A DNA stretch of 56,691 nucleotides from an uncultured Bacteroidales bacterium (GTDB lineage: Bacteria > Bacteroidota > Bacteroidia > Bacteroidales > Bacteroidaceae): positions 1 through 56,691 of the forward strand of contig CAMAMB010000009.1 in NCBI GenBank assembly GCA_945836755.1, given 5' to 3'. Made by a program: the position numbers and the translations under genes. Below the pieces are notes generated by a model. That model ran no database searches. It was not told the origin of the DNA and saw only the letters and a list, made by a program, of their open reading frames with translations. Position 1 is the stretch's first letter. The number at the start of each line of letters is the position of its first letter. Positions 1-56,691 of this stretch are shown here, piece by piece.

Positions 1-309
<309 letters not shown>

Positions 310-532
310 TATTATCTAAAATCTGATTCTTATTCTGAACTCAAGACTATCACTGACTTATCTAACTTGGATATTGACAGAGAACATTTCTACCCAGACA
401 ACGGACAACCTCATCACAAGGCCGCCGATGCTCTGTGTCTCTTGTACTTCTCTACAATAGGTTTATGAAATCCTTTCAAAGAACTGCTCACTGAACAACG
501 GGAAACAGGCCCCGTTTTTCCGTCAGCGAGTG

Positions 533-563
533 CAAAAGTACGCCAAGACCTCGAACCGGGCAA
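533..563 (-). promoter_or_regulatory. rRNA operon promoter (Bacteroidetes type)
   Basis: Minus strand: TTG at 563-561, 20 nt, then TACTTTTG at 540-533, matching the Bacteroidetes -33 / -7 consensus (TTTG, TAnnTTTG). Transcription would start near 525, giving a leader of about 215 nt before the mature 16S 5' end, normal for an rRNA operon. An AT-rich stretch lies just upstream (575-605 on the plus strand), as in strong promoters. Confidence 0.7.
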
Positions 564-763
564 GAGTTTACCCCACATTTTTTCAAAAAAAATTGTTTTT
601 CCACCACTTCCACCCCTTTTTGACAGGCACAGATAGCAAAACACATGCCTCCAAACTCCCTCCTACCCCATCTTCATGCAGCATCCGCGGCGGCCCGCAA
701 GACCGACATCGCCAACCCCTATCACTCTAATGCTTCCCGTTTTTCCTACATGTACCTCTAAGA

Positions 764-1445
764 TTACCCCCTTACCTCGGGGAATGTGGGGGATGGAGAT
801 GGGCTTGGGTGTGAGAGGTGGGTGCGAAGTGGGGGGGAAGGAGGGAAAAGTGTGAGAAGTTGGGGCGATGGCGTGAGAAGATAGGATGCAGGGGAGATGT
901 GGGTGTGCTTGGGAGTGTGAAGGATGGAGGAAAGGTGTGCAAAGAATGGGGACGAAGTGTGGCTAATGGGGGCGAGAGTGTGAAAGAATGGGGTGCTGGG
1001 GAGATGTGGGTGTGCTCGGAGATACGAAGAATGGGGCGAGGGTGTGAAAGGATGGGTGCAGGGGAGAAGTGGATGTGCTTGGAGGTACGAAGGATGGGGG
1101 AAAGGTGTGCAAAGAATGGAGATGGGCTGTGACAAGGTTGGGTGCTGAGCGAAAACTGTGTGCTCAGACGTGTAAAGGATGGGAGAAGGTGTGCAAAGAA
1201 TGGGAGCGGGGCGTGGTAAGTGGGGGCGATGATGCGAAAGGTTGGGAGCTGGGCGCAAAGGGTGTGGTCGGACGTGTGAAGGATGGGGGAAGGTGCGCAA
1301 AGAATGGGAGCAATGATGCGAAAGGTTGGGTACTGGACGAAAAGTGTGTGCTGAGATGTGTGAAGCATGGAGGAAGGGACGCGAAGAATGGGAGCGGGGC
1401 GTGATAAGTGGGGGCGATGGCGTGAAAGGTTGGGAACGATGCTAT
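764..1445. repeat. Degenerate G-rich tandem repeat region
   Basis: The plus strand is strongly purine biased and built from recurring phrases: GTGCAAAGAATGGG, GTGTGAAGGATGGGGG, GAAAGGTTGGG and TGTGGGTGTGCT. These return in the same order about six times with unit lengths of roughly 65-105 bp. No open frame here resembles a protein; the Pro/His/Ser-rich minus-strand frames are products of the base bias. It lies between the 16S promoter and the recombinase gene. Confidence 0.75.
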
Positions 1446-1845
1446 TTATATATAGGTATTCTCTGGCGAGGGGCGTGGAAAGAGGGGCATGGCATGTAAT
1501 GGTGGCTTTGCCCTGTGACAACTGCTGAGGTTGCTGGGGGAGGGTGTGGGCAATGGCGGGTGTGTTGATGGGATGTGGGTGCGGTCGGAGGAATGAAGGA
1601 GGGGGAAGAGGCTATTTATATATAGGTGTTCTCGGATGAGGTATGGAGACTATATTATAATGTATGTGTGCCCACGGGTTAGGGGCGTGGGAAGATGGAC
1701 GTGGCTTGTTGTGGTGGTTTTGTGTTGCGACAGTTTCCCGGGATGCGGGGGAGAGGATGGGGACACGGAGAGAGAGTTAGTGTATAGGTAGCAGCTTGGG
1801 CGCGCATGGCTTGTAGCGATAGTTTTGCCCTGTGACAAGGGCCGG
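1441..1845. repeat. Two or three copies of a composite repeat next to the recombinase
   Basis: GCTATTTATATATAGGT occurs at 1441 and again at 1611, each followed by TTCTC and a GAGG-type block. GGGGCGTGG follows at about 1470 and 1682. A third element, TTTTGCCCTGTGACAA or a diverged form, occurs at about 1505-1520 (CTTTGCCCTGTGACAA), 1725 (diverged) and 1822-1838. The set looks like a decayed tandem duplication of a roughly 170-210 bp module. It is directly downstream of the recombinase stop codon, where attachment or recombination sites may be found, but no function is shown. Confidence 0.6.
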
Positions 1846-1892
1846 GGGCTGTTTGAGGGATGGGGGGGGCGATGGAGGGGGTGGGGCTTGTG

Positions 1893-2981
1893 TCAGTGGG
1901 GCATGATGTTGCGTAGGGCGAGGGACATTTTGGGTGCTTCTTTCAGGAGTTTGTTGCGTGTGACCTGGGCGTAGAGCTGGGTGGTGGTGACGCGCGAATG
2001 TCCGAGCATGACGCTGATAGTCTCTATGGAGACGCCTGAGGCGAGGAGGAGGGTGGCGAAGGTGTGGCGTGCCACGTGGAAGGTGAGTGGCTGTGTGAGT
2101 TGTAGCTTGGCGGCGAAGGTGTGGAGGTGTCGGTTGACGGTGCGGTTGTCGGGTACATAGAGCCATCCCTTCGCTCTGTCGGTGTGGCGTGGCAGGCTGT
2201 CGAGGAGGCGGAGGGCGGGTGGGAGCAGGCGTATGGTGGAGGGTTGTCCGGTCTTGGTTCTTTTTGTAGTGATCCATCCGCCTCCTGCTGTGTCTCGCTC
2301 GACGGCGTCGGGGGTGAGTTCGCGCAGGTCGCGCCAGGCAAGGCCTGTATAGCAGGAGAAGAGGAAGAGGTTGCGGACGTGGTCGGCGCAGCCTGTGAGT
2401 GGGAGGGCGGCGAGGCTTACGAGGTTGTGGCGCGAGAGATGTATGTAGCGGCGCGAGGGCGGGGGCAGCCGATAGTCGGCGAAGGGGTCGATGGTGATGA
2501 GGCCTCGGCGTGCTGCCTGTCGGAGCAGGGCTTTGAAGGTGGAGAGATAGAGGCGAATGGTGCCGGGGCGCAGGTGGAGGGTGTGTGAGAGGTGGCGGGC
2601 GAAGGCTGTGACGAAGGCGGGTGTGAGGTTGGCGAGGGTGAGGTCGGCTGGGCTGTGGCTGTGGTCTTTGGCATAATCGGGGGTGAAGAGGCGGAGGTGG
2701 CGCTGGAGGGTGAGGTACTTGCGCCAGGTGTTGAGACGGCAATGCTGTCCCACCTGGCGGCGCTTGTCTCTGACGGCGCTGTCTACGAACTCGAGGAGGG
2801 TGGGCCCTGAGGCGGGCGGGACGGACTGCGGGGCGAGGATGAGCTGCTGTCGGAGGAGGGAGAGGAGGGGGGCGACGTCGAGACGGAGGTCGAGGTTAAT
2901 CGTGCCGTTGGCCGGGCTGTCTGTCACTGAGGCCCTGGCGTCGAGTCGTACATAGAGGGGTGTGGGGGCGTCGTTTTTCAT
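1893..2981 (-). CDS. Tyrosine site-specific recombinase (integrase/invertase family)
   Basis: A 362-residue phage-integrase family enzyme that breaks and rejoins DNA through a tyrosine. A SAM-like core-binding domain spans about residues 60-165 and the catalytic domain about 185-350. The HVARH motif (His302, Arg305), LGHS (His328) and nucleophile Tyr337 in TTTQLYAQ are visible, with a beta-hairpin lysine in TTKRTKTG. The first catalytic arginine position reads TGLA instead of TGLR, a substitution also known in Bacteroidetes recombinases such as IntDOT. The start at 2981 (MKNDAPTPLY) is preferred because longer readings overlap the upstream lipoprotein gene. No excisionase, relaxase or transfer genes are nearby, so this is more likely a chromosomal invertase-type recombinase than part of an integrative element. 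It lies on the same strand as the left SusC/SusD locus and may act on the inverted repeats at 8862-9057 and 9473-9668 (inference). Confidence 0.9.
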   Translation of the reverse strand: MKNDAPTPLYVRLDARASVTDSPANGTINLDLRLDVAPLLSLLRQQLILAPQSVPPASGPTLLEFVDSAVRDKRRQVGQHCRLNTWRKYLTLQRHLRLFTPDYAKDHSHSPADLTLANLTPAFVTAFARHLSHTLHLRPGTIRLYLSTFKALLRQAARRGLITIDPFADYRLPPPSRRYIHLSRHNLVSLAALPLTGCADHVRNLFLFSCYTGLAWRDLRELTPDAVERDTAGGGWITTKRTKTGQPSTIRLLPPALRLLDSLPRHTDRAKGWLYVPDNRTVNRHLHTFAAKLQLTQPLTFHVARHTFATLLLASGVSIETISVMLGHSRVTTTQLYAQVTRNKLLKEAPKMSLALRNIMPH

Positions 2982-3006
2982 ATAGTTTGAGGGATGGTAA
3001 GACCGG

Positions 3007-3014
3007 TAAAAGTA
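3007..3014 (-). promoter_or_regulatory. Possible -7 element of the recombinase gene
   Basis: The minus strand reads TACTTTTA, one base from TAnnTTTG, about 26 nt before the chosen start codon. No clear TTTG lies at the right spacing upstream. The call is weak; the gene could also be read through from the susC locus if the hairpin at 3139-3178 leaks. Confidence 0.3.
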
Positions 3015-3138
3015 GTGGTTATATGGACATGACGCGTGGTGGGGGGACGGTCTATAGACCGGGAGGCAGGCCGGTGGTACGTGAGCCACTGCGTGCGCAT
3101 GGAGCCGGAGCGACGGTTGGGCGACAAGTATACGACAA

Positions 3139-3178
3139 GCAGGGGCAACGGCCGCTGTGTAGCGACTGCTGCCCCTGC
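3139..3178 (-). terminator. Hairpin after the left susC/susD operon
   Basis: GCAGGGGCA and TGCCCCTGC form a perfect 9-bp stem around a GC-rich loop, 18 nt after the stop of the lipoprotein gene. The downstream minus strand is TTGTCGTATA, only weakly U-rich. Confidence 0.55.
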
Positions 3179-3196
3179 TATGAGGTGAGGTCTGAT

Positions 3197-3982
3197 TTAT
3201 TCGTTCCAGGAGGTTACCTGGAATGTATCGAGGAAGTTGCCGAAAGAACCTGCGGATACGTAGTAGTTGAAGCCGAAGTAGAAGGTGTCGTTCTGGAAGA
3301 GGGCTACGTCGCCGGCCTCGTTGATGGGGATACACTTTCCTGTGACAAGACCATAAGTTGAGTGAGTGTAGCCTGTCTCATACTCCGGCTGGAGCATGGT
3401 TACCTCTGCTGCACCCTTCTCCCACTTGAAGAAAAGGTCGTAGCCCGGGGTTATCCACTCTCCGAGTCGATACTGGTCGTAGGTAGCGGAGTACTGGAGG
3501 GTTGTAGACCAGCCACTGAAGAGCTGTGACTTATAGACACCGGTGGCCACATCTGTGTAGTCGTTCTTGGAGAGCGTGAGGGTGATGAAGCCGTTGTTGG
3601 CGGGGTCGTACTCGTTGGTGCGGAGGCGGAGGGTGACGGTGTAACGGGTGAAGTACTTCATCTTGTCGTTGATTTTGAGGATGAAGGAGGCCCGGGTCTG
3701 CCCTTCTTCGAAGCTGACGGAGGCGGGCACCTCGAAGCAGTCGGCACCTACGATGTCAAGGCCCACCTTCTCACTGCCCTCTGCGGAGGCACGTAGGACG
3801 GTGAGTTCAATCTCGTTGTCTTCGGGGGCAAGCTCTGCCGAGTAGGCTAAACCTTCGGCAAATGTCATGCTGCTGGTCACGACGGGTTCGCCGGCGGGAG
3901 AGTATTCGTAGTCGTCGTCGCAGGCTGTGAGTGCCATCATTGCGGCTACGAAGATATAGCTGAGTTTGAATATCTTTTTCAT
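3197..3982 (-). CDS. SusCD-associated surface lipoprotein, unknown family
   Basis: A 261-residue lipoprotein. The signal peptide ends in a lipobox (MALTAC), followed by an acidic CDDDYEYS stretch typical of surface-exposed Bacteroidetes lipoproteins. The remainder is rich in beta-strand-like sequence, with a Calx-beta or fibronectin-like first half (EDNEIELTVLRAS). It is the third gene of the leftward susC-susD unit, 21 bp after susD, the usual place for a surface ligand-binding lipoprotein that hands substrate to the SusC/SusD pair. The ligand cannot be deduced, and no glycosidase or protease gene accompanies it. Family assignment (for example DUF4843-like) was not possible by eye. Confidence 0.75.
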   Translation of the reverse strand: MKKIFKLSYIFVAAMMALTACDDDYEYSPAGEPVVTSSMTFAEGLAYSAELAPEDNEIELTVLRASAEGSEKVGLDIVGADCFEVPASVSFEEGQTRASFILKINDKMKYFTRYTVTLRLRTNEYDPANNGFITLTLSKNDYTDVATGVYKSQLFSGWSTTLQYSATYDQYRLGEWITPGYDLFFKWEKGAAEVTMLQPEYETGYTHSTYGLVTGKCIPINEAGDVALFQNDTFYFGFNYYVSAGSFGNFLDTFQVTSWNE

Positions 3983-4003
3983 TGTGTGATAGGTTTAGGT
4001 GGG

Positions 4004-5647
4004 TTATTCAGACCACTCGTCGATGGTGTCTGAGGGGTCGGGGTTGTTGTACCCACGGACTGCGGCATTGTTATTGGCCTCGGTTCGGACGATGCAATAG
4101 TTCATCCATGCGGGGCGGTGGAGGGTGTTGTAGCGTGTGCCGGCATAGAAGTTGGTGCCGGGGTAGCCACGGAGCACACCGTAGTCGAGGCGCTTGATGT
4201 CGAAGAATGACTGTCCTTCGCCCCAGAGCTCGACGCGCTTCTGGAAGACGGTCTCTTCGACCACCTCTTCCTTGCTGTCGACGTAGCAGACGTATTCGGG
4301 GTCGCGGTAATCCTTCATGAACCTCTCGAGGAGCTGCTTGCCACGGTCGGGCTCTTGATGGGCAGCTGCCTCGGCCTCGATGAAGTACATCTCTTCGACG
4401 CGCATGAGGGGATAGCTGGAGGCGGAGGCTATGGAGGGGGTGTCGTAGTTGCCCTGTGCGGGGCGGAACTTGAGGGCTGTATAGTCGGGGAGTGTCTGCT
4501 GACACTCGACCTTGATGCCGTCGATGTAGCGGTTCTTCTCGGCGAGGAAGGATCCGGCGGGCGCCTTGAACTCATACTTGCGGAAGTCGGTGTCGCTGAT
4601 GCGCTCGTACATGTTGCGGTCGATCATGGCGAAGGGCATGCCCGGGTCGGGGGAGGTGTAGCCATAGAGGGTCTGGTTAGACATCCAGCTTGTCCAGTTG
4701 ATGATGCCGGACTGTACGAGGCCGTCTTCGGAGGTGAGGGTAGAGCCCCACATCCACTTTGTGATGTCGTTGAAGCCGGTTGTGGTGTTGAGGCAGTCAT
4801 CTTCGTTCATGGGGTTGACGGCTGCGGCGTCGATGGCCTTGCGTGCATACTCTTCGGCCTTGGGGTAGTCTTCTACCCACATGTAGAGGCGCGCTTTGAG
4901 GCCGTAGACACAGGCCAGGTCGGGGCGTGTGCCGCCGGCGCGGTCTTCGAGGAAGGGTATGAGCTCTTCGGCCTTGTTGAGGTCATCCTCGATGAAGGCC
5001 TTCATGACCTTGCGGTGGGCGCGTGGGTTGTTGCGGAGGGCTTCTTCGGTCATGCCTTCAATGACGATGGGCACGGTGAGAGAGTCGATGGGGTTTCCTT
5101 CGGTGCTGAGCGCCTCTGTGCCTACACAGGGGAGATACTCGTAGCAGCGTGCGAGGTCGAGGTAGGCCATGGCTCGGAAGGCATAACCTGCTCCGAGGTA
5201 GCCTTTCTGCTCGTCGGAGGCGGTCTCCATGTCGGCTCCTCCTACGACGACGTTAGCCGTGTTGACGAGGGCGTAGTAGTAGTTCCATATATACTGCATG
5301 TAGATGTAGCTATCGCCGAGGTAGCGGTTTTCTTCCCACCTCTTGAAGTTGTCGTAGCGCGACTCAGCACGGGGGGCATCAGCGGTCTGAAGGTCGCGAA
5401 TGACCATCATGGCGCCGTAGGCAAAGGTGAAGTGACCATAGTCGAACCACGAGGTAGAAGCGTTATTCATGTAGGCTGTCACACCATTGAGAGCACCCTC
5501 GAGAGCGGAGGCCGAATTGTTGACCTGCTCCTGGGTAGCGCTGTCGGTGGGGAAGGTTTCATCGGCACAGCCGGTAAGTCCGGTTCCCACCACAGCCGAG
5601 AGGCCGAGGCCGAGGAACAGCTTATTGAGATGTTTCATTGTAGTCAT
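4004..5647 (-). CDS. SusD/RagB-family nutrient-binding lipoprotein (left locus)
   Basis: A 547-residue outer-membrane lipoprotein that forms the lid of a SusC transporter. The lipobox GLTGCADE is near residue 27. The TPR-like helical SusD core includes YYYALVNTANVV, GAGYAFRAMAYLDLARCYEYLP and LKARLYMWVEDYPKAEEYARKA (segments shortened). The C-terminal RagB segment carries YPLMRVEEMYFIEAEA and KRVELWGEGQSFFDIKR, both hallmarks of the family. A second in-frame Met (MKHLNK) at 5638 is an equally good start. It follows susC by 93 bp and precedes the third-gene lipoprotein by 21 bp, so all three are probably co-transcribed from the promoter near 9235-9265. Confidence 0.95.
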   Translation of the reverse strand: MTTMKHLNKLFLGLGLSAVVGTGLTGCADETFPTDSATQEQVNNSASALEGALNGVTAYMNNASTSWFDYGHFTFAYGAMMVIRDLQTADAPRAESRYDNFKRWEENRYLGDSYIYMQYIWNYYYALVNTANVVVGGADMETASDEQKGYLGAGYAFRAMAYLDLARCYEYLPCVGTEALSTEGNPIDSLTVPIVIEGMTEEALRNNPRAHRKVMKAFIEDDLNKAEELIPFLEDRAGGTRPDLACVYGLKARLYMWVEDYPKAEEYARKAIDAAAVNPMNEDDCLNTTTGFNDITKWMWGSTLTSEDGLVQSGIINWTSWMSNQTLYGYTSPDPGMPFAMIDRNMYERISDTDFRKYEFKAPAGSFLAEKNRYIDGIKVECQQTLPDYTALKFRPAQGNYDTPSIASASSYPLMRVEEMYFIEAEAAAHQEPDRGKQLLERFMKDYRDPEYVCYVDSKEEVVEETVFQKRVELWGEGQSFFDIKRLDYGVLRGYPGTNFYAGTRYNTLHRPAWMNYCIVRTEANNNAAVRGYNNPDPSDTIDEWSE

Positions 5648-5740
5648 GTTGTTGGGTTTATCTTTCTTGGTATTCGCCCTGCGGTGTGGCGGCCTTCGCT
5701 GAGTGAAGGCGCCACAGAGGCCGGGACGTAAGCAGTCAGA

Positions 5741-8700
5741 TTAGAGGGTGATGGTGACACCGCCTGAGATGGTACGCATGGGGCGATAGTATGCCTGTGA
5801 GGCTCCGCCGCCGATGCTCTGACGGGGGTCGAGGCCTTTGCGTTTAGACCAGGTGTAGAGGTTGTCGCCCACGACGTAGAGGCGGAGACTCTCTACGCCT
5901 ACGAACTTGGTCCACTTCTTAGGCAGGGTGTAGCCAAGGGTGATGTTGCTGAGCGTGATGTAGGAGGCGTTGGTCAGGAAGCGGTCAGAGGAGGAAGCCG
6001 TGGCGTCGTCCTTGTACTGGAGACGGGGGATGTTGGAGTTGGGATTGTCGTACGACCAGGCTTTGAGTATGTCCTTGTGCATGGCTTTGCCGGGAGTGAC
6101 GCTCATGAGGCTGGCATAGTCGGAGTCGTAGACGTAGCCACCAATCTGGTACTGGAAGTCGACGCTGAGGTCGAAGCCGAAGGCCGAGAACTTGGTGCCG
6201 AAGCCGCCGTAGAAGTCGGGCATGACGTCGCCCCAGCAGTAGTCGGTGGCATCGTTGTAGCTGTCGGTCTTGACGCGCTTGGTCACCTCATTGCCATTCT
6301 CGTCGGTGGTCACCTTGTCCATCCAGTAGAGGGCCTTACCCGTTTCGGGGTCTACGCCTGCATACTTGCGACCGAACATGGTGTAGGCGCTTCCGCCCTC
6401 GGAGTAGAAGTAGCTGCCGCTGGAGTAGCCTTCCTTGCCGTCGACTATTTGGGTCTTACGTTCGTCGGGCAGGCGGGTGATTTCGTTGTGGTTGCTGGTG
6501 ATGTTGGCGTAGAGTGTCCACTGTATCTTGCGGGTGCGAATGACGTCGCCGCTGAGCTCAATCTCGACACCGTTGTTGCGCACGTCGCCGATGTTGGCAT
6601 AGTATCCGCCGAAGCCTGCGGTGGCAGGGAGGGGGAAGTAGAAGAGCATGTCGTTGGTCTTGTTGGAGTAGTACTCGATGCTACCCGAGAGACGGTCGTT
6701 GAGCACGCTGAAGTCTATGCCGACGTTGAACTTGGCGTTCTTCTCCCAGGAGATGTCCTTGTTGCCTTTGTGGGTGGGCACGATGGATACCTGGTTGTTG
6801 CTGTTGACTATCTTATAGCCGTTGGTGTAGAGGTAGGGGTCGATGTTGTCGTTACCGTTCTCGCCGTAGGATGCCTTGAGCTTGAGGTAGTTGACCCAGG
6901 AGACGTTGAACCACTTCTCCTTGTCGATGAGCCAGCCGGCGCCCACGCTCCAGAAGGAGCCCCAGCGGTTGTCAGGGTGGAAGATGGACGAGGCCTGACG
7001 CACGTAGCTGACAGAGGCAAAGTACTGGTCGTTGAAGCTATATGAGGCGCGGCCGAGCCATGACTCGGTGTTGTAGTCGCTGGTGGACGACCCTGCCGAG
7101 CCCATGACTACGGCGCCGTCGAGCTCGCTGTTTTCGGGCGAGAACTGGTTAGACTTGTCGGCGTTGATGCCGTAGCCGTAGAGGGTGTATGCTTCGTGGG
7201 CGGCCATCAGCTCGACGCTGTGCTTGCCGAAGGTCTTGGCCCAGTCGAGGCGCTGCTGGTAGTTGGTGCTCCAGTTGCGGGAGTGGCTCTTGTAGACCTG
7301 GCCTCCGAGATCGGCGTACTGGCCGTAGAAGGAGTTGGTGGTGCTGGTGGTGCGGCTCTCGCGGAGGTAGACGTTGTTGATGGAGGTGAACTTGAAGCCC
7401 AAGGGGAGGGTTACCTCGAAGGTACCTGTACCGTTGAAGGTGTTGCCTTCAGAGTTGTAGATGTCGAGGAGGGCTGAGCCAATGGGGTTGGCCTGCAGAT
7501 AGGCCGAAGCCGGGCGCGAGAGGCCTATGGCGCCGTCGCCGTAGTCGTAGCGCTTCACGCCTGCCACATTGTCGTAGAGTATGTTGCCGTGCTCGTCGCG
7601 GATGTACATGGGGTAGATGGGGGCTACGCTCACCATGCCAAACATGTTGCCGCTCGACCCGTCGGCTCCTTCGCTGCCGAGGCGGTCGCGGTTGAAGTGT
7701 GAGTAGGCCATGTTGACACCGACCTTGAGCCAGCGCTTGAGCTGCTGGTCGGCCTTGAAGCGGGCGCTGAAGCGCTTGTAGTCGGAGGCTACGGTGATAC
7801 CCTCGTTGTCCAGATAGTTGGCCGAGGCGTAGAAGGAGCCGCGGTCGTTGGCGCTCTGCACGCTGACGGTGTACTCCTGGCGGAATCCTGTGCCGTAGAC
7901 CTCGTCTTCCCAGTCGTCGGGAGTGAGCAGGTACTTCTCGCCGTTATACTCTATGACGTTACCGAGGATGGCTGCGGGGTTGAGCTTTCCGTTGGCGCCT
8001 ATCATCATCTGGCCTTCGGGCACGCTGTAGACGTTGTATCCCAGGCCGTAGTTGCCGTCGATAAGGTTGTTGTTGGCCCAGAGCCATGCGGAGCGTGCAT
8101 CGAGGCCGCTATTGTTGACGGCGTAGTTGTAGAGGGCCTTGTACCAGAGCTCGTAGTAGCCTGCGGCGCTCTTCACGGTCTCATACTCGGAAGTGGCCTT
8201 AGAGTTGACGCCCCACTTGCCGTCGAAGGTCACCTTGGCGCCTTCATGGGCCTTGGCTCTCTTGGTGGTGATGAGGATGACGCCGTTACCGCCGCGCGCA
8301 CCGTAGAGTGAGGTGGAGGCAGCGTCTTTTAGCACGGTCATGCTCTCCACGTCGGTGGGGTTGATGTCATTGAGGCTGCCGTCGTAGGGTGAGCCGTCCA
8401 CGACGATGAGGGGCGAGTTGCCTGCGTTGAGCGAGTTGACACCGCGTATGCGGATACTGGGTTCTGTGCCGGGCTGGCCGGAGGAGCTGTAGATTTGTAC
8501 ACCCGAAGCCTTGCCCTTGAGAGCGTCTACGGCGTTGGTCACCTGCACCTTGCCTATCTCGTCAGCACCGACGATGGCGGCCGAGCCTGTGAAGGTGGCC
8601 TTCTTCTGCGTACCGTAAGCCACAACCATGGCTTCGTCGAGCAGTTTGTCGTTGTCCTTCAGCACAATCTTGACGTTACCGGCGATGGAGACGGTCTGAG

Positions 8701-8938
8701 CCGCCTTGCCGATGTAGGTCACAGAAATCTTCTTGGCAGAAGCCGGCACATTCTGGAACGTGAAGTTACCATTGACATCGGTGGACGACTTCAGCTTAGA
8801 GCCTTCGATGCTCACTGAGGCACCGACGATGGGCTCGCCGTGGGCGTCAACCACACGTCCAGTCACGCGCTTCTGTGCGGAGGCCGTTGCCGCGGTCAGC
8901 AGCAAGCCGGCTCCCAAGAGCACTAACTTTTTGTTCAT
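5741..8938 (-). CDS. SusC/RagA-family TonB-dependent transporter (left locus)
   Basis: A 1065-residue outer-membrane barrel that imports a ligand captured by SusD, powered by TonB. The order is signal peptide (residues 1-21, ending ASAQ), a carboxypeptidase-regulatory-like beta-sandwich (about 25-95), the SusC signature DEAMVVAYGTQKK (TonB-box region), a plug domain with IRIRGVNSLNAGNSPLIVVDG and SLYGARGGNGVILITTKR, then the 22-strand barrel to the end. The signal peptide is identical in amino acids to that of the divergent susC at 9592, and the nucleotides are nearly so. The start at 8938 is fixed by this conservation. A consensus promoter reading toward this gene lies in the intergenic segment, so this locus looks like the ON copy in the sequenced orientation. 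The ligand is unknown. Confidence 0.96.
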   Translation of the reverse strand: MNKKLVLLGAGLLLTAATASAQKRVTGRVVDAHGEPIVGASVSIEGSKLKSSTDVNGNFTFQNVPASAKKISVTYIGKAAQTVSIAGNVKIVLKDNDKLLDEAMVVAYGTQKKATFTGSAAIVGADEIGKVQVTNAVDALKGKASGVQIYSSSGQPGTEPSIRIRGVNSLNAGNSPLIVVDGSPYDGSLNDINPTDVESMTVLKDAASTSLYGARGGNGVILITTKRAKAHEGAKVTFDGKWGVNSKATSEYETVKSAAGYYELWYKALYNYAVNNSGLDARSAWLWANNNLIDGNYGLGYNVYSVPEGQMMIGANGKLNPAAILGNVIEYNGEKYLLTPDDWEDEVYGTGFRQEYTVSVQSANDRGSFYASANYLDNEGITVASDYKRFSARFKADQQLKRWLKVGVNMAYSHFNRDRLGSEGADGSSGNMFGMVSVAPIYPMYIRDEHGNILYDNVAGVKRYDYGDGAIGLSRPASAYLQANPIGSALLDIYNSEGNTFNGTGTFEVTLPLGFKFTSINNVYLRESRTTSTTNSFYGQYADLGGQVYKSHSRNWSTNYQQRLDWAKTFGKHSVELMAAHEAYTLYGYGINADKSNQFSPENSELDGAVVMGSAGSSTSDYNTESWLGRASYSFNDQYFASVSYVRQASSIFHPDNRWGSFWSVGAGWLIDKEKWFNVSWVNYLKLKASYGENGNDNIDPYLYTNGYKIVNSNNQVSIVPTHKGNKDISWEKNAKFNVGIDFSVLNDRLSGSIEYYSNKTNDMLFYFPLPATAGFGGYYANIGDVRNNGVEIELSGDVIRTRKIQWTLYANITSNHNEITRLPDERKTQIVDGKEGYSSGSYFYSEGGSAYTMFGRKYAGVDPETGKALYWMDKVTTDENGNEVTKRVKTDSYNDATDYCWGDVMPDFYGGFGTKFSAFGFDLSVDFQYQIGGYVYDSDYASLMSVTPGKAMHKDILKAWSYDNPNSNIPRLQYKDDATASSSDRFLTNASYITLSNITLGYTLPKKWTKFVGVESLRLYVVGDNLYTWSKRKGLDPRQSIGGGASQAYYRPMRTISGGVTITL

Positions 8939-9057
8939 AAACTAAACTATTATATTAAACATTGTGTCTCTGCAGATGGTAGGGCGACGCCCCCGCAAGG
9001 CTGCGGGATACGGTGCGTCGGGCGATGCATAACTTGTGGCACAAGTTGTGCACGGCG
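8862..9057 (-). repeat. Left copy of the inverted repeat flanking the susC intergenic segment
   Basis: Read on the minus strand, this copy aligns to 9473-9668 on the plus strand over about 196 bp with roughly 20 differences (about 90% identity, hand count). It spans the 5' leader, the start codon and the signal-peptide codons of susC. Coding differences between the copies are synonymous. Identity falls sharply just past the RVTG codons. The two copies enclose a 415-bp segment (9058-9472). Confidence 0.9.
9026..9052. promoter_or_regulatory. 27-bp dyad inside the left inverted repeat (candidate recombination site)
   Basis: Two 13-bp arms of form TGCAyAACTTGTG meet around one central base. Only the fifth position breaks the symmetry in this copy. 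The matching dyad in the right repeat is at 9478-9504. Such a dyad could be a recombinase or regulator site, or an RNA hairpin in the leader. Confidence 0.6.
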
Positions 9058-9234
9058 GGGAGGCAGGTCAAGCAGTCGGGCAGCAAGGGGTAATACTTGC
9101 TGACGCGTCTCTCTGTCTGTTTAGCTTTGTGGGCAATCTCCCAGCCGTCATCCCGAGCCATCGGTGGCGATAAGAAAGAGCCATCTCATTATCAGTGGCG
9201 TAGGCTTCCAATGCGCCCAAGATGCTTCAAGCGG

Positions 9235-9265
9235 CAAAAGTAGGCCTTTATATTTGTTCTGCAAA
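9235..9265 (-). promoter_or_regulatory. Promoter of the left susC operon, inside the invertible-looking segment
   Basis: Minus strand: TTTG at 9265-9262, exactly 19 nt, then TACTTTTG at 9242-9235, a full match to the Bacteroidetes consensus. The start would be near 9228, giving a leader of about 290 nt that includes the inverted repeat and its dyad. No match of equal quality faces the right susC. The best rightward candidate is TTTG at 9253-9256, 18 nt, then TTATTTTG at 9275-9282, which has one mismatch and short spacing. Confidence 0.75.
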
Positions 9266-9472
9266 ATTTATCTTTTATTTTGAGCTGCTTTTTTAACACT
9301 TTGGGGCATTTTGTCTGCTTTTTGGCAGCTACAACTGCCATCTTGCTATGTAGGAGGGGTATTTGCTTCACTTGTGGACAAATGGCGGTGATGTGAAGGG
9401 ATGTTATCGAGCGTCTCTGCCATATAACCATGAGGGTATGAGGCTGCGGCGACGGGCGGGAAGGGGGACTTT

Positions 9473-9668
9473 CGCCGTGCACAACTTGTGCCACAAATTG
9501 TGCATCGCCCCGACGCACCATATCCCGCAGCCTGGCGGGGGCGTCACCGACATTAGCCAGAGACACAATGTTTAATATAATGGTTTAGTTTATGAACAAA
9601 AAGTTAGTGCTCCTCGGGGCCGGCTTGCTGTTGACCGCAGCAACGGCCTCTGCACAGAAGCGCGTGAC
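9473..9668 (+). repeat. Right copy of the inverted repeat flanking the susC intergenic segment
   Basis: Matches the left copy base for base through CCGTGCACAACTTGTGCC, the GACGCACC / TATCCCGCAGCCT block, AGAGACACAATGTTTAATAT and the signal-peptide codons. A short tract about 40 nt before the start codon (around 9545-9558) is the only badly diverged part. Confidence 0.9.
9478..9504. promoter_or_regulatory. 27-bp dyad inside the right inverted repeat
   Basis: Counterpart of 9026-9052. The arm TGCACAACTTGTG faces its near-perfect reverse complement (12 of 13 positions) around one central base. It lies about 88 bp before the right susC start codon, the same relative position as in the left copy. 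Confidence 0.6.
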
Positions 9669-12600
9669 GGGTACGGTGGTCGACGAGGCCGGCAACCCCG
9701 TAGTAGGCGCTCAAGTCAAGGTTCAGGGCGCGAAGATCGTTACGACGACCGACGCCAACGGCAAGTTCACGCTCTCCAGCGTGCCCGCCAACGCCAAGCA
9801 CCTTAACGTCAGCTACATCGGCATGAACGCTGCCACTGTCTCCATCAGCGGCAACGTCAGCGTCGTGTTGCGCGAGAACCAGCAAAACCTCAACGAGGCC
9901 TACGTCGTGGCTTACGGCCGCGCCACCAAGGCTTCATTCACCGGTGCCGCCACCAAGATCAAGGGCGACATCGTTGAGGCCAAGTCTACCACCGAGGTAA
10001 CCCAGGCCCTCACCGGTGAAGCCGCAGGCGTGCAGGTAATCCAGAGCGACGGTAACCCCGGTAGCTCCTCCAGCATCGTCATCCGCGGTATCGGCTCGCT
10101 CAACAGTAGCATCGAGCCTCTCATCATCCTCGACGGCATGCCTTACGCCGGCAGCTTCTCCAGCATCGACCCCAAGGACATCGCCTCCATCGACATCATG
10201 AAAGACGCCACCGCAGCCGCCCTCTACGGCTCTCGCGGCGCCAACGGTGTGCTCATCATCACCACCAAGCGCGGAGAGCAGGGCAAGCTGACCATCGGCG
10301 CCGATGTCAAGTATAGCGTCAGTGGCCGCTGGCTGCCCACCTACGACGTCATCACCTCGCCTGAGCGCTACACCGAGCTCTCATGGGAGAGCCTCAAGGG
10401 CTACGCCTCTATCCTCGGCGGCTTTAGCGACGACCGCGCTGCTGCATGGGCCAGCCAGTACCTCTTCACCGATAAAACAGGCCTCGGCGAAGGCTACAAC
10501 ATGTGGAACGCCGACGGGGCTGACCTCATCGACCCCGAGACCGGACGCTTCTACAGCGGCATCACCCGCAAGTACAACCCCGAGAAGTGGGAGGACGCCC
10601 TCTTCCGCACCGGCCAAAAGTTTGACGGTAGCATCAACATCTCCGGCGGCAACGAGCGCACCCAGTTCTACACCTCCGTGGGCTACACCAAGGACAAGGG
10701 CTACCTCGTGGGCGCCGACTTCCAGCGCTTCAGCCTCCGCTCCAACGTCGACACCAAGATTACCTCTTGGCTGAAGGGTAACGTCAACGTGGCCTACTCT
10801 AACCTGGAGTACAACCAGCCCGTGCAGGATGGCGGTGCTTCCAACAACGCCCTCTACTTCGTCAACAACTGCCCCGCCATCTACCCCGTCTACTTCCACG
10901 ACGAGGAAGGCAAGCGTGTGAAGGACGAGCTCGTAGGCGGCTATCGCTACGACTACGGTACTGAGTACGAACGTGTCTACGCCTGGGGCCTCAACCCCGC
11001 AGGCTGCGCCAACCTCGACGAGAACAACACCGTCATCGACCAGTTCACCGGCAACGGCCGCTTGGAGGCTACCTTCCTGAAGGACTTCCGTCTCTCGGCC
11101 GGCCTCGCCTATACCTATTATAAGAGCCATAACTACGTGCTCACCAACCCCTTCTACGGCGATGCCGAAGGCCTGGGCCGCTTAGACGACGAGCAGGCTG
11201 AGCGCCGCACCATCACCGGCAACCAGATACTCAACTGGAGCCACCAGTTCGGCGGTGTGCACAACGTGAGCGCCTTCGTGGGTCACGAAACCCACTGGAC
11301 CAACAACGAAATCTTCTACGCCTCTAAGAATAACCTCGTACGCTCCAACGACCACTCTCTCGGCAACGCCGTGGTCATCGACGACGTCACAGGCTACTCC
11401 TACGGCTACTCACTCGACAGCTACTTCGCTCAGGTGGCTTACGACTACGACAACAAGTACTTCTTCAACGCTGCCTACCGCGCCGACGGCTCCAGCCGCT
11501 TCGCCAAGGGCAACCGCTGGGGTAACTTCGGCTCTGTCAGCGCTGCGTGGAACATCACCCGCGAAGCCTTCATGCAGAACCAGAACATCCTGAAGAACCT
11601 CAAGCTCAAGGCCAGCTGGGGTCTCATCGGTAACCAGAGCATCGGTGTGAGCGGAACCCTCGCCTACTATCCCTACACCGACATCTACGCCCTCCGCACC
11701 ATGGGCACCGACCCCTCCTTCGTGTTCAACGCCAAGGGTAACAAGGACCTCACCTGGGAAAAGACTTCCAACTTCAACGTGGGCCTCGAGTTCAACATCC
11801 TCGACATCGTAGAAGGTGAAATCGACTACTTCAACAAGCTCACCTACGACATGATCTATATGAAGAATACGCCTAACTCCATCGGCTACCCTTCCTATCC
11901 TGTCAACGATGGCGAAATGCGCAACTCCGGTATAGAGTTCAGCCTTACCGCCCACGCCCTCAAGACCAAGAACGTCAGCCTCGACGTACGTCTCAACGGT
12001 GCACACTACAAGAACGAGATGACGAAGATGCCTCTCGACGAAATCACCGGCCGTCCCAAGGACTTCTACCAGACCTCCTACTACGGATGGCAGAAGGGAC
12101 ACAGCATCTACGACTTCTACCTCCGCCACTACGAAGGCGTCAACCCCGACAACGGTAACGCACAGTGGACACAGTACGTAGCCACCTACGAAGACGGTAC
12201 TCAAGAGTACGTGACCGACATGGAGCTCTTCAAGAGCCAGCACAGAGGCCAGAAGTACAGCCTCTCCAAGGAGACCACTGAAGACTGGACCACCGCCACC
12301 AAGTACTACATCGGCGAGAGCGCCATCCCCACCCTCACCGGCGGCTTCGGCTTCGACCTCCGCGTCTACGACTTCACCCTCAGCACCACCTTCGCCTATG
12401 CGCTCGGAGGCAAGGCCTTCGACTACACCTACCAGAGACTCATGGCCGACGGCAAAGTAGGCTCTAACAACTGGCACAAAGACATCGAAAACCGCTGGCA
12501 GAAGCCCGGCGACGTGACCGACGTGCCTCGCCTCACTAACGAAGCCACTCAAGAAAGCCTCTACGCCAATGGAACCTCAGACCGCTGGCTCACCAGCCGC

Positions 12601-12828
12601 AGCTTCCTCAGCCTCAGCAGCATTCAGCTTAGCTGGAATCTGCCCGAACGCTGGAGAGAGCGCATCGGCTTCGTCAAGGGCGCACAGCTTTACGTCTCCG
12701 GCGAAAACCTCTTCTATCTCTCCGCTCGCAAGGGCTTCTTGCCCGGCACCTCACTCACAGGTACCAGCAGCGACGCGCAGTATCTCCCCTCCTCTAACGT
12801 CACCTTCGGCCTGAAGGTCAACTTCTAA
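9592..12828 (+). CDS. SusC/RagA-family TonB-dependent transporter (right locus)
   Basis: A 1078-residue SusC-type barrel. The signal peptide (residues 1-21) is identical to that of the left SusC. Then come the carboxypeptidase-regulatory-like domain (about 25-95), NEAYVVAYGRATK in the TonB-box position, the plug with IVIRGIGSLNSSIEPLIILDG and ALYGSRGANGVLIITTKRG, and the barrel. Beyond the signal peptide the protein is clearly diverged from the left paralogue, so the ligand probably differs. susD follows after 51 bp. No strong promoter faces this gene in the present orientation of the upstream segment, so it may be silent in the sequenced cell line, subject to inversion (inference). Confidence 0.96.
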   Translation: MNKKLVLLGAGLLLTAATASAQKRVTGTVVDEAGNPVVGAQVKVQGAKIVTTTDANGKFTLSSVPANAKHLNVSYIGMNAATVSISGNVSVVLRENQQNLNEAYVVAYGRATKASFTGAATKIKGDIVEAKSTTEVTQALTGEAAGVQVIQSDGNPGSSSSIVIRGIGSLNSSIEPLIILDGMPYAGSFSSIDPKDIASIDIMKDATAAALYGSRGANGVLIITTKRGEQGKLTIGADVKYSVSGRWLPTYDVITSPERYTELSWESLKGYASILGGFSDDRAAAWASQYLFTDKTGLGEGYNMWNADGADLIDPETGRFYSGITRKYNPEKWEDALFRTGQKFDGSINISGGNERTQFYTSVGYTKDKGYLVGADFQRFSLRSNVDTKITSWLKGNVNVAYSNLEYNQPVQDGGASNNALYFVNNCPAIYPVYFHDEEGKRVKDELVGGYRYDYGTEYERVYAWGLNPAGCANLDENNTVIDQFTGNGRLEATFLKDFRLSAGLAYTYYKSHNYVLTNPFYGDAEGLGRLDDEQAERRTITGNQILNWSHQFGGVHNVSAFVGHETHWTNNEIFYASKNNLVRSNDHSLGNAVVIDDVTGYSYGYSLDSYFAQVAYDYDNKYFFNAAYRADGSSRFAKGNRWGNFGSVSAAWNITREAFMQNQNILKNLKLKASWGLIGNQSIGVSGTLAYYPYTDIYALRTMGTDPSFVFNAKGNKDLTWEKTSNFNVGLEFNILDIVEGEIDYFNKLTYDMIYMKNTPNSIGYPSYPVNDGEMRNSGIEFSLTAHALKTKNVSLDVRLNGAHYKNEMTKMPLDEITGRPKDFYQTSYYGWQKGHSIYDFYLRHYEGVNPDNGNAQWTQYVATYEDGTQEYVTDMELFKSQHRGQKYSLSKETTEDWTTATKYYIGESAIPTLTGGFGFDLRVYDFTLSTTFAYALGGKAFDYTYQRLMADGKVGSNNWHKDIENRWQKPGDVTDVPRLTNEATQESLYANGTSDRWLTSRSFLSLSSIQLSWNLPERWRERIGFVKGAQLYVSGENLFYLSARKGFLPGTSLTGTSSDAQYLPSSNVTFGLKVNF

Positions 12829-12879
12829 GAGAGGCAGAAATCCAAGAAAGGTTCAACTCCAATATTTTTAGATGAAATC

Positions 12880-14463
12880 ATGAACACAAATAAGATATTC
12901 AAATGGGCTGCAGGCGCGCTCTGCCTCACCGCCGCGGTGGGCACCACCTCTTGCGCCGACAGCTTCCTTGATCGTGAGCCCGACGGCTACTACGCCACCA
13001 AAGATCAAATCGCCGAGGCTGCCAAATGGAACCCCAGCACCATGCTGGGTACCATGAATGGCGTCAACACCAAGCTTACTCAATGGCGTGCCGGCGGTTC
13101 AACCAACCAGGACGACTTCGGACAGAAGAGCGTCGATATAGCCACCGACCTCATGTCGGCCGACATGGTCTTCTCACGCGGCTGTGACTACGGATGGTTC
13201 CGCAACGATGCCCGACTGCTCAACGCCTACAGCACGGCCAACCGCACCGCCATCATCTGGAACACCTACTACCGCATCATCTACGCCGCCAACAACAGCC
13301 TCGAGTTATTGGGTGCCGAAGAGCCGGAAAACCCTGAGCAGAAGATGTATTGGGCTGCTGCCAAGACGGCACGCGCCTTCGCCTACTACAACCTCGTCAT
13401 CAACTACGCCCGCAGCTACGACCAGAGCAAGGACATGAAGATCCTGCCCCTCATCACCAGCCTTGTCTCCAGTCCTCAGGCACCCGCCAAGGTGAGCGAG
13501 ATCTACGACTTCATCCTTAGCGAACTTGACGAAGCCTACATGGCTTACGCCAATGCCGCCGGCGAGGGATACGTCTTCAGCACCATCGACATGCCTAACT
13601 TCGACGTCAACCAGATCATCAAGGCATACACCCTGATCTACCGCGGACTGCCCGCCGACGGCCAAGACAAACCCCTCTCCGACTACCAGATGGCATACAA
13701 TGCCGCCACTAAGGCCATCACACTGGCCACAAACATCAACGGCAAGAGCATCCTGCCCGCAGCACAGCTCTACGATGGCTTCAACTCCGTCGACAACGTT
13801 AGCTGGCTCTGGGGCATCGACATCGACAACCTCAGCACCGGCGGTCTCTGCACCTTCTGGGGCATGATGGACTACTACACCTACGGCTACACTGCTGCCG
13901 GCGACGTCAAGTCTATCAGCGCAGAGCTCTTCAACGAGATACCCGACAGCGACGGCCGCAAGTCATGGTTCGGCTTCTACAGCGGAGCCGACTTCGTACA
14001 GGTGCCCTCTCTGCTCCTGCCCGTCAACAAGTTCTATGACAGTGGCCGCGTGCCCATGGGCGACCGCAACTGGCGCAACGACATCCACTTCTTCCGCATC
14101 GAAGAGGCTTACCTCCTCGCCGCTGAGGCCGCAGTACGCATGGGCGATAAGGGCAAGGCCATCGAAGCCCTCATGCCCCTCCTCGCTGAGCGCGACGAGA
14201 ACAAGATGATGACCCTGCCCACCCTCAGTCTCGAACAGCTCATGGACGAAATCTACTTCAACTGGCGCGTAGAGCTCTGGGGCGAAGGCAAGACCCTCCA
14301 GACCGCCCGCCGCTTCAAGAAGACCATCGAACGTCCCAGCAACGACTACTTCGGCGCACCCATCGGCCCCAAGAGCTACAACGACAAGAGCTTCTACTTC
14401 TCCATTCCTCGCTACGATCTGGAGAACAACCCGCTCATGGTTGACGCCGACATCATTCAGTAA
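12880..14463 (+). CDS. SusD/RagB-family nutrient-binding lipoprotein (right locus)
   Basis: A 527-residue outer-membrane lipoprotein, partner of the SusC at 9592. The lipobox VGTTSCADSFLDREP near residue 25 is classical for SusD (the SFLDREP run follows the lipid-bearing Cys). TPR-like helices include YRIIYAANNSLELLG and ARAFAYYNLVINYAR. The C-terminal domain has HFFRIEEAYLLAAEAAVRMG and NWRVELWGEGKTLQTARRFK. Unlike the left locus, no third lipoprotein gene follows; the operon ends in a strong terminator. Confidence 0.95.
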   Translation: MNTNKIFKWAAGALCLTAAVGTTSCADSFLDREPDGYYATKDQIAEAAKWNPSTMLGTMNGVNTKLTQWRAGGSTNQDDFGQKSVDIATDLMSADMVFSRGCDYGWFRNDARLLNAYSTANRTAIIWNTYYRIIYAANNSLELLGAEEPENPEQKMYWAAAKTARAFAYYNLVINYARSYDQSKDMKILPLITSLVSSPQAPAKVSEIYDFILSELDEAYMAYANAAGEGYVFSTIDMPNFDVNQIIKAYTLIYRGLPADGQDKPLSDYQMAYNAATKAITLATNINGKSILPAAQLYDGFNSVDNVSWLWGIDIDNLSTGGLCTFWGMMDYYTYGYTAAGDVKSISAELFNEIPDSDGRKSWFGFYSGADFVQVPSLLLPVNKFYDSGRVPMGDRNWRNDIHFFRIEEAYLLAAEAAVRMGDKGKAIEALMPLLAERDENKMMTLPTLSLEQLMDEIYFNWRVELWGEGKTLQTARRFKKTIERPSNDYFGAPIGPKSYNDKSFYFSIPRYDLENNPLMVDADIIQ

Positions 14464-14510
14464 TCCCACAGCCACCGGCCCGACCCGGTAGCCGTACATA
14501 TCCTCACATA

Positions 14511-14549
14511 GAGGCAGCCGCCCCCACAACGGACGGCTGCCTCTTTTTT
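14511..14549 (+). terminator. Rho-independent terminator of the right susCD operon
   Basis: Perfect 10-bp stem GAGGCAGCCG / CGGCTGCCTC with a 13-nt loop, followed by six T residues, 47 bp after the susD stop. Confidence 0.9.
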
Positions 14550-14616
14550 GCCGGAAGCATGGCAGGTTTTACCTCCAATGCTTCCGGCTTATTTTATAGG
14601 TATAAGGGTATTTTCT

Positions 14617-14700
14617 ACATGTACATCCGGTTTCGCCCACATGTACATCCGGTTCCTCCTACATGTACATCCGGTTTCGCCCACATGTACATCTAAGATT
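14617..14700. repeat. 22-bp repeat array A (4 units)
   Basis: ACATGTACAT at 14617, 14639, 14661 and 14683, a strict 22-bp period. The intervening 12-mers begin CCGGTTTC, CCGGTTCC, CCGGTTTC and CTAAGATT. Same family as the arrays at 20155, 26945 and 43932. Confidence 0.9.
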
Positions 14701-14716
14701 TCCATGCCCCCGCGAA

Positions 14717-14896
14717 GCCGTGTCTACATGCCTTGAAGCCGTCCCCGGAAGCCTTCGCGCGAATGAAATCTGCCCCAATGTCAGGTTGCATTGGGCCGAA
14801 TGCCACCTTGCTTCCGCCCGAAAGCAAGGTGACATCCGCCCGAATGTCACTCGCGCAAAGGCTTCCGGCAACGGCAAAACGCCTTGCCGACACAGC
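14717..14896. repeat. 180-bp foldback element with nested hairpins
   Basis: The outer arms (about 14717-14769 and 14846-14896) are imperfect reverse complements, including GGAAGCCTTCGCGCGAATG against CACTCGCGCAAAGGCTTCC (two mismatches) and GCCGTGTC against GACACAGC. Inside are a CCCAATG / CATTGGG hairpin and a longer CACCTTGCTT / AAGCAAGGTG hairpin. The result is a cloverleaf-like fold. It could be a MITE-like remnant or a structured RNA. It sits beside the mnmA fragment. Confidence 0.65.
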
Positions 14897-15105
14897 AAGG
14901 CGGCAAGGCGACACATGGCCATAGTCTTTGAGATAGTCCGACCGTAAGCCCACAGGAGGGGCAACCGCGTGCGCCCCGCGGCTACACCCTCTGCACATTA
15001 CTGCACGCGTGTTCCTAAAGAGGGCAACCGCGCGCCCCTCGTCAAAACCTGATGATAAATCCTGCCCGTGTGCCCATGAAAGGGCAAATAGATGAGGATA
15101 GGACG

Positions 15106-15283
15106 TGAGGCGCGAGAGCTTGATGTCTTCTTCGGCGGTGCAGGTGAGGCCTTCACCCTGCGGGCCGATTTCGATGTAGTAGAGGTCGGGCCTGATGCCG
15201 TGGCAGCAAAGCAGGTGGCAGGCTACGGCCGAGTCGACGCCGCCCGATATGAGCAGGCAGTAGCGCGGAGAGAGAGCGGTCAT
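15106..15283 (-). pseudogene. mnmA: mnmA remnant (tRNA 2-thiouridylase, N-terminal fragment)
   Basis: About 59 residues match the start of a Bacteroidetes tRNA-specific 2-thiouridylase: the PP-loop [10 protein letters not shown], then [28 protein letters not shown]. After SRL the frame stays open but no longer resembles the enzyme; the catalytic cysteines and the rest of the roughly 350-residue protein are absent. The break at about 15105 is followed by GC-rich degenerate sequence and the foldback element, which suggests deletion or insertion plus decay. A functional copy is expected elsewhere in the genome. Confidence 0.7.
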
Positions 15284-15309
15284 GGGGAGGGTTGACAGTA
15301 GGACATGAA

Positions 15310-15348
15310 AAGGCCGGGTGGTAAGCCGCGAGGCCGCACACACCCGGC
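15310..15348 (-). terminator. Terminator of the metY gene
   Basis: GCCGGGTG and CACCCGGC form an 8-bp stem. On the minus strand the stem is followed by CTTTTC. It lies 46 bp after the metY stop codon. Confidence 0.6.
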
Positions 15349-15393
15349 AGCAAGTCAGGTTTTTGTGTATATACAGAAGACTCTTAGACCGTG

Positions 15394-16683
15394 TCAGACG
15401 GCGTCGAAGGCCGTGTTGAGGGCGTCGATGAGGTCGTCGATGTGCTCGGTACCTATGCTGAGGCGTATGGTGGCAGGGGTGATGTGCTGCTCAGCCAGCT
15501 CAGTGGGCGACATTTGCGAGTGGGTGGTGGTGTAAGGGTGGATGACGAGGCTCTTGACGTCGGCCACATTAGCCAGGAGCGAGAAGATGGGGAGGGAGTC
15601 GATGAAGCGCCAGGCTTCTTCCTGCCCGCCCTGAATCTCGAAGGTGAAGATGGAGCCTGCGCCTTGTGGAAAATAGCGGCGGTAGAGGGCGTGGTCGGGG
15701 TGAGAGGGCAGCGAGGGATGGTTGACGCGAGCCACCTTGGGGTGACGGCTCAGAAAGTCGACCACCTTGAGGGCGTTGCTCACGTGGCGCTCTACGCGCA
15801 GCGAGAGGGTCTCTAAGCCCTGAAGCAGAATGAAGGCGTTGAAGGGCGAGAGCGTGGCGCCGGTGTCGCGAAGCAGGACGGCTCGTATGCGGGTGACGAA
15901 GGCGGCGGGCCCGGCCACGTCGGCAAAGACGGCGCCGTGGTAAGAGGGATCGGGCTTGGCCAGGGTGGGAAACTTGTCAGGCTGCGCCTTCCAGTCGAAC
16001 GAGCCGCCGTCGACGATGACGCCACCCAGGCTGGAGCCGTGACCACCGATGAACTTGGTGGCAGAATGCACTACAACGTCGGCCCCATGCTCGAGGGGGC
16101 GTATGAGATAAGGTGTTCCGAAGGTATTGTCGACGATGAAGGGGATGTGGTGTCGGTGGGCCACTTCAGCCACAGCCTCTAAGTCGGTCACGTCGCTGTT
16201 GGGATTGCCAAAGGTCTCGGCGTAGATGGCCTTTGTCTCGGGACGAATGGCCGCTTCGAGGGCAGCGATGTCGTTAATGTGGACAATGGTGTGAGTAATG
16301 CCCTGCTGCGAGAGCGTATGGGTGATGAGATTGAACGTACCTCCGTAGAGATTGTCGGCAGCCACCACATGGTCGCCCTGGGTGAGTATGTTCTGAAGGG
16401 CATAGGTGGCAGCGGCAGCCCCACTGGCAACGGCCAGTCCGGCCACTCCGCCCTCGAGAGCCGCCACGCGGTCCTCAAACACGCCTTGGGTAGAGTTGGT
16501 CAGACGGCCGTAGATGTTGCCGGCATCACGCAGGCCGAAACGGTCGGCAGCGTGCCGGCTGTTGCGAAACACGTAAGAAGTGGTCTGATAGATGGGCACG
16601 GCGCGCGCGTCGGTGGCGGGGTCGGGCTGCTCCTGTCCTACGTGCAGCTGGAGGGTCTCGAAGTGTAGCTTCTTCTGTGTCAT
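15394..16683 (-). CDS. metY: O-acetylhomoserine sulfhydrylase (Cys/Met PLP enzyme)
   Basis: A 429-residue PLP enzyme of the cystathionine gamma-synthase fold, probably converting O-acetylhomoserine plus sulfide to homocysteine in methionine synthesis. Visible motifs are [10 protein letters not shown] at the N terminus, [38 protein letters not shown] with the PLP-binding Asp, and the Schiff-base lysine in [13 protein letters not shown]. The length fits OAH sulfhydrylases (about 425-430) better than cystathionine gamma-synthases (about 380-400). It is transcribed divergently from an Lrp/AsnC regulator, with the -7 elements about 50 bp apart, so Lrp control is likely. Confidence 0.92.
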
Positions 16684-16728
16684 GATGAGTAGGTCTTATT
16701 TAGATAATGTGTAGATGTTTTACGACTG

Positions 16729-16759
16729 CAAAGGTAGGGGCTAAAGAATTTGTGACCAA
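16729..16759 (-). promoter_or_regulatory. Promoter of metY
   Basis: Minus strand: TTG at 16759-16757, 20 nt, then TACCTTTG at 16736-16729. The leader is about 40 nt. Confidence 0.7.
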
Positions 16760-16787
16760 GTTATAGCTAAAACTCGAAACATTTATC

Positions 16788-16795
16788 TACCTTTG
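16788..16795 (+). promoter_or_regulatory. -7 element of the Lrp/AsnC gene
   Basis: TACCTTTG on the plus strand, back to back with the metY promoter. No good TTTG lies about 20 nt upstream, so the promoter may be weak or activator dependent. The leader to the start at 17019 would be about 215 nt; nothing else is recognised in it. Confidence 0.5.
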
Positions 16796-17018
16796 CGGCA
16801 GCAGGTAGAAAATACGCCATACAAGGACGCCCCTTCCGGCCCGCTCAGCCGAATAATTTTCTGCCTCATAGAGCAGCCCCGCCGCCCCGGACGCCCGGCT
16901 GAGACCGGCCACGGGCCTCTTTCAGCCACGGCAGGGGCCGCGCAAAGGCTTCTGAGGGGCCTCCTACCCCACCCCGCCCCACCCCAACGGCTTGTCACAA
17001 CCACTTCAAACCTCGCCC

Positions 17019-17471
17019 ATGGACCAGATAGACTTGCAGATACTGCGTGCCCTGCAACAAGACGCACGCCTCACCCACAAAGAGCTGGCCGCCAAGGTCA
17101 ACCTCAGCACCACCCCCGTCTACGAACGGGTGCGACGCCTCGAGCGACAAGGCATCATAGACCGCTACGTGGCCGTGCTCAACGCCGAGAAGCTCAACCA
17201 GGGCTTCATCGTCTACTGCACCGTCAAGATGAAACAGCTAAGCAGGCAGATAGCCGACGACTTCGCTCGGACCATCCGCGACATACCTGAAGTGACGGAG
17301 TGCTATAACATCTCGGGACAGTACGACTACTTGCTCAAAATACACGCCCCCAACATGAAGTACTACCAAGAGTTCGTGCTCAACGTGCTCGGCACCATCG
17401 ACTACCTCGCCTCGTTGGAGAGCACCTTTGTCATGGACGAGCTGAAGCACGAATACGGCGTGAGAGTGTGA
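17019..17471 (+). CDS. Lrp/AsnC-family transcriptional regulator
   Basis: A 150-residue feast/famine regulator. The N-terminal winged helix (MDQIDLQILRALQQDARLT, then KELAAKVNLSTTPVYERVRRLE) is followed by the RAM ligand-binding domain (IPEVTECYNISGQYDYLLKI, LESTFVMDELK). The start at 17019 is chosen because the family begins M-D-x-I-D-x-x-I-L; an in-frame ATG at 16992 would add nine residues. Its position opposite metY suggests control of sulfur amino-acid synthesis and autoregulation (inference from context). Confidence 0.92.
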   Translation: MDQIDLQILRALQQDARLTHKELAAKVNLSTTPVYERVRRLERQGIIDRYVAVLNAEKLNQGFIVYCTVKMKQLSRQIADDFARTIRDIPEVTECYNISGQYDYLLKIHAPNMKYYQEFVLNVLGTIDYLASLESTFVMDELKHEYGVRV

Positions 17472-17496
17472 CGCACCGGGCGCGACGACAGAAGGC

Positions 17497-17527
17497 TTGG
17501 CCGCGTGACCCTTTCTGCCTACCTTTG
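17497..17527 (+). promoter_or_regulatory. Promoter of the DUF3298 lipoprotein gene
   Basis: TTG at 17497-17499, 20 nt, TACCTTTG at 17520-17527. The leader is about 50 nt. The promoter begins 26 bp after the Lrp gene stop. Confidence 0.75.
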
Positions 17528-17583
17528 CAGCATGCTGCCCATGGAAGGCAGCCAGTCTCAGTATATAGTAATATATAATAGGT

Positions 17584-18528
17584 ATGAAAAAGTTCCTTCA
17601 CGTAGTGCCGGCCGCGATTGCATTGCTCGCCGTGGCCGCCCTGACCTGGGGCTGTGCCCCGACCAATAAGACTGCTGCCGAGCCGCTTACTCCCAGCCAG
17701 CAGGAGGCCGCCGACCACGCCCGCGCGGTCGTAGCCCACTTGTCGCCTTTCGCCGCCGACACTCTGCTCGCCACCGGGGGCACCATCCTGCAAGAGAGCC
17801 AGACCTACGGCCTCCGCCCCGAGGCTGAACGCAAGCTCAGCTTCACCTACCATATATGCCTGCCCGACGGCGAGGCCCTCAGCGCAGCCGTCTGCAGCCT
17901 GGGCGCAAACATGCTGCAACAGCACGCCGACGCCACCACATGCCGCTCGGCCGAAGCCCTCAAGGACCTCACCGAAAAGCGCTGGCAGGCGCTCAAACAG
18001 GAATATACCGACGACATGGCCGAGATGGACGAGCCCCTCGCTTACAGCTTTGCCACCACCATCGTGCCCATCGGCCACTTCGGCGGCAAGGAGGGCATGA
18101 CCACCTTCCTGCTGGCCGACGAGACGTATACGGGCGGCGCCCACGGCATGACCAATGCCTTCTGCCTCACCCTCAGCGACGAGAGCGGCAAGCTGCTCGG
18201 CCTGACCGACATCTTCATCGCCGACGGCCTGCCGAAGGTGTTCGACCTCGTGGCCAAGCGGCTGAGCGAAAGGGCCGCAGGGCGCGTGGACGAGACGATG
18301 TGGCCGCCCGTGGCCGAGCTGGCCGACCACGACGCCGAGGCCTACTTGGCCAAGATTGGCGGCTCGGAGGCGTATCAAGGCAAATGGTATCCGCGGCCGG
18401 CACTCACCCCCGAGGGAGTGCTCTTCAGCTACCAGCAATACGAGAAAGACTGCTACGCCGCCGGCATCGTACAGGTGCTCCTGCCCTACACCGAGCTCGA
18501 AGGTCTGCTGAAGGTCAGCGTGAAGTAG
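17584..18528 (+). CDS. DUF3298/DUF4163-type lipoprotein (RsiV-like fold)
   Basis: A 314-residue lipoprotein with lipobox TWGCAPT near residue 24. The second half carries the DUF3298 signature: YTGGAHGMTNAFCLTLSDESGK, a LTDIFIADG segment and a closing LLPYTELEGLL (written in pieces). This fold occurs in the B. subtilis anti-sigma factor RsiV and in many Bacteroidetes envelope lipoproteins of unknown role. No sigma-factor gene is adjacent, so a regulatory role is not supported here. It precedes the TSUP transporter gene by 141 bp. Confidence 0.85.
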   Translation: MKKFLHVVPAAIALLAVAALTWGCAPTNKTAAEPLTPSQQEAADHARAVVAHLSPFAADTLLATGGTILQESQTYGLRPEAERKLSFTYHICLPDGEALSAAVCSLGANMLQQHADATTCRSAEALKDLTEKRWQALKQEYTDDMAEMDEPLAYSFATTIVPIGHFGGKEGMTTFLLADETYTGGAHGMTNAFCLTLSDESGKLLGLTDIFIADGLPKVFDLVAKRLSERAAGRVDETMWPPVAELADHDAEAYLAKIGGSEAYQGKWYPRPALTPEGVLFSYQQYEKDCYAAGIVQVLLPYTELEGLLKVSVK

Positions 18529-18669
18529 CGCGACAGCGGGCGCCGCGCCACGATGGGTGCAGCCCGCCCTCCCTGCCATGCAGGTTCCGCGCCCAGAGGG
18601 GCAGAAGCCCCGCCCCGCGGCCGCCGGCTGACGGCGCCGCATTCCCCGATTAATCCCCGCATTCTCCCC

Positions 18670-19506
18670 ATGACAATCCTGATTTTCACCCTTGTGCTCC
18701 TGCTCTCCGCCTATTGCGCGGGCCTTCTCGGCTCGCTCACGGGACTGGGCGGCGGCGTGGTCATCATCCCCGTGCTGACGCTCGGCTTCGGCATCGACTT
18801 CCACTACGCCATCGGCGCCGCACTGGTGTCAAGCATAGCCACTTCGAGCGGCTCGGGCAGTGCCTACGTCAAGGAAGGCATGACCAACGTGCGTCTCGGC
18901 ATGTTCTTAGAGATAGCCACCTCCATCGGCGCCGTATGTGGAGCTGCCGTGGCCATTTACCTGAACAACAACATCATAGCCGTGATTTACGGCTGCGTAC
19001 TCCTGCTCACCGCCGCCATGCAGCAGCGCCGCAAGAGCGACCACGACGGGGTGCGCGGCTCGTCGCTCGCCCGCAGGCTGAAGCTCTACGGCACCTTCCC
19101 ACAGAAGGACGGCAGCCTCAAAGCCTATGAGCTGCACCACGTGGGCGGCGGCTTCAGCGTGATGTACGTGGCCGGCGTACTCAGCGGCATTCTCGGCATA
19201 GGCTCCGGCGTGCTGAAAGTGCTGGCCATGGATGCCCTCATGAAAGTGCCCTTCAAGGTGAGCACCACGACGTCCAACTTCATGATGGGGGTCACCGCCT
19301 GCGCCTCTGCCGTGATTTACGTGCAGCGCGGCATCATCGAGCCGGGCCTTGCCTGCCCTGTGCTCATCGGCGTGCTGCTCGGCGCACTGACGGGGGCCCG
19401 TCTGCTGAAGAAGATGGACGTCAGAGTGTTGCGCCAGATATTCTGCGTGGCCATCACCCTCGTCGCCCTCAACATGATATGGCAGGGCCTGGCCGGCAGC
19501 TACTGA
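18670..19506 (+). CDS. TSUP (TauE/SafE) family membrane transporter
   Basis: A 278-residue inner-membrane protein with about eight hydrophobic segments and the duplicated TSUP pattern: GLLGSLTGLGGGVVIIPVLTL in the first half and GVLSGILGIGSGVLKVLAMD in the second (both shown only in part of the repeat). The family exports or imports sulfite, sulfoacetate and related anions. The start at 18670 (MTILIFTLVL) puts the first helix at the N terminus; an upstream frame from 18553 lacks helix character. The DUF1634 gene that follows and the nearby metY favour a sulfur-compound role, but the substrate is not proven. Confidence 0.9.
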   Translation: MTILIFTLVLLLSAYCAGLLGSLTGLGGGVVIIPVLTLGFGIDFHYAIGAALVSSIATSSGSGSAYVKEGMTNVRLGMFLEIATSIGAVCGAAVAIYLNNNIIAVIYGCVLLLTAAMQQRRKSDHDGVRGSSLARRLKLYGTFPQKDGSLKAYELHHVGGGFSVMYVAGVLSGILGIGSGVLKVLAMDALMKVPFKVSTTTSNFMMGVTACASAVIYVQRGIIEPGLACPVLIGVLLGALTGARLLKKMDVRVLRQIFCVAITLVALNMIWQGLAGSY

Positions 19507-19529
19507 TCCACTCTCAACGATATACCTCC

Positions 19530-19913
19530 ATGATACCCATCCGCATACTTATAGCCGGCACGCTACGCATAGGCGTGGCCACGGCCTGCATCATCGCCAC
19601 GGTGGGCGGCGTGCTCTACCTCCTGGCCCACGGCAGCGAGCCCTTCGACATAGCGCGCTACCTCCACTTCAGCTACACCGAGCCCCACGACCCCGCCTTC
19701 ACCACACTCGGCGGTATACTCTCCGGCTTCTGCTCCTTCACTGCCGTGGGGTGGATACAGACGGGCGTGCTCGTGCTGCTGCTCACCCCGGTGCTGCGCG
19801 TGCTCATCAGCCTCTTCGACTTCTTGCGCGAGCGCGACTGGCTCTATGCCGCCATCTGCGCCATCGTGCTCGCCGTCATCATCAGCAACTCACTCGAAGG
19901 GGCACTGATGTAG
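19530..19913 (+). CDS. DUF1634 small membrane protein
   Basis: A 127-residue protein with three hydrophobic helices (about residues 10-32, 65-90 and 100-122). DUF1634 genes commonly follow TSUP transporter genes, here after 23 bp, so the product is probably an accessory subunit. The start at 19530 (MIPIRILIAGTLR) is preferred to the in-frame ATG at 19479, which lies inside the TSUP gene. Confidence 0.8.
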   Translation: MIPIRILIAGTLRIGVATACIIATVGGVLYLLAHGSEPFDIARYLHFSYTEPHDPAFTTLGGILSGFCSFTAVGWIQTGVLVLLLTPVLRVLISLFDFLRERDWLYAAICAIVLAVIISNSLEGALM

Positions 19914-19932
19914 CCCTCCGCCACATACACTG

Positions 19933-19979
19933 CCGCGCTGCGTGAGCCCTCTGTCTGGGAATGCTCACGCAGCGCGGTC
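19933..19979 (+). terminator. Terminator after the TSUP-DUF1634 genes
   Basis: Perfect 15-bp stem CCGCGCTGCGTGAGC / GCTCACGCAGCGCGG with a 15-nt loop, followed by TCGTTT, 19 bp after the stop. Confidence 0.85.
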
Positions 19980-20154
19980 GTTTACGTTTGCCCCGGCCTG
20001 CGCCCGCGGCTCGGCCTCACGACAGGACGGACCGATCGGGCGGAGGCGGCATAGGGGGACGGCGTCGTCACTTGCACATATACTCCTCTCGCCGGCGTGC
20101 GCCGGGCGGTGCGATCCGCAGCGCGGGATGAGGGCCGTGCTTCCGGGATTGCCC

Positions 20155-20362
20155 ACATGTACATGCCGTTTTATCTACACGTACATGCCTCTAAAACTAC
20201 ATGTACATCTAAGATTTTCTACATGTACATGCCGTTCGACCTACATGTAGATGCCGTTTTATCTACACGTACATGCCTCTAAAACTACATGTACATCTAA
20301 GATTTTCTACATGTACATGCCGTTCGACCTTGATGTACATGCCGTTAAACCTACCTGTACAT
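20155..20362. repeat. 22-bp repeat array B (10 units, 88-bp higher-order repeat)
   Basis: The core ACATGTACAT, or a one- to two-base variant, recurs every 22 bp from 20155 to 20353. The variable 12-mers come in the order GCCGTTTTATCT, GCCTCTAAAACT, CTAAGATTTTCT, GCCGTTCGACCT. That four-unit block (88 bp) is repeated, including the ACACGTACAT core variant at 20177 and 20265, which shows block duplication. Confidence 0.92.
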
Positions 20363-20410
20363 CAAGGGCTCAGCTACCCGTTCGTTGCGCCTGGTGCATC
20401 TATAAAAGGG

Positions 20411-20447
20411 GAGGCTGCGCCGTAACACAGAGATTACGACACAGCCT
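20411..20447 (-). terminator. Terminator of the CapD-like gene
   Basis: GAGGCTG...CAGCCTC with an inner CGTAA/TTACG continuation. On the minus strand the stem is followed by CCCCTTTTATA. It lies 35 bp after the stop at 20482. Confidence 0.75.
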
Positions 20448-20481
20448 CTTAGGGTTTGCCACTTGCAGGAAAGAGGCGGGC

Positions 20482-22449
20482 TTAATGCTTGTCGAGCACC
20501 TCGTACCGCGAGTGCTTGCTGAGGTATTCGGGCACGATGGCCTTCATCTGGGCCACGGTGGCCATGTCGTCGTATCGGGCTGCTATCTGCTGCAGCTCCG
20601 TCACGTCGCGAAGGGCTTCCTCGTACTCGTAGTTGCGTACCATGGCTATGCGTATCTTCTTGTGGAACGAAGGCTTAGTACCCTCGTTGACGCTGAGCAC
20701 TTCTTCGTAGAGCTTCTCGCCTTCGCGCAGGCCCGTGTACTTGATTTCGACGCCCTTTGCCCCACTGAGCATAATCATGCGCTTAGCGAGGTCGGCAATG
20801 CGGACGGGCTCGCCCATGTCGAACACGAAGATTTCGCCTCCGCTGCCGTGTGTGCCGGCTTCGAGCACGAGCTTACAGGCTTCGGGGATGAGCATGAAGA
20901 AGCGGATGATGTTGGGGTCGGTGACGGTAAGGGGGCCGCCGGCTGCCAGCTGCTTGCGGAAGAGGGGTATGACGGAGCCGTTGGAGCCGAGCACGTTGCC
21001 GAAGCGGGTGGTGACGAACTGGGTGACGCCTTTGACCTTGCCGTCCTTGATGGCCTTGTCGAGGCTCTGGACGTAAATCTCGCAGATGCGCTTGGAGCAG
21101 CCCATGACGTTGGTGGGGTTGACGGCCTTGTCGGTGCTGATCATGACGAACTTCTTGACGCCGTACTTGACGCTGAGGTCGGCTATGACCTTTGTACCCC
21201 AGACGTTGTTCTGGACGCTCTCACTCGGGTTGTCCTCCATCATGGGTACGTGTTTGTAGGCCGCTGCATGGAAGACGTACTCGGGCTGGAACTTTGAGAA
21301 GATTTCTTCCATACGGTCCTCCTTGCAGATGGAGGTTACGACGGTGTGTGCCTTGATGTCGGGATAGCGGTTCTTCATCATGAGGCGTATGTCGTGCTGG
21401 GGTGTCTCTGCCTGGTCTATGAGCATCATCTCGGCGGGGGCGAAGGATGCTATCTGGCGCACCATCTCTGAGCCTATGGAGCCTGCCGAACCTGTGACGA
21501 GCACCTTGCGGCCTTTGAGCAGGGCTCCGACCTTGTCGAGGTCTACCTCGATTTCGTCGCGGGGCAGGAGGTCTTCAATTCTGACCTCGCGCAGTGTGAC
21601 GGACTCCTTGGGGTTTTTGTGCTCGTTCCATTCCTGCACGTTTTGGGCGATGTAGATTTTCACTCCCTCGGCCATGAAGAGGTCTTGGAGGGCTCTGTTT
21701 TTCAGGAACGAGCTGTGCTTGATGGGGCTGACGAGGAAAGCCTTGATGTGGTTGCGGCGTATGACTTCTGTGAGGTCTTCGTGGATGGAGTAGATGCGTT
21801 TGCCCATGAGCCTGTCGGTATAGTGCTCCTGGCTTTCACCGACGTAGCCTTTGATGAGAAACTTGACGGGCTTGCTGTTGGCAGCGTCGTTGGTGATGGC
21901 GACGGCTCCGGCGTGGGTGCCGAATATGAGGGCATTGCTGGCAGTGGTGCTCACCATGGCTCTCTCGAAGAGCAGTTTGGTGACAATGCGCAGGCCTGTG
22001 AGCAACAGCAACGTGAAGATGTAGATGGCTATGGTCATTCGCCCTGTAATGGGGTAGAAGACGTTGTCGAGCTTGAAGACACTGATAAGCTCGTTGAAGA
22101 CGAGGGCCAGACCCAAGGAGGTGGCGCTGGCATAGGCCACTCGCAACAGGTCGACGAACTGGGAATAGCGTATGAAGCCTGCGTAGGTGTGGAAAATGCG
22201 GAAGCCGATGAGGTTGAACAGGGCCAGCATTCCCAGGGTATGTAGAAGCTCGATGCGACACTCTACCAGATGGTCTAAAGGATGGCGCAGGAGGAGCATA
22301 AGCATTCCGCCCAGGAGGCAAAGCACGAGGTCGAGAATGACGATGCACCAATAAGGCAGGGCATCGCGTCCGAAATACCAGTTAAATAGACGTGTGAATG
22401 GTCTCATAGAAGGCATGTGGTTTTTTCGTACTGATATGAATACTCTCAA
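20482..22449 (-). CDS. Membrane nucleotide-sugar 4,6-dehydratase (CapD/WbpM/FlaA1 family)
   Basis: A 655-residue enzyme of surface polysaccharide synthesis. Four hydrophobic helices (about residues 30-180) precede a CoA-binding-like domain (about 185-290) and a C-terminal extended SDR domain. The NAD motif is VTGSAGSIGSE, the WbpM/FlaA1-type active site is STDKAVNPTNVMG, where Lys replaces the usual SDR Tyr, and HAAAYKHVPMMEDNP is characteristic. These enzymes make UDP-4-keto-6-deoxy sugars from UDP-GlcNAc. In-frame starts exist at 22449 and 22407 (MRPFTRLFNWYFG); the second fits homologues better. The next gene upstream on the same strand is a nucleotide-sugar dehydrogenase, but no glycosyltransferases are nearby. 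Confidence 0.92.
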   Translation of the reverse strand: MRVFISVRKNHMPSMRPFTRLFNWYFGRDALPYWCIVILDLVLCLLGGMLMLLLRHPLDHLVECRIELLHTLGMLALFNLIGFRIFHTYAGFIRYSQFVDLLRVAYASATSLGLALVFNELISVFKLDNVFYPITGRMTIAIYIFTLLLLTGLRIVTKLLFERAMVSTTASNALIFGTHAGAVAITNDAANSKPVKFLIKGYVGESQEHYTDRLMGKRIYSIHEDLTEVIRRNHIKAFLVSPIKHSSFLKNRALQDLFMAEGVKIYIAQNVQEWNEHKNPKESVTLREVRIEDLLPRDEIEVDLDKVGALLKGRKVLVTGSAGSIGSEMVRQIASFAPAEMMLIDQAETPQHDIRLMMKNRYPDIKAHTVVTSICKEDRMEEIFSKFQPEYVFHAAAYKHVPMMEDNPSESVQNNVWGTKVIADLSVKYGVKKFVMISTDKAVNPTNVMGCSKRICEIYVQSLDKAIKDGKVKGVTQFVTTRFGNVLGSNGSVIPLFRKQLAAGGPLTVTDPNIIRFFMLIPEACKLVLEAGTHGSGGEIFVFDMGEPVRIADLAKRMIMLSGAKGVEIKYTGLREGEKLYEEVLSVNEGTKPSFHKKIRIAMVRNYEYEEALRDVTELQQIAARYDDMATVAQMKAIVPEYLSKHSRYEVLDKH

Positions 22450-22555
22450 TAAAGCTTGTCACAAGGCCGCTGCACTCGAGCGGCAGGTGAAGGGGCTTGG
22501 TTCTGTGAAAATGCGTCAGACAGAACGCGCTGCCGCATGTAGAATTTATTCGCTA

Positions 22556-22563
22556 CAAATGTA
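22556..22563 (-). promoter_or_regulatory. Possible -7 element for the CapD-like gene
   Basis: Minus strand TACATTTG, about 100-150 nt before the start codon. No well-spaced TTTG lies upstream. Confidence 0.4.
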
Positions 22564-22727
22564 CAAAAATTTGTCAATATCGCAGGGGTAATTTTCCCGT
22601 TTTTGATTTTGTTTTAATCATATTGGCGTCATTTCGTAGGTGAGCATCGCTATTTTGGTGCTTATCCCTGCACGCCGTGTCGCGCTTTCCGCTTCCGCCA
22701 CAAGCAGCCTCACAATGAGGAAAAACC

Positions 22728-22840
22728 GGCTCATCGCCCGCGGCCTGCGTCTGAGAGTGAGGCTGACAGGGCTCGTCGCCCGAGGCCTACGTCTGAGAGT
22801 GAGGCTGACAGGGCTCGTCGCCCGCGGCCTGCGCCGGAAG
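22728..22840. repeat. 42-bp tandem repeat, 2.7 copies
   Basis: GGCTCrTCGCCCGmGGCCT begins at 22728, 22770 and 22812, with CTGAGAGTGAGGCTGACAG filling the unit. It lies 26 bp from the end of the nucleotide-sugar dehydrogenase gene, in noncoding sequence. Confidence 0.85.
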
Positions 22841-22866
22841 CGAGGGGAGCGGGACGAGGCGACGCG

Positions 22867-24186
22867 TCAGTCGCGGCGGAAGATGTCGCGGGTATAGACC
22901 TTTTCCTCGACGTCGGAGAGGCAGTCGTCGAAGCGGTTGGCAATGATGGCGCTGCTCTGTGCCTTGAAGGCTTCGAGGTTGTTGACCACTCGGCTGCCGA
23001 AGAAGGATGTGCCGTCGGGCAGTGTAGGCTCGTAGATGATGACCTCAGCGCCCTTGCCCTTGACTCGCTTCATGATGCCCTGTATGGCCGACTGGCGGAA
23101 GTTGTCTGAATTTGATTTCATGGTGAGCCTATAGACGCCGATGACGCATGGCTTCTCGCTGGCGGCGCTCCACTGGGCGTCTCCGGTATAGTAGCCGGCC
23201 TTGCGGAGCACTGCGTTGGCGATGTAGTCCTTTCGCGTCCGATTACTCTCCACGATGGCCGACATCATGTTCTGTGGCACGTCTTGGTAGTTGGCCAGCA
23301 GTTGTTTTGTATCCTTGGGCAGGCAGTAGCCGCCGTAGCCGAAGGAGGGGTTGTTGTAGTGGGAGCCGATGCGGGGATCAAGGCCCACGCCCTCGATAAT
23401 AGCGCGAGAGTCAAGGCCCTTCATCTCGGCGTAGGTGTCAAGCTCGTTGAAGTAGCTCACACGGAGGGCGAGGTAAGTATTGGCAAAGAGCTTGACGGCC
23501 TCTGCCTCCTTCATACCCATGAAGAGGGTGTCGATGCCCGGCTTGAGCGCGCCCTCCTGCAGCAGTGCGGCGAAGGTCTGCGCGGCTTCCTTGAGGCGCT
23601 CCGTGTCGGTAACGGAGACGATAGCCTCATTCTCGGCCTGCAGCTCGGGCAGGTCGATGAGCTTGGGATAACCCACGATGATGCGGCTGGGATAGAGATT
23701 GTCGTACAGCGCCTTACTCTCGCGCAGAAACTCCGGCGAGAAGAGGAGGTTGAACTGCTTGACGCCGCGATGGGCATACTTCAGATAGAGGCTGCGGGTA
23801 TATCCCACGGGGATGGTGCTCTTGATGACCATCACGGCCTGCGGGTTGACTTCGAGCACGAGGTCTACCACTTCTTCCACCTTGGACGTGTCGAAGTAAT
23901 TCTTCTGGGGGTCGTAGTTGGTGGGTGCGGCGATGACCACAAAGTCTGCGTCGGCGTAGGCCTTGCGACCGTCGAGAGTGGCTTCGAGATGCAGTTCCTT
24001 TTCGGCGAAGAACTTTTCGATGTACTCGTCCTGTATCGGAGAGATGCGCCGGTTGATTTTGTCCACCTTCTCGGGCATTACATCGACGAGGCTGACCGGG
24101 TGGTGCTGCGCCAGAAGCGTGCCGATGCTCAGACCGACGTATCCTGCGCCCGCCACAGCTATTTTGATTTGACTTAAATCCTTCAT
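22867..24186 (-). CDS. ugd: UDP-glucose/GDP-mannose dehydrogenase family enzyme (UDP-glucose 6-dehydrogenase type)
   Basis: A 439-residue NAD-dependent enzyme that oxidises a nucleotide-sugar C6 alcohol to the acid. The Rossmann motif is [16 protein letters not shown] at residues 10-25; [15 protein letters not shown] and [14 protein letters not shown] are family blocks; the catalytic cysteine lies in [15 protein letters not shown]. The residue pattern (SPEFLREGxA-like and the short C-terminal domain) favours UDP-glucose dehydrogenase, but UDP-GlcNAc or UDP-ManNAc dehydrogenase is not excluded. The start at 24186 ([11 protein letters not shown]) is chosen because the upstream in-frame residues are not protein-like. 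Confidence 0.9.
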
Positions 24187-24614
24187 AGAAAAACCGTTAT
24201 ATCTCACGATGACGCCCCGCAAGTGGGCCGAGGGACGCCAAACGCTCTCTATATAGGGGTGAATGGGCGACGCTCTGCCGCAGGAGCAGGAAGCCGTGGC
24301 CCTCCTGCTCCTTATGCCTCGCAAAAATAGGCAAATTTTTTTTGAGAGCTATCAAAGTCTGCTAAATATATTTTCAGCCTCACCCTCGAAGTCTCCCGTT
24401 GCGCGGACAATGTTCGCAGAGGGCTTTTAGCTGCTGCCGGAGTGAGTTTGGCAGCAAACGCGCGGTCATCTCGCAGTTTTTTGATAAGTTTGCCGCGCGG
24501 AAAGATGGCCTCATCCTGCACGATGGGCCTGCGGCAAGGCAGAGCCGCCCACCTACACGGCCACCAAGGACACCACCTTCCGGCAGCGAAATCCCTCACC
24601 CCATCACACTACTT
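24187..24614. other. Divergent intergenic region, ugd / DUF lipoprotein
   Basis: A possible ugd -7 element (minus strand TATTTTTG, 24329-24322) with CAAA/TTTG at 24353-24356 lies at a slightly long 23-nt spacing. No convincing plus-strand promoter was seen for the lipoprotein gene at 24615. The in-frame ORF extension from 24399 has no signal-peptide or protein-family character. Nothing else was recognised. Confidence 0.4.
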
Positions 24615-25481
24615 ATGTCGAAGTTTACCACACCCACGACCATACGCCCGGCCCGCTCCTTACGCAGTCTGCTGACCTTGGCGTGCACTATCATGTTAGG
24701 CCTCACCGCCTGCAGCGATGACGACGCCCCCGAAGCCATCAAGCCCACCCTGCCGGCTCCCGAGGGAATGAACGTCAGGACCATCTCATACGTAGGCGCC
24801 TTCACCGACTGCTACGACTGGACATTCAGCTATAACTCCGGGCGAATGCTCAACGCCACCAGCGTGCTTCACCAAGCAGGCTCGGAGAGCGACAACGGCC
24901 TCACTACCAAGTTCTCGCTCTCTTACAACGACAAGGGCGTCAGTCTCAAAAACACCACCAAGGGCGTCAGCTTCCCCACCCAGCTCAACAGCCTCTTCCA
25001 CATAGAGAAAATGACAGAGGGAGAGGATGTCTACACCTTCAACTACACCGACGGCCTCCTCTCCTCCTGGCGCAAAAAAGTGGTAAAGACCAGCTCCATG
25101 GGCGGGACTACCACCATGGAGACCAAGGGCGAGATTACCTACGACACCAACGGCGACCTGAAAAAGGTGGTCTACACCGCCGAACAAGGCCAACAGACCA
25201 TCGTGCTCTTCACCCTCTCTGACAAAGAGAACATCTGCGGCCTGCTGCCGCCATTTGCCACCAAGGAGCTCGGCTGCGCAGGCTTTGAGTACCTCTACTA
25301 CGCCGGTCTCCTGGGCAGACCCACCGCCCACCTCGTCGAACGCATCGAGTTTGTCTATCCCGACGACGAAGAAGCCGGCCAGACCGTCACCCTCAGCTAT
25401 AACATGAAGGGCGGTAAAGTCCAGCTATGCAATTTCGTAACCTCCAACGGTCAGCCAGGCACCGTGCTCTACACCTACTAA
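24615..25481 (+). CDS. Lipoprotein, DUF4595-like
   Basis: A 288-residue lipoprotein with basic N region, hydrophobic core and lipobox LGLTACSDDD near residue 33, whose acidic tail suggests surface export. The body is a run of beta-strand repeats of the form FSLSYNDKGV, YTFNYTDGLLSSWRKK, EITYDTNGDLKKVVYT, resembling DUF4595 proteins. The start at 24615 (MSKFTTP) gives a normal signal peptide. The OmpH-like gene begins 3 bp after its stop, so the two are probably translated from one message. Function unknown. Confidence 0.75.
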   Translation: MSKFTTPTTIRPARSLRSLLTLACTIMLGLTACSDDDAPEAIKPTLPAPEGMNVRTISYVGAFTDCYDWTFSYNSGRMLNATSVLHQAGSESDNGLTTKFSLSYNDKGVSLKNTTKGVSFPTQLNSLFHIEKMTEGEDVYTFNYTDGLLSSWRKKVVKTSSMGGTTTMETKGEITYDTNGDLKKVVYTAEQGQQTIVLFTLSDKENICGLLPPFATKELGCAGFEYLYYAGLLGRPTAHLVERIEFVYPDDEEAGQTVTLSYNMKGGKVQLCNFVTSNGQPGTVLYTY

Positions 25482-25484
25482 ACG

Positions 25485-26000
25485 ATGAAACGCATCCTCT
25501 CCTTGTTGCTCCTCGCCCTAACCCTCTCGGCCGCCACGGCCTCCGCACAGGGCACGTTCAGCTTCGGCTACATCCACTACGACTCGCTCCTCCATGCCAT
25601 GCCCGAGTATGCGGCTGCCCAGGCCCAACTGGCCCAACTCAGACAGCAGTACGAGAAAGAGGCCACCTACAACGAGAAGAACTTCAAGCGCCTCTTTGCC
25701 GACTTCCTGCAAGGACAGAAAGACTTCCCACAAAACATTCTGCTGAAGCGACAGCGCGACCTGCAGGTGGCCATGGAGCGCAGCCTTGCATACCGCCAAG
25801 AGGCCGACAGCCTGCTGAGAGAGGCCGAGCTTGAGATGATCAATCCCCTGCGTCAGCGCCTCGACGCGGCTATCCGTGACGTAGGCACAGAGCAGGGCTA
25901 TCACTTCATCCTTAATCTCGACCACAACGCCTGCCCTTTCATCAACCCCGCCGCCGGACAGGACGCCACCCCCTTCGTTCGCGAGAAACTGGCCCAATAG
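25485..26000 (+). CDS. OmpH/Skp-family periplasmic chaperone
   Basis: A 171-residue secreted protein: signal peptide (residues 1-22, ending ATASAQ), FGYIHYDSLLHAMPEY (Skp start), a charged coiled-coil arm (about residues 40-120), and a closing FILNLDHNACPFINPAAGQDAT (in part) that matches the Skp tail, where YVLN...PF...G.DIT is typical. Skp/OmpH proteins carry unfolded outer-membrane proteins across the periplasm. In Bacteroidetes, ompH genes often precede murI, as here (48-bp gap). Confidence 0.88.
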   Translation: MKRILSLLLLALTLSAATASAQGTFSFGYIHYDSLLHAMPEYAAAQAQLAQLRQQYEKEATYNEKNFKRLFADFLQGQKDFPQNILLKRQRDLQVAMERSLAYRQEADSLLREAELEMINPLRQRLDAAIRDVGTEQGYHFILNLDHNACPFINPAAGQDATPFVREKLAQ

Positions 26001-26048
26001 CCTACCGCCAACCCCTACCCCTTACCCACTAAGCCCACCGCAACGACG

Positions 26049-26864
26049 ATGACACCCATAGGCGTTTTCGACTCAGGATATGGCGGACTGACCATCCTCC
26101 GACAGATGCGTCAGCTACTGCCCCAGTACGACTACCTCTACCTCGGCGACAACGCACGCGCCCCCTACGGCTCCCACTCGTACGAAGTAATCTACAAGTA
26201 CACCCTCGAAGCCGTGGAAGCCCTCTTCGCACGCGGCTGCCGCTTAATCATACTGGCCTGTAACACAGCCTCGGCCAAAGCCCTGCGCACCATCCAGCAA
26301 AACGACCTCCCGCGGCTGGGCGCCGACCGCCGAGTGCTCGGCGTCATACGCCCCACCGTCGAGGCCATCGGTCCACTCACCCGCAGCCGCCACGTGGGCC
26401 TGCTCGCCACTGCCGGCACCGTCAACTCGGGGTCGTACACGCTCGAAATCCACAAGCTGTGGCCTGACATCACGGTCACAGGGCAGGCATGCCCCATGTG
26501 GGTGCCCCTCGTCGAAAACTACGAGTTCGACAGCCCCGGCGCAGACTATTTTGTGAAGAAGCGCATAGAGGGCATCCTGCGCATAGACCCACAGATAGAC
26601 ACCCTCATACTGGGCTGCACCCACTACCCCCTGCTCATGAACAAGATAGTGCGCTACACGCCCCCCGGCGTGCGCATCGTGCCACAGGGCGAATACGTGG
26701 CAGAGAGCCTGAAACGCTACCTCGAAACGCACACCGACATGGACGCCCGGCTCTCCAAGACGGGCACCTGCCGCTACCTCACCACCGAGAGCGCCGGCAA
26801 GTTCCGCGAGAGCGCAGCCCTCTTCATGCACTCCATGGTCGACGTTGAAGCCATCTCCCTCTAA
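26049..26864 (+). CDS. murI: Glutamate racemase
   Basis: A 271-residue cofactor-independent racemase that makes D-glutamate for peptidoglycan. The catalytic pair is visible: Cys in ILACNTASAKAL (about residue 77) and Cys in LILGCTHYPLL (about residue 194). Substrate-binding motifs are GVFDSGYGGLTI and NARAPYGSHS. The length is normal for the family. It ends in its own terminator. Confidence 0.96.
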   Translation: MTPIGVFDSGYGGLTILRQMRQLLPQYDYLYLGDNARAPYGSHSYEVIYKYTLEAVEALFARGCRLIILACNTASAKALRTIQQNDLPRLGADRRVLGVIRPTVEAIGPLTRSRHVGLLATAGTVNSGSYTLEIHKLWPDITVTGQACPMWVPLVENYEFDSPGADYFVKKRIEGILRIDPQIDTLILGCTHYPLLMNKIVRYTPPGVRIVPQGEYVAESLKRYLETHTDMDARLSKTGTCRYLTTESAGKFRESAALFMHSMVDVEAISL

Positions 26865-26899
26865 CGGGCCAATCGCCACGACCCGCACAAAGCAACAAT

Positions 26900-26942
26900 C
26901 GGAATGCCTCCCCTTTTCCCACGGGAAGCATTCCGGTTTTTT
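26900..26942 (+). terminator. Terminator of murI
   Basis: CGGAATGC / GCATTCCG stem with a loop that can pair further (CTTTTCCC / GGGAAG), followed by GTTTTTTGG, 35 bp after the stop. Confidence 0.85.
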
Positions 26943-26944
26943 GG

Positions 26945-27066
26945 TACATGTACATCTAAGATTTCCTACATGTACATCTAGTTTTTCCTACATGTACATC
27001 CAGTTTTTTCTACATGTACATCCAGTTTTTTCTACATGTACATCTAAGATTATCTACGCGTGCCCC
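26945..27066. repeat. 22-bp repeat array C (5 units)
   Basis: ACATGTACAT cores every 22 bp from 26945. The variable parts begin CTAAGATT, CTAGTTTT, CCAGTTTT, CCAGTTTT and CTAAGATT, and a sixth degenerate core (ACGCGTGCCC) ends it. The array begins 3 bp after the murI terminator T-run, between convergent murI and metG. Confidence 0.9.
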
Positions 27067-27157
27067 CGAACGAGGGGGAACATGTAGCCCATGACGGCGT
27101 ATAGGCCTCACAGGGTCAACACTGCCTGCGCGGCGGCCTCTTTCTACCTATAAAGAG

Positions 27158-27210
27158 CACTGTCCGCCTCACTCTCGTGTCCTGAAGGCTGGGCTGTGAG
27201 GCGGACAGTG
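27158..27210 (-). terminator. Terminator of metG
   Basis: Perfect 15-bp stem CACTGTCCGCCTCAC / GTGAGGCGGACAGTG. On the minus strand it is followed by CTCTTTATAGG. It lies 60 bp after the metG stop. Confidence 0.8.
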
Positions 27211-27270
27211 TATCTGTGACGAAGCGGGCCCTATGGCCCACTCCCGGCATGGGCCGGGAGCCTGAGGGGC

Positions 27271-29313
27271 TTATCCCACGTGGCTGCCGGGAGCTACGGG
27301 GCGGTCGAGGGTGAGCAGGGAGAGGCTCTCGTCGTAGTTGAGCGCCGAGAGTATCATGCCTTGGCTCTCTACGCCGCAGACGGTGCGTGGCGCGAGGTTG
27401 GCGATGAAACATACCTGCTTGCCCACGAGGGTGGCGGGGTCGTAGTGCAGGGCTATGCCGCTGACGATGGTACGGTTTTCCAAGCCGTCAGCTATCTCGA
27501 ACTTGAGCAGCTTCTTGCTCTTCTTCACCTTCTCGCAGGCGAGCACCGTACCCACGCGTATGTCGAGCTTCTCGAAGTCGTCGAAGCTGACGGTCTGGGC
27601 GATGGGGTCTGCCTTGTGGGTGGCAGCTTCGAGGGCCTTCTTCTTGTCGAGGAGCTTCTGCACCTGCGCTTCCACGACGTCGTCCTCAATCTTGGCAAAG
27701 AGCAGTTCGGGCTGTGCCAGCCGGTGGCCGGCGGGCAGCAGATCGGTGGCTCCGAGGCGGTCCCAGTCGGCCTCGCCCAGGTGGAGCATCTCTCTGAGGC
27801 GCTTCGACGAGAAGGGCAGGAAGGGCTCAAAGGCTATGGCGAGGTTGGCCACGAGCTGGAGGGATAGATAGAGGATGGTCTTGACGCGTTCGGGGTCGGT
27901 CTTAATCACCTTCCAGGGTTCGCTGTCGGCCAGATACTTGTTGCCTATACGTGCAAGGGCCATTGCTTCCTTCTGTGCGTCGCGGAAGCGGAAAGCCTCC
28001 AAGAGGCGCTCTACCTCGGCCTTGACGCCTGTAAACTCGGCGATGGTGTCGCGGTCGTAGTCGGTGAGTGGTCCGGAAGCGGGCACCTCGCCGTCGTAGT
28101 ACTTCTGGGTGAGCTGGAGGGCACGGTTGACGAAGTTGCCATAGACGGCCACGAGCTCGTTGTTGTTGCGCGCCTGGAAGTCGCGCCATGTAAAGTTGTT
28201 GTCCTTGGTCTCGGGTGCGTTGGCCGTGAGCACATAGCGCAGCACGTCCTGCTTGCCGGGGAAGTCGCGCAGGTATTCGTCGAGCCAGACTGCCCAGTCG
28301 CGCGAGGTGGATATCTTGTCGTCTTCGAGATTGAGGAACTCATTGGCCGGCACATTATCGGGGAGGATGTATGACCCCTCGGCCTTGAGCATGGCAGGGA
28401 AGACGATGCAATGGAAGACGATGTTGTCTTTGCCTATGAAGTGGATGAGGCGTGTGTCGTCGCTCTTCCACCACTTTTCCCAGTCGTTGGGTAGGATTTC
28501 CTTGGTGTTGGAGATGTAGCCGATGGGTGCGTCGAACCATACATAGAGCACCTTGCCCTCTGCGCCGTCCACGGGCACGGGTATACCCCATTCGAGGTCA
28601 CGGCTGACGGCTCTCGGCTGCAGTCCCATGTCGAACCACGACTTACACTGCCCCATGACGTTGGAGCGCCATTCGGGGTGGTCGCTGACAATCCACTTCT
28701 CGAGCCACTCCTGATGGCGGTCGAGGGGGAGGTACCAGTGTTTGGTCTTGCGGAGCACGGGCTTTGCGCCGCTGATGGTGCTCTTGGGGTTGATGAGCTC
28801 AGTGGGAGCGAGGGCTGTGCCGCACTTCTCGCACTGGTCGCCGTAGGCGCCCTCAGCATGGCAGTGCGGGCATTCGCCCGTGATGTAGCGGTCGGCCAGG
28901 AAGGTGTGCGCCTCCTCGTCGTAGTACTGCTCGCTCTCCTTCTCGACGAACTCGCCCTTGTCGTAGAGTGTACGGAAGAATTGGCTGGCTGTCTCGCGGT
29001 GGATGGGAGATGTAGTGCGGCCGTAGTTGTCGAACGTGATGCCGAAGTCGGCGAACGACTTGCTGATGACGGCGTTGTAGCGGTCGACGACTTGCTGGGG
29101 CGTGCAGCCCTCCTTGCGTGCTCTGATGGTCACGGGCACGCCGTGCTCGTCGGATCCGCATATAAATAGGACTTCGCGCTTCTTGAGGCGGAGATAGCGC
29201 ACGTAGATGTCGGCGGGCACATATACGCCGGCCAGATGGCCTATGTGCACACCTCCGTTGGCGTAAGGCAGGGCTGCCGTTACGAGGGTACGCTGAAAAT
29301 GTTTTTCTGACAT
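27271..29313 (-). CDS. metG: Methionyl-tRNA synthetase
   Basis: A 680-residue class I aminoacyl-tRNA synthetase that charges tRNA-Met. The HIGH box appears as [18 protein letters not shown] (about residues 18-35) and the zinc knuckle as [20 protein letters not shown] (four Cys). The KMSKS region reads [13 protein letters not shown], as in other Bacteroidetes MetG. A C-terminal tRNA-binding domain (EMAP/Arc1p-like: [20 protein letters not shown]) occupies the last 110 residues. The start at 29313 (MSEKHFQRT) is chosen because upstream in-frame residues are not conserved and overlap the promoter. Confidence 0.96.
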
Positions 29314-29540
29314 ACTGTGTGCTGAGAGAGTGTGATACAGGGTTGGGGCGCTGCGGCGGGAGGGATGGAGGCTGTAGATGCAGGGGTCGCTGCATGGGTG
29401 GACAAGCTCCTGACCGGCGGTCTCCTCACGGCGTGACGGCAGCCGGGGAGGGGCTTCAACCGTGGCGCCGTCAATAAAAACGGGGCAGAAGAGCCGGGGC
29501 GACTGCAAATGGCCATGCGGCAGCGCCGAAATTATTGCGG

Positions 29541-29571
29541 CAAAGTTATAACTTTGCACCCGCAATTCAAA
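29541..29571 (-). promoter_or_regulatory. Promoter of metG
   Basis: Minus strand: TTTG at 29571-29568, 19 nt, then TAACTTTG at 29548-29541, a full consensus match. The leader is about 220 nt and nothing was recognised in it. Confidence 0.75.
29549..29556 (+). promoter_or_regulatory. -7 element of typA, back to back with the metG -7 element
   Basis: TAACTTTG on the plus strand directly abuts the metG -7 element, making a 16-bp perfect palindrome CAAAGTTATAACTTTG (29541-29556). The typA start codon is 33 bp downstream. No TTTG at 19-21 nt upstream is seen. Confidence 0.6.
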
Positions 29572-29588
29572 GGTATTAGCAGAATTCT

Positions 29589-31388
29589 ATGCAGAACATT
29601 CGTAACATTGCCATTATCGCCCACGTTGACCACGGGAAGACCACCCTTGTCGACAAGATGCTCTTGGCAGGCAATCTCTTTCGCAAAAACCAGCAGGCCG
29701 GGGAGCTCATACTCGACAACAACGACCTCGAACGCGAACGTGGCATCACCATCCTTTCTAAGAATGTGTCCATACGTTATAAGGACACCAAGATTAACAT
29801 CATCGACACCCCGGGCCACTCTGACTTCGGCGGCGAGGTGGAGCGAGTGCTCAACATGGCCGATGGCTGCATTCTGCTGGTAGATGCCTTTGAAGGGCCT
29901 ATGCCCCAGACCCGCTTCGTCCTGCAGAAGGCCCTCCAGATAGGGCTCAAGCCCATCGTGGTGGTCAACAAGGTGGACAAGCCTAACTGCCGGCCCGAGG
30001 AGGTCTATGAAATGGTCTTCGACCTTATGTTCGACCTCAACGCCACAGAAGACCAGCTTGACTTCCCCGTAGTCTACGGCTCGGCCAAGAATGGCTGGAT
30101 GGGCGCCGACTATCACCAGCCCACCGACAATATCAACTATCTGCTCGACAAGATACTCGAGGTCATCCCCGCCCCTGAACAGCTCGAGGGCACGCCGCAG
30201 ATGCTCATCACCTCGCTCGACTATTCCAACTACACCGGGCGCATCGCCGTGGGCCGCGTACACCGGGGCGCCATCGCCGAGGGCATGAAGTGCACCATCG
30301 CTCACCGCGACGGCACCATCGAGAAGACGCAAATCAAGGAGGTGCACACCTTCGAGGGCATGACACGCCAGAAAACCACCGCCGTAGAAAGCGGCGACAT
30401 CTGTGCCGTCGTGGGCTTAGAGAACTTCGAGATAGGCGACACGATATGCGACTTTGAAAATCCCGAGCCGCTCCCCACCATCGCCATCGACGAGCCCACC
30501 ATGTCGATGCTCTTTGCCATCAACGACTCACCCTTCTTCGGCAAGGAGGGCAAGTACTGCACCTCGCGCCACATCAACGACCGCCTCGAGCGAGAGCTTG
30601 AAAAGGACCTCGCCCTGCGCGTGGAGCGCAACGAGACCGGCGACAGCTGGACCGTCAGCGGTCGCGGCGTGCTCCACCTGTCCATCCTCATCGAGACCAT
30701 GCGTCGCGAGGGCTACGAGTTGCAGGTCGGGCAGCCACAGGTGATATACAAAGAGATAGACGGACAGCGCTGCGAGCCCATCGAGGAGCTTACCATCAAT
30801 GTGCCCGAGGAGTTTGCCTCGAAGATGATAGACATGGTCACCCGCCGAAAGGGCGAGATGACGTCGATGCAGAACCTCGGCGAGCGTGTCGACATCGACT
30901 TCCACATTCCCTCGCGCGGCATCATCGGCCTGCGCACCAACGTGCTCACCGCCTCGCAGGGTGAGGCCATCATGGCCCATCGCTTCAAGGCCTACGAGCC
31001 TTTCAAGGGCGACATACAGCGTCGGCAGAACGGCTCCATGATTTCGTTGGAGGCCGGCACTGCTTTCGCCTACGCCATCGACCATCTCCAGGACCGCGGC
31101 CGCTTCTTCATCTCGCCCCAGGACGAGGTCTACGCCGGACAGGTAGTAGGCGAGCACGTCCACGACAACGACCTCGTGGTCAATGTGACCAAGGCCAAGC
31201 AGCTCACCAACATGCGAGCCTCGGGCGCCGACGACAAAGCACGCATCATTCCGCCGACTATCTTCTCCTTGGAGGAGGCCCTGGAATACATCAAGGAGGA
31301 CGAGTATGTGGAGGTTACTCCGAAGTCTATGCGTATGCGTAAGATCATTCTCGACCACCTGGCCCGCAAACGCGCCAACCGCGACTGA
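29589..31388 (+). CDS. typA: Translational GTPase TypA/BipA
   Basis: A 599-residue ribosome-associated GTPase involved in ribosome assembly and stress adaptation. GTPase motifs are G1 [16 protein letters not shown]2 RERGITI, G3 [15 protein letters not shown] and G4 NKVDKPNCR. Domain II, the EF-G-like domains III and V, and a BipA-specific C-terminal domain ([20 protein letters not shown]) follow. Length and architecture are standard. Confidence 0.97.
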
Positions 31389-31428
31389 CAGCCGAGCCTG
31401 CCGCCCGGCGCTGCCGGCAATGCCTATA

Positions 31429-31478
31429 AAAATCCTCCGGACGTTACCCCGCCATAACAGGGACGTCCGGAGGATTTT
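31429..31478. terminator. Bidirectional terminator between typA and the btuG-like gene
   Basis: AAAATCCTCCGGACGT / ACGTCCGGAGGATTTT, a 16-bp perfect stem with A/T tracts on both sides, placed 40 bp after each convergent gene's stop. Confidence 0.92.
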
Positions 31479-31521
31479 CCGTATCTGCGTCAAAGGGGCA
31501 CCCGCTGCGGCGCGGCGCCAC

Positions 31522-32670
31522 CTACTTGAACACCATGCCGAACGGCATCACGCCGGCGCTGTAACGGTAAACGTAGGCGCCGTCGGCCTGATACTCATAG
31601 ACATATCCCGGCTCGGCGTAGCCGCTGCCCGTAGCCAGCGAACCGATGAAGAGGTGGCCGCCGCGCGGGCTTACCTGTATGAAGGTGGGCGAGGCGGGCA
31701 GGCGACGTGTCTCGGCGGCGTCGGCCGTGGCGTCGAGGTTTATTTCCTGAGGTCCTCCCTGCCCTTTCAGGTCAAGGGCATAGGTCTTGGTGGTGGAGGT
31801 ATAGGTGGCCCAGTCGGTCACGGTGTCGGTGAAGTAGAGCGTGCTGCCACTCACGTCCATCAGCAAGGAGCTGCCTTCGACCACCACCTCGCAGCCTCCG
31901 TCGTGGCCGAGGCGCACGATTTGGGGCATCACCGTGGCGTAGTCGCCGCGTGTCAGCACATAGATGCGGCCTGCGTCGTCGGCGCAGACGGCCCCGGGGT
32001 TGACGGGCACGTCATACGTGGCAGCCACGGCGAGGCTGCGTATGTCGAGGGCCACCACCTTCTTGCCGTTCACATAGCCGTTTTGCCAGTTGTAGCCGTC
32101 GCTTATGCTCACATACACCTTGCCGTCGGCAGCTGCCAGACCCGCCGGGTTGGGCCCTACGGCGGCGCTCTGCGTGGTGGCCATGGTGAGGGTGTCGATG
32201 CGGGTGACATGGCCGTCGTTGTTGGCTACGAACACATAGCCGTCGGCCGCACAGAGGGCCTCGGGCGCGGCGGTCATGATTTGCTTCTCGGCACGCAGGC
32301 TCTGTGCGTCGCACACCCAGACGCAGTTCGACCCGAACACGGGGAAGTAGATGCGGCTGCCGTAGCGCAGGGGTGCCTGCGGCGTATCGCCGAGCCCCTG
32401 TCTGTTGGTCACGGAGAAGAGGTTGGTCTGCGACGTATGCTTCGATGTGTTCAGGCCGTCCACTTCGCCCGAGATGGCATAGCCTTGGTTGCCTTGTGCC
32501 ACCACGAAGGCGGTCTGTCCCTCGGGCTTCGTCACGTCGTCCGACGAGGGAGTGATGGGCGGGTTGTCTTCAGACGTTTCGTGGCGGTAGTTGTTGTCGT
32601 CGTCACACGAGGCCACAGTTCCCATGAGGGCCAGGGTCGGCAGGAGCAGGCGGTAGAGTAGTTTGTTCAT
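31522..32670 (-). CDS. btuG: Surface lipoprotein, BtuG-like beta-propeller (cobalamin capture)
   Basis: A 382-residue lipoprotein with lipobox TVASCDDDNN near residue 22 (acidic export tail). The mature part is a YncE/DUF5074-like beta-propeller with repeated blades of the form GSRIYFPVFGSNCVWVCDAQSL, DGYVFVANNDGHVTRIDTLT and DGKVYVSISDG (each shortened). In Bacteroides thetaiotaomicron, BtuG is a beta-propeller lipoprotein that binds B12 tightly and caps BtuB. Here the gene follows a BtuB-like receptor by 75 bp under a cobalamin riboswitch, so the same role is inferred. Confidence 0.85.
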   Translation of the reverse strand: MNKLLYRLLLPTLALMGTVASCDDDNNYRHETSEDNPPITPSSDDVTKPEGQTAFVVAQGNQGYAISGEVDGLNTSKHTSQTNLFSVTNRQGLGDTPQAPLRYGSRIYFPVFGSNCVWVCDAQSLRAEKQIMTAAPEALCAADGYVFVANNDGHVTRIDTLTMATTQSAAVGPNPAGLAAADGKVYVSISDGYNWQNGYVNGKKVVALDIRSLAVAATYDVPVNPGAVCADDAGRIYVLTRGDYATVMPQIVRLGHDGGCEVVVEGSSLLMDVSGSTLYFTDTVTDWATYTSTTKTYALDLKGQGGPQEINLDATADAAETRRLPASPTFIQVSPRGGHLFIGSLATGSGYAEPGYVYEYQADGAYVYRYSAGVMPFGMVFK

Positions 32671-32745
32671 AGGTGTAAGTTTTATGTGGATGATTGTTCA
32701 GTGTCATGGGGTGCATGCCGTGGCGGGTGTCTGCCTCGCGGCCTT

Positions 32746-34746
32746 TCAGAGCGAGGCGCTGAGGGTGAGGCGGTACGACCGTCCGGGCATGGGGTAGTTG
32801 CGCACAATGTCGTAGCGGTGGTTGAACATGTTGAGCAGGTCTCCCCTCACCCGGCAGTGCCATCTCCCCAGTCTGAAGCTGCGGTAGAGGGCCACTCCCC
32901 AGTCGGTGTAGGGAGCCAGGCGGGTGGTGGCTATATGGGCGGGCGTCGACCATCGTTCTGAGGCGCAGGTGGTGTGCAGGGCCATGCACAGCCAGGGGTT
33001 TTCCCATGCGGCCGAGGCGGCTCCGCTGTGGCGCGGGGTGTAGGGTGCCTGGCGTCCGTAGGCGGTGGAGGCCGGGTCGGTCTTGTCGGCGGCGCACAGG
33101 TAGGAGTAGTTGCCCGTCAACGCCAGCTCGTGGCCCTTGGCCGGGCTGACCGCGAGGCGTGCGGTGGCGTCGAGGCCGCGCAGGTCGGCGCGTCCGAGGT
33201 TGGTGGTACGCCATAGGTATAGGTTGAGAGGGAAGGTCTGTATGCGGTCTTTCACGCGGTTGATGTAGCCGTCCACGGTCAGGGTGCAGGCTTTGAGCAG
33301 GCGGTTTCTCCTGACCTCCATGGTGAGGCCCAGGTTGGTCTGGAGGGCTCGCTCGGGCCGCAGGTTGACGTCGCCGCTGTGGTGGTAGTAGCTCTCGGTG
33401 AAGGTGGGCAGTCGGAACGAGCGTTTGACGGCGGCGCGTGCCATGAGCCTTATGCGCCCTTCGGTCAGGGTGTACCCCACACGGAGCGTGGGGTCGAAGT
33501 GGGTGTCGCCGCGTGCGGTCGAGCGGGCCTGCGCCGTATGGTGATAGTGGTGCATCAGGCCGCGGGCCGTCAGGCTGAAGCGCCGCCGGTGCACCTCGAC
33601 CGAGAGCGACTGCAGCCACTCCGTGCGCCCCACGTCGTTGTCGGTCTGCTGGTTGCTCTGCAGGGTGGTGCGTTCCACGTCGCCGGCCGTGGCCACACTC
33701 AGCCAGGGCCACACGTCCCATTGCAGGCCGGCCGAGCCGTACCAGTGGCGGCGGCGGTAGTCTTCCCTGAGTGCTCCGCCGGGGTACTGGGCGTCGTAGT
33801 CGGCGTACTTGCTGCGGCTGTAGCCGAACTTGCCGGCGGCGTATGCCTGCCAGCGGCCACGCCGCTGCGACCATCGCGTCCACGCCTCCACGTCCTGCTC
33901 GTCGAGGCGCTCGTCGTTGTCGTAGACGTAGAGCGTCACCTGTCCGGGCAGCCGCTGATGGCTGTGGTGCAGGCTCACCGCCGTCTCCACGCGGCCGCCG
34001 TGGGGCAGCAGCAGGAGGTGGCCCACCCGGCTGTCTATGCGCTGCAGGCGGCTGTTGGTGCGGTGCAGGCGCTGCGAGGCCCGGCCGTTGTCCACGTAGA
34101 AGGGGTAGTCGTTCTCCGAAAACGCATAGTGGGCGCCGGCGCTCAGCTGCTGGCGGCGTGTGAGGGGGAGCGAGGCGAAGAGGGTGGGGCTCCATGTCTG
34201 CCACGAGCCTTGCGTCAGGCTGGCCCTGAGATGGGGTCGCGGGCTGAGGGTGTCGGGCTGCCACGTGGTGAGCCGCAGCACGGCGGCGGCCGCAGCCAGT
34301 CTGACGGGGCAGAGCAGGCTTCCGGGGTCGAGCAGGGTCAGTTCCATGGTCTCCACGCTCTCTATGGCGAAGCGGTTCATGTCGGTCTGGCCGCCGCGGG
34401 CCTCGTTGAGCGGCAGCCCGTCTACTGCCACGGTGGTGTGGGTGGCGCCCATGCCTCTGACGCTTACGGTCTTGAGGCCGCCGGCGCCTCCGTAGTCGCG
34501 CAGGTTTACTCCCGCCAGACGGCGCAGGGCGTCGCCCGTGTCGGTCACACCGCGCAGCGCCATCTCGGCCGCCGTGAGCTGCTGGGTGGGCACAGTGGAA
34601 CGCACCGCAGCGGCGGGCCGCGGAGCCGTCACCTCGGCGGTGGCAAGGGTGTCAGGGGGTGCAACATGGCCTGAAGCCTTGGCCGACAAAGGGCCAAGGG
34701 CTGCCAAACAGCCTATGCCCACCAGTGAACGCAGAAGTGCTTTCAT
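32746..34746 (-). CDS. btuB: BtuB-like TonB-dependent cobalamin receptor
   Basis: A 666-residue outer-membrane receptor: signal peptide (1-24), a possible TonB-box stretch TLATAEVTAPRP (about 33-44), a plug domain with LRRLAGVNLRDYGGAGGLKTVSVRGMGATHTTVAVDGLPLNEA (seen in parts), then a 22-strand barrel ending SYRLTLSASL with a C-terminal aromatic/hydrophobic pattern. It lacks the long N-terminal domain of SusC proteins. The cobalamin riboswitch upstream and the BtuG-like gene downstream identify the ligand class. The coding region is very GC-rich. Confidence 0.9.
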   Translation of the reverse strand: MKALLRSLVGIGCLAALGPLSAKASGHVAPPDTLATAEVTAPRPAAAVRSTVPTQQLTAAEMALRGVTDTGDALRRLAGVNLRDYGGAGGLKTVSVRGMGATHTTVAVDGLPLNEARGGQTDMNRFAIESVETMELTLLDPGSLLCPVRLAAAAAVLRLTTWQPDTLSPRPHLRASLTQGSWQTWSPTLFASLPLTRRQQLSAGAHYAFSENDYPFYVDNGRASQRLHRTNSRLQRIDSRVGHLLLLPHGGRVETAVSLHHSHQRLPGQVTLYVYDNDERLDEQDVEAWTRWSQRRGRWQAYAAGKFGYSRSKYADYDAQYPGGALREDYRRRHWYGSAGLQWDVWPWLSVATAGDVERTTLQSNQQTDNDVGRTEWLQSLSVEVHRRRFSLTARGLMHHYHHTAQARSTARGDTHFDPTLRVGYTLTEGRIRLMARAAVKRSFRLPTFTESYYHHSGDVNLRPERALQTNLGLTMEVRRNRLLKACTLTVDGYINRVKDRIQTFPLNLYLWRTTNLGRADLRGLDATARLAVSPAKGHELALTGNYSYLCAADKTDPASTAYGRQAPYTPRHSGAASAAWENPWLCMALHTTCASERWSTPAHIATTRLAPYTDWGVALYRSFRLGRWHCRVRGDLLNMFNHRYDIVRNYPMPGRSYRLTLSASL

Positions 34747-34965
34747 GGGGGTACGGCCTCGGTTGAGGCTGATAGCGTAAAGTATCTATGAGAGCACGGC
34801 CCACCTTCCTCGAGGCGGCCGAACGAGCCTCTGCGGCTCTTCAGCACAGCTGCGTCAGCGCCCTCTCGCTCCACCGCTCTCCGCTCATACATAGGGCATG
34901 CACCGCTATATATGGCCCGGCCCGGGGGCCGGCGGGAGGGGGTGTCGGGGGCTGGCGACACAGCG

Positions 34966-35141
34966 ACGGCAGGTTTTCTGGCTTGTCTCCACTCGGTCCG
35001 CCTTCCCACGTCATGCTCCGCCCTTCGCCTAAGGCTGAAGGAGGCGGACGCTGCACGCAGTGGCCACGTATGGACCGGCGATGAAGAGACTTACAGCAGC
35101 GGGACTGCACGGGACTTTCACCCGTTTCCCTAATCCGTTGT
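34966..35141 (-). promoter_or_regulatory. Cobalamin (B12) riboswitch
   Basis: The minus strand shows the class in order: GGGAAACGGGTGAAAGTCCC, GTGCAGTCCCGCTGCTGTAA, a variable arm, GCCACTGCG, GGGAAGGCGGACCGAG, and the B12 box GCCAGAAAACCTGCC near 34966-34982. Ligand binding normally shuts off expression, here of btuB-btuG. The expression platform lies between 34747 and 34965 and was not resolved by eye. Confidence 0.93.
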
Positions 35142-35148
35142 GCGGCTG

Positions 35149-35179
35149 CAAAGTTAAGCCCTTCGTCCCGAGCCTGCAA
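35149..35179 (-). promoter_or_regulatory. Promoter of the btuB-btuG operon
   Basis: Minus strand: TTG at 35179-35177, 20 nt, TAACTTTG at 35156-35149. The transcript start falls at about 35141, right at the riboswitch 5' end. Confidence 0.8.
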
Positions 35180-35285
35180 GCCCCGCCTGCTCTTTTTTTC
35201 GGCGGCGGGGGCGGCAGCAGGGCGGTGCGGCGGGCTCTTCCCGTCCTGGTACGGGCCTTCCACGGGGTTAAAAAGCAATAATAGC

Positions 35286-35316
35286 TTGGCGCTACGGGGG
35301 GGCTTTACTAATTTTG
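35286..35316 (+). promoter_or_regulatory. Promoter of tonB
   Basis: TTG at 35286-35288, 20 nt, TAATTTTG at 35309-35316. Because it overlaps the longest in-frame ORF start (35286), translation must begin further downstream. Confidence 0.75.
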
Positions 35317-35411
35317 CCCGTTCCTGGGGCATAGGGCTTCACGGCCCCTGCCGGCCTCGGCGCCCCGAGCCTGCCGCGCGCGGCTTTCAGCCCCCGCCTA
35401 TCCCTTCAGCC

Positions 35412-36245
35412 TTGAAACTTTCCCGTCACGACATAGTGAGCAAAGCGTGGTGCGACCTCGTATTCGAAGGCCGCAACCGCAGCTATGGCGCCTACCAGAT
35501 ACGCCGCCGCACAGGGCGCCGCTATGCCTGGGCCTTAGGCTTCATACTGGGCTGCTTCCTCTTGACCGCCGTGGCCTACACCGCCCTGCTCCTCTACCAC
35601 ACCTACCGCCTCAGACAGGACGCCAAGGAGGCGGAAGAGCTCTTCAAGAGCCTTCGCTACGACAATCTCAAGGAGGGCTACAAGGTGAAGTTCCAGGCCA
35701 CGGCCCGCATGAAGCCGGTCTCCCGCCTCCGGCCCGGACAGTCGCAGACCGTGCCGCAGCTCACCGACAACCCGCCACGCCCACAGGACTTCGGCATCGA
35801 CGGCAAGGTCTGCTACGACGTTGAGCAGGACATCCTCATGACGCCCATCGTCGACACCACTAATCTCAGCAAGGAGGACATGCCCCTGGTGCAGCAGAAG
35901 GTCGTGCCCACGGAGGTCGTGCGACAGATGCCGGAATTCCCCGGAGGGCCCCGGGCCTTCATGCAGTGGCTCAACGACCGCATCGTCTATCCCGCCACCT
36001 GCTACCGCTTAGGACGCAAGGGCGTCGTCACACTGACTTTCCTCGTCGACGAGGAGGGACACGTCGCGGAGCCGGAGGTGAAAGACTCCTTCGACCCGCG
36101 CATCACCCGCTCCGCCCTGCGCGCCATGCAGTCCATGCCGCAGTTCAAGCCGGCCACCGACGACACCGGACGCCCCACCACGGTGCGCATCACCGTGCCC
36201 GTGGAGTTTAAGCTCCTCGACGGCGAGGCCAAGCGCCGGAAGTGA
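35412..36245 (+). CDS. tonB: TonB energy transducer
   Basis: A TonB-family protein of 277 residues if it starts at TTG 35412. N-terminal cytoplasmic segment with KAWCDLVFEGRNRSYGAYQIRRR, the usual Bacteroidetes TonB opening; one membrane helix (about residues 35-58); a periplasmic linker; and a C-terminal TonB_C domain (FPGGPRAFMQWLNDRIVYP, GVVTLTFLVDEEGHV, ALRAMQSMPQFKPA, TVRITVPVEFKL). The TTG start is chosen since the promoter at 35286-35316 excludes earlier starts and residue 1 would fall just before the conserved block. It lies divergent from the B12 uptake operon, whose receptor it could energise, along with the SusC proteins. Confidence 0.88.
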   Translation: MKLSRHDIVSKAWCDLVFEGRNRSYGAYQIRRRTGRRYAWALGFILGCFLLTAVAYTALLLYHTYRLRQDAKEAEELFKSLRYDNLKEGYKVKFQATARMKPVSRLRPGQSQTVPQLTDNPPRPQDFGIDGKVCYDVEQDILMTPIVDTTNLSKEDMPLVQQKVVPTEVVRQMPEFPGGPRAFMQWLNDRIVYPATCYRLGRKGVVTLTFLVDEEGHVAEPEVKDSFDPRITRSALRAMQSMPQFKPATDDTGRPTTVRITVPVEFKLLDGEAKRRK

Positions 36246-36295
36246 GCGCCCCCGTCCCGAGGCCCCACCCTCTCTCCCATCCCCCTATTCCCACC

Positions 36296-37153
36296 ATGCA
36301 CATCGAGATCGACAATTCCTCCGGCTTCTGCTTCGGAGTGACCACCGCCATCAGCAAGGCCGAGGCGGAGCTGGCAGTGGCCAGACCGCTCTACTGCCTC
36401 GGCGACATCGTACACAACGAGAGCGAGTGTGAGCGTCTGCGCTCCATGGGCCTGGAGGCCATCGGACACGACCGCCTCGACAGACTGCCCCCAGGCAGCA
36501 AGGTGCTACTCAGAGCCCATGGAGAGCCACCCGCCACCTACGCCAAGGCGGCCGACAGGGGCATCACCGTCATCGACGCCACATGCCCCGTGGTGCTCCA
36601 GCTGCAGAAGCGCATCAAGCAGGTATACTCCGAAAGTCCACGGCCACAAATCGTCATCTACGGCAAGCGCGGCCACGCCGAGGTGCTCGGCCTCGTCGGA
36701 CAGACCGAGGGCGAGGCCATCGTCATCGAGGACGTGGAAGAGGCCGCACGCCTCGACTTCACACGCTCCATCGCCCTCTTCTCACAGACCACCAAGCCCC
36801 TCGACGGCTTCCGCCATATCGTAGACTACCTCACCAGCCACATCATACCCCCGGCCGACTTCAGATACTACGACACCATCTGCCGACAGGTGGCCAACCG
36901 CCTGCCAAACATACAGCAGTTTGCCGCACGCCACGACGTAGTCGTCTTCGTCAGCGGCCTGAAGAGCTCCAACGGCAGGGTGCTCTTCGAGGCATGCCGG
37001 GAGGTCAACCCTCACTCCTACATGGCCGACAACCCCGACGCCATCAGAAGCGAGTGGTTCGACCACGCACAAAGCGTAGGCATCTGCGGGGCCACCTCGA
37101 CACCCAAATGGCTCATGGAACGATGCAAAGAGAAGATCGCCCGACTTCAATAG
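36296..37153 (+). CDS. ispH: 4-hydroxy-3-methylbut-2-enyl diphosphate reductase
   Basis: A 285-residue iron-sulfur enzyme, the last step of the MEP isoprenoid pathway. The three cluster cysteines are in GFCFGVTTAI (about residue 12), DATCPVVLQLQ (about 101) and GICGATSTPKW. GDIVHNE and RAHGEPP are also conserved. The start at 36296 (MHIEIDNSSG) lies 50 bp after tonB and fits homologues; the in-frame ATG at 36242 overlaps tonB. Confidence 0.95.
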   Translation: MHIEIDNSSGFCFGVTTAISKAEAELAVARPLYCLGDIVHNESECERLRSMGLEAIGHDRLDRLPPGSKVLLRAHGEPPATYAKAADRGITVIDATCPVVLQLQKRIKQVYSESPRPQIVIYGKRGHAEVLGLVGQTEGEAIVIEDVEEAARLDFTRSIALFSQTTKPLDGFRHIVDYLTSHIIPPADFRYYDTICRQVANRLPNIQQFAARHDVVVFVSGLKSSNGRVLFEACREVNPHSYMADNPDAIRSEWFDHAQSVGICGATSTPKWLMERCKEKIARLQ

Positions 37154-37187
37154 CTGAAGACGGGCGATCTGCCGTATACTGACCCAC

Positions 37188-37213
37188 GGGCCGGCCTCTC
37201 GCGAGGTCGGCCC
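37188..37213. terminator. Hairpin between convergent ispH and AraC-type gene
   Basis: GGGCCGGCCTC / GAGGTCGGCCC with a TCGC loop, abutting the stop codon of the minus-strand gene. No T-run is present, so it may act as a weak bidirectional terminator. Confidence 0.6.
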
Positions 37214-38116
37214 TTACTGGTGGAGCTTGCGAAACTCTGAGGGAGAGATGCCCTCCACATTCTTGAAATACTTGCCAAGGAAACTCTGGTTGGGGAAACC
37301 CATCTCCGTGGCTATCTCCTTGATGGAGAGGTGGCTTTGCTGCAACAGCGTCTTGATCTCAATCATGACGAAGGTGGTCAGCCACTGGCCCGCCGTGCGG
37401 CCGCTCACTGCCTTGACCACTTCAGAGAGGTGCTTGGGCGTCAGACACATCTCGCTGCTGTACCACTCCACCATGCGCTGCTGCCTGAAGTGCTGCGAGG
37501 CCAGGCGGATGAAGTGGTCGAACACGGCATACGAGCGCGACTGCGTCTTCGTGGGCTTCTGCTCCATGCGGCGGTCGAGCAGGTCGCATATCTCGAAATA
37601 AAAGGCGCGCGTGAGCGAGGCGATGGTCTCGCGCAGGTATTTGCCGGGCTTGCGGTGCAGACGGCGGCGCAAGAGCTGGTAGCAGTCGGTGATCCACACC
37701 TGCTCCTCGTCGCTCAGCGGCACCACCGGCTGCTTCATGATGTAGAGCAGGTAGGGCCAGAGATAGCTGAGCCCCACAATGCAGTCCTGGGCGTAAGGCA
37801 GCGACATGATGACCACCGTGGCGCGGAAGTCGGGCGTGGCGTCGAAGTCGCTCACCACCTGACCGCCAAGGGCTATGAAGAGGTCGCCCTGCCGTATGTG
37901 GTGGCGGCTCTCGCCCAGGTTGAGCTCTATCTCGCCCGACGTACACAGCGAGAGCAACAGGAAACCTAACTGCACAGGGGCTTCGCTCAACTCCTTGGCA
38001 TCGACGGAGTCGGCTATGAAGAGGTCGTTGCCCATGGTGAAACGGCCTTCGCCCCGGGCGTCGGTCACCTGGGTGAAGGATACGGAATGAATGTCGGGTG
38101 AACTGAGGTGTGTCAT
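37214..38116 (-). CDS. AraC-family transcriptional regulator
   Basis: A 300-residue protein. The C-terminal AraC DNA-binding domain has two HTH motifs: MCLTPKHLSEVVKAVSGRTA and SIKEIATEMGFPNQSFLGKYFK, ending EGISPSEFRKLHQ. The N-terminal half is a cupin-like sensing domain (IRQGDLFIALGGQVV). The start at 38116 (MTHLSSPDIHS) is preferred to 38185 because the upstream residues are not conserved-looking. No obvious target operon adjoins it; both neighbours are convergent or unrelated. Confidence 0.92.
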   Translation of the reverse strand: MTHLSSPDIHSVSFTQVTDARGEGRFTMGNDLFIADSVDAKELSEAPVQLGFLLLSLCTSGEIELNLGESRHHIRQGDLFIALGGQVVSDFDATPDFRATVVIMSLPYAQDCIVGLSYLWPYLLYIMKQPVVPLSDEEQVWITDCYQLLRRRLHRKPGKYLRETIASLTRAFYFEICDLLDRRMEQKPTKTQSRSYAVFDHFIRLASQHFRQQRMVEWYSSEMCLTPKHLSEVVKAVSGRTAGQWLTTFVMIEIKTLLQQSHLSIKEIATEMGFPNQSFLGKYFKNVEGISPSEFRKLHQ

Positions 38117-38315
38117 ACGCAGGGGGGATGAAGGGGGCGACACTGCTGGGAGCGCCGCCGCTTGACGGCAGCAAAATTGGTGCATTTCGCTGAAATGTAG
38201 GCGGCCCCGCGGCAGTTTTTTGTTCTTTTAATACGGCGAAGGCGCCATGCCGCCCACCCTCCGCGCAGAGGCCGCCGTGCCTGAAGGCGGAGGGGGGCAA
38301 GGGGCACCTCCGGCC

Positions 38316-38355
38316 GCAAAAGAAAAAAGCAGGTGACGGCGGGGCCGTCACCTGC
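38316..38355 (-). terminator. Terminator after the 60-residue ORF
   Basis: Perfect 12-bp stem GCAGGTGACGGC / GCCGTCACCTGC with a three-base loop. On the minus strand it is followed by TTTTTTCTTTT. It lies 53 bp after the small gene. Confidence 0.92.
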
Positions 38356-38408
38356 GTAGAGGGATTGTACTATATAAGGTATATAGGGAGTACGATGTAG
38401 GTAGAAGG

Positions 38409-38591
38409 TTACTTCCAGAGGGTGGCGTCTTTCTTGTCAGTGCCGCCCCAGATGGGGTTGTCCTTCTTGTCAGACAGCTGCTCGCCGTCGTAGCTTTGGC
38501 CTGACTGGTCTACGAGGAGGCTGAGGGCGAGGGTGCCTTCTACAGACATCTGAATCTGCTGGGTAAGGGGGCTGATATATAATTTCTTCAT
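38409..38591 (-). CDS. Small uncharacterised protein, 60 residues
   Basis: Begins MKKLYISPLTQQIQM and ends GGTDKKDATLWK, with a central LALSLLVDQSGQ. No signal peptide or transmembrane helix is clear. The MKK-Y-P-type opening resembles short orphan proteins common in Prevotella and Bacteroides near secreted-protein genes (recollection, not a search). It lies 106 bp after the 1516-residue secreted protein and before a strong terminator, so co-transcription is likely. Function unknown; a peptide precursor is possible but no maturation enzyme is nearby. Confidence 0.6.
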   Translation of the reverse strand: MKKLYISPLTQQIQMSVEGTLALSLLVDQSGQSYDGEQLSDKKDNPIWGGTDKKDATLWK

Positions 38592-38697
38592 GCTTGTCGT
38601 GTGTTAGTCCTGTCTCACCGCGCCCTGGCGGCGCCGCGGTGTGGAGGCCGCAGGCGCTGCCGTGGTGGCGTGTGTGAGGGGGAATATTATGAGATAC

Positions 38698-41600
38698 TTA
38701 CTTTACCAGCACTTTCTTGCCGTTGATAATGTAGAGACCGTTGGTAGCCTTCTGCACGCGGCGGCCGCTGAGGTCGTAGATGACGTCGTTGCGGTTTTCA
38801 ACACTCACTTCGTCGATGCCGGTGGCGGTGCCGAAGTTAAAGCTGAAGCCTGCGGGTGCGGGTGCGTCAAGGGCGAGGGGGAGGTAAGCTCTGCAACCCT
38901 TGACGGTGTTGCCGCCGTGGAGGTAGAAACCGGTGGGCTTGCCGGCGGGACGCTGCAGGGTGTAGATGCTGCCCTGGTCGGTGGGCTTATTGATGGTCTC
39001 GAGTGTACCTCTGAGGTCGTTGGAGCCTGCGAGGGCGTCGGCGCTCTCGGCTATCTTGAGGTAGGCGCAGCCGTTCTTGTATCTTTCGTGTGCTACATAC
39101 TGGGTAACGACGGGGGTGTTGGCCGGGATGTTGGTCGTCACCCTGGTGAGGTCGAGGTTGCCTGACTCGCCGTTGATGGCGCCGGTGTAGAAGATGATGC
39201 GTGCGCCTTCAGAGTAATAGGTATCGGAGATGGCGAGGGGCACGGGGCTGTAGAAGGTGCCGAACTTGGCGGTCTGGCTGATGGGCACGGGGAGCCACGT
39301 TACCTCCTCGATGGTCCAGTCGCAGTTGTTGACGGCGTATCCGCTGTTGCGGTCAACGCGGGGGTTGCTCTGGTTGCCGTTATCGAAGACGTACTTGGAG
39401 CCTGAGTAGTTGCTCTTCAGGGTGTAGTAGGTCAGGCTCAGGGTGTCACCTTCGCTTTCGTAGATGCGGAAGGAGTTGCCGTCGGCGGCGGGGGCACCGT
39501 TGCTGTGGGTATCCTTGTTGTAGTAGCCGGTGTTGTAGCTGAGGAACTTGTAGCCGGTCTCGCGGTCTATCTCAGCGCCTTCAGAGAGCAGGAAGATGGT
39601 GCCGGGGAGGTCCATGTCGTCCACCATGCTCATCTGCCCGGTGCTGGTAGCACACATATACTTGCCGCTGGCCTTACCCTTGAAGCGGTAGAGCTTGGTG
39701 GGCGTGGGCCTGTTGATGGTGAAGGGGAAGACCATGGTGTTGTACACGCCGTCGATGATTGCTTTGACACCTGAGTTGGTCTTGGCTTGGCCTGCGAAGT
39801 CGCCGGTCTCGTTAATCATGTCGGTGTAGTAGTCGTTGAAGTAGGCGAGAGCTGCGCTGTCATGTCCGGCGGGGTTGGTGTACTGTCCGAGGCTTGTGCC
39901 TAAATGGGCTTCGTAGCGGCGGGCCTTAGCAATCAGGTTGTGGAGGGTGATGACAAGGTCGGGGCTTACGCAGGGCTTGATAATCCAGTAGTTCTCCGCG
40001 CTGTTGTTGGTGTAGAGATAGTCGTTGGCTGCTACTGCGGTATGTACTCCCTTCTTCAGGTCGCAACCGAGATAGCCACGTACATTATGGAGGCGGGCTA
40101 CGAGGAGGCTGTCGATGCCGTCGATGGTGGCGAGCTCAATGGTGTAGGCCACGCCGTTATCCTTGAGCATGGGGTTCCAGTTGTAGGAAGTACTTTCGCC
40201 CACCAGCTTCTTGTTGAAGCCTTCGCGGATGTAGAAGGAGTTGTTGCTGCCGGCGCTGACGAACTGAACGTTCTGCTGGGTGGCGGCGCTGCGCTCTTTG
40301 AGCTGGAGGGCGTTCACTACGTTGGTCTCGGTGAACTCGCCGGTGTTGAAGGTGAGGTAGAGGTCCCTAGCGGTGTAGTTGGTCGGGTGGTAGTACTGCA
40401 GGAGGTAGCCCTGAGTGGGGCCGGCCTCGCTGACGAAGTTAGCGAGCAGCTGCTGGTAGGCAGCCTTCAGCTCAGCCTCGGCGGTGTTGACGTCAATCTG
40501 CGTAAGGGTGCTGCCGGTAGTGCCGTTATTCACCTGCTCAGCGTAGGTTCTGATGTCGTTGTAGGCCTGGAGGCTGGGTGCAGTCTGGTTGACGATGTTC
40601 AGAGAGTTGGTCGCTACCCAGTTCTGGGCGTTGAGGGTGGCCTGAAGCGAAGCCTTGTCTAAGGTCCCGCTGAGGGTGGGCGCGATGAACTCGAGCTCCC
40701 AAGTCAGGTTGTCGCGAGTGCCGGTGTGGTTGGTGTAGATGAACTTGTTGTTGCTTGCGCTTACGTTCTGGCCGGTCACGTCGGCGTTGGGGCCGAGGAG
40801 GCCCTGGGTGGTGCGTACGCGGAAGAGGCTGTTGGCGAGGTCTACTTCTACGAAGGTGTAGGGAGTGCCGGCGTTGGTCATGTCGGTGTTCCAGTAGCCG
40901 AGGTCGGTGAGCTGCTTGCCGTTAGACACGAGGATGTACTTGCCGGCGTTGTTGCCGGTGCCCTGCACGAGGGTGAAGATTTGGTTCACGTCGTTCTCGT
41001 CGAAGGCGGCGAGGATGGCGTTGCCTTTGTTGTCGCTGGTCTTGGCCTGCTCCATGGTGAGGTAGTAGTAGGTCGTAGTGGTCACTTCGTCCACCGTGGT
41101 CACGGTGGTGATGGCGTGGTTCTTGAGGCGGAACTGCTGGGCAGTGCCGAGCTCGCCGAGCCATGCGCCCTGGGCCTTGGTGAGGGCTGCGTTGAGGGCG
41201 GTGGCAGCGGCGGTGCGGGTAGCCGGCGTGCCTGCGGCGTCGTCGAATGCGCTCTGGGCCTTGGTGAGGGCTACGGGCAGGGTCACGGTGAGGGAAGTCG
41301 GCTTCACGCTGATCTTCTTGGCCGTAACGAGGTTGCTGACGAGCGTCTCGAGGTTGTTCTTCCAGGTGGTGGCGTTGACGATGGCCGTGTTCAGCTCGTG
41401 GCGAGAGACGTCGGTGCTGAGCAGCCATCTAGAGCCTCGGTCGGTCTTGCTGGACCAGCTGGTCACGTTGAGATCGCCAAGCAGGTGCATAGTAGCGGTG
41501 CCGTTCACACAGAACACCACGCTGTTGTCCGCGAAGTCATCGGCAGTGTGAATGTCGAAGCCAGCAGCAGTCGCTTCATTTACAAAGCTGGTATTGTCTC

Positions 41601-43248
41601 CGCCGGGTGTACCAATATACTTATTGGCAGTGGCGTTGTAAATTTTGAGGGTGATATCGTCACAAGCCTTGAGGGTAAACACCTCGTCTAAGGTGTTATT
41701 GGTATTCTGTGTGGCGGCGTTTCGTCCCTTCACAGTATTGCTACTGCTGTCAAAATACATAAAGGAGTTAACACGTCCAGCGGGAGACGTAGAACAGTTA
41801 GAGAGTGTGACGCGCTGGTCGTTGACAGCAGTCACGAAGGCTGCGCCGGCGGCCTTCTGGGCGGTGGCGGCGGCGACGAGTTCGGCGTTGGTCACCGTCG
41901 CAGAGAGGGTTACGTTGAGGGCGTCGTAGGCGGCAGTGGCGTTGTCCCAGATGGCGGGCACTTTCTTCCACATGCCTACGCGGCCGAGCAGCTTGTTCTG
42001 GGCGGCAGTAGCGTAGGCGCTGACGTCGTCGATGGCTTCGAACGCGAAGCTGGAGCCGGAGTTGCCGAGAGCGGCTTCGCTATTCCAGAGGGCTACATAG
42101 TAGTCGCGGTTGTTGATATACTCATTGGGGGTGCCGTGCTTCTTGATGTACCAGTAGCCGTCGGTGTGGTAAGTGATATCGAAGGTGGTGGTCACTCCGT
42201 TGCCGGGGTTGGTAGCATCCACCATAGAGGTGCGTGCTCCACCCTCGCTGCCCGTCACGCCGAGCACCTTGGAGGGACCTTCGCCCATGTTGTAGAACTT
42301 ATAGCCGCCGTCGTTGTCAGCAACTACGGCCCATGCGCCGGTGAAGAGGCTGCTGGAGGCTGTCTTGTTGATGGTCAGCTTGTCGGAAGCGTCGGTGTAG
42401 CTACCGCTGGTCTCTACGTAGCGCCAGGAGGAGCTTTCCATCTTGAGCTTGTACCACTTGGTGTCGTTGCTCCATACGGTCACGCCGTCGGTCGTGGTGG
42501 GAGCAGCAGATACATGGAAGCCGAGGGGGTCGGCAGGCACGGGAACCTCCCTCACGCTGTAGAGCGCCACGGGGTAGCCGTAGGTGAGGTTGGTCTGGTA
42601 AGTACCATTGTTGGTATTGATGGCCTTGCCGCTGAGGGCGCACATGAGGTAGACGCGGTCGTCGTCGGTGAGTGAAGACTGGGGGATGATGCTACCGTCG
42701 GCGGCTTCGAGTTGTACGTCAGCGCCCGCCTTGGACGTGCCGCCGACGTAGGGGTTTTGCGTCTTCCACTTGGTGAGGACGAACTTCTGGGCGTCACCGG
42801 CACTAGTGTTGCCGGTTGCACCGCCGATGCCCCAGTAGTAGTTAGTCGTTTCGGAGCCCTTGTTACGGCTGAAGGTGAGCTGGGTGCCGGTGTAGGTCAC
42901 GGTGGTCTCATGTCCTTCACTGTCGGTCACAGTTTCTGTGCGGGTTACGGGCTCAACAGAGCGCACGCGCCACATGTGACCCAGGGTTTTGGTCACCAGC
43001 GAGGTGGGAGAACCGGCAAACGTGGTAGCGCTATTGCCGTTGTTGACAATGAAGCGGGAGAAGTTTGAGCTTGCATCGCCGTTGACGTAGCACATGGAGT
43101 AGATGAAGACGTCTGTGCCCGCTTCGATGGTGGTGACATCAAGACGCTCACCCGGAGCATACCATCCGGTGGACGACTCCTGTGCCTTCATGCTGAGTCC
43201 CGACGCGAAGGTGAGGACGAGCATGAGCAGAAAAGTAAGTTTTCTCAT
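38698..43248 (-). CDS. Large secreted protein with T9SS-type C-terminal sorting domain
   Basis: A 1516-residue protein with signal peptide 1-22 (ending SMKAQ). The body alternates beta-rich modules, each with a YRFKGKASGKYM- or QFRLKNHAI-like opening and an FTLVQGTGNNAGKYIL-like close that recall ricin-type lectin modules, and Ala-rich helical spacers (AFDDAAGTPATRTAAATALNAA) resembling FIVAR linkers. The last 40 residues, VIYDLSGRRVQKA and GLYIINGKKVLVK, match the C-terminal signal used by the type IX secretion system. A surface-attached adhesin or binding protein is the best guess; no catalytic motif was seen. It has a 415-nt leader from the promoter at 43670-43699. Confidence 0.85.
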   Translation of the reverse strand: MRKLTFLLMLVLTFASGLSMKAQESSTGWYAPGERLDVTTIEAGTDVFIYSMCYVNGDASSNFSRFIVNNGNSATTFAGSPTSLVTKTLGHMWRVRSVEPVTRTETVTDSEGHETTVTYTGTQLTFSRNKGSETTNYYWGIGGATGNTSAGDAQKFVLTKWKTQNPYVGGTSKAGADVQLEAADGSIIPQSSLTDDDRVYLMCALSGKAINTNNGTYQTNLTYGYPVALYSVREVPVPADPLGFHVSAAPTTTDGVTVWSNDTKWYKLKMESSSWRYVETSGSYTDASDKLTINKTASSSLFTGAWAVVADNDGGYKFYNMGEGPSKVLGVTGSEGGARTSMVDATNPGNGVTTTFDITYHTDGYWYIKKHGTPNEYINNRDYYVALWNSEAALGNSGSSFAFEAIDDVSAYATAAQNKLLGRVGMWKKVPAIWDNATAAYDALNVTLSATVTNAELVAAATAQKAAGAAFVTAVNDQRVTLSNCSTSPAGRVNSFMYFDSSSNTVKGRNAATQNTNNTLDEVFTLKACDDITLKIYNATANKYIGTPGGDNTSFVNEATAAGFDIHTADDFADNSVVFCVNGTATMHLLGDLNVTSWSSKTDRGSRWLLSTDVSRHELNTAIVNATTWKNNLETLVSNLVTAKKISVKPTSLTVTLPVALTKAQSAFDDAAGTPATRTAAATALNAALTKAQGAWLGELGTAQQFRLKNHAITTVTTVDEVTTTTYYYLTMEQAKTSDNKGNAILAAFDENDVNQIFTLVQGTGNNAGKYILVSNGKQLTDLGYWNTDMTNAGTPYTFVEVDLANSLFRVRTTQGLLGPNADVTGQNVSASNNKFIYTNHTGTRDNLTWELEFIAPTLSGTLDKASLQATLNAQNWVATNSLNIVNQTAPSLQAYNDIRTYAEQVNNGTTGSTLTQIDVNTAEAELKAAYQQLLANFVSEAGPTQGYLLQYYHPTNYTARDLYLTFNTGEFTETNVVNALQLKERSAATQQNVQFVSAGSNNSFYIREGFNKKLVGESTSYNWNPMLKDNGVAYTIELATIDGIDSLLVARLHNVRGYLGCDLKKGVHTAVAANDYLYTNNSAENYWIIKPCVSPDLVITLHNLIAKARRYEAHLGTSLGQYTNPAGHDSAALAYFNDYYTDMINETGDFAGQAKTNSGVKAIIDGVYNTMVFPFTINRPTPTKLYRFKGKASGKYMCATSTGQMSMVDDMDLPGTIFLLSEGAEIDRETGYKFLSYNTGYYNKDTHSNGAPAADGNSFRIYESEGDTLSLTYYTLKSNYSGSKYVFDNGNQSNPRVDRNSGYAVNNCDWTIEEVTWLPVPISQTAKFGTFYSPVPLAISDTYYSEGARIIFYTGAINGESGNLDLTRVTTNIPANTPVVTQYVAHERYKNGCAYLKIAESADALAGSNDLRGTLETINKPTDQGSIYTLQRPAGKPTGFYLHGGNTVKGCRAYLPLALDAPAPAGFSFNFGTATGIDEVSVENRNDVIYDLSGRRVQKATNGLYIINGKKVLVK

Positions 43249-43663
43249 AGGGTGAATAATAATGGTTTGATAATATTAATTGAGTGAAATTTCAGATAGC
43301 GCTTGTAGCGAGCTACCCTCGGTACAAACCTCCCTGAGTGGGCGGTGCGACCAAGGATACCGTGTGACGTGTCGGCCCGGCAGTGTGGGGGCGACACCCT
43401 GATAGAGGAAACTTGTTCTACATCAACTTATACGACATAGCGTAAGCGGCGCGGCATCTTCGTTCCATGTGAAGGTAAGTAAGTGTGTGGTGTGATAGTC
43501 TTGCCGGCCCGTCCGGCGTAGTGTGCCGTGAGCATGTGGCGTTCATCGTGTACGTAAGATGCGCTCAGACGTTTAGGGAGATGGACAACTTAATTCTTAG
43601 TGCGTGGCGTGGCCCGTAGCAGAGGGTTGATTTCATAGTGTAGCCGGGGCCTTCGCCAGAATG
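43249..43663 (-). promoter_or_regulatory. Long 5' leader of the T9SS protein gene
   Basis: The only consensus promoter upstream of the 1516-residue protein is 415 nt before its start codon. The region between has no ORF of note and no known riboswitch signature. It is rich in short GT/CG tracts and could hold a regulatory RNA structure. Confidence 0.4.
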
Positions 43664-43669
43664 CGGGTG

Positions 43670-43699
43670 CAAAGTTACGGCATTATCCTTGAAAATCAA
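43670..43699 (-). promoter_or_regulatory. Promoter of the T9SS protein gene
   Basis: Minus strand: TTG at 43699-43697, 19 nt, TAACTTTG at 43677-43670. Confidence 0.65.
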
Positions 43700-43931
43700 T
43701 TCCTTTTAGCCCACTTTTTTATTATTTTTTTGGAGAGCCCTTGTGCAGCGGGCTTCAGCGGGGCTTTGTCGGGGCAGAGGCAGGGCCGTCGGCTCCGGGG
43801 TGTAGACCATATATATAATATAGGAGTGGTGGCGAGAGGGCGGTGAGGGCGTTCCGCGCGCTGCGCAGCCCATGACGGCCATGGGGCGGAGCGTGACAGA
43901 AGCGTCCTGACGCAGAGGCCGGACCTCTTGG

Positions 43932-44078
43932 ATGTACATGTAGGTCGAACGGCATGTACATGTAGGAAAAACGGCATGTACATGTAGTTTGAACGGCATG
44001 TACATGTAGTTTGAACGGGATGTACATGTAGGAAAAACGGCATGTACATGTAGGAAAAACGGGATGTACATGTAGATT
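43932..44078. repeat. 22-bp repeat array D (7 units, opposite orientation)
   Basis: ATGTACATGTAG occurs seven times at a 22-bp period. The fillers are GTCGAACGGC, GAAAAACGGC, TTTGAACGGC, TTTGAACGGG, GAAAAACGGC and GAAAAACGGG. Read on the minus strand these are the same GCCGTTyrA / CCCGTTTTTCCT modules as in array B. This array lies between two divergent genes, the other three between or after gene ends. Confidence 0.92.
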
Positions 44079-44192
44079 TCACCGGGTGCAGGTGGCGGCC
44101 TTCGCTTATGTCCAGGTGGCTCGGCCGCAGACGTCATCTGAGGCAGCGCGATGGGGGCAAACTGCGCTATCTGTCTTCCAAAAATCAGGTGT

Positions 44193-44241
44193 GTAGTAAA
44201 AAGTCTGTGAAAAAGAGATGGGGGTACCTACTTTTTACTAC
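44193..44241 (+). promoter_or_regulatory. Perfect 12-bp inverted repeat overlapping the pckA promoter
   Basis: GTAGTAAAAAGT (44193-44204) and ACTTTTTACTAC (44230-44241) are exact reverse complements separated by 25 bp. The right arm overlaps the -7 element TACTTTTG (44239-44246), as expected for an operator or a looped regulator site. Confidence 0.6.
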
Positions 44242-44246
44242 TTTTG
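44239..44246 (+). promoter_or_regulatory. -7 element of pckA
   Basis: TACTTTTG, 71 bp before the pckA start. No TTTG sits at standard spacing, consistent with dependence on an activator. Confidence 0.6.
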
Positions 44247-44317
44247 CTTCGCGTAAGTAGGCGAAGGCCCTTGCGCGAGGTAACCCGCTATTATTTACTC
44301 CCTAATTTTATACCCCA

Positions 44318-45922
44318 ATGGCAACATTAGATTTAAGCAAGTACGGCATCACCGGTGTGACCGAGATTGTGCACAACCCCTCTTACGAGCAGCTTTTTGA
44401 AGAAGAGACCAAGGCCGGTCTCGAAGGCTTCGAAGTGGGCCAGAACACCGAGCTCAACGCCGTCAACGTAATGACAGGTATCTACACCGGACGTTCGCCC
44501 AAAGACAAGTTCATCGTGATGGACGAGAACTCCAAGGACACCGTGTGGTGGACCAGCGACGAATATAAGAACGACAACAAGCCCGCCTCTCAGGAAGCCT
44601 GGGCCGCTGTCAAGGAGCTGGCTCAGAAGGAGCTTTCGAACAAGCGTCTCTTCGTGGTAGACGGCTTCTGCGGCGCCAACAAGGAGACCCGCATGGCTGT
44701 GCGCTTCATCATGGAAGTGGCCTGGCAGGCCCACTTCGTGAAGAACATGTTTATCCGCCCCACCGAGGAGGAGCTCGCCGACTTCGAACCCGACTTCATC
44801 GTCTACAACGCCTCCAAGGCCAAGGTAGAGAACTATAAGGAGCTGGGCCTCAACAGCGAGACCGCCGTGGTCTTCAACATCACCAGCCGCGAACAGGTGA
44901 TCATCAACACCTGGTACGGCGGCGAGATGAAGAAGGGCATGTTCTCCATGATGAACTACTACAACCCCCTGAAGGGCATCGCCTCGATGCACTGCTCGGC
45001 CAACACCAACATGGACGAGACGAGCACGGCCATCTTCTTCGGCCTCTCCGGCACCGGCAAGACCACCCTCTCCACCGACCCGAAGCGTAAGCTCATCGGC
45101 GACGACGAGCACGGATGGGACGACAACGGCGTCTTCAACTACGAAGGCGGCTGCTACGCCAAGGTGATTAACCTCGACAAGGAGAGCGAGCCCGACATCT
45201 ACGGCGCCATCAAGCGCAACGCCCTCCTGGAGAACGTCACCGTGGCCGCCGACGGCAAGATAGACTTCGCCGACAAGAGCGTGACGGAGAACACCCGCGT
45301 GAGCTACCCCATCGACCACATCCAGAACATCGTGAAGCCCATCAGCAAGGGCCCGGCTGCCAAGCAGGTAATCTTCCTCTCGGCCGACGCCTTCGGTGTA
45401 CTGCCCCCCGTCTCTATCCTCAGTAGCGACCAGGCCCAGTACTACTTCCTCTCCGGCTTCACCGCTAAGCTCGCCGGCACAGAGCGCGGCATCACCGAGC
45501 CCACTCCCACCTTCTCTGCCTGCTTCGGCCAGGCCTTCCTCGAGCTGCACCCCACGAAGTATGCAGCTGAGCTCGTCAAGAAGATGGAGGCCAACGGTGC
45601 CAAGGCTTATCTCGTGAACACCGGCTGGAACGGCACGGGCAAGCGCATCTCCATCCGCGACACCCGCGGCATCATCGACGCCATCCTCGACGGCAGCATC
45701 GAAAAGGCTTCCACGAAGGTGATCCCCTTCTTCAACTTCGTAGTGCCCACCGAGCTCCCCGGAGTGGACCCCCACATTCTCGACCCCCGCGACACCTACG
45801 CAGAAGCCGCTCAGTGGGAAGAGAAGGCTAAGGACCTCGCCGCCCGCTTCATCAAGAACTTCGCCAAGTACGAAGGCAATGCAGCCGGTAAGGCCCTCGT
45901 AGCCGCCGGTCCGCAGCTCTAA
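44318..45922 (+). CDS. pckA: Phosphoenolpyruvate carboxykinase (ATP)
   Basis: A 534-residue enzyme that interconverts oxaloacetate and PEP. In Bacteroidetes it mainly fixes CO2 toward succinate fermentation. Motifs: [12 protein letters not shown] (substrate arginine), [15 protein letters not shown], the kinase-1a P-loop [13 protein letters not shown] and kinase-2/metal motif [24 protein letters not shown] (partly shown). [14 protein letters not shown] and [10 protein letters not shown] follow. Full length, with clean codon use, probably highly expressed. Confidence 0.97.
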
Positions 45923-45941
45923 CCTACGACACGCAACATAG

Positions 45942-46014
45942 GCCGCTGCCCACGCAGCAGCGGCGACAGGCATACCTAAAGGAGGCCGGGCCCGGACAAG
46001 CGGGGTCCGGCCTC
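45942..46014 (+). terminator. Two hairpins after pckA
   Basis: GCCGCTGC / GCAGCGGC at 45942-45964 and GAGGCCGG / CCGGCCTC at 45982-46014. Neither has a strong T-run, so termination is plausible but not certain. Confidence 0.5.
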
Positions 46015-46049
46015 TGTGTGTGGGACGTGGCGCGGAAGCAAGGCCGGAA

Positions 46050-46265
46050 GACCCTGCGGCTTTGCCCTTACGCCTCTCTCGCCTTGCACTATCTTTAGAG
46101 TAGACAGGCGGCGGCTCGGAAGAGGGAAGGCCAAATCCTTCGGCTTTGCCCCTACGCCTCTCTCGCCTTGCACTATCTTTGGAGTAGATAGGCTGCGGCT
46201 CAGCAATGTGGCCGGAAAAAACTTCGTCTTTTCCGCCCCAGTGCCTTCGCCTTGCACTATCTTTG
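46050..46265 (+). promoter_or_regulatory. Triplicated promoter block (84-bp period) before the flavodiiron gene
   Basis: CCTTGCACTATCTTT occurs three times, with TATCTTTA at 46090-46097, TATCTTTG at 46174-46181 and TATCTTTG at 46258-46265, exactly 84 bp apart. The first two copies share a longer context (GCGGCTTTGCCCyTACGCCT upstream, then GAGTAGAyAGGC downstream). The third keeps only the core and reads into TTTGCACC. The last -7 element is 24 bp before the start codon. Confidence 0.75.
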
Positions 46266-46288
46266 CACCCCATATCACTTCAAACACT

Positions 46289-47461
46289 ATGACACTCAAA
46301 GGACATGTACACTACGTCGGTGTGAACGACCGCGTGAAGCACCGCTTCGAAGGACTATGGTTTCTTCCCCAAGGAGTATCGTATAACTCCTACCTCATTG
46401 CCGACAGCGAGGCAGTGGCCCTTGTCGACACCGTCGACGCGGCCTTCTTCGGCGAATATATAGAGAAGATACAGGCCATCATAGGCGAGCGCCCCATCGA
46501 CTACCTCATTGTCAACCACATGGAGCCCGACCATAGCGGTTCGCTGGCCCTCATCCGCAAATACTACCCCGGAGTGCGCCTCGTGGGCAACGCGAAGACA
46601 CTCGAGATGGTGGACGGCTTCTACGGCGCACGTCACGAAGGCGACCTCTGCGTGGGCGACGGCGACAGCCTCAGCCTGGGCCACCACCGGCTGCGCTTCT
46701 ACCTGACGCCCATGCTCCACTGGCCCGAGACCATGATGACTTACTGCGAGACGGAGGGCATCCTCTTCAGCGGCGACGCATTCGGCTGCTTCGGGGCCCT
46801 GAACGGCCACATCGTGGACACCGAGATGGACACCCACGACTACTGGCCCGAGATGGAGCGCTACTACGCCGCGATCTTAGGCAAGTTTGGCGCCCCCGTG
46901 CAAAAGGGCCTGCAGAAACTCGGCAGCCTCGACCTGCGCATGATATGCTCCACCCACGGCCCCGTGTGGGTCAACGAAATAGGCCGCGCCATCGAGACGT
47001 ACCGGCGCTTCTCGGCCGGCGAGACGGAAGAGGGCCTCGTCATCTGCTACGGCAGCATGTACGGCCACACACAGCGCATGGCCGAAGCTGTGGCCGAAGG
47101 TGCCGCAGAGGCCGGCATGCGGCGCATCGTCATACACAACCTCAGCGTGAGCCAGCCCTCGTACGTACTCCTGGACATCTTCCGCTACAGCTGCGTGGCC
47201 GTAGGCGGACCCACGTACAACGGCGGCGTCTTCCCCGTGGTGGAGGACCTGCTCAAGCGACTGGCCGGCCGCTCTGTGGCCAAGCACAAGCTGGGCGTGT
47301 TTGGTGGCTTCACGTGGAGCAGCCAAGCCGTCAAGTGTATAGAGCGATACAACGAGCAGATGAAGATGCAGCTCGTGAGCCCTCCCATAGAGTGGAAGCA
47401 GGGCGTAGGAGCCGACGACCTGGCCGCCGCCCGCGCCCTCGGCCGCGCCTTCAAGGCATAA
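46289..47461 (+). CDS. Flavodiiron protein (FprA / rubredoxin-oxygen oxidoreductase type)
   Basis: A 390-residue A-type flavoprotein that reduces O2 or NO in anaerobes. The N-terminal metallo-beta-lactamase domain carries the diiron ligands: VNHMEPDHSGSLA (the His-x-Glu-x-Asp-His motif), PMLHWPETMMTY, FSGDAFGCFG and STHGPVW. The C-terminal flavodoxin domain begins VICYGSMYGHTQRMAEAV (FMN phosphate loop), with VGGPTYNGG and FGGFTWSS. The start at 46289 (MTLKGHVHYVG) is chosen; the in-frame extension from 46016 covers the repeated promoter block. Confidence 0.95.
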   Translation: MTLKGHVHYVGVNDRVKHRFEGLWFLPQGVSYNSYLIADSEAVALVDTVDAAFFGEYIEKIQAIIGERPIDYLIVNHMEPDHSGSLALIRKYYPGVRLVGNAKTLEMVDGFYGARHEGDLCVGDGDSLSLGHHRLRFYLTPMLHWPETMMTYCETEGILFSGDAFGCFGALNGHIVDTEMDTHDYWPEMERYYAAILGKFGAPVQKGLQKLGSLDLRMICSTHGPVWVNEIGRAIETYRRFSAGETEEGLVICYGSMYGHTQRMAEAVAEGAAEAGMRRIVIHNLSVSQPSYVLLDIFRYSCVAVGGPTYNGGVFPVVEDLLKRLAGRSVAKHKLGVFGGFTWSSQAVKCIERYNEQMKMQLVSPPIEWKQGVGADDLAAARALGRAFKA

Positions 47462-47555
47462 GCCGCCCCACTCCACCCGCCCGCCACGCCCTCTACGCAC
47501 CCCAGGCCGCAGGAAGGGGCGCCGGCACATTCTGACCACCTAAGCCCCCGGCATC

Positions 47556-48089
47556 ATGAAGAAACTCACCATCGAAGAGATGGACCGCCTCGACGTGGCA
47601 GCCTTTCGCCAAGCACCCAAGCTGCCCGTAATAGTAGTGCTCGACAACGTGCGCTCGCTCCACAACGTGGGCAGCGTGTTGCGCAGCGCCGACGCCTTTG
47701 CCGTAGAGGCCGTCTACCTCTGCGGCATTACCGCCACCCCACCCTCGGCCGAGATACACAAGACGGCCCTCGGCGCAGAAGACAGCATGGAGTGGCGCTA
47801 CTTCAAGTCCACGCTCGAAGCCATCGCCCACCTGCGAGAACGTAAAGCGACGGTGTGGGCAGTGGAACAGGTGGAAGGCTCGCAGAAACTGGGGGACGTA
47901 CGCCCCGAAGCGGGCCGGCTGCATGCCCTCGTGCTGGGCCACGAGGTGAAGGGGGTGGACCAGGCTGTGGTCGACGCCTGCGACGGCGCCATCGAGATAC
48001 CGCAGTACGGCACGAAACACTCGCTGAACGTCAGTGTGACGGCGGGCATCGTGATGTGGGAGATGAGCCGGCTGCTGCGCAGGGAGTAG
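47556..48089 (+). CDS. TrmH/SpoU-family RNA methyltransferase
   Basis: A 177-residue SPOUT methyltransferase. The three family motifs are visible: motif 1 LDNVRSLHNVGSVLRSADAF, motif 2 LVLGHEVKGV and motif 3 IEIPQYGTKHSLNVSVTAGI. It acts on rRNA or tRNA ribose; which nucleotide cannot be told from sequence alone. It has no N-terminal substrate-binding extension, as in TrmH- and TrmL-like small members. It starts 94 bp after the flavodiiron gene. Confidence 0.93.
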   Translation: MKKLTIEEMDRLDVAAFRQAPKLPVIVVLDNVRSLHNVGSVLRSADAFAVEAVYLCGITATPPSAEIHKTALGAEDSMEWRYFKSTLEAIAHLRERKATVWAVEQVEGSQKLGDVRPEAGRLHALVLGHEVKGVDQAVVDACDGAIEIPQYGTKHSLNVSVTAGIVMWEMSRLLRRE

Positions 48090-48145
48090 CGCGAGGCCCG
48101 GCGCCGACGCCGACGAAGGCGAGCCTCCGGGGGCAAGAAAGCGGC

Positions 48146-48189
48146 AAGGTGTGGTCTGTGTGTCGGCGGCGACACATGGACCACACCTT
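48146..48189. terminator. Long perfect hairpin after the TrmH-family gene
   Basis: AAGGTGTGGTC / GACCACACCTT forms an 11-bp outer stem, with GTGTC / GACAC inside. It is followed by ATATATATA, so it is a terminator or an RNA-processing hairpin. Confidence 0.7.
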
Positions 48190-48208
48190 ATATATATACC
48201 ACCACACT

Positions 48209-48243
48209 CAGGGCAGGCACCCCGCGAAGGAGAGCCTGCCCTG
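48209..48243. terminator. Terminator hairpin of the POT transporter gene
   Basis: CAGGGCAGGC / GCCTGCCCTG stem with a 15-nt loop, 32 bp beyond the minus-strand stop. No long T-run. Confidence 0.6.
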
Positions 48244-48274
48244 AGACGTAAGGGGAGAGAGGCGCGGCGAGCAC

Positions 48275-49795
48275 TTAGCTCACCCGGTTGAGCTTCTTGA
48301 TAATGGAGAAGATGAAGAGGGCAGCCACGAGGCAGATGGCAGCAAGCACGCCCCAGACGATGGTAAGGTCGAGGCCCCAGAGATAGCCGGGTATCTGCAC
48401 GAGGAAGTTGCCGAGGGCGGTGGAGACGAACCAGGCACCCATCATCATGCCCTTATACTTGGGGGGAGCCACCTTGCTGACGAAGGAGATGCCGATGGGG
48501 CTGAGCAGGAGCTCGGCAAAGGTGAGGATGAGGTAGGTGCTGACGAGGAGGTTGGGGGTGACGTTGGCCATGTGGTCGTTGACGCCGTCGGTGTAGGTGG
48601 GCACGGGGAGGCCCACAGAGCCGGCAATCATGAGGAGGTAGGCGCAGGTGGCCACGAGCATGCCGAGGCCGATCTTGACGGGCGACTTGGGCTCTTTACC
48701 CTTCTTGGCAAGCCATCCGAAGAAGGCGATGCTCACGGGGGTCAGCAAGACCACGAAGCAAGGGTTGAACTGCTGGAAGATAGGGGCGCTGATGGAAATG
48801 GGAGCGGAGAGCTGCGTGTATTTCCAGTAGAGATAGCCTGCGGGGAGGGCTACGAAGGCTGCTCCGATAGACTTGGCCTTGAGGCCCTTGTTCTGGAAGA
48901 GGGCGAAAGCGCCGTAGACCATGAAGATGGCGGCCACGAGATTGGTCACGTCGAACATCATGGACTGCAGGCCGGCTGAGGAGGCGGCGGTGTAGTCGCG
49001 TGCGAAGAAGGTGAGGGTGAGGCCGTTCTGGTGGAAGGCCATCCAGAAGAAGATGACGACTGCCATGACGAGGATGAGGCAGGTGATGCGTTCGCGGGTC
49101 TCTGCGGGTGAGAGTTCGTCGGCCGGAGCCTTCTCGGCATCGGTGGCCGTCTTCGCCTTGGTGGTGGTGATGACGTGGCGGAAGGTGGGCATGCCGAGGT
49201 AGTAAATGGCGATGGAGACGATGAGGGAGGCGCAGGCCACGGCAAAGGCGAAGTGGTAAGAGTCAGCCTCGCTCACTCCGAGCGAAGCCTGTGCCCACTC
49301 CATGATCTTGATGGCAGCTGTGGGGGCAAACATGGCGCCGATGTTGATGGCCATGTAGAAGAGGCTGAAGCCGCTGTCGCGCTTGTCGGCGTAGCGTGGC
49401 TCGTTGTAGAGGTCGCCGACCATGACCTGGAGGTTACCCTTGAAGAGACCTGTGCCCAGGCTGATGAAGAGCAGCGAGGCCGCCATGACGATGATGGCGA
49501 AGACATTGGCGCCGAGGGGCAGCGCCATGAGCACGTAGCCCACGAACATGACGAAGATGCCGATGGTGACCATCTTGCTGTAGCCAAACTTGTCGGCCAG
49601 CATGCCGCCGAAGAGGGGGAGGAAGTAGACCAGCATGAGGAAGCTGGAGAAGATGGTGCTCGTGAACTTCTCGTCGAAGTGGAAGTTGGCTTGCAGGAAG
49701 AGGGTGAACACGGCGAGCATGGTGTAGTAGCCGAAGCGTTCGCCCGTGTTGGCCAAGGCGAGGGCCCATAAGCCCTTGGGTTGTCCTTCAAACAT
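48275..49795 (-). CDS. POT-family proton-dependent oligopeptide transporter
   Basis: A 506-residue inner-membrane protein with about 12-14 helices. POT signatures: the ExxER-like FEGQPKGLWALALANTGERFGYYTM at the N terminus (here shortened: NTGERFGYYTML), YLPLFGGMLADKFGY, and GTGLFKGNLQVMVGDLY, FSLFYMAINIGAMFAP (PTR2 signature 2). A large insertion carries extra helices, as in other Bacteroidetes members. It lies 27 bp after uvrA on the same strand. Confidence 0.93.
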   Translation of the reverse strand: MFEGQPKGLWALALANTGERFGYYTMLAVFTLFLQANFHFDEKFTSTIFSSFLMLVYFLPLFGGMLADKFGYSKMVTIGIFVMFVGYVLMALPLGANVFAIIVMAASLLFISLGTGLFKGNLQVMVGDLYNEPRYADKRDSGFSLFYMAINIGAMFAPTAAIKIMEWAQASLGVSEADSYHFAFAVACASLIVSIAIYYLGMPTFRHVITTTKAKTATDAEKAPADELSPAETRERITCLILVMAVVIFFWMAFHQNGLTLTFFARDYTAASSAGLQSMMFDVTNLVAAIFMVYGAFALFQNKGLKAKSIGAAFVALPAGYLYWKYTQLSAPISISAPIFQQFNPCFVVLLTPVSIAFFGWLAKKGKEPKSPVKIGLGMLVATCAYLLMIAGSVGLPVPTYTDGVNDHMANVTPNLLVSTYLILTFAELLLSPIGISFVSKVAPPKYKGMMMGAWFVSTALGNFLVQIPGYLWGLDLTIVWGVLAAICLVAALFIFSIIKKLNRVS

Positions 49796-49822
49796 AGGAG
49801 ATAAAGATTTTATAGGTGAATA

Positions 49823-52681
49823 TTAAGAGGTTTCGGTGTGGGAGGATGTACGGCGGCCCATCTCCTTGGCCAAGAAGGGGGCTGTGTATCCCCTGCCCTG
49901 GGCCACCATCTGCTCGGGCGTACCGCAGAAGACGACCTGGCCGCCTGCGCGTCCGCCTTCGGGGCCCATCTCGATGAGGTGGTCGGCCACCTTGATGACG
50001 TCGAGGTTGTGCTCGATGACGATGACGGTGTTGCCCCTGCTGACGAGGGTCTGGAGCACGTCCATGAGCACGCGGATGTCCTCGAAGTGGAGGCCGGTGG
50101 TGGGCTCGTCGAGTATGTAGAGCGTGCGGCCGGTGTCGCGGCGTGCGAGCTCTGTGGCCAGCTTGACGCGCTGGCTCTCGCCGCCCGAGAGGGTGGTGCA
50201 GGACTGCCCGAGCTTGATGTAGCCGAGGCCTACCTCGCGGAGAGTGCGTATCTTGTGGAGGATGGCAGGCACGTGCTCGAAGAAGTCGACGGCCTGGTTG
50301 ATGGTCATGTCGAGCACGTCGGCTATGCTTTTCCCCTTGAAGCGCACCTCGAGGGTTTCGTGGTTGTAGCGCTTGCCGTGGCAGGCTTCGCAGGGCACGT
50401 AGACGTCGGGCAGGAAGTTCATCTCGATGGTCTTGTAGCCGTTGCCCTTGCACGTTTCGCATCGCCCGCCCTTGACGTTGAAGCTGAAGCGCCCCGCCTT
50501 GTATCCCCTCATCTTAGACTCAGTGAGGGCCACGAAGAGGCTGCGTATGTCGGCGAAGACGCCGGTGTAGGTGGCGGGGTTGGAGCGCGGGCTGCGTCCG
50601 ATGGGGCTCTGGTCTACGGCCACGACCTTGTCGATGTGGTCGATGCCTTCGAGGGCGGTGTAGGGTAGCGGCTCCTTGAGGGCGCGGTAGAAGTGGCGTG
50701 TAAGGATGGGCAGGAGGGTCTCGTTGATGAGGGTCGACTTGCCCGACCCCGATACGCCGGTGACGCCGATGAGGCAGCCTAAGGGGAAGCTGACGTCGAC
50801 GCCCTTGAGGTTGTTGCCGGTGGCGCCTCTGAGCGTGAGGCTGTGGCCGTTGCCCTTGCGGCGGGTGAGTGGCGTGGGTATCTCGAGGCGGCGGGTGAGG
50901 TAGTCGGCGGTGAGGCTGTGAGTGCGCAGCATCTCGGCAGGCGTGCCTTGGAATACCACCTCGCCTCCATGGCGTCCGGCGCGCGGCCCCATGTCGACGA
51001 TGTAGTCGGCAGCGAGCATCATGTCCTTGTCGTGCTCGACGACGACGACGGTGTTGCCCATGTCGCGGAGCTCTTTGAGGGAGCGTATGAGGCGGTCGTT
51101 GTCGCGCTGGTGGAGGCCTATGCTGGGCTCGTCGAGTATGTAGAGCACGTTGACCAGACGGCTGCCTATCTGTGTGGCCAGGCGTATGCGCTGGCTCTCG
51201 CCGCCGCTGAGCGACTGCGCCGGGCGGTGGAGGGAGAGGTAGTCGAGGCCCACGTCGAGCAGGAACCTGAGGCGTGTGAGCAGCTCCTTGAGTATCTCGT
51301 GGGCGATGGCCTTGTTCTTGGGCTCGAGGCGGTCTTCGACGTGGCTGAGCCAGTCGTAGAGGGAGGCTATGTCCATGCGCGCCAGCTCGGCGATGTTCTT
51401 TCCGGCGAGGCGGTAGCTGAGTGCCTCTCTGTGGAGGCGGTCGCCGTGGCAGAGGGGGCAGTCGGCCGTCATGGAGAACTGGTCGACCCATCGCTGCGTG
51501 GCTGCTGAGATGTCGGCGTCGGCCATTTGCCGCACATACTTGGCCAGTCCGTCGAAGTCCACGTAGTAGTCTTCGGTGGTGTGTGCCACCTCGGCGGGAA
51601 TACAGAGACGTCCCGGGTGTCCGTTGAGCACTTCGTCGAGGGCTTCCTCGGGTATGTCGGCGATGGGGGTAGTGAGGTCGCAGTCGTAGCTACGCAGCAC
51701 GGCTTCTATCTGATGGAATATAAGCGTATTGCGATACTTGCCGAGGGGTGCGAGGCCGCCTTCGCGTATGGAGAGGGCCGGGTGGGGCATCACCTTGGAG
51801 CGGTCCATGACGCTGACCACGCCGAGGCCTTTACACTTGGGGCATGCGCCCTGCGTGGAGTTGAAGGAGAAGTTGTGGGGGGCCGGTTCGCGGTAGCTCA
51901 GCCCCGTGGTGGGACACATGAGCTGCTTGGAGAAGAAGCGGGCCTTGCCGTCGGCGTCGTCGAGCACCTGCATGAGGCCGTTGCCCTGTCCGAGGGCCTG
52001 CTGCACGCTCGTACGGAGGCGCTCGGCGTCCTTGCTGCGCACTATGAGGCGGTCTATGACCACTTCGATGTCGTGGTTCTTGTAGCGGTCTACCTTCATT
52101 CCCTGGCTAACTTCGTGCAGCTCGCCGTCGACCCTGACGGTGAGAAAGCCTTTGCGGCGTACGGTCTCGAAGAGCTCCTTGTAGTGGCCCTTGCGGCTGC
52201 GCACGAGGGGGGCGAGCAGGTATACCTTGTGGCCTTCGTAGCGCTGGAGGATGAGGTCGACTATCTTGTCTTCCGTGTATTTGACCATGCGCTCTCCCGT
52301 CTCGTAGGAGTAGGCATCGGCGGCTCGGGCGTAGAGCAGTCGCAGGAAGTCGTAGATTTCTGTGACGGTGCCCACGGTGGAGCGTGGGTTCTTGTTGGTG
52401 GTTTTCTGCTCGATGCTGATAACGGGGCTGAGGCCGGTGATATTGTCTACGTCGGGGCGTTCGAGGTTGTCGAGGAAGTTGCGTGCATAGGCCGAGAAGG
52501 TCTCGATGTAGCGTCGCTGCCCCTCGGCGTAGAGGGTGTCGAAGGCCAAGGAGCTCTTGCCTGAGCCGGAGAGGCCGGTGATGACGGTGAGGCTGTAACG
52601 CGGCAGGCTCACGTCCACGTTTTTGAGGTTGTGGACGCGAGCTCCGAGTATTTCGATCTTGCTGTCAGCTTGTTCGTTCAT
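49823..52681 (-). CDS. uvrA: Excinuclease ABC subunit A
   Basis: A 952-residue DNA-damage sensor of nucleotide-excision repair. Two ABC ATPase modules are complete: Walker A ITGLSGSGKSSLAFDTL and VTGVSGSGKSTLINETL, with ABC signatures SLSGGESQRIRLA and TLSGGESQRVKLA. Zinc module 2 is intact (CETCKGNGY, CEACHGKRY). Zinc module 1 reads MCPTTGLSY, then ACPKCKGLG, so one of the four expected Cys is Thr. It starts 43 bp after the T9SS type B gene and 27 bp before the POT gene, so the three may share a transcript. Confidence 0.96.
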   Translation of the reverse strand: MNEQADSKIEILGARVHNLKNVDVSLPRYSLTVITGLSGSGKSSLAFDTLYAEGQRRYIETFSAYARNFLDNLERPDVDNITGLSPVISIEQKTTNKNPRSTVGTVTEIYDFLRLLYARAADAYSYETGERMVKYTEDKIVDLILQRYEGHKVYLLAPLVRSRKGHYKELFETVRRKGFLTVRVDGELHEVSQGMKVDRYKNHDIEVVIDRLIVRSKDAERLRTSVQQALGQGNGLMQVLDDADGKARFFSKQLMCPTTGLSYREPAPHNFSFNSTQGACPKCKGLGVVSVMDRSKVMPHPALSIREGGLAPLGKYRNTLIFHQIEAVLRSYDCDLTTPIADIPEEALDEVLNGHPGRLCIPAEVAHTTEDYYVDFDGLAKYVRQMADADISAATQRWVDQFSMTADCPLCHGDRLHREALSYRLAGKNIAELARMDIASLYDWLSHVEDRLEPKNKAIAHEILKELLTRLRFLLDVGLDYLSLHRPAQSLSGGESQRIRLATQIGSRLVNVLYILDEPSIGLHQRDNDRLIRSLKELRDMGNTVVVVEHDKDMMLAADYIVDMGPRAGRHGGEVVFQGTPAEMLRTHSLTADYLTRRLEIPTPLTRRKGNGHSLTLRGATGNNLKGVDVSFPLGCLIGVTGVSGSGKSTLINETLLPILTRHFYRALKEPLPYTALEGIDHIDKVVAVDQSPIGRSPRSNPATYTGVFADIRSLFVALTESKMRGYKAGRFSFNVKGGRCETCKGNGYKTIEMNFLPDVYVPCEACHGKRYNHETLEVRFKGKSIADVLDMTINQAVDFFEHVPAILHKIRTLREVGLGYIKLGQSCTTLSGGESQRVKLATELARRDTGRTLYILDEPTTGLHFEDIRVLMDVLQTLVSRGNTVIVIEHNLDVIKVADHLIEMGPEGGRAGGQVVFCGTPEQMVAQGRGYTAPFLAKEMGRRTSSHTETS

Positions 52682-52724
52682 GTGGATGATGGGCGGCGTG
52701 GGTCGAGGCCGCAGGCTTGGGGCG

Positions 52725-53450
52725 TCAGGGAGTGGCGTTACCGGCGCTGCCTGCCTCCGAGTATCCGCGAAGGAGGTTGATGACCTTCTTTATCTCATAG
52801 TTCTTGCCGTCGGCGCCCTTGGCCTCGATGCGCAGGTAGTAGGCTCCGTCGGGGGCGTTCTTGCCTCCCGTGCGTCCGTCCCACCCGCTGTTGATGTCGG
52901 TCCACTCAAAGATTTTCTTCCCCCACCGGCTGAAGATGATGCCCTTGAACGAGAGTATGCTGCGGTGTCCCTCCTTCACTCTGAAGATGTCGTTGATGCC
53001 GTCGCCGTTGGGGGTGAAGGCGTTGGGCACTTCGAGCTTCGACTCGGCGAAGGTGAGGGTGAAGGGGGCATCCATCTCGTCCCACTCTATGGTGTCGTCG
53101 CCCTTGACGAAGGTGACGAGGAGCTTCACCTGGTAGGTGCCGGAGCCTGTGAAGCGGTAGTCGGTCTGCTCTTCGTAGCGGGTGAGGAAGGGGGATGTCT
53201 CTCCCTGGCGCGTAAACTGCCACTCGTAGCGCGCTTCCCAGTCGCCGAGGTTCTGCGGACGGGCCTCAAAGTGCACGTCAAGGGGGGCGTCGCCGTCGAA
53301 GGTGGTCTCTTCGACCGTTTCGCCGTCGGCCGTCGTATATATCATGGTCGGCTCTACGTAGGGATAGGCTCCCTGAGCCACTGCCACCGCTGCCGCAAAG
53401 GGCGTGAGCCACACGAGCAGGGCGCAGAGGAGAGGTGAAAAAGGCTTCAT
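52725..53450 (-). CDS. T9SS type B (gliding-motility-associated) C-terminal domain protein
   Basis: A 241-residue secreted protein. Signal peptide (1-25, ending AVAVAQ); a PKD-like or Ig-like module (about 35-130, with FTGSGTYQVKLLVTF); then the type B sorting domain VPNAFTPNGDGINDIFRV, KGIIFSRWGKKIFEW, GWDGRTGG, APDGAYYLRIEAKGADG, KKVINLLR. It implies a functional T9SS in the organism. Its promoter is probably the minus-strand TACCTTTG at 53564-53557, with a poor -33 region. Confidence 0.92.
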   Translation of the reverse strand: MKPFSPLLCALLVWLTPFAAAVAVAQGAYPYVEPTMIYTTADGETVEETTFDGDAPLDVHFEARPQNLGDWEARYEWQFTRQGETSPFLTRYEEQTDYRFTGSGTYQVKLLVTFVKGDDTIEWDEMDAPFTLTFAESKLEVPNAFTPNGDGINDIFRVKEGHRSILSFKGIIFSRWGKKIFEWTDINSGWDGRTGGKNAPDGAYYLRIEAKGADGKNYEIKKVINLLRGYSEAGSAGNATP

Positions 53451-53919
53451 GGCTTGTCGTTGAGTAGGGGCTGCCTGCCCGCTTTCGGCAGGGGGGGCTG
53501 CGTGTCGCGGGCTGCAATGGAAGCACCCCTCGGCGGCGCGGCGGCAGGAACGGCAGCAAAGGTAGTGATAATTAGGCGAAAGGGAAAACCGCCGCCCGGC
53601 AAATATGCGGTCAGCGCCCCGCGCCCCGCCCTCCGTGGCCCGCAGCTCCCGTCACCGGCATGCGGCGCAGCCCGCACCGGGCACGGATTGAAGGACTGCG
53701 AAAATGTTAAATATCGCCCCGCCGGGCAGCGACCCTCACCCTCGCCGCGGCTCTCTATCGCAACACTCGTTAACAGTATCTTCGTCGTGCCGAAATGCCC
53801 ACAGGGCGGTCGTTCTGAGCAGTTTGGGCCTACGTCACAGCCCTCGCCCAACGCCTCGGAAAGGCTGTCTGAAAGCCGTGGGCCGAAACGTTAAAGTGGT
53901 GATAGATAAGGGGGAAGCC
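53451..53919. other. Intergenic region before the rlpA promoter
   Basis: No protein-like frame. It holds the minus-strand -7 element TACCTTTG (53564-53557) of the T9SS type B gene; nothing else was recognised. Confidence 0.4.
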
Positions 53920-53950
53920 TTGGCCGGGTGGCTAAAAAGCTGTACCTTTG
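53920..53950 (+). promoter_or_regulatory. Promoter upstream of the long rlpA leader
   Basis: TTG at 53920-53922, 20 nt, TACCTTTG at 53943-53950, full spacing match. It is 368 bp from the rlpA start codon. Confidence 0.75.
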
Positions 53951-53956
53951 CACCCG

Positions 53957-54317
53957 CAAACCTCACGAAGAGAGAGGCACGCTGCCGCCCAGGGCCATCG
54001 AGCATAGCCCGCGGACCGACAGCCTGCACGCCGAAGCAACGGGCCTACGCAAAGCCCCTTCCCAAGTTCACAGACACAGAGCGACAGGCCCACCATCAAG
54101 GCCAACACAGGGAGCGGCACTCTCATACCACCGTCAGGGTACACCTTGTAAGTCGCCGGGCGCGACACGCTGCCTACCCGCAGCCCGACCCCACATGCGA
54201 CACTCACTCCGCTGACCACGGCGCCTCCGCTTGCAGTATGGCTACACTTGCAAGAGGCCACTAAGGCCCACGAGGACGCCACGATGACCCGACGGTCTTC
54301 GTGATAAAACTATCACA
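53957..54317 (+). ncRNA. Transcribed leader or candidate small RNA before rlpA
   Basis: About 360 nt lie between a strong promoter and the rlpA ATG. No signature of tmRNA, RNase P RNA or a known riboswitch was found. The region has an ORF (in the 186-residue frame) with no protein-like character. It may be a structured leader or an independent sRNA gene; there is no obvious terminator before rlpA. Confidence 0.35.
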
Positions 54318-54884
54318 ATGCAGTTAAAGAAAATCTTACTCCTACTCACAGCCCTCTTACTCACTACGACCACCGCAGCCTTTGCCCAAGCCGCCGGCAA
54401 GGCATCTTATTATGGTAACTCCCTACACGGACGTCGCACCAGCGACGGCTCACGCTACCACAAAGACAGTCTCACCTGCGCCCACCGCACTCTGCCCTTC
54501 GGCACCCTGCTGAAGGTGCGCAACGTCAACAACGGCAAGGAAGTGGTAGTCAAGGTCAACGACCGCGGGCCATATTGCCGCGGACGCGTAGTAGACCTCT
54601 CCATGGCCGCAGCCAAAGAGCTCGGCATGGTGGCCGCCGGAGTGGTGGCCGTACAGGTTGAAGAAATTGGCCATGTCAATGACCCCAACATCAACGACCT
54701 GCTCGCTGCACACAAGCTGCCTGAAAGCAAATTCATAGACCCGGCCACCGGCGAATCGTACACCATGAGCGAATGGAAACAACGCGCCGAGGAAAAACGC
54801 CAGCAGGCCCTCGCACAGCAGACACCTCGATACAGAGTGCTTGACACCAAGGCCACAGCCAAGGCCGGCAGCCAGAAAAAATGA
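54318..54884 (+). CDS. rlpA: RlpA-like lytic transglycosylase (double-psi beta-barrel)
   Basis: A 188-residue secreted protein with signal peptide 1-23 (ending AFAQA). The RlpA double-psi barrel covers about residues 25-120: GKASYYGNSLHGRRTSDG, LTCAHRTLPFGTLLKVRN, VVKVNDRGPYCRGRVVDLS and AAAKELGMV. The catalytic Asp (VNDRGPY) and the His in CAHRTLPFG are kept. It lacks a SPOR domain; the C-terminal tail is charged and low complexity. The likely role is cleavage of denuded peptidoglycan or cell-wall remodelling. Confidence 0.9.
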   Translation: MQLKKILLLLTALLLTTTTAAFAQAAGKASYYGNSLHGRRTSDGSRYHKDSLTCAHRTLPFGTLLKVRNVNNGKEVVVKVNDRGPYCRGRVVDLSMAAAKELGMVAAGVVAVQVEEIGHVNDPNINDLLAAHKLPESKFIDPATGESYTMSEWKQRAEEKRQQALAQQTPRYRVLDTKATAKAGSQKK

Positions 54885-54930
54885 CAACGCTCCACTGAAC
54901 CTTCTCACACGTCAGCGGAACAACGATAAA

Positions 54931-54969
54931 GGGAGGCATCCACAGCCGGATGCCTCCCTCTCTTTTTTT
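54931..54969. terminator. Bidirectional terminator between rlpA and the NhaC-like gene
   Basis: GGGAGGCATC / GATGCCTCCC stem with an 8-nt loop, followed by TCTCTTTTTTT on the plus strand; the minus strand reads TTTATCG after the stem. Confidence 0.9.
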
Positions 54970-54993
54970 GCCATATACCCGGCGAGCCGGCGG

Positions 54994-56460
54994 CTACTTG
55001 CCCGAAGAACCTCCACCTGCCGGCTCCTTGCGAAACACCTTGTAGCCCACCATGGCCACACAGACGCTCATCACGGGGCTGACGAGGTTGAAAAAGCAAT
55101 ACGGCAGATAAGTGAGCGTGGACACCCCCAGCACCGTGCTCTGCGTCATGCCGCAAGTGTTCCACGGCACCAGCACAGAGGTGACGGTCACAGAGTCTTC
55201 CGTGGAGCGGCTCAGCAGACGCCGCTCATAACCCTGACGGTCGTAGATGTGCTTGAAGAGGCTGCCGTTGAGCAGGATACATATATACTGGTCGGCCACG
55301 GCGAGGTTGAGCATGAGCCCCGTGCCCACCGTGGCGCCCACCAGGCTCTTGCGACCGCTCACCATGCTGACGAAGAGGTCGGTGATGCCGCGTACCATGC
55401 CGCCCGCGGCCATCGTGCCGCCGAAACACATGGCGCAGACTATGAGCCAGATGGTCTGCATCATGCCCGCCATGCCGCGGGTGGCCACCAGCGAGGTGAG
55501 CATGGGGTCGGACGTGGGCAGCGATGTACTGCCGTAAAGGCTGAGCATAGCCCCCTTGAACAGGCTGCCGTCGCCCACTTCGCCCAACACGTCCGGCTGC
55601 ACGACGAGGCCGGCCAGCGTGGCCATCAACGCGCTCAAAAAGAGCGTGATAATGGGTGGCAGTCGGCGCGCTATCATCACGCCCGTCAACAGCGGCACAG
55701 CGAGCAGCCACAGACTGAGGTCGTAGCGCTCTGAGAGGGCAGCGCGGAAGTGGGCCACCGCCGTCGTGCTGCTCGGCTCAAACGCAAAACCCGCCAGCGC
55801 AAACACTGTCAGCGCAATGACCATCGAGGGCACCGTGGTCAGCATCATGTAGCGGATGTGCTTGAACAGCGGCACGCCCACCGAGCCGGAGGCCAGCACC
55901 GTGGTGTCGGACAGCGGCGAAATCTTGTCGCCGAAGTAGGCGCCGCTGATGATGGCACCCGCTATCCACCCGTCGGCGAAGCCCTGTGCCCTGCCTATGC
56001 CCATAAGCGCAATGCCGAGGGTGGCCACGGTGGTCCATGAAGAGCCCGTCATCACGCTCACAAGGGCACATATCACGCAACTCGAAGCCAGAAACACCTC
56101 CGGGCGGATGATCTCGACGCCGTAGTATATCAGCGTAGGCACTACCCCACTCGTCATCCACGCCCCGCTCAGCGCTCCGATAAGGAGGAGGATAATCAGG
56201 GCGCTGCCCACATTGGCGATGTTGTCGGTCACGGCCTTCTCGAAGTCCTTCCAGGGCACTTTCAGGAAGACCATGCCTAAGAAGACGCACAGCGCGCTGG
56301 CTGCCAGCAGGGTGACCTGGCTCGCCCCCGAGAGGGCATCGCTGCCATACACCTGCACCACCACTACCAGCAGGCCGACAAGCACCACGAGGGGGAGCAG
56401 CGAAATGAAGGCCGAGGGCACTCGTTTCTTAAAGTCAATGTGTAAGGGGAAGATGCGCAT
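54994..56460 (-). CDS. NhaC-family Na+/H+ antiporter
   Basis: A 488-residue inner-membrane transporter with about 11-12 helices. NhaC-type blocks: SGAWMTSGVVPTLIYYG, VSVMTGSSWTTVATLGIALMGIG (conserved TGSSW), ISGAYFGDKISPLSDTTVLA (the GDKxSPLSDTT motif, diagnostic) and VTSVLVPWNTCGMTQS. It probably expels Na+ in exchange for protons. A minus-strand -7 element TACATTTG lies at 56507-56500, about 40 bp upstream of the ATG. Confidence 0.94.
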   Translation of the reverse strand: MRIFPLHIDFKKRVPSAFISLLPLVVLVGLLVVVVQVYGSDALSGASQVTLLAASALCVFLGMVFLKVPWKDFEKAVTDNIANVGSALIILLLIGALSGAWMTSGVVPTLIYYGVEIIRPEVFLASSCVICALVSVMTGSSWTTVATLGIALMGIGRAQGFADGWIAGAIISGAYFGDKISPLSDTTVLASGSVGVPLFKHIRYMMLTTVPSMVIALTVFALAGFAFEPSSTTAVAHFRAALSERYDLSLWLLAVPLLTGVMIARRLPPIITLFLSALMATLAGLVVQPDVLGEVGDGSLFKGAMLSLYGSTSLPTSDPMLTSLVATRGMAGMMQTIWLIVCAMCFGGTMAAGGMVRGITDLFVSMVSGRKSLVGATVGTGLMLNLAVADQYICILLNGSLFKHIYDRQGYERRLLSRSTEDSVTVTSVLVPWNTCGMTQSTVLGVSTLTYLPYCFFNLVSPVMSVCVAMVGYKVFRKEPAGGGSSGK

Positions 56461-56499
56461 AGGCGGTCACAGTGAATGGTGGGACATGTTTGTCGGCTG

Positions 56500-56507
56500 C
56501 AAATGTA
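56500..56507 (-). promoter_or_regulatory. -7 element of the NhaC-like gene
   Basis: Minus strand TACATTTG (CAAATGTA on the plus strand) with an AT-rich alternating tract (TATATATA) just upstream. No standard TTTG was found 19-21 nt away. Confidence 0.5.
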
Positions 56508-56594
56508 CATATATATACCTACATACAGCGCCCTTGTGTCAGAGTTTGCTCTCCGCATCGCCGGTGGCGCACCTGACGGGTAGGCTTCTCGCCG

Positions 56595-56691
56595 CGACGG
56601 GGATGCTTCTAAAAATAACGGGGATGCTTCCAGTTTTAACGGGGATGCTTCCAGTTTTAACGGGGATGCTTCCAGTTTTAACGGGGATGCT
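56595..56691. repeat. 21-bp tandem repeat running off the window
   Basis: GGGGATGCTTC begins at a 21-bp period from about 56598. The fill is TAAAAATAAC in the first unit and CAGTTTTAAC in the next three. At least four complete units and part of a fifth are present, and the array continues beyond the window. Confidence 0.88.

Follow-up and report, generated by a model that had tools for sequence, protein, structure and literature searches.

A candidate two-state inversion switch setting one promoter before either of two divergent susC/susD operons in an uncultured Bacteroidales bacterium

SusC/SusD pairs are exposed on the cell surface and determine which nutrients Bacteroidales import. The closest described systems for switching them are the susC/susD shufflons of Bacteroides fragilis (region EE of NCTC 9343 and the Tsr0667 clusters of YCH46), in which, according to the available part of the account, an invertible promoter serves alternative pairs, and the ragA/susC homologues that follow it have start codons overlapped by inverted repeats (PMC5729914). 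Tsr0667 is the recombinase named for susC/susD clusters in the accessible sections of two reports (PMC4747536, PMC11852207). More generally, the Bacteroidales invertons, as far as the accessible text describes them, carry a promoter between inverted repeats that is ON or OFF according to orientation and often lie near susC/susD or capsule genes (PMC10939037); in another partly available source, recombinase genes are enriched near some inverton groups, and an inverton's promoter does not as a rule drive the invertase encoded nearby (PMC11892184).

The locus described here shares with the B. fragilis shufflons its switched susC/susD pairs and repeats that overlap the susC start codon. Where the shufflons bring several cassettes to a promoter, however, this locus has two divergent operons and one small promoter segment; a set of three or more cassettes of the B. 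fragilis type was not found in the assembly, which holds two copies of the repeat arm. The site (ACTTGTGNCACAAGT) and the genus are also different, and so, probably, is the recombinase. Tsr0667 is a tyrosine recombinase and its site reportedly follows the consensus AGTYYYN4GDACT, to which the window contains no match. As in the invertons of capsule and surface genes, a promoter, recognised by its motif, stands between inverted repeats, but its orientation would choose between two operons and not between on and off, and the repeats run into both coding sequences, unlike those of Bacteroidales invertons. The kind of mechanism is therefore known from the Bacteroides susC/susD shufflons, while the site, the two-state layout and probably the recombinase differ. 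Neither the site nor a toggle of one promoter between two operons is described in the available parts of the literature searched, from which subscription papers were mostly missing, and this is weak evidence of absence.

The window, by which we mean the whole stretch of 56,691 nucleotides analysed, is one entire contig out of the 94 that make up a 2.25-Mb assembly, which is 84.8% complete. The two operons diverge, the left lying wholly on the minus strand and the right on the plus strand. The left operon comprises a susC gene of the TIGR04056 family (5741-8938, 1065 aa), a susD gene (4004-5647, 547 aa, SusD Pfam family) and a third gene (3197-3982, 261 aa) whose product has a lipoprotein-like N-terminus, judged by eye; this product has no match in Pfam or NCBIfam and is in part conserved in genome G012. 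The right operon comprises a susC gene, again TIGR04056 (9592-12828, 1078 aa), and a susD gene (12880-14463, 527 aa, SusD Pfam family), both with intact frames. Overall the two SusC proteins are 38% identical, and solved structures provide only general SusC/RagA relatives that do not indicate the substrates. The locus lies beside an rRNA operon, since the contig begins within a 16S rRNA gene (1-310, minus strand). Genes for TauE/SafE and DUF1634 proteins are found at 18553-19913, and G012, G051 and G056 likewise have such genes near susC genes that carry the leader common to the genus, in varying order and orientation, which suggests repeated rearrangement here.

An earlier note on this DNA had described 196-bp inverted repeats, about 90% identical, around 415 bp between the divergent susC genes, with both start codons and the signal-peptide codons inside them, and this description was borne out. 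In a search of the assembly the right arm (9473-9668, plus strand) matched the left arm (8862-9057, minus strand) on the opposite strand at 90% identity (E 4.8e-70) and nothing else at E<=0.001, so that two copies are present and no third, with the proviso that the sequence missing from an 84.8% complete assembly could hide one. Each arm consists of an inner palindrome, the 5' leader, and the start codon and signal-peptide codons of its susC, and the unique segment between the arms (9058-9472) carries the promoter. Residues 1-25 of the two proteins are identical, and the nucleotide differences over these codons are therefore synonymous. An assembly artefact is unlikely, since about 10% of sites are different between the arms and no exact inverted match within 8801-9700 is longer than 30 nt; in 12 mononucleotide shuffles the longest such match was 8-10 nt.

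Outward from the centre, the two sides have an identity of 0.28 between -150 and -120 relative to the start codon, 0.88 over the remaining 120 nt up to that codon and 0.92 over the first 77 nt of codons, falling to 0.64 and then 0.58 just past the arms. One small correction to the earlier description is that the outer part of each arm, next to the ATG, is a susC leader found across the genus, with matches of 30-112 bp in 28 of 58 genomes (its own included), and because this leader is common to the susC genes of the genus the arm is not wholly private to the two operons. The running of the identity outward into the genes requires a duplication of the leader in addition to any site-specific inversion.

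At the inner edge, where homology between the arms begins, is placed the 15-bp palindrome ACTTGTGNCACAAGT, as part of a near-palindrome, TGCACAACTTGTGSCACAAGTTGTGCA, from which each copy departs by one substitution, at differing positions; the inner 38-nt arms are separated by 415 nt. These are the candidate crossover sites. The left copy is a 27-bp near-palindrome around ACTTGTGCCACAAGT (9026-9052, minus strand, core 9032-9046), and the right copy (9478-9504, plus strand, core 9484-9498) has one mismatch, ACTTGTGCCACAAAT; their centres lie near 9039 and 9491. Among the 58 genomes of the genus the exact pattern ACTTGYGNCRCAAGT occurs at seven places in six genomes, against one genome for a reversed control pattern. 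Four of these places fall within unrelated open frames, and the other three are the left arm of the window and both of two susC leaders in a second genome of the genus, G057; the right copy of the window has one mismatch against this pattern. Across the family, the palindrome followed by a start codon was found at 19 places in 17 of 399 genomes (reversed control, six places), with two places per genome in G000 and G057 alone and one in each of the other 15 genomes, which were judged from printed letters. The site pattern had no match in a scan of IMG/VR. That the palindrome marks the edge of homology both in the window and in G057 supports the guess, made in the earlier note, of a short crossover site. 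A REP-like or otherwise dispersed repeat was ruled out: the inner half of the arm, with the palindrome and a stem-loop (9473-9556), finds nothing better in the rest of the assembly than a 29-base match of E 0.0036, and the longer palindrome pattern, even with up to two mismatches, is confined to its own genome among the 58.

The segment carries a single strict promoter motif, TTTG-N19-TACTTTTG (9235-9265, minus strand), which points towards the left susC, with a -7 box that ends 297 nt before the ATG. The pattern TTTG-N17..21-TAnnTTTG occurs twice in the 56.7-kb window where 0.13 occurrences are expected, and none of 100 shuffles contained two. Between 9058 and 9590 there is no strict promoter for the right susC and susD; the best rightward match there reaches 9/10, with a faulty -7 box (start 9253), while another (9226-9256, plus strand, TTCA-N19-TATATTTG) scores 8/10. 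When the segment was shuffled (mononucleotide, n=300), 10/10 was reached once and 9 or more 31 times. These matches agree with what had been read from the letters, a perfect promoter leftward and an imperfect best match rightward. The further proposal that inversion would hand the promoter to the right locus and leave the proteins unchanged is supported by an inversion performed in script between the palindrome centres, after which the 10/10 promoter stands in front of the right susC and neither gene has its start codon or signal-peptide codons altered; the inversion itself we infer. The promoter was identified by motif alone, and the same motif precedes, in a similar place, the susC of left type in G012, a gene with 77% nucleotide identity to the left susC of the window; G012 has no exact palindrome, nor any divergent susC within the 1.5 kb examined.

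In line with the left operon, about 215 bp past the lipoprotein-like gene and outside the segment between the arms, lies a gene for a tyrosine recombinase (1893-2981, minus strand, 362 aa from the probable start at 2981, in a frame open to 3335) with the domains PF13102 and PF00589. It accounts for one of four Phage_integrase matches in the assembly, and no NCBIfam family scores above its cut-off. The frame is open, and inspection by eye finds the presumed catalytic K, HVARH, GH and Y positions kept. The first-arginine motif is TGLA and not TGLR, a replacement common to many Bacteroidetes integrases. Relatives are found at E<=0.001 in 57 of the 58 genomes of the genus, its own included, the best outside its own genome being an N-terminal piece in G057 (40%, E 3.6e-49), accompanied by a C-terminal piece that is 55% identical over 58 residues; the two pieces were treated separately, unjoined. 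At E<=1e-45 matches are present in two of 301 family genomes (its own and G057) and in one of 393 genomes of the order, its own, a set in which the membership of G057 is uncertain. In a tree the recombinases of the window and of the G057 locus form one clade with support of 100/97; the tree holds a subset of the integrases of the genus (40 rows, 37 of them different, taken from loci already fetched as the best 40 frames by blastp, with those under 250 aa dropped), and the clade has five rows but two genes, that of the window and the G057 piece.

Among the 58 genomes of the genus, those with the paired site and those with a recombinase match better than 1e-45 are the same two, that of the window and G057. 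Were site and recombinase scattered at random, such a co-occurrence would have a chance of about 6e-4, or of 1 in 57 if the pair in the window is assumed from the start; the limit was set after the list of matches had been seen, and it matters, since the next-best matches in the genus begin at 6e-43. The proposed link of this tyrosine recombinase to the site is drawn from this co-occurrence in two genomes.

The locus in G057 parallels that of the window in its palindrome, its leader edge, its promoter motif and its recombinase clade. Two susC leaders with ACTTGYGNCRCAAGT lie 24.2 kb apart on G057:C6 in inverted orientation. The two genes have an identity of 0.26 upstream of the site; this rises to 0.988 in the 81 nt that precede the ATG, stays at 0.98 for the first 352 nt of the coding frame and drops to about 0.70 beyond. 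One gene (B) has a 10/10 promoter, about 290 nt from the palindrome compared with about 190 nt in the window, while the other (A) has the palindrome and no strict promoter within 700 bp. The G057 locus differs in the length of its segment, 24.2 kb, and in having the recombinase pieces inside it: the C-terminal piece lies upstream of susC A, and the N-terminal piece, also on that strand, is about 21 kb distant, past two integrase genes. It seems that the recombinase gene was split by an integrated element with two integrases, which would account for the present length of the segment, and given this split the G057 switch may be frozen. The G057 locus also contains many short repeats, both inverted and direct, around CCCGACGCG(A/G)GACGCGTCGCCCCCATTAG (L107 7481-8222 and 15264-16000; L106 9237-9413). 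C-terminal pieces of tyrosine recombinases stand beside two tandem integrase genes at five places in four genomes (G006:C14:30299-30511, G006:C1:367032-367235, G056:C6:364778-364990, G011:C10:37491-37655 and G057:C6:43440-43613), as though recombinase genes were a target for integrative elements at their conserved HxxRHTFAT codons.

Inverted arms with an edge palindrome that recurs in a second genome, a strict promoter for just one of the two sides and a recombinase clade that co-occurs with the site together indicate site-specific inversion, and our essential contention is that the locus is a two-state DNA-inversion switch in which one promoter serves two susCD operons, a reading to which we give a probability of roughly 0.72. 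We propose that a segment of about 450 bp between the two inverted palindromic sites carries the single promoter, which, as assembled, would drive the left susC, susD and lipoprotein-like gene and possibly the recombinase gene as well. A tyrosine recombinase, most likely that at 1893-2981, would cut and rejoin the DNA at the palindromes and so turn the segment, after which the same promoter would stand 297 nt before the right susC, and a given cell would produce a single one of the two importers. Both SusC proteins would be unchanged, because each gene has its own copy of the leader, start codon and signal-peptide codons beyond the crossover site. The palindrome at the homology edge, the parallel locus in G057 and the recombinase gene beside the left operon are additions to the earlier reading. 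Drawn as it is from a single assembly, through its repeats, palindromes, promoter motif, operons and recombinase gene and the parallel in G057, the promoter switch is well supported but short of proven; we infer the inversion of the segment, the role of this recombinase in it, the cutting at the palindromes and the dependence of transcription on the strict promoter.

Several features count against the switch. The one assembly of the species shows the segment in a single orientation, the identity that extends into the genes calls for a leader duplication besides inversion, the palindromes differ by single substitutions, the recombinase has the TGLA motif and is encoded outside the segment, and a recombinase gene that may be under the promoter it inverts is at odds with the rule for invertons given in the available part of PMC11892184. 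In addition, the right operon might be transcribed without inversion, because the 8/10 rightward site, despite TTCA at -33, has a good -7 box, TATATTTG (9249-9256). This box would suit a fixed divergent regulatory region with a strong leftward and a weaker rightward promoter, whose leaders would owe their near-identity to a recent duplication or to selection and which does not invert, and the leader shared across the genus would likewise account for part of the similarity without recombination. We consider such a region improbable, though it is the most serious of the competing explanations: the genus leader accounts solely for the part of the arm nearest the ATG, the inner half has no good match elsewhere in the assembly, and neither the matching recombinase nor the position of the palindrome at the homology edge, seen in the window and in G057, is explained.

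The palindrome and stem-loop could instead be a post-transcriptional or protein-binding control element, such as a hairpin, attenuator or operator, copied along with the leader. Both arms of the window fold better than shuffles (z -2.7 and -2.1), and the palindrome core stands 93 nt before the start codon in both, as a control element might. In G057, however, the leader folds no better than shuffles (z -0.07) and, as aligned, lacks the stem-loop part, the distance from promoter to palindrome varies between the two loci, and the palindrome of susC A persists where there is no strict promoter, all of which makes this explanation quite unlikely. Rfam at gathering score over 1-20000 returned the end of the 16S rRNA alone, and thus no known RNA element in the leader. 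A former switch, now inactive, with relic arms, drifted sites and the left orientation fixed, would fit the one substitution in each palindrome and the split recombinase gene of the nearest parallel, but we think it very improbable when the window's recombinase frame is open with its catalytic positions kept, and the right susC and susD are intact.

The history of the right susC deserves comment. A scan of genome contigs with the right SusC gave 71 loci, which played no part in the comparisons made here. Over its whole length the body of the right SusC is nearest to a protein of G036, at 60% identity, yet from -30 to +76 the right susC is 0.49 identical to the G036 gene and 0.93 identical to the left susC in ungapped comparison. 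The G036 signal peptide seems to be one codon shorter, which would put the coding part out of register; over the last 30 nt before the start codon alone, the identity to the G036 gene is 0.43. The G036 gene has an unrelated leader and adjoins a phosphoglycerate-mutase-like gene (named by eye). The right susC thus looks like a chimera with a front that matches the left susC, and the same is seen in G057. Such a front is required by a switch of this kind, but a one-time duplication could also have produced it. Since the body is nearest to a protein whose gene has an unrelated leader, and the leader is close to that of the left susC, we raise tentatively, as something we would not expect on present indications, that the leader site is also a cassette port, at which the rare recombinase clade and its palindrome would let the genus both alternate two susCD pairs and bring in new ones.

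If the switch operates as proposed, the locus would be a compact case in which to test division of labour between importers. A palindrome some 55-95 nt ahead of a susC start codon would be a signature by which more such loci may be found, and the pairing of recombinase and site would be testable in E. coli.
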